A stretch of 17,480 nt of DNA from an uncultured Clostridia bacterium (GTDB taxonomy: Bacteria > Bacillota > Clostridia > Oscillospirales > Oscillospiraceae): assembly GCA_946011705.1 (NCBI GenBank), contig CAMGCA010000011.1, forward strand, positions 1-17,480. The letters run 5' to 3'. Shown here one piece after another: positions 1 through 17,480 of the stretch. Numbering within the stretch: the stretch's first letter is position 1; each line of letters opens with the position of its first letter. A program made the position numbers and the translations under genes. The notes below the pieces were generated by a model. It had not been told where the DNA came from. It was given only the letters and a program-made list of their open reading frames with translations, and did no database searches.

Positions 1-39
1 GACAGAGCCAATGAACTTCGTGTATCCATTGGCTCTGTC
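1..39. terminator. Hairpin at left edge, probable (bidirectional) terminator
   Basis: A perfect 13-bp inverted repeat (arms 1-13 and 27-39, GACAGAGCCAATG and its complement) encloses a 13-nt loop. On the plus strand it is followed by TCTCTTTCC. It lies 65 nt beyond the stop of the minus-strand HflK gene and could also end a plus-strand gene left of the window. The other flank is cut off, so orientation is undecided. Confidence 0.7.
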
Positions 40-104
40 TCTTTCCTGGCATTCGGATAAAATATCGCTTCTCCAGCTAAAGTCCCTACATGAATTTTAT
101 AGCA

Positions 105-1202
105 CTAAGGACCTGCTGTAATCGCTGTGCCACTGATACTGGGATCAAATAGTTTTACATCCACACTGCCGTCAGAGGAATCCACGATGTAAAGTTTGAC
201 TGTGGGCAGAATTTTGTCCAGCGTTTCCAACAGCAGACGGTATTTTGTTGTGTCAGCCGTATAAATGGAGGAATTGTTTTGATACTCCTTCAGCATACTT
301 AGGAATTTCTCGGTATCGCCGGTTGCGCGAGACACCTGCTCCTGCTTATAAGCCTCCGCGTCGGAGATCATACGATTCGCCTCGGCTCGGGCCTGAGGAA
401 TCAGGCTGTTGTAATAGCCATTGGCTTCGTTGATGGAGGTCTCCCGTTCAGACATAGCATTGGTCACATCCAGAAAGGCAGAGGAGACCGGATCAGGCGG
501 AACGACATTCTGAATATTGAAGGCCGTGATCTGAATACCTGCGTCATAACGGTCCAGTGCCTGCTGCGCCAGTTCCATCACGCCGTTCTGGGCAGCCACC
601 TTATCGGTGCTGAGAATGTTGTCCACCGGAACGCTGGCTATAAGCTGCACCAACGCCGCCTCCACACTGTATCGGACCAGCTGCTCGCTGTTACCATTGA
701 CGTTATAGAGAAATTTTGCCGCGTTACTCACCCGATAATGGACAACGCCCTGAGTCGTGATGATGTTTTCATCGGCGGTGAGCAGTTGAATCGCCTGGGG
801 CTCGTCATCCGGCTGGTGAATGTGCTCCGGCAGGGTCATCCCGATGTCCGCCCGGCGCACCTCGGAGACATTGACCGTCTGCACCTTGTCAATGGGCCAA
901 GGCAGGCGGTAGTGTAGCCCCTCAGTCACCGTCTGATCCAGCACCGCTCCGAAACGGCGCACCACAGCCTGTTCGCCGGGGTTAACGATATAGATTCCGG
1001 ATAGCAGATAGACCGCGATTACACCACCCAGCACCACAAGTCCGGCCTTTTTGGGGTTAATGTGTTGAAAAGCGTTTTTCAGATCGTTTCGGACTGTGCC
1101 GTCTTTCTTTCCGTCTGTTTTCCCTGCTTTGGGGATAGCCGCAAGCTGCAGAAAAAACGACTTGATTTTTTCTGGCCATCGATCAAGAGAAAATTTCTTC
1201 AT
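105..1202 (-). CDS. hflK: HflK-type SPFH (band 7) membrane protein
   Basis: A 365-aa protein with a cytoplasmic tail of about 50 residues, one membrane segment at about 53-72 (VVLGGVIAVYLLSGIYIV region), and an SPFH/band-7 domain beginning NPGEQAVVRRFG. A helical region near 255-310 (INEANGYYNSLIPQARAEA, then ATGDTEKF) matches the HflK hallmark. In characterised bacteria HflK and HflC form a large extracytoplasmic cage around the FtsH protease and modulate membrane-protein turnover. The start is an ATG preceded by GAGGAGA about 7 nt upstream. It is the last gene of the five-gene minus-strand unit, 15 nt after hflC. It is a second HflK-like copy, because the CDF fusion upstream also carries an HflK domain. 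FtsH itself is not in the window. Family assignment is firm; partner choice is inferred. Confidence 0.9.
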   Translation of the reverse strand: MKKFSLDRWPEKIKSFFLQLAAIPKAGKTDGKKDGTVRNDLKNAFQHINPKKAGLVVLGGVIAVYLLSGIYIVNPGEQAVVRRFGAVLDQTVTEGLHYRLPWPIDKVQTVNVSEVRRADIGMTLPEHIHQPDDEPQAIQLLTADENIITTQGVVHYRVSNAAKFLYNVNGNSEQLVRYSVEAALVQLIASVPVDNILSTDKVAAQNGVMELAQQALDRYDAGIQITAFNIQNVVPPDPVSSAFLDVTNAMSERETSINEANGYYNSLIPQARAEANRMISDAEAYKQEQVSRATGDTEKFLSMLKEYQNNSSIYTADTTKYRLLLETLDKILPTVKLYIVDSSDGSVDVKLFDPSISGTAITAGP

Positions 1203-1217
1203 AGACAGTTCTCCTCG

Positions 1218-2114
1218 TTACTTACCGCTCCCACCGAGATATTTCAAAATCTCCGCGGTAGAGGGCAGAATCAGCGTCGTGTTGCCGTCGATGGTCTTTT
1301 CATAGGTTTCCAGCGTACGGATAAACTCATAAAACTCCGGGTCCTTCTGGAAGGCTTCACCGTAAATGCGAATGGCCTCGGCGTCACCCTCACCCTTGAT
1401 TTCCTGAACCTTCTGGTAGGCTTCCGCCAAAATGAGCTGCTGTTCCTTCTCCGCATTGGCGCGGATATTGGAGGCTTCCTCGCTGCCCTCGGAGCGATAG
1501 CGCTGGGCCATCTGCTCACGCTCGGCACTCATACGGTCATAAACGCTCTGCTTGTTAGCCTCCGGATAATTCAAGACCCTGATTTGAGCATCCACCACTT
1601 CAATGCCGTACTCCGCAGCCCGCTCCTTTGCGTAAGCCACGGTGTCTGCAATCATGGTATCCAGCTCCAGCTTCTCTGCATTCGTGTTGACCAACTGTTC
1701 CAGCTTGTACTGTCCCAGCTGAACACTCAGGCTGGAGGAAAACACATCCAGTAGCCGGGCCTCAGCTCCAATGTTATCCCTCACTGTTTGCAAAAAGCGA
1801 ATCGGGTCTACGATCTTCCATGTCCCATAGTAGTCCAAAGAGACATTCAGCCGGTCCAAGGTCAACAGTTCGATGGACGAAGTCTGATAAACCTGCACCC
1901 GCTTGTCCAGCCGCTGAACGGACTGGATGGGATCAGGAAGCTTCACCTTTAATCCGGCATCCTCAACTACCCGAACCGGCTGGCCAAACTGGGTGACTAC
2001 CGCGTATTCCGTACTGTCCACCTGGTAGACCACAAGCGTCATAAGCAGCAGGATCAAAGCCACTCCCACTCCAAAGAGAACTGTTTTCTTGGGCGCTCCT
2101 TTTGCCTTTGTCAT
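1218..2114 (-). CDS. hflC: HflC-type SPFH (band 7) membrane protein
   Basis: A 298-aa protein with one N-terminal membrane segment (about 12-30), an SPFH domain from about 33 (DSTEYAVVTQFGQPV), and the HflC signature near 193-215 (RMSAEREQMAQRYRSEG). That is followed by an Ala/Glu-rich helix and a typical HflC end (KDPEFYEFIRTLETYEK, then DGNTTLILP, KYL). Length and motif order are normal for HflC. HflC pairs with HflK in the extracytoplasmic FtsH-regulating cage. The ATG start has GGAGG about 9 nt upstream. It lies 41 nt after the CDF-HflK fusion and 15 nt before the second hflK, so all three SPFH genes are probably co-transcribed. One HflC with two HflK-type partners raises the question of which one it assembles with. 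Confidence 0.92.
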   Translation of the reverse strand: MTKAKGAPKKTVLFGVGVALILLLMTLVVYQVDSTEYAVVTQFGQPVRVVEDAGLKVKLPDPIQSVQRLDKRVQVYQTSSIELLTLDRLNVSLDYYGTWKIVDPIRFLQTVRDNIGAEARLLDVFSSSLSVQLGQYKLEQLVNTNAEKLELDTMIADTVAYAKERAAEYGIEVVDAQIRVLNYPEANKQSVYDRMSAEREQMAQRYRSEGSEEASNIRANAEKEQQLILAEAYQKVQEIKGEGDAEAIRIYGEAFQKDPEFYEFIRTLETYEKTIDGNTTLILPSTAEILKYLGGSGK

Positions 2115-2155
2115 AAATTCGTTCCTCCAAAAGATGAAATTATTTGATGGTGTAT

Positions 2156-3673
2156 TTATTTAGAGCCGTTACCCAGCCAAAGCTCTGCATTGTCTATGGA
2201 GACATTGCCGCCCAGCAAGAGCTTTTGCACATTGGGCAGGACTTCTTCCATGGTTTCCATGTAAAGCCGGAATCGGGTGACCCGGGAGTAGGAGGCATAG
2301 GCTTCCTGACGCTGTGCAAAGAGGTCGGCGTCGCCCTGGGCGGTCTTGATGGTATTCTCCCGATACCCCTCGGCCTCAGCAATCTGCTGATAGGCCTTGG
2401 CCCTGGCCTGGGGTACGATGGTATTTTGATAGGCTGTTGCCTCATTGATGTAGATAACGCTGTCCTGTCGGGCGGTGGCCAGGTCCTCAAAGCTGGAGAG
2501 CACTGCATCCGGAGGGGCAGCCTCCACAAGCTGAACACTCACGATCTCCAAGCCGGTACCGTTCCGATCCATCGCCTCCTGCAATGCCTGTTGGACGGTC
2601 GCCTCGATCTCCGGCTTGCCGTCCGTCAAGGTGTAATCAATGGTGTTTTCCCCAACGATCTGCCGGATACTTGTGGTGGCGCTGGACTGAAGCAAGGCTT
2701 CGGAGTTGCTAACATTCAGCAGGTAATCCGCACTGTTTTGTATCTTATAGTGAACGGACAGATTCACATTGACCAGGTTGGTATCACCAGTCAGCAGTTC
2801 CTGTACGCCGGTCTCCATCTGCCGCACATTATCCGCCCGTACCAGCGTTACCGTTTCGATGGGTGCGGGCAGTTTATAGTGAATACCCGGTGTAACGGCA
2901 TCGTTGACCACGCTTCCGAAACGGCGGACAATGCCGCTCTCGTCCATCTGCACCACATAGATGCCGGACAGGAGCCAAGCACACAGCAATACGCCGCCCA
3001 CGCCGGCATACAGCTTTTTGCCGCCGGGGAGTCCGTGATGCTGATGGTCGTGCTCTCCGTCCGTATCTTCCTCTGGGTGAAGGAGCAGGTGGAGATTGGA
3101 GGACAGTATCTCATAGCCCGCGATCATCAGTAACACCATGGCGATGATTGCAGCAATTTTGTCCAGACTTGGCATTCCGAACAGAGAACCCAGAAGGCCA
3201 ACCAGCACTGCAACAGAGCAGTACATATCCATCTTGGAGTGGTAGCCGTCCGCAATCAGGCTCTGAGAGCCGGTCTGCTGGCCCACATAGATTTTATAAC
3301 GGGCCATGAAATAGTTGATGCCGATGCCGAGGAAAGCGCCTGCCGCCGCAAAGGGAACATAGCGCAGTTCAGTGGTCTCGCCGCTCAGTGCGTCAGACAG
3401 AATCTCCAGTCCCATGTAGAAGATGAATACAGCAACAAAGATTGCCAAAATATGTTCCACCTTTTTGCTGGCCAGCTTCAGTTTGTCCGCACCGTACCGG
3501 GCTACCATCAGTCCGACAAATACCACACTGGTCACGAAGGCATCGGTCATGGAGTGCCATGCGTTGGCTGCAAGGCCGACGCTCCCTGACAAATCAGCCA
3601 GGAAAAAGCGTAGGGCGATCAAAACCACATTGGCAATGATCGTAATGAGCAGAGTTTTTTCTTTACGTCCCAT
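2156..3673 (-). CDS. CDF cation transporter fused to an HflK-type SPFH domain
   Basis: A 505-aa single reading frame. Residues 1-195 form a six-helix cation diffusion facilitator domain with two HxxxD metal sites: H40-D44 (HSMTD, helix 2) and H145-D149 (HSKMD, helix 5), as in Zn-type CDF exporters. The usual cytoplasmic CDF C-terminal domain is missing. In its place are an acidic, His-rich linker (200-213, ending HDHQHH), a seventh membrane segment (about 219-241) and an HflK-like SPFH domain (about 243-490, with INEATAYQNTIVPQARAKA and AQGDADLF). With the CDF N- and C-termini inside, helix 7 would put the SPFH domain outside, as in ordinary HflK. The start at 3673 is chosen because AAGGAGG lies 5 nt upstream; an in-frame ATG at 3697 lacks such a site. 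The gene overlaps the upstream gene by 11 nt. Domain identities are seen by motif; a joint function is inferred. Confidence 0.88.
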   Translation of the reverse strand: MGRKEKTLLITIIANVVLIALRFFLADLSGSVGLAANAWHSMTDAFVTSVVFVGLMVARYGADKLKLASKKVEHILAIFVAVFIFYMGLEILSDALSGETTELRYVPFAAAGAFLGIGINYFMARYKIYVGQQTGSQSLIADGYHSKMDMYCSVAVLVGLLGSLFGMPSLDKIAAIIAMVLLMIAGYEILSSNLHLLLHPEEDTDGEHDHQHHGLPGGKKLYAGVGGVLLCAWLLSGIYVVQMDESGIVRRFGSVVNDAVTPGIHYKLPAPIETVTLVRADNVRQMETGVQELLTGDTNLVNVNLSVHYKIQNSADYLLNVSNSEALLQSSATTSIRQIVGENTIDYTLTDGKPEIEATVQQALQEAMDRNGTGLEIVSVQLVEAAPPDAVLSSFEDLATARQDSVIYINEATAYQNTIVPQARAKAYQQIAEAEGYRENTIKTAQGDADLFAQRQEAYASYSRVTRFRLYMETMEEVLPNVQKLLLGGNVSIDNAELWLGNGSK

Positions 3674-4583
3674 AGGGGCCTCCTTCATCGATTTCAAGAG
3701 AATTACGCAGAGCTGAGATCGCCACCTCCAGTTGTTCCAACGAAGGCTCTCTGGTGGTGATACGCTGCAGCCACAGCCCCGGCGCGGTCGGGATTATCAA
3801 TAGGGGATGGCTGGGATGCTTTCCTGAAAATCGGATGATCTCATAGCCGACGCCGGCAATTGCTGGGAAAAAAAGTAGTTTCATCAATACACGCTCCCAT
3901 ACGCTGTTCCACGAGAAAATGGGCAGCGAGTAAAACAGTATACCGACAAAGATCATCATAAACAGGAAGCTGGTGCCGCAGCGTGGATGGAAACGGGTAT
4001 ATCGGGCGGCGTTTTCCGGAGTCAACGGGTCTCCCGCTTCATAGCAGGCCACCGATTGATGCTCCGCGCCGTGATATGCAAAGGTGCGGCGCATATCAGG
4101 TATCAATGAGGTCAAAAGCAGGTAGACCAGAAGAACGGCAATCCGCACAAATCCCTCCGCAATATTCCGCAACCACACGCTTTTCAGGGGAAGCCAACGG
4201 ACTCCCAGTTTGACTGCCGAGGCGGGCAGAAGCAGAAAAAGCCCCACGCTCAACGCAATGCTGAACACCCAGGCGGCGACACTCAAGAGCCGTTCCAATA
4301 TAGGCGAAGATGTCTGCTCCGGATCGGTCAGCTTCGCTGAAACAGAGAGCACACGTTGCCCCAGAACCAGCATTTGAAAAAAGTTGACGGACCCGCGAAT
4401 GATGGGCAGCCCTAAAACGGTATACCGCTTACTTAATGGCCGGAACAGAACGATTTGCGTTTGGATGCTTCCGTCTGGGCAGCGTACCGAAACAGCACAT
4501 CGGCTGTCTGCTTTCATCATAACGCCGTCCAGAACTGCCTGCCCACCCACGGTACCCAGTCTCGGATTCTGAGCGCCGCTCAC
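3663..4583 (-). CDS. DUF1385 (YqhQ-like) integral membrane protein
   Basis: A 306-aa multi-pass membrane protein with the DUF1385 signatures: GGQAVLDGVMMK (residues 13-24), YHGAEHQSVACYE (170-182) and RFHPRCGTS (197-205). Hydrophobic segments lie near 100-122, 145-161, 205-222 and 232-250. The family (YqhQ in Bacillus) is widespread in Firmicutes and its biochemical role is not established; the conserved His, Glu and Cys residues could bind a metal, but that is a guess. The start is GTG at 4583 with AAGGAG 7 nt upstream, overlapping the foldase stop codon as GTGA, which implies translational coupling. Its own 3' end contains the ribosome binding site and start of the CDF-HflK gene. The family is often near prmC/prfA in other Firmicutes (background knowledge); here it sits in a quality-control operon instead. 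Confidence 0.88.
   Translation of the reverse strand: MSGAQNPRLGTVGGQAVLDGVMMKADSRCAVSVRCPDGSIQTQIVLFRPLSKRYTVLGLPIIRGSVNFFQMLVLGQRVLSVSAKLTDPEQTSSPILERLLSVAAWVFSIALSVGLFLLLPASAVKLGVRWLPLKSVWLRNIAEGFVRIAVLLVYLLLTSLIPDMRRTFAYHGAEHQSVACYEAGDPLTPENAARYTRFHPRCGTSFLFMMIFVGILFYSLPIFSWNSVWERVLMKLLFFPAIAGVGYEIIRFSGKHPSHPLLIIPTAPGLWLQRITTREPSLEQLEVAISALRNSLEIDEGGPYGT
3679..3685 (-). promoter_or_regulatory. Ribosome binding site that fixes the CDF-HflK start
   Basis: AAGGAGG on the minus strand ends 5 nt before the ATG at 3673 and lies inside the 3' end of the DUF1385 gene. It favours this ATG over the in-frame ATGs at 3688 and 3697. Confidence 0.8.
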
Positions 4584-6754
4584 GATGCAGCTCCTTGTTC
4601 CATTTCCTTGACCAGCCGGCGCAGGGTCTTATCGAAGATCACCAGATCGACGCGTTCCAACAGTGTCTTCTGCATATCCGCTTCCAGCTGTTCATGTTGC
4701 TGGGCCTGCAAGTGAGCCTTAATGGTATCGGCCACTTCTTCAAAGGACTGCTGCCGTTCTTCCGTACGCTCCCGAACCTGCACGATATAATATCCGCCGT
4801 TGTATTCCACGATAGGGCTGATCCCGCCGACGGCCAACGGTTCAATGGCCTGCGCCAATGGCTTGGCCAGATCCTCCACATGGAAGGAGCCGGAGATCTG
4901 CCCGCCGTTGGAGGCGGCAGAGGAGTCCTCGGAATACTGCCGTGCAGCGGTGGCAAAATCCATACCTCCGTTCAGCGCGTCCTGGGCGCTGCGCGCTTTG
5001 GCAAGGGCATCCTCTTTTTTCTCCCCGTTCGTTCCCTGGTCAATCCAAATCAGATTTAACTGCAAGGATGCGGGAACAACCATATCCTTCTGGTTTTCCT
5101 CATAGAATTGGCGGATCTCCTCCTCTGTTGGCTCTTCCATCTGGTTATCCACCTCGTCCTGATGCAGAATTTGGGCCAGATAACGGATACGAAGTTCCTC
5201 CATGCTGTGATCCTCTCCGGTACTGGAACCGTCGCCGCTTTTCTCCAGCAACAGTTCCTGTGCGATGATCTGTTCCAAAAGCTGCTGTTTCATTTCAAAG
5301 CTGGAGAACTGACGCTGATAGGCGGGGGAAAGCTCCTGGAATTCAGTATAAAAATCTCCAAGGGTGTAACGGCGGCTGTGAATACTGAACAGGGTCTCTG
5401 TCTTTCGTGTCTCATACTCTGTGGCCGTTTTCTCCGACAAAAGTTTCCATGTGATTTCTTCCTGGACCTCAGAGAGAGGCCGCACCCCGGAATTAGACAG
5501 TCCTGTCAGTTCCAAAATGCTCCAGCTCCCGTCACCGTTGTCGATGGGGTCGCTGACCTGTCCAGCCTTCATCTGCCACAGGGTGTTTTCTTTGACTTTC
5601 GGACCAGTACCCTTTTCTATGGAGCCGTCAGATGCTCCGCCGTTGGAAGCGGCTACGCTGTCAAAAGCCTCTCCGGATCGCAACTTACGACTGGCTGCGG
5701 TAGCTTGGGTGTCGGCGTTGTCACCGGAAAACTTAATCTCACGGAATTTGGCCGTAGGAGCCGTTTCGTAATCGGACTGGTTGGTCTGATAATAGGCTGC
5801 GATTTCAGCCTGCGTGGGCTGGGTCACTTTAAGAAGGTCAAAATTCACCTGCAAGCCCGCGGTCTTCTTCAGTTCATCCAGATATTCAGTAAAGAAATCT
5901 TCGTCCTTCTGCGCCGCCAGCGTTCTCCGGATCTCGTTCTCTACCTCCGGCAATGTTTTCCCTGCATACGCACTCTGATTATTGTCGTAATACTTTTGCA
6001 CCTCCCAGCTGGAAATGGATTCCGGGGAGACATTCTCCTCATGGAGCTGGGAAATGTATTGAGTGACCATGGCATCATTGAGCAGATCGGACATTCCATG
6101 GCGCACATCGGACCGCTGAGTGATTCCGCTGCTTTCCGCCCAAGAGACGATCATCTGCTCTGTGGCTAAACGGGAAACCATTTCCCGGTAGCCCTCCAGC
6201 GTATGGACTGGGTGGGCCTCGCACTCCTCATCTGGTGTGCATTTTGTGTGGTCATACCCGTGGGTGGGACAGATGATATGCTCCCGCTCCTTGGCGTTTT
6301 CCACTGCGATAAAGGCGTTTAGCTCCTCCACGGTGATATTTTTTCCGTTATAGGATGCCACCACATCCGGACTGGGAGGTTCCGGCTCCCGTGTTAAAAG
6401 GAACCACACCCCCATAGCAATTACCGCCGCGATGCCAATCACAGGAAATAACCAACGCCTCTTTTTCTTGGGAACGGGCAGTTCTTCATAGAGGGAAATC
6501 TCCTCTGATTCCACATCTGTATATTCGAGTGGTAGTTCCGGCTGCGCTCGTTGCCCCCATCCGGAGGCTTTGACTTCCTGTTCCAACGGGCTTTCGCCAT
6601 CCGGGACAGATTCCCTTTCTGGCTTGTTCCGAATATCTTCCTGTTTACCGGGCCGCTGCGCTTTTGGCTTGAAACCCAGCGCACCCAACATATCAGATAA
6701 TGCGGAGGGCTGTTCTTCTTCCGGAAAATTCTCAGGTTTGTTCTTTTCGTCCAT
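4580..6754 (-). CDS. Membrane-anchored foldase with two parvulin-type PPIase modules
   Basis: A 724-aa type II membrane protein. Residues 1-100 are an acidic cytoplasmic tail ending in KKKRR. One membrane segment lies at about 101-121, and the rest is extracytoplasmic. The outer part looks duplicated, with two rounds of a SurA/PrsA-like helical chaperone segment and a parvulin-like domain. The first parvulin region (about 333-418) is diverged. The second (about 560-662) is more typical (MDFATAARQYSED, NGGQISG, GGISPIVEYNGGYYIVQV). Such proteins catalyse prolyl isomerisation and help secreted proteins fold. There is no lipobox, unlike PrsA lipoproteins. A Cys/His-rich insertion sits at residues 160-185. 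The ATG start has GGAGGAG 4 nt upstream. It is the first gene of the minus-strand unit and overlaps the DUF1385 gene by 4 nt. Activity of the first parvulin module is uncertain. Confidence 0.85.
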   Translation of the reverse strand: MDEKNKPENFPEEEQPSALSDMLGALGFKPKAQRPGKQEDIRNKPERESVPDGESPLEQEVKASGWGQRAQPELPLEYTDVESEEISLYEELPVPKKKRRWLFPVIGIAAVIAMGVWFLLTREPEPPSPDVVASYNGKNITVEELNAFIAVENAKEREHIICPTHGYDHTKCTPDEECEAHPVHTLEGYREMVSRLATEQMIVSWAESSGITQRSDVRHGMSDLLNDAMVTQYISQLHEENVSPESISSWEVQKYYDNNQSAYAGKTLPEVENEIRRTLAAQKDEDFFTEYLDELKKTAGLQVNFDLLKVTQPTQAEIAAYYQTNQSDYETAPTAKFREIKFSGDNADTQATAASRKLRSGEAFDSVAASNGGASDGSIEKGTGPKVKENTLWQMKAGQVSDPIDNGDGSWSILELTGLSNSGVRPLSEVQEEITWKLLSEKTATEYETRKTETLFSIHSRRYTLGDFYTEFQELSPAYQRQFSSFEMKQQLLEQIIAQELLLEKSGDGSSTGEDHSMEELRIRYLAQILHQDEVDNQMEEPTEEEIRQFYEENQKDMVVPASLQLNLIWIDQGTNGEKKEDALAKARSAQDALNGGMDFATAARQYSEDSSAASNGGQISGSFHVEDLAKPLAQAIEPLAVGGISPIVEYNGGYYIVQVRERTEERQQSFEEVADTIKAHLQAQQHEQLEADMQKTLLERVDLVIFDKTLRRLVKEMEQGAAS

Positions 6755-6802
6755 AGTGCTCCTCCATATCTTGGTGGGTTTCTATCGGGGAGTATAAAGA
6801 AT

Positions 6803-6853
6803 AAATGTGGGGATTTTATGAGGACAGTAAATCTTCATAAAATCCCCACATTT
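6803..6853. repeat. 19-bp perfect inverted repeat in the divergent intergenic region
   Basis: The arms at 6803-6821 and 6835-6853 (AAATGTGGGGATTTTATGA and its exact complement) flank a 13-nt spacer. It lies between two divergent start codons, so it is not at the 3' end of either neighbour. Neither side carries a real run of T. The right arm overlaps the candidate -10 of the minus-strand foldase operon. It could be an operator, a leader attenuator, or a terminator shielding divergent transcripts. Confidence 0.75.
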
Positions 6854-6877
6854 TACGGGTAAACTTCAAGTTGTAAA
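6850..6877 (-). promoter_or_regulatory. Candidate promoter of the foldase-HflKC unit
   Basis: On the minus strand TTTACA (6877-6872) and TAAAAT (6855-6850) are separated by 16 nt; each differs from consensus at one base. The -10 lies within the right arm of the 19-bp inverted repeat. It would give a leader of roughly 90 nt before the ATG at 6754. Confidence 0.45.
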
Positions 6878-6928
6878 TCCAGAAGGGAACAGCTCACTCC
6901 CAAACTGGTATTTTTTATCAGGCCCGAT

Positions 6929-6945
6929 TGTAACCGTTTTGTAAC
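6929..6945 (+). promoter_or_regulatory. WalR-type (YycF) binding box
   Basis: TGTAAC, five bases (CGTTT), TGTAAC exactly fits the established WalR direct-repeat consensus TGT(A/T)A(A/T/C)-N5-TGT(A/T)A(A/T/C). It ends 25 nt before the start of a wall-peptidase gene, the class of gene that WalRK controls in Bacillus and Staphylococcus. An extended -10-like TGGTATTTT at 6906-6914 would place the box just downstream of transcription start, which would suggest repression. That promoter is weak evidence. Confidence 0.6.
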
Positions 6946-6970
6946 TATTGGAAGGAGGACTTTTTCTTAT

Positions 6971-8308
6971 ATGCCCCCCATGAAAAGGAAAGTTAAAACC
7001 GCAGCGGTTTTACTTTCAGCCTTAGCGCTGATCCCGTCCCTTACAGTTGGACTTCTTTATACGCCTGCCTATGCAGTCAGTATAGACGGCGAACATCTGG
7101 GCGTCGTGTCCGATACAGAGACCGCGCGGCGGGCTGTGGAGTCTGCACAGGCCGAAGTTGAAAATGCCATAGGCTCATCCGCCTCCATCGCGGAAGCTGT
7201 TTCCGTTGGCTGGACAGTGGTCAGCAAAGAGGAGCTTGTCTCGGAGGAGGAACTGGCCGAGCGTTTGCTGGAGCAGGTGGAGGAGATTCAGGAGGGCTAT
7301 GTTCTCTCTGTTGGTGACGCAGATGTAGGATTTGCCCTGGCCAAGGAAACTCTTGAGGCCATACTGGACAAGCTTTCTTCTCCTTATCAAAATGAAAACA
7401 CAAAGGAAATACACTTTGAGCCGGAGGTTTCTATTCAATACGGACATGTATCCACTGAGGTTACCGATGATCCTGAGCAGATTTATGCTACACTTACCTC
7501 AAATTCCATTGAGGCCGCTTCCTACACAGTGACATCCGGGGATACCTTTTCTGAAATTGCCGCGAGTCTGGATATGCGGCAGCGAGAGCTGTCTGAACTG
7601 AACCCATCTGTTGATCCCAATGTACTGATGATTGGGGATGTGCTGAATATCCGTCAAGCAATCCCTTTTCTCTCTGTTGTGACAGTGGATGAGATCACCT
7701 ATACAGAACCAACCCCTGCCCCGATAGAGTATGTAGAGGACGCCTCGCTCTACAAGGGTGATTCCAAGGTCCTGTCGAAAGGTATGGAAGGAGAAAACTG
7801 GGTTCGCGCCGAGGTGACGTATCAGAACGGAACAGAGACCGCTCGGACGATCCTGGAGTCAAAAGTTCAGAAGGAGCCGGAGAAAAAGGTAGTTGCTACC
7901 GGGACGAAAGAACGTCCTGCCACATCATCCAAAGGCACCTACATCTGGCCGGTGAACGGCACCGTTACATCGTCTCCAGGCTCTCGGTCTTTATTCGGAA
8001 GCAAGGAATACCATGCTGGACTGGACATTGCTGTTCCCTACGGGACAAAAGTCAAAGCCGCTGATGGCGGAACGGTCAGCTTCGCCGGCTGGAAAGGTGA
8101 CTACGGCAACCTGGTCATTATTACTCATGACGATGGAACACAGACCTATTACGCACACAACTCTACTCTGCTGGTTTCCAAGGGTGACTCCGTTTACCAA
8201 GGACAAGCTATAGCCAAAGCGGGGTCCACTGGGCGGTCCACCGGAAGCCACTGCCATTTCGAGGTCCGTGTAAATGGGAAAGTACAAAATCCCTACAACT
8301 ATCTCTGA
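6971..8308 (+). CDS. Secreted LysM-G5-M23 peptidoglycan endopeptidase
   Basis: A 445-aa protein with an N-terminal signal or anchor segment (about 8-35, with AYA near the end). The region 36-180 holds two related repeats (starting VSIDGEHLGVV and VLSVGDADVGF). A LysM domain follows at about 184-228 (YTVTSGDTFSEIA), then a G5-like domain at about 232-312 and a C-terminal M23 peptidase at about 326-445. Zinc and catalytic residues are visible: H348-xxx-D352 (HAGLD), H396 (YYAHN) and H427-C-H429. M23 enzymes cleave peptide cross-bridges in peptidoglycan, and LysM and G5 give wall binding. The start at 6971 is chosen from GGAAGGAGGA about 12 nt upstream; ATG 6980 is a possible alternative but more distant. 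A perfect WalR-like box lies just upstream. The gene diverges from the foldase unit and has a hairpin at its stop codon. Confidence 0.9.
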   Translation: MPPMKRKVKTAAVLLSALALIPSLTVGLLYTPAYAVSIDGEHLGVVSDTETARRAVESAQAEVENAIGSSASIAEAVSVGWTVVSKEELVSEEELAERLLEQVEEIQEGYVLSVGDADVGFALAKETLEAILDKLSSPYQNENTKEIHFEPEVSIQYGHVSTEVTDDPEQIYATLTSNSIEAASYTVTSGDTFSEIAASLDMRQRELSELNPSVDPNVLMIGDVLNIRQAIPFLSVVTVDEITYTEPTPAPIEYVEDASLYKGDSKVLSKGMEGENWVRAEVTYQNGTETARTILESKVQKEPEKKVVATGTKERPATSSKGTYIWPVNGTVTSSPGSRSLFGSKEYHAGLDIAVPYGTKVKAADGGTVSFAGWKGDYGNLVIITHDDGTQTYYAHNSTLLVSKGDSVYQGQAIAKAGSTGRSTGSHCHFEVRVNGKVQNPYNYL

Positions 8309-8341
8309 ACGATCCATCTTGAAATGGATGCAGATCGTTTT
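8308..8341 (+). terminator. Weak hairpin terminator after the M23 gene
   Basis: AACGATC at 8308-8314 pairs with GATCGTT at 8333-8339, with a nested ATCCAT/ATGGAT alternative pairing, followed by TTTT (8338-8341). It overlaps the last base of the stop codon. The stem is bulged and the T-run short, so efficiency is uncertain. Confidence 0.4.
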
Positions 8342-8448
8342 GCGGTCTGGATTTGGTAATTCGGTTTTCTCGATCATAACAGCCTTGCGGGCAATGAAAT
8401 CGACAGACTGATCCTATACGATGTCTGGTGCAGTATCTCGCTGTCTGA

Positions 8449-8476
8449 TTGACATTACCTACCAAGGTGATATGAT
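8449..8476 (+). promoter_or_regulatory. Sigma-A-type promoter for the MoxR-VWA pair
   Basis: TTGACA (8449-8454, perfect -35) and TATGAT (8471-8476, one mismatch to TATAAT) are separated by 16 nt. They lie 35 nt before the ATG at 8512 and give a short leader containing AAGGAGGT. The remainder of the 203-nt gap between the M23 gene and this gene shows only the terminator hairpin. Confidence 0.75.
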
Positions 8477-8511
8477 ATAAAGTACAGGCGGTGTCTGAAG
8501 GAGGTATCCAC

Positions 8512-9423
8512 ATGTTGGACTTTTTGAAAAACGAGGGTGTCAGCCCAAAAATCATCTCCGAAATTGAGGCTTTTCGGGCAAAGTATCCCACGGTAGGAAA
8601 CCTTTCCAAGCGTGTTCCGGTACCAAGATATCTCTACTACGGCAAGGATGTGTGGGAGGAGGCCATTACCGCTCTGCTGTGCGGCGAAAACCTGCTGTTG
8701 GTGGGTCCCAAAGCCACCGGCAAGAACGTGTTGGCGGAGAATCTGTCTGCTGTATTTGACCGCCCCAGTTGGGACGTGTCCTTTTACATTAACACTGACG
8801 CCGCTACCCTCCTGGGCACGGACACCTTCCACGACGGCGAAGTGACGCTGCGGAAGGGTCCCATCTACCAATGCGCGGAGTTTGGCGGCTTTGGCATCTT
8901 GGATGAGATCAACATGGCAAAAAACGAATCCTTGGCGGTGCTCCATGCCACACTGGACTTCCGTCGGGCCATCGACATGCCCGGATATGACCGCATCAGT
9001 CTCCACGACGCCACCAGATTCATCGCCACAATGAACTACGGCTACGCCGGCACGCGGGAGTTAAACGAAGCACTGGCCTCCCGGTTCGTGGTCATCGACA
9101 TGCCAGCCATCACCGCCGAGGGGCTGGTGAAGCTGCTGCGCCGGGAGTTCACAGACCTGAAACCCGAATGGGCCGAACAATTGGCAGGCTTGTTCCAGGA
9201 TATTCAGCGTAAATGCGATGGCGGCGAACTTTCCACAAAGTCCTTGGATCTCCGTGGCCTGTTGGCCGCCGTGCGGCTAATGCGTGCTGGTCTGGAGGGC
9301 AACCGGGCGTTGGAGATGGGCATGGTCAACAAATCCTTTGACGGCTTTGAGCGCCAGTTGGTCAATGATGTCATCCAAGCGCGTTTCCCTGAGCAAATCA
9401 CCTATGAGGATGTGTTCAACTGA
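8512..9423 (+). CDS. MoxR/CbbQ-NorQ-like AAA+ ATPase
   Basis: A 303-aa AAA_5-type ATPase. Walker A is at residues 65-72 (GPKATGKN), Walker B at 126-132 (FGILDE), sensor-1 Asn at 175 (FIATMN), and a candidate Arg finger at 191 (ASRF). The usual Ser/Thr after the Walker A lysine is Asn. MoxR-type ATPases (RavA, NorQ, CbbQ) act with VWA proteins as chaperones that activate or metallate enzymes, and a VWA gene follows directly. The start at 8512 is set by AAGGAGGT 6 nt upstream; an in-frame GTG at 8491 precedes that site and is rejected. The stop codon overlaps the next start (TGATG). Substrate unknown. ATP use is expected from the family, but the Walker A Asn should be considered. Confidence 0.85.
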   Translation: MLDFLKNEGVSPKIISEIEAFRAKYPTVGNLSKRVPVPRYLYYGKDVWEEAITALLCGENLLLVGPKATGKNVLAENLSAVFDRPSWDVSFYINTDAATLLGTDTFHDGEVTLRKGPIYQCAEFGGFGILDEINMAKNESLAVLHATLDFRRAIDMPGYDRISLHDATRFIATMNYGYAGTRELNEALASRFVVIDMPAITAEGLVKLLRREFTDLKPEWAEQLAGLFQDIQRKCDGGELSTKSLDLRGLLAAVRLMRAGLEGNRALEMGMVNKSFDGFERQLVNDVIQARFPEQITYEDVFN

Positions 9424-11138
9424 TGGACATTCTGGACAGTGAGAAACGCCGCGCCCGGAATATCATCTGGAATGCCGCCAGAGATTACAGCTTTGAGCCG
9501 GAATTCAAGGTGTATGATGAGGATGGCCGAGCAGACCTTTACTGGAACAGCATCATCGGCGCGGCCCGCAAAAACTACGGAGCAGATACAATTGATGCGT
9601 TGTTTTCCGCCCTGCATAATACAGATCAGGAGGAGTTATATGAGCAGCTGGTGTGGCTGGGCTTGGAAAACGCCGTCTACCAACGGGAGGCTCTCCACCG
9701 TCCGGCACTGCCTGCGCTGCGGCGGAGCTATGCAAAACGTGTCCTGTCCCACATCGGTCCGGTTCCCTCGGAGGAACTCCCCGTTCTTCTGGAGGAGGCT
9801 CATTTTCGCCGGGTGCTGGGCGAGACACCATATTTAATGCCTCGTGAGCGGGCCATGCTGGACGCATTGGAGTTTTCCGGCGATTTGGAGGGTGCCGAGC
9901 TCGCCCGCGAATTGCTGGATTTTCTCAGAACATTCTGCCATTTTGCCCCTGGAAATCATGAAAGCACGAAGGAGTCCGAGAAGAAGCCTCCCATATTACG
10001 AAAGTTTTTTCGAAAGATTTCCGGAAAGCCGTCTTCGGTCCACAGCTTTTGGCATGGATACAGTGAACATTCCGCCATCGGCCAAGGCGGCAGTGACACA
10101 GAACCGCTTCAGCGGCGTTTGAGCGATAAAAGTCTTGCGCAGTCAGAGGTAGCCATTCGGAAATTCATCCAGGACTATTTTGGGCAGCCACTGTATGATC
10201 CGGGCAAGACGGCGGAGTTGGAGCATGAGCTTTGCGTCGATGCCCATCGGCTCTGTCATCTGTACTTCGCCAAAGGGGATGATACCTGGGATAAAAATAT
10301 TCGGGGCTTTGCCGGCGCACGGCGCAAGGAAGCGCTGAAGTTGATGAAGCTCAACAGAGCTGTCTACGATGAGGATGCCGTCAGACACCGGGCCAGCATC
10401 GTCCGTCTTACTGCCCGAATTAAACACGCCATGATGGCCTATTTACAGCCAACTGTCCTCCGTTCCTCCTCCGGCTCTTTGGATAGCAGCCGGATATGGC
10501 GGGCCGTATATCTGGATGATGAAAAAGTCTTTACGAAAATTCAGCAATCCGACCCAGGTAATCTCTCTGTGGACATTCTGCTGGATGCCTCAACCTCTCA
10601 GCAAGGGCGTCAGGCAACGGTGGCAGCCCAGGGATATATGATTGCCGAGGCGCTGACTCGCTGTCAAATCCCTGTCCGGGTTTCCTCTTTCTGTTCTATC
10701 AGCGGCTATACTGTCGTCACCAGGTACCGAGACTATCAGGAAACCGACCGGAATGATAGAATCTTCAATTACTTTACCGCAGGCTGTAATCGGGACGGCC
10801 TGGCTATTCGTGCGCTGAAAAAAGGGCTGGAAGACTCCCCATGTGAACATAAGCTGGTGATCCTTCTCTCGGATGTCAAACCAGACGACGTCATCAAAAT
10901 GTATCAAAACGGCAACTATGTGGATTATGCTGAGGCCAACGGGATTCAAAATACGGCTATTGAAGTGCGTTCCCTCCTGAAACTGGATATCTCCGTCATC
11001 TGCGTGTTTACCGGGAACGACAAGGACGTCCCTGCTGCCCACACCATCTACGGGCGGAATTTTGCCCGTATCCGGTCTTTGGATCAGTTTGCCGATACAG
11101 TGGGAACCCTCATTCAAAACCAAATTAGAAGTTTTTAA
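9423..11138 (+). CDS. VWA-domain protein (NorD/CoxE/ViaA-like partner of the MoxR ATPase)
   Basis: A 571-aa soluble protein. Its N-terminal about 340 residues are mostly helical with no recognised domain. The C-terminal VWA domain (about 380-565) has a MIDAS: D388-A-S390-T-S392, the NRDG loop at 456-459, and D484 in LLSDVKPDD. This matches NorD- or ViaA-type partners of MoxR ATPases, in which the VWA domain binds the client protein through a metal ion. A basic stretch near 187-202 (KKPPILRKFFRKISGK) separates two parts of the N-terminal region. The ATG overlaps the stop of the ATPase gene by one base, so translation is coupled. No nitric-oxide reductase, rubisco or cobaltochelatase gene is nearby, so the client is unknown. 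It is followed by a strong hairpin. Confidence 0.8.
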   Translation: MDILDSEKRRARNIIWNAARDYSFEPEFKVYDEDGRADLYWNSIIGAARKNYGADTIDALFSALHNTDQEELYEQLVWLGLENAVYQREALHRPALPALRRSYAKRVLSHIGPVPSEELPVLLEEAHFRRVLGETPYLMPRERAMLDALEFSGDLEGAELARELLDFLRTFCHFAPGNHESTKESEKKPPILRKFFRKISGKPSSVHSFWHGYSEHSAIGQGGSDTEPLQRRLSDKSLAQSEVAIRKFIQDYFGQPLYDPGKTAELEHELCVDAHRLCHLYFAKGDDTWDKNIRGFAGARRKEALKLMKLNRAVYDEDAVRHRASIVRLTARIKHAMMAYLQPTVLRSSSGSLDSSRIWRAVYLDDEKVFTKIQQSDPGNLSVDILLDASTSQQGRQATVAAQGYMIAEALTRCQIPVRVSSFCSISGYTVVTRYRDYQETDRNDRIFNYFTAGCNRDGLAIRALKKGLEDSPCEHKLVILLSDVKPDDVIKMYQNGNYVDYAEANGIQNTAIEVRSLLKLDISVICVFTGNDKDVPAAHTIYGRNFARIRSLDQFADTVGTLIQNQIRSF

Positions 11139-11183
11139 GGATTCAAGCTATCGGAACGGCTCCTATCTGCGAGCTGAAGGCGA

Positions 11184-11228
11184 AAGCACAGCGGAAATTC
11201 AAACCTGCTTTGAATCTCCGCTGTGCTT
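11184..11228. terminator. Long hairpin between convergent genes, probable bidirectional terminator
   Basis: AAGCACAGCGG (11184-11194) pairs perfectly with CCGCTGTGCTT (11218-11228). The stem continues through ATTCAAA/TTTGAAT past one mismatch to a CCTGC loop. It lies between the plus-strand VWA gene (ends 11138) and the minus-strand ArsR gene (ends 11265). T-runs on both sides are weak. Confidence 0.65.
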
Positions 11229-11264
11229 ATATATGTGGTGAAAACGCTCGTTTGGTTATAAAAT

Positions 11265-11594
11265 TCAGGATCTTTTCTCTGCATTTTCTGCAAGATATTC
11301 CAGCCCTGTTTCCATGATCGCCCTTATGCTTTGGTTCGCTGCGGAGTAAAACATTTGTTTTCCATTCCTGCGCTGCACTACCATTTTATGTGCCTTCAGA
11401 ATGTTTAATTGGTGGGAAACTGCGGATTGTGTCATCTGTAGATGGCTCGCCAGCTCAGTCACACAGATTTCCCGCTCTAAGAGGACGGAAATTAGCCGGG
11501 TTCGGGTGGGATCTCCCAGCACCCGGAAAAAATCCGCCAAAGCGGGAGAGAGCTGTAAATCGTATAGGCTGTTCTCTCTATCGTGATCGTTCAT
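11265..11594 (-). CDS. ArsR/SmtB-family metal-responsive repressor (downstream copy)
   Basis: A 109-aa winged-helix repressor with FRVLGDPTRTRLISVLL (about 23-39) and the recognition helix QMTQSAVSHQLNILK (about 53-67). The ArsR family represses metal-resistance genes until metal binds. The helix-3 motif is EICVTEL, with only one Cys of the usual CVC pair. The last helix (ANQSIRAIMETGLEYLAE) lacks the Asp/His ligands of SmtB/CzrA-type zinc sites, so the inducer is unclear. The start at 11594 fits the usual family length but has no clear Shine-Dalgarno. A longer frame from 11681 is rejected because it would run 29 residues into a hairpin region and the end of the ATPase gene. It is third in the HMA-ATPase-ArsR operon. 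Confidence 0.8.
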   Translation of the reverse strand: MNDHDRENSLYDLQLSPALADFFRVLGDPTRTRLISVLLEREICVTELASHLQMTQSAVSHQLNILKAHKMVVQRRNGKQMFYSAANQSIRAIMETGLEYLAENAEKRS

Positions 11595-11607
11595 TTTATT
11601 TATGAGC

Positions 11608-11637
11608 AGGGTGCGGCCAATTACTTGTCCGCACCCT
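11608..11637 (-). repeat. 9-bp inverted repeat between cadA and arsR
   Basis: AGGGTGCGG (11608-11616) pairs perfectly with CCGCACCCT (11629-11637) around a 12-nt loop. It lies after the cadA stop and 13 nt before the arsR start. There is no T-run on the minus strand, so it is more likely an mRNA stability or attenuation element than a strong terminator. Confidence 0.5.
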
Positions 11638-11646
11638 CCATTTCCT

Positions 11647-13530
11647 TTACAGATTATGAACCCGAAGCGCCCGGATGGCATTCAGGACTGCAATTACGGT
11701 AACGCCCACGTCAGCAAAAATTGCAAGCCACATGTTGGCTCTGCCCACTATGCCCAGCGCAAGGCAGATAAACTTGACAACCAGTGCGAGCGTAATGTTC
11801 TGATAGACGATGGAGATGCACTTTCGGGATATTTTGATGCCCTTTGCGATCTTCATGGGGTCATCATCCATCAGCACTACGTCTGCGGCCTCAATAGCCG
11901 CGTCGGAACCCATAGCGCCCATGGCGATGCCAATATCCGCCCGGCCCAACACAGGGGCGTCGTTGATGCCGTCGCCCACAAATGCCAGTTTCGCTTTCGG
12001 GGACTTTGCAGCCAGCAGTTTCTCCACTTCGGAAACTTTATCGCCGGGAAGCAGCTCGCTATGAACTTCGTCCACACCCAGATTCGCCGCTACCTGTTCG
12101 GCCACTCGTTTGGCGTCGCCGGTCAACATGACCGTCTTTTCCACGCCTGCCTTCTTCAGAGCGGCGATGGCGGCCTTGGAATTGGGCTTCTCAATATCAG
12201 AAATGAGAATGTGTCCCGCATATTCGCCGTTGATGGCTACATGAATGATAGTGCCAACCGAGTGGCAGTCCGCATACGAGATCCCCAGACGGGTCATTAG
12301 CTTTGCGTTGCCGGCTGCTACCTCAACGCCATCCACCTTGGCGATCAGTCCGTGGCCGCTAATTTCTTCAATGTCTGTTACACGGCTGCGATCAATCTCT
12401 TTTCCATAAGCTTTCTGCAAGCTCTTGCTGATAGGATGGGAGGAGGAGCACTCCGCCAGGGCAGCGTATTCCAACAGCTTCTGTTCTTCCATCGTGTTGT
12501 GATGGATACCGTTGACTTCAAATACGCCCTGGGTCAAGGTGCCGGTCTTATCGAATACCACCACTTTGGTCTGGGAGAGTGTTTCCATATAGTTGGAGCC
12601 TTTGATCAGGACACCCTCCTTGCTGGCACCGCCGATACCCGCGAAAAAGCTCAGCGGTACGCTGACCACCAACGCACAGGGACAGCTGATCACCAGGAAG
12701 GTCAGGGCGTTGTAGATCCAGATGGCCCAGTTGGCGGGGTTCCCCATGAGAAGATTTCCGATGGGAGGCAGCACCGCCAGCAGAAGTGCGGCTATACAGA
12801 TCACAGGCGTGTAGATCTTGGCAAACTTGGAAATGAAGTTCTCCGACTTGGATTTCCGGGAGCTGGACTCCTCCACGAGTTCCAGGATCTTAGAAACCGT
12901 GGACTCTCCGAATTCCTTTGTGGTCTGGATTCTCAGTACGCCGGTCATATTGATACAGCCACTGATCACCTCGTCACCGGCCTTCACTTCACGGGGCAGG
13001 CTTTCTCCGGTCAGCGCACTGGTATTCAGGGCAGAGTTACCTTCCGTGACGGTGCCGTCGATGGGGACCTTTTCACCGGGCTGCACCACGATCACACTGC
13101 CGATCGCCACCTCATCGGGATCGACCTTTTCCAATTGGCCGTTCCGCTCGATATTGGCGTAATCCGGACGGATGTCCATCAGCGCGGTGATATTCCTGCG
13201 GCTCTTTCCTACGGCGTAGCTTTGGAACAACTCACCGACCTGATAGAACAGCATTACGGCAATGGCCTCGTTGTAATCGCCGCTTCTTTCGTAGGTAGAC
13301 AATGCAATGGCTCCAATCGTGGCCACGGCCATCAGAAAATTCTCGTCAAAGACCTGGCCGTTCAGGATGCCCTTTCCTGCCTTTCTCAGAATATCATAAC
13401 CAATAATCAGATAGGCGGCCAGATAGAGCGCCATTTTGAGTTCGCTGGGAAGTGTAATGAAATTCAAACCGACCAGCAGCGCGGCGGTAATCAAAATTCG
13501 TACCAGCATCACAGTTTGCTTTTTGCTCAT
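11647..13530 (-). CDS. cadA: P1B-type heavy-metal (Zn/Cd/Pb) efflux ATPase without N-terminal HMA domain
   Basis: A 627-aa ATPase with all P1B landmarks: TGES actuator loop (174-177), CPC metal site in the membrane (283-285), phosphorylation site DKTGT at D327, SSSHP nucleotide-binding motif (H365), GDGIND hinge, and a final helix pair with K..., then DVG. The CPC plus DxG pattern points to the Zn2+/Cd2+/Pb2+ subgroup rather than copper. It exports toxic divalent metal from the cytoplasm. The protein starts only about 10 residues before the first membrane segment, so the usual N-terminal HMA domain is absent; a stand-alone HMA protein is encoded just upstream. ATG at 13530 with AGGGAGGG about 6 nt upstream. 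The metal is inferred from motifs; cadA/zntA naming is by family. Confidence 0.9.
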   Translation of the reverse strand: MSKKQTVMLVRILITAALLVGLNFITLPSELKMALYLAAYLIIGYDILRKAGKGILNGQVFDENFLMAVATIGAIALSTYERSGDYNEAIAVMLFYQVGELFQSYAVGKSRRNITALMDIRPDYANIERNGQLEKVDPDEVAIGSVIVVQPGEKVPIDGTVTEGNSALNTSALTGESLPREVKAGDEVISGCINMTGVLRIQTTKEFGESTVSKILELVEESSSRKSKSENFISKFAKIYTPVICIAALLLAVLPPIGNLLMGNPANWAIWIYNALTFLVISCPCALVVSVPLSFFAGIGGASKEGVLIKGSNYMETLSQTKVVVFDKTGTLTQGVFEVNGIHHNTMEEQKLLEYAALAECSSSHPISKSLQKAYGKEIDRSRVTDIEEISGHGLIAKVDGVEVAAGNAKLMTRLGISYADCHSVGTIIHVAINGEYAGHILISDIEKPNSKAAIAALKKAGVEKTVMLTGDAKRVAEQVAANLGVDEVHSELLPGDKVSEVEKLLAAKSPKAKLAFVGDGINDAPVLGRADIGIAMGAMGSDAAIEAADVVLMDDDPMKIAKGIKISRKCISIVYQNITLALVVKFICLALGIVGRANMWLAIFADVGVTVIAVLNAIRALRVHNL

Positions 13531-13548
13531 GAAATACCCTCCCTTAGA

Positions 13549-13572
13549 TTTAAGAATTGCTCAATTATTTAA
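13549..13572. promoter_or_regulatory. AT-rich dyad before cadA, possible ArsR operator
   Basis: TTTAAGAATTG, CT, CAATTATTTAA is an 11-2-11 dyad with 9 of 11 positions symmetric, 18 bp upstream of the ATPase start. Size and AT-richness suit an ArsR-family operator. A -10-like TATAAAAT lies on the minus strand immediately upstream, but no matching -35 was found. Confidence 0.35.
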
Positions 13573-13588
13573 TTTTATACCTGGAAAG

Positions 13589-13621
13589 TGCGCCCCTTTC
13601 GCCTGTCGCGTCCGGGGCGCA
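13589..13621 (-). repeat. GC-rich hairpin between the HMA gene and cadA
   Basis: TGCGCCCC (13589-13596) pairs perfectly with GGGGCGCA (13614-13621) around a 17-nt loop, 10 nt after the HMA stop codon. The downstream minus-strand sequence begins CTTTCCAGG, not a T-run. It could be a partial terminator or processing site that makes the HMA message more abundant than the ATPase message. Confidence 0.5.
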
Positions 13622-13631
13622 ATGAGAGGGA

Positions 13632-13850
13632 TCAAAGCTCAATCTCACAGTCAGGCTCTACCTTTTTGCAGGCTTTCAGGACCGCCTGCATGACATCCTT
13701 CGGCTCCTGGCCCTCCTGAAACTCCACGATCATCTTCTGGGTCATGAAGTTGACGGTAGCTGCGGCGACACCAGGGGTCTTTCTGGCGGCATCTTCCATC
13801 AGGTTGGCGCAGTTGGCGCAGTCGACTTCGATCTTATAGGTCTTCTTCAT
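13632..13850 (-). CDS. Stand-alone HMA-domain metallochaperone
   Basis: A 72-aa protein that is one HMA domain with the metal-binding loop D10-C11-A-N-C14 and the usual beta-alpha-beta pattern (KTYKIEVD, then GVAAATVNFMTQKMIVEF). An acidic residue directly before CxxC is typical of Zn/Cd/Pb-ATPase metal-binding domains rather than copper chaperones. Extra cysteines lie at 61 and 68. It probably delivers or senses metal for the ATPase encoded next, replacing that protein's missing N-terminal domain. The start at 13850 is set by GAGAGGAG about 8 nt upstream; the open frame extends further 5' but without a usable site. First gene of the minus-strand metal operon, divergent from an ArsR gene. Confidence 0.88.
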   Translation of the reverse strand: MKKTYKIEVDCANCANLMEDAARKTPGVAAATVNFMTQKMIVEFQEGQEPKDVMQAVLKACKKVEPDCEIEL

Positions 13851-13880
13851 AGGGATAGCTCCTCTCAAAATATTACATTT

Positions 13881-13902
13881 ATCAATCAAGCACTTGTTTA
13901 AT
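13881..13902. promoter_or_regulatory. Dyad operator candidate in the divergent ArsR/HMA control region
   Basis: ATCAATCAAG, CA, CTTGTTTAAT forms a 10-2-10 dyad with 8 of 10 positions symmetric. It covers the -35 of the plus-strand arsR promoter and lies 31 bp from the HMA start. A flanking ATTGAT at 13901-13906 repeats the outer half-site. This resembles CadC/ArsR-type operators, so one of the two ArsR proteins may bind here. Confidence 0.45.
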
Positions 13903-13922
13903 TGATTTGATTGCAGTATGAT
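13894..13922 (+). promoter_or_regulatory. Candidate promoter of the divergent arsR gene
   Basis: TTGTTT (13894-13899) and TATGAT (13917-13922) are separated by 17 nt. The -35 is weak and lies within the dyad, consistent with an activated or repressed promoter. The rest of the 167-nt gap to 14017 shows only the ribosome binding site. Confidence 0.45.
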
Positions 13923-14017
13923 AGATTTACAAAGGGAAGTCAATACTCTGCGGCGGCTTCCTTCCAAACGAGAAAAAAGCATTTCCAAAACAGATAATTT
14001 TTGAGGAGGAATCCATA

Positions 14018-14383
14018 ATGCCGGATTTGCAGCTTCCCCATCACCACGGTGAGGGGCAAAATACGAAGTTTCTGAAAGCGCAGTTGTCAAAGCCGGAAAC
14101 ATTCCAGACTGTTGCAGGAACCTTCAAGCTTTTGGACGATTCCAGCCGACTGCGGATCTTCTGGCTGCTATGCCACTGTGAGGAGTGCGTGATCAATATC
14201 TCCGCTATGGTGGAAATGACCAGCCCCGCCGTGTCCCATCACCTCCGGCAGTTGAAGGACCGTGGCCTGATCGTCAGCCGCAGGGTGGGGAAAGAGGTCT
14301 ATTATAAGGCGGCGGACACTGAGCAGAGCATCCTGCTCCATCAGGTCATTGAGAAGATCATGGAAATATCCTGTCCGGATTAA
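14018..14383 (+). CDS. ArsR-family metal-responsive repressor (divergent copy)
   Basis: A 121-aa winged-helix protein with FKLLDDSSRLRIFWLL (about 36-51) and recognition helix EMTSPAVSHHLRQLK (about 66-80). The hairpin wing is VSRRVGKEVYYKAAD. Possible metal ligands are unusual: HHH at 8-10, a Cys/His cluster C52-H53-C54-EE-C57 in helix 3, H108 and C119. The helix-3 cluster recalls the CVC site of CadC/ArsR. ATG at 14018 with GAGGAGG 8 nt upstream. It is divergent from the HMA-ATPase operon and probably represses it and itself through the shared region. Second ArsR of the cassette; the two are clearly different in sequence, so they are not a recent duplication. Confidence 0.87.
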   Translation: MPDLQLPHHHGEGQNTKFLKAQLSKPETFQTVAGTFKLLDDSSRLRIFWLLCHCEECVINISAMVEMTSPAVSHHLRQLKDRGLIVSRRVGKEVYYKAADTEQSILLHQVIEKIMEISCPD

Positions 14384-14397
14384 TGGAAAGAAAGCTG

Positions 14398-14403
14398 AGG
14401 GAG
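14398..14403 (+). promoter_or_regulatory. Ribosome binding site for a TTG start
   Basis: AGGGAG lies 4 nt before TTG at 14408 and decides the start of the AraC-family gene, because no in-frame ATG occurs before residue 94. Confidence 0.6.
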
Positions 14404-14407
14404 TAAC

Positions 14408-15394
14408 TTGTATAACCAGCACATCTCAAAAATTCAACATGCGTTGGCGGATCTCCCGGAAGGCTTGCTGCTGGAGGAGCACTATTCCGCTGCTGGCAGG
14501 AAATGCGGTGACGATCACACAGATGCCATTCTACAAGGCAAAGGCAAAAAGGCCTCATGGGACATCTTCCCCGGTGTGACCCTTGTCTTTCAAGACTATC
14601 TGGCCCAACAGGTCTCCTGCCGCCACGAAGCAGAGAGCGACCTGCTGGAGATTAATTACTGCCGCTATGGACGCATCGGCTGGAATATGAAAGACGGCAG
14701 TTCCATTTATCTCGGCCCCGGTGATTTCTCCCTGCATACCAGGCAGCTCTGTGCCGGCTCGGTCATGACATTTCCCGTGGGGCATTTTGAGGGGCTGGCC
14801 ATCTATGTGGATTTGTCCCGGTTTGACCCACCTGACCTGCTCCGAGGAACAGATGTGACAGGCCGGACATTGATGGAAAAATTCTGCTCTCACGGTTCGT
14901 CTGCAACGCTTATGGGAAATGAAAAAACAGAGGCCATTTTCAGCCGCTTCTATGAGCAGCCGGAGTCGCTTCGGCAGGCATATTTCATGCTGAAGATCAT
15001 GGAGCTTTTTCTCTATCTCAGCACAGTTCCTTTGTCCAAACGAAATGTAGATCAATATCAGACGGAACAAGTGGAGATTGCCCGCCGCGTCCACGACTAT
15101 GTTTTGGAGAACTTAGAGCAGCGCACCACGATTCAGGAACTGTCGCAGCGGTATTTGATCAATCCAACCACTTTGAAGGCCGTGTTTAAAGCAGTCTATG
15201 GCGAGTCCCTTGCCGCCCACATGAATGAGCACCGCATGGAGAAAGCGGCGCTGCTGCTCACGCAGACCAGGGACAGCATTGCAGAGATTGCCCAGGCTGT
15301 TGGCTATGAAAGCCAGAGCCGTTTTTCCGTCGTGTTTCGGGAGACCTATGAGATGTCCCCACTGGAATACCGGAAACTGCACATGCAGCGCTGA
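14408..15394 (+). CDS. AraC-family transcriptional regulator (PchR-like layout)
   Basis: A 328-aa protein. The C-terminal AraC DNA-binding domain (about 222-325) has two helix-turn-helix units: TIQELSQRYLINPTTLKAVF (240-260) and SIAEIAQAVGYESQSRFSVVF, 289-310, with the GY...S.FSxxF signature and MSPLEYRK end. The N-terminal region (about 50-200) is a beta-rich sensor-like domain (CRYGRIGWNMKDG, LGPGDFSLHT), resembling the PchR/YtdP type regulators often found near siderophore or efflux genes. The ligand is unknown. It starts with TTG, supported by AGGGAG 4 nt upstream, and follows the arsR stop by 24 nt, so it may be co-transcribed and linked to metal status. No target gene is evident in the window. 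Confidence 0.82.
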   Translation: MYNQHISKIQHALADLPEGLLLEEHYSAAGRKCGDDHTDAILQGKGKKASWDIFPGVTLVFQDYLAQQVSCRHEAESDLLEINYCRYGRIGWNMKDGSSIYLGPGDFSLHTRQLCAGSVMTFPVGHFEGLAIYVDLSRFDPPDLLRGTDVTGRTLMEKFCSHGSSATLMGNEKTEAIFSRFYEQPESLRQAYFMLKIMELFLYLSTVPLSKRNVDQYQTEQVEIARRVHDYVLENLEQRTTIQELSQRYLINPTTLKAVFKAVYGESLAAHMNEHRMEKAALLLTQTRDSIAEIAQAVGYESQSRFSVVFRETYEMSPLEYRKLHMQR

Positions 15395-15426
15395 TTGACA
15401 GAGCGTCAAACCGTTTCAAAGAAAGG

Positions 15427-15452
15427 GCAGGCCAGTCAAAGGACTGACCTGC
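15427..15452. terminator. Bidirectional terminator between convergent AraC and sensor-kinase genes
   Basis: GCAGGCCAGTC (15427-15437) pairs with GACTGACCTGC (15442-15452) with one mismatch around an AAAG loop. The plus strand continues TTCTCTTTCGTATTTTT and the minus strand continues CCTTTCTTTG. Both neighbouring genes end toward it. Confidence 0.8.
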
Positions 15453-15467
15453 TTCTCTTTCGTATTT

Positions 15468-16862
15468 TTACAGCGGCAGACAAATTGTAAACTTTGAACC
15501 CTTTCCTTCGATACTTTCCGCCGTAATGGTTCCACCGTGCGCTCCCACAATGGTTTTTGTAATAGCCAGCCCGATTCCCATGCCGCCGGTTTGCTGGCTT
15601 CTGGATGGGTCTACCCGATAAAACCGCTCGAACAACTGAGAGAGGTGTTCTGCCGGAATACCCTCGCCCGTATCCGATACCGACAACTGGATGGAACCGG
15701 CCTCCTGCCGGCCTTCCAGCCTGACCGTCCCGCCTTCCGGCGTGGCTCGCAGTGCGTTGGAGACAAGGTTAGTCAGACATTGTTTGATGCGGTCGTGGTC
15801 GCATACCATACTAATATCTTTCGGATCAGTACCCAGAGTAAGGGAGACTCCCTTGCTCTGAAATCTGGCCAGAAAGTCAAGGCGAATGTCCTCAAGCAAT
15901 GCGGCAACAGGCGTAGGTTCCAAATGCAGTTCAATCTGTCCACTTTCCAAATTGGACAATTCCTGAAGCTGCTCCACCAAGCGGGTCAGCCGAAGGATCT
16001 CATCCCGATAACCCTGAAACAGTTCAGGGGACGGCTCCCATACACCGTCAATTACCGCTTCCACATGGCTTTGCAGATTGGTCAGCGGTGTGCGCAGTTC
16101 GTGTGCTACATCTGCCGTCAGACGGCGCTTTTGCTGTTCCCGCAGTTTAAGAGTCTCTGACATCTCGTTGATAGACTGCGTGAGAGAAACCAACTCTTTT
16201 GTCATGGTCTTTGTCTCAATTTTTTGCCCATAGTTGCCTTCTGCAATGCCGTGAGCCACTTCGACCGCTGCTGAAATCGGTCGCGCGATGCGCTTCGCAG
16301 CAAAGAAAGCAAGAACCAACGCCATAAGCAGGAATGCGGTCCCAAGCCCAAGGGTCACACGGTTCAGTGCATTGAGGAGTGCCAACGCATCATCATCCAA
16401 CGCATAGGGGCTGTAATACCCAATCGTAAGGTATCCTGTTGGCGTTCCGGCATAGGACAGATCGTAGGTATACTCTGAGTAACCTCCATTGAAGGAGGGG
16501 TATCGGCTGTGCATATTTTCTTCCGCGTGCTGCAGAGCAATTTGGCACTCCTGCGCCTTGTGTACGGAGATATCCCAGTCCACCTCACCGTTTCGTGCCT
16601 GCACATGGACGATCAGCCCGTTTTGCAAGGCCGCATTGCCGATTACTTCCAATGCGTCGATGTTGTAGCCTTGGCTTTCCGGCAGATACTGCTCCTCAAT
16701 CTGCTGGATGATCTGTTGGATTTGGCTCTGACGCTGGTCGTTGGCATAATGAGCAAACAGGCTATCCATGGTCAGATTGAACAGGATCGTAATCGAACCG
16801 AGAGAGAACAGCAGCAGAACGGAAAAGTAGACGGTCAGCTTTGTTTTGAGAGAATGTACCAT
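15468..16862 (-). CDS. HAMP-type sensor histidine kinase
   Basis: A 464-aa membrane kinase. TM1 about 8-30, an extracytoplasmic sensor loop (about 31-167), TM2 about 168-189, HAMP about 187-240, and a HisKA dimer domain with phospho-acceptor H254 (DVAHELRTPL). The ATPase domain has an N box (NLVSNAL, 366-372), G1 DTGEGIP (397-403), an F box (FERFYRV) and G2 GMGIGLA. It phosphorylates the response regulator encoded immediately upstream. The sensor loop has no recognised domain. ATG at 16862 with AGGAGG about 8 nt upstream, 16 nt after the regulator stop. The overall type is BaeS/PhoR-like, with no PAS domain, so it is not a WalK. Signal unknown; role in envelope or metal stress is possible from context only. 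Confidence 0.9.
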   Translation of the reverse strand: MVHSLKTKLTVYFSVLLLFSLGSITILFNLTMDSLFAHYANDQRQSQIQQIIQQIEEQYLPESQGYNIDALEVIGNAALQNGLIVHVQARNGEVDWDISVHKAQECQIALQHAEENMHSRYPSFNGGYSEYTYDLSYAGTPTGYLTIGYYSPYALDDDALALLNALNRVTLGLGTAFLLMALVLAFFAAKRIARPISAAVEVAHGIAEGNYGQKIETKTMTKELVSLTQSINEMSETLKLREQQKRRLTADVAHELRTPLTNLQSHVEAVIDGVWEPSPELFQGYRDEILRLTRLVEQLQELSNLESGQIELHLEPTPVAALLEDIRLDFLARFQSKGVSLTLGTDPKDISMVCDHDRIKQCLTNLVSNALRATPEGGTVRLEGRQEAGSIQLSVSDTGEGIPAEHLSQLFERFYRVDPSRSQQTGGMGIGLAITKTIVGAHGGTITAESIEGKGSKFTICLPL

Positions 16863-16878
16863 CCGGTGCTCCTCCTCA

Positions 16879-17480
16879 TCAACCCTGGAACTGATAGCCT
16901 ACACCATGTACGGTCACAATAAACGCGGGGTCGTGCCGGTCTGGTTCAATCTTGCTACGAAGGCTTTTGATGTAAGTGTCTATACTTCGGTTATAGCCGT
17001 CGTAATCATCACCTAACGCAAACAATATCAGCTGCTCTCTGGTGAAGATCCGTTTCGGAGCCTTTGCCAGCGTCCGCAGAATCTGATATTCCGTCGGTGT
17101 CAGATGAATGGGCGTTCCTTCTTTCAGAACAGTCTTATTATTGAAATCAATCACCAGATATCCGTCCCGATAGGAGACCGGAACACTCAGCAGTTCATCA
17201 CTCTCCGCTCTCCGCAGTACAGCCCCGACCTTGGCCACTACAACACGCGGGCTGAACGGCTTTGTCAGATAATCATCCGCGCCGACTTCCAGTCCATCCA
17301 AAATATCCTGCTCCTGACTTTTGGCCGTGAGCATGATAATGGGGATGCGGTACTGCGCCCGTATCTGTTCGCAGAGTTTTTCACCCGGTATGTCCGGGAG
17401 CATCAGATCCAACAGTATCAGGCTGATTGGATGAAGCTGGAGCAGTTCCAGCGTGGTTTTCCCATCATGTGCTACTATGG
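16879..17480 (-). CDS. OmpR-family response regulator (5' end beyond window)
   Basis: Partial gene, open through the right edge. The visible part is the receiver domain from its second helix onward: phospho-acceptor Asp in LILLDLMLPDIPG, then the conserved Thr (IIMLTAKS) and Lys (YLTKPFSP). A winged-helix trans_reg_C domain follows (LTPTEYQILRTLAKAP, SIDTYIKSLRSKIEP, VHGVGYQF). The N-terminal acidic pair and first strand lie outside the window. An internal TTG at 17412 would remove the acceptor region's N-terminal strands and is not the start. It is transcribed with, and upstream of, the kinase gene (16 nt gap). The C-terminal recognition region differs from WalR, so it is unlikely to bind the TGTAAC box at 6929. 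Confidence 0.9.
   Translation of the reverse strand, partial: IVAHDGKTTLELLQLHPISLILLDLMLPDIPGEKLCEQIRAQYRIPIIMLTAKSQEQDILDGLEVGADDYLTKPFSPRVVVAKVGAVLRRAESDELLSVPVSYRDGYLVIDFNNKTVLKEGTPIHLTPTEYQILRTLAKAPKRIFTREQLILFALGDDYDGYNRSIDTYIKSLRSKIEPDRHDPAFIVTVHGVGYQFQG

What the first reader, a model, noticed from the sequence alone, without database searches (positions are those of the whole stretch)
2156..3673. CDF metal transporter fused in frame to an extracellular HflK/SPFH domain
Seen: six CDF helices with HSMTD and HSKMD metal sites, loss of the normal CDF cytoplasmic domain, then a seventh helix and an HflK-like SPFH domain, with no frame break and no internal ribosome binding site at the junction. 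Known: CDF exporters are dimers moving Zn2+ or similar ions out; HflK/C build a cage outside the membrane around FtsH. Inferred: the fusion would deliver metal into or around an HflKC microdomain, a metal-coupled quality-control assembly. I know of no described function for this arrangement.
Basis: partly seen in the sequence, partly recalled or inferred. Interest (0 to 1): 0.85.

Follow-up and report, generated by a model that had tools for sequence, protein, structure and literature searches.

The report
Metal exporter fused to membrane cage protein
A gut bacterium carries one protein that joins a metal-ion exporter to a subunit of a membrane protein-quality-control cage; the same joined protein turns up in distant bacteria, in the same gene cluster and often among metal-resistance genes, which suggests an undescribed link between metal export and protein upkeep.

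Summary
The fusion is real: one 505-aa frame (2156-3673, minus strand), ATG with an AAGGAGG ribosome site, a six-helix CDF domain (1-200), a His-rich linker, a seventh helix and an HflK domain (237-505). It is not an assembly error: 119 of 120 listed database rows (one being the window's own) carry both domains, and it occurs in six isolates, on an alphaproteobacterial conjugative plasmid and in MAGs of other groups. The four CDF metal ligands are invariant (84 of 84 aligned fusions). The gene sits in one operon: PrsA/SurA-like PPIase, CDF-HflK, HflC, second HflK. Most PPIase copies bear a conserved Cys/His cluster. Heavy-metal P-ATPases (13 of 34 loci), ArsR-type regulators (15) and sensor kinases (17) recur nearby. 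In six isolates the only HflKs over the model cut-off belong to this operon. Best reading: a horizontally spread metal-stress envelope-proteostasis module with a working Zn-type exporter built into an HflK/C-type cage. Transport, cage assembly, FtsH contact and metal delivery are inferred, not shown. Observation confirmed; interpretation partly supported. Unresolved: about 13 database proteins end just after the linker and may be split versions. Six text searches listed no paper on the fusion.

The parts
2156..3673 (-). CDF-HflK fusion gene, 505 aa, ATG at 3673, stop at 2156-2158
3074..3673 (-). CDF transmembrane domain (aa 1-200), site A ligands H40, D44, H145, D149
3023..3073 (-). His-rich linker (aa 201-217), cytosolic by topology inference; the linker columns hold at least 3 His in 76 of 84 fusions
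2966..3022 (-). seventh transmembrane helix (aa 218-236), aligned with the E. coli HflK helix region from residue 79 on
2159..2965 (-). SPFH/HflK domain (aa 237-505), profile aligned to E. coli HflK up to residue 345
3679..3685 (-). Shine-Dalgarno sequence AAGGAGG of the fusion gene
1218..2114 (-). HflC (298 aa, TIGR01932 194.6 bits, cut-off 134.4)
105..1202 (-). second HflK (HflK2, 365 aa, TIGR01933 203.6 bits, cut-off 159.4), without CDF domain
3663..4583 (-). DUF1385 gene between PPIase and fusion, overlapping both; its cluster c9 is in 4 of 34 loci (L027, L028, L029, L051)
4580..6754 (-). membrane-anchored PrsA/SurA-like peptidyl-prolyl isomerase, 724 aa, two PPIC-type stretches
6212..6280 (-). 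Cys/His cluster of the PPIase (H159 C162 H165 H169 C172 C178 H181), just outside the membrane by topology inference
11265..11681 (-). ArsR/SmtB-family regulator (NF033788 87.7 bits, cut-off 55)
11647..13530 (-). Zn/Cd-type P1B ATPase (TIGR01512 495.3 bits, cut-off 313.5)
13632..14102 (-). frame holding a heavy-metal-associated (HMA) domain
14018..14383 (+). second ArsR/SmtB-family regulator (NF033788 77.7 bits, cut-off 55)
15468..16862 (-). sensor histidine kinase; heavy-metal sensor model TIGR01386 213.4 bits, below its cut-off of 292.55
16879..17412 (-). response regulator

Best explanation
CDF-HflK is a working Zn2+-type (Zn/Cd) proton-coupled exporter built as a covalent part of an HflK/HflC-type cage, and the cage is one piece of a horizontally spread metal-stress envelope-proteostasis module. 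Under metal stress the operon (PPIase, CDF-HflK, HflC, HflK2) would be made. The six-helix CDF domain moves Zn2+ or a similar ion out of the cytosol through site A (H40, D44, H145, D149), loaded perhaps by the His-rich linker. The seventh helix carries the chain across the membrane, and the SPFH domain co-assembles outside with HflC and HflK2 into the ring that in E. coli encloses FtsH. The exporter therefore sits in the cage's own membrane patch, and the ring may replace the dimerising role of the lost cytoplasmic CDF domain. The membrane-anchored PPIase, in most copies with a Cys/His cluster, is the folding helper next to that exit and could bind or sense the expelled metal. Shown: the fusion, its conservation, the intact metal site, the intact HflK sequence, the operon, the metal-gene neighbourhood, the patchy spread over distant groups. 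Inferred: transport and metal identity, topology, cage assembly, FtsH contact, induction by metal, metal binding by the PPIase, horizontal transfer as the cause of the spread.
Against: No transport, expression or interaction data. 18 of 34 loci have neither the ATPase nor an ArsR-cluster gene in the stretch held (many stretches are short). The PPIase Cys/His cluster is absent in L039 and L056 and in Aquibium, whose annotated PPIase has no Cys, so it is not part of the core. All nine genomes or records checked also have separate full-length CDFs over the cut-off, so the fusion is not their only CDF. Two MAGs (G460, G461) have a further ordinary HflK. About 13 database CDF entries end just after the linker. 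The AlphaFold2 model is weak in the coiled coil (most of 410-505 under pLDDT 50), so cage geometry was not tested.
Confidence: 0.6

Rival explanations
1. A plain metal-efflux pump: the HflK half only gives the CTD-less CDF a new oligomerisation scaffold, and there is no link to FtsH or protein quality control.
For: CTD lost; ATPase, ArsR and other metal genes nearby.
Against: HflC, a full second HflK and a PPIase are kept in the same operon across distant groups; the operon holds the only HflKs over the cut-off in six isolates.
Confidence: 0.2
2. The CDF half is a metal sensor or gate: metal binding at site A changes the ring's shape, opening or closing the cage to FtsH substrates, with little net transport.
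For: E. coli HflK/C rings are seen with an opening (PMC12048511 passages); a metal-sensing adaptor of FtsH exists (YqgP, PMC7231995 abstract).
Against: All four site A ligands are conserved as in transporters; nothing here tests gating.
Confidence: 0.12
3. A metallation device: exported Zn2+ is handed to the Cys/His-bearing PPIase or to secreted metalloproteins folding at the cage.
For: PPIase Cys/His cluster in 64 of 72 relatives and 30 of 32 locus copies, soon after its predicted transmembrane helix.
Against: Cluster missing in Aquibium, L056 and L039; the metal genes identified nearby are chiefly export and resistance genes, though L039 also has a ZupT-like gene, below that model's cut-off, and Aquibium an Nramp gene.
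Confidence: 0.07
4. Assembly or annotation artefact at the junction.
For: The window comes from a 372-contig MAG and 35 of its 37 genus genomes lack the fusion.
Against: Same fusion in six isolates, in a complete plasmid, and in 119 of 120 listed rows.
Confidence: 0.01

Closest known systems
HflK/HflC-FtsH complex of E. coli (7vhp, 7wi3, 9cz2)
   Same: Fusion profile positions 219-488 align with HflK 79-345 at 208.9 bits; an HflC gene follows directly; FtsH is encoded in the eight genomes tested.
   Different: Six extra CDF helices in front; a second HflK and a PPIase in the operon; patchy distribution.
CDF exporters such as YiiP/FieF and ZnT proteins
   Different: No cytoplasmic ZT_dimer domain; a His-rich linker leads to an HflK domain instead.
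Stomatin domes enclosing AQP1 or UT-B (PMC12407830; abstract, outline and section 8 seen)
   Same: Works alike in principle: an SPFH ring with a transporter inside its membrane patch.
   Different: There the partners are separate proteins and the dome lies on the cytosolic side (the latter recalled); here the transporter is part of the ring subunit itself.
B. subtilis YqgP-FtsH (PMC7231995; abstract and outline seen)
   Same: Couples Mn/Zn toxicity to FtsH-linked membrane quality control.
   Different: A rhomboid protease; no CDF or SPFH domain is described in the abstract.
Transmissible locus of stress tolerance (PMC8407380; abstract and outline seen)
   Same: A mobile island of proteostasis genes that also holds kefB (antiporter function recalled).
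   Different: Different genes (sHsp20, clpK, hdeD) and stresses (heat, chlorine).

Membership tests
CDF family | Cation_efflux six-helix domain | tested here: met
CDF family | site A ligands in TM2 and TM5 | tested here: met
   H40, D44, H145, D149 in 84 of 84 fusions
CDF family | cytoplasmic ZT_dimer domain (usual; not required, by recall) | tested here: not met
   no PF16916 match in the fusion; 26 of the 28 distant entries P0165-P0192 list it
CDF family | metal/proton antiport | not testable with these tools
   needs proteoliposomes
HflK family | TIGR01933 over its cut-off | tested here: met
   225.8 bits, cut-off 159.4
HflK family | a single N-terminal transmembrane helix as the only membrane part (PMC12005517 passage) | tested here: not met
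   six CDF helices precede it
HflK family | HflC partner encoded alongside | tested here: met
   window 1218-2114, TIGR01932 over cut-off; three SPFH genes in a row in 31 of 34 loci
HflK family | assembly into a cage with HflC and FtsH | not testable with these tools
   no multimer prediction offered
Transmissible locus of stress tolerance | ClpK and small heat-shock protein genes | tested here: not met
   none of the 15 window proteins scanned with Pfam matched such models; sequence beyond the window was not scanned for them

The most novel reading that the evidence does not exclude
A new class of mobile machine: an SPFH cage whose ring subunits are themselves metal exporters, so that toxic metal leaves the cell inside a walled chamber together with a Cys/His metal-binding foldase and FtsH, protecting the envelope while proteins are repaired or removed.
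Probability: 0.25. Interest if true: 0.9.

Novelty: new variant of a known kind. Interest (0 to 1): 0.74.

Why it matters
It would be a direct physical link between metal export and membrane protein quality control, and a ready-made test of why SPFH cages surround transporters. Annotation hides it: where a source names these proteins, the name is mostly HflK, so the CDF half goes unseen. Six isolates carry it as their only HflK set over the family cut-off, which makes genetics and structure work possible.

Tried and rejected
Assembly error: rejected (isolates, complete plasmid). Internal start giving a separate HflK: none of eight in-frame starts in codons 196-300 has a Shine-Dalgarno-like site. 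Mn-type CDF: the site is HD/HD, not four Asp. A degenerate, merely structural CDF half: made unlikely by the invariant metal site and dN/dS of 0.012/0.70. Phage carriage: a viral-contig scan with A1 found no relative. Plasmid-borne hflK of E. coli (H8): an ordinary hfq-hflX-hflK-hflC region without CDF. More plasmid copies: a tblastn with the Aquibium fusion matched 61 records, only its own covering 80% of the query. Wide prevalence: of 398 genomes sampled from the window's phylum only the window's own had a hit at 1e-60; 4 of 29 in the genus of Desulfosporosinus sp. HMP52, one of them cut by a contig end; 2 of 37 in the window's own genus, G000 and G032: rare and patchy.

Results against the reading: of the 43 close CDF-part entries P0122-P0164 (two of which, P0148 and P0158, list both domains), about 13 (P0125, P0126, P0129, P0134, P0135, P0136, P0138, P0139, P0141, P0144, P0145, P0152, P0153) end in or just after the His-rich linker (judged by eye), two of them on contigs of 52 and 160 kb. 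They may be split genes. Searches with P0135 and P0153 in 391 and 82 genomes found only fused frames of 508-526 aa. Unresolved.

Host of the window: G000 is a 73% complete MAG with 3.36% contamination; it also holds an ordinary HflK/HflC pair on C98. Window bases 1-11673 are 99.93% identical to a contig of another MAG (L051), and 8.2 kb of them 82% identical to Flavonifractor. Transfer or misbinning cannot be told apart.

Limits of counts. The tree has only 12 plain HflKs (10 from relatives, one from G000's own C98, and E. coli); 14 identical rows of 73 were dropped; it is rooted at the midpoint for drawing; and E. coli, both Aquibium rows and both L056 rows are on long branches, so wider sampling could change the grouping. 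The 0.4 expected ATPases comes from relatives of the window, not from the carriers, and counts copper-type hits too. The ATPases of the 13 loci were recognised by DKTGT and CPC motifs or by clustering; of these only that of L054 was scanned with NCBIfam. The ArsR and kinase counts rest on BLAST clusters c4 and c3, not on a scan of every member. The 34 loci fall into 25 groups when fusions alike at 98.5% over the first 150 residues are joined. The PPIase fold rows that span both modules have rmsd of 9-25; the two-module reading rests on two Pfam stretches and the repeated secondary structure read by eye.

Full report
What is there. The window's minus strand reads PPIase (4580-6754), DUF1385 (3663-4583), CDF-HflK (2156-3673), HflC (1218-2114) and a second HflK (105-1202), closely packed. 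The fusion has both Pfam domains and passes the curated cut-offs of the NCBI CDF and hflK models at the same time. Its ATG at 3673 has AAGGAGG upstream, and none of eight in-frame starts in codons 196-300 has a comparable site.

Is it conserved. A protein search gave 223 relatives at E 1e-10 or better among 7997 scored candidates; 120 are listed, and 119 of these rows carry both domains (the window's own row P0002 included, P0071 the exception). Where a source names them, the name is mostly FtsH protease activity modulator HflK or membrane protease subunit HflK. One scan of species genomes gave 35 loci, one of them (L061) a weak stray hit; the other 34 were studied. By their titles they include isolates of Flavonifractor, Faecalicatena, Anaerospora and three Desulfosporosinus, and MAGs labelled Lachnospiraceae, Synergistaceae, Poribacteria and Actinomycetota. 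A tblastn of plasmids found a full-length copy (38% identity) on a conjugative plasmid of the alphaproteobacterium Aquibium oceanicum, the only one of 78 matching records covering at least 80% of the query. A further copy lies on a 147-kb contig of G884, from the same phylum group as L056, in which 2 of 82 genomes have it.

Operon. Of 34 loci, 28 hold three SPFH genes in a row by clustering and three more by direct translation; the last three are cut by contig ends. The PPIase lies upstream in 32 of 34, and in pieces in the other two. In Aquibium it follows HflK2 instead. Where contig lengths allow a check in the protein database, 18 of 72 PPIase clusters have a longest contig of exactly the same length as that of a listed fusion cluster. 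The PPIase model (pLDDT 79) shows a transmembrane-like helix (103-120) and repeated PrsA/SurA-like chaperone and PPIase parts. After the helix, at residues 159-181, lies the cluster H-x2-C-x2-HG-x2-H-x2-C-x5-C-x2-H, present in 64 of 72 relatives; its columns are kept in 30 of 32 locus copies, those labelled Synergistaceae and Poribacteria included. It is missing in L039, L056 and Aquibium (the Aquibium gene may be annotated from a late start).

Neighbourhood. A heavy-metal P-type ATPase or a fragment of one lies in 13 of 34 loci, ArsR-cluster regulators in 15, either in 16, and a sensor-kinase cluster member in 17. After joining near-copies, 9 of 25 groups have the ATPase. Relatives of the window have 32 such ATPase hits in 37.8 Mb over 19 genomes, so about 0.4 would be expected in the 457 kb of the 34 loci. 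Outside these 34: the window itself has a Zn/Cd-type ATPase, two ArsR genes, an HMA domain and a two-component system; Aquibium has a Zn/Cd-type ATPase, copper chaperones, SCO and DsbB; G884 has a Zn/Cd-type ATPase on one side, pieces of another on the other side, and the end of a CusA/CzcA-type RND gene. Within the 34, L043 adds Acr3, ArsD and an ArsA-like gene, L056 a DegP-type protease, L053 an M16 peptidase and a heavy-metal sensor kinase over its cut-off. Serine recombinases lie downstream in L051 and L029.

Evolution. In a tree of 59 rows (24 fused HflKs, 23 HflK2s, 12 plain HflKs), fused HflKs form one group (99/94) and HflK2s one group (100/97), with similar branching inside by eye. 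One fusion event followed by joint transfer of the operon is the simplest reading. The copy labelled Synergistaceae nests with those of Clostridia. Prevalence is low and patchy.

How it fits the cell. Six isolates have exactly two HflKs over the model cut-off, both from this operon; weaker SPFH hits (up to 116.5 bits, cut-off 159.4) occur elsewhere in two of them. All six have FtsH and at least one separate full-length CDF. Two MAGs (G460, G461) have a further ordinary HflK. So in the six isolates an HflK/C cage, if made, should be made of operon products.

Mechanism. The seventh helix equals the HflK helix, so the CDF amino end and linker should be cytosolic and the SPFH domain outside (inference from HflK and CDF topology). 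E. coli rings alternate 24 HflK and HflC subunits and can be open on one side (PMC12048511 passages). A CDF in each fused position would put exporters in the ring wall. A related arrangement without fusion is known: stomatin rings enclose AQP1 or UT-B (PMC12407830 section 8). The link of metal excess to FtsH has a precedent in YqgP (PMC7231995 abstract).

Print. Five full-text searches combining CDF or cation-efflux terms with HflK or SPFH terms and one with HflK, HflC and heavy-metal terms listed no paper whose title or abstract start concerns this fusion; those papers were judged from the listing alone. The library lacks most subscription journals, so this is not proof of absence.

Noticed in passing
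window 6212-6280 (-), and relatives: Conserved Cys/His cluster in the neighbouring PPIase, a putative extracytoplasmic metal site (64 of 72 relatives).
   Followed up: partly
L062 887-2674 (G033:C23): A 595-aa HflK-like protein (Band_7 289-476; TIGR01933 91 bits, below cut-off) with a long N-terminal region without Pfam match that looks polytopic by eye, followed by HflC-like and HflK-like genes: another multi-helix HflK form.
   Followed up: partly
window 8491-11138 (+); L064 3427-6090 (-): An AAA_5 ATPase and a CobT_C/VWA gene pair recur beside the module in two different islands (window pair scanned; L064 pair by eye).
   Followed up: no
L029 2229-2621 (-): Small secreted-looking protein with CTxDHDH repeats between the ArsR end and the operon in the Flavonifractor locus; the copy in L028 has no Pfam match.
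   Followed up: no
L043 12245-17503: Arsenic genes (ArsR-type, Acr3, ArsD, ArsA-like) after the operon.
   Followed up: partly
P0259: A database protein with PPIase and DUF1385 domains in one chain, the same neighbours as in the window.
   Followed up: no
L056 / G464: Record titled Actinomycetota, yet the phylum group of its genome held only 82 genomes; the title may be out of date. This genome has two copies of the fusion.
   Followed up: no
G000:C38 (L064): Second island in the same MAG: P-type ATPase, ArsR-like and AraC-like regulator, AAA/VWA pair, PPIase and the start of another CDF-HflK at the contig end (names by eye).
   Followed up: partly
L029 12715-16151; L051 14032-15951: Serine recombinases (and in L029 a PemK-like toxin gene) downstream of the operon, suggesting an integrative element.
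   Followed up: partly
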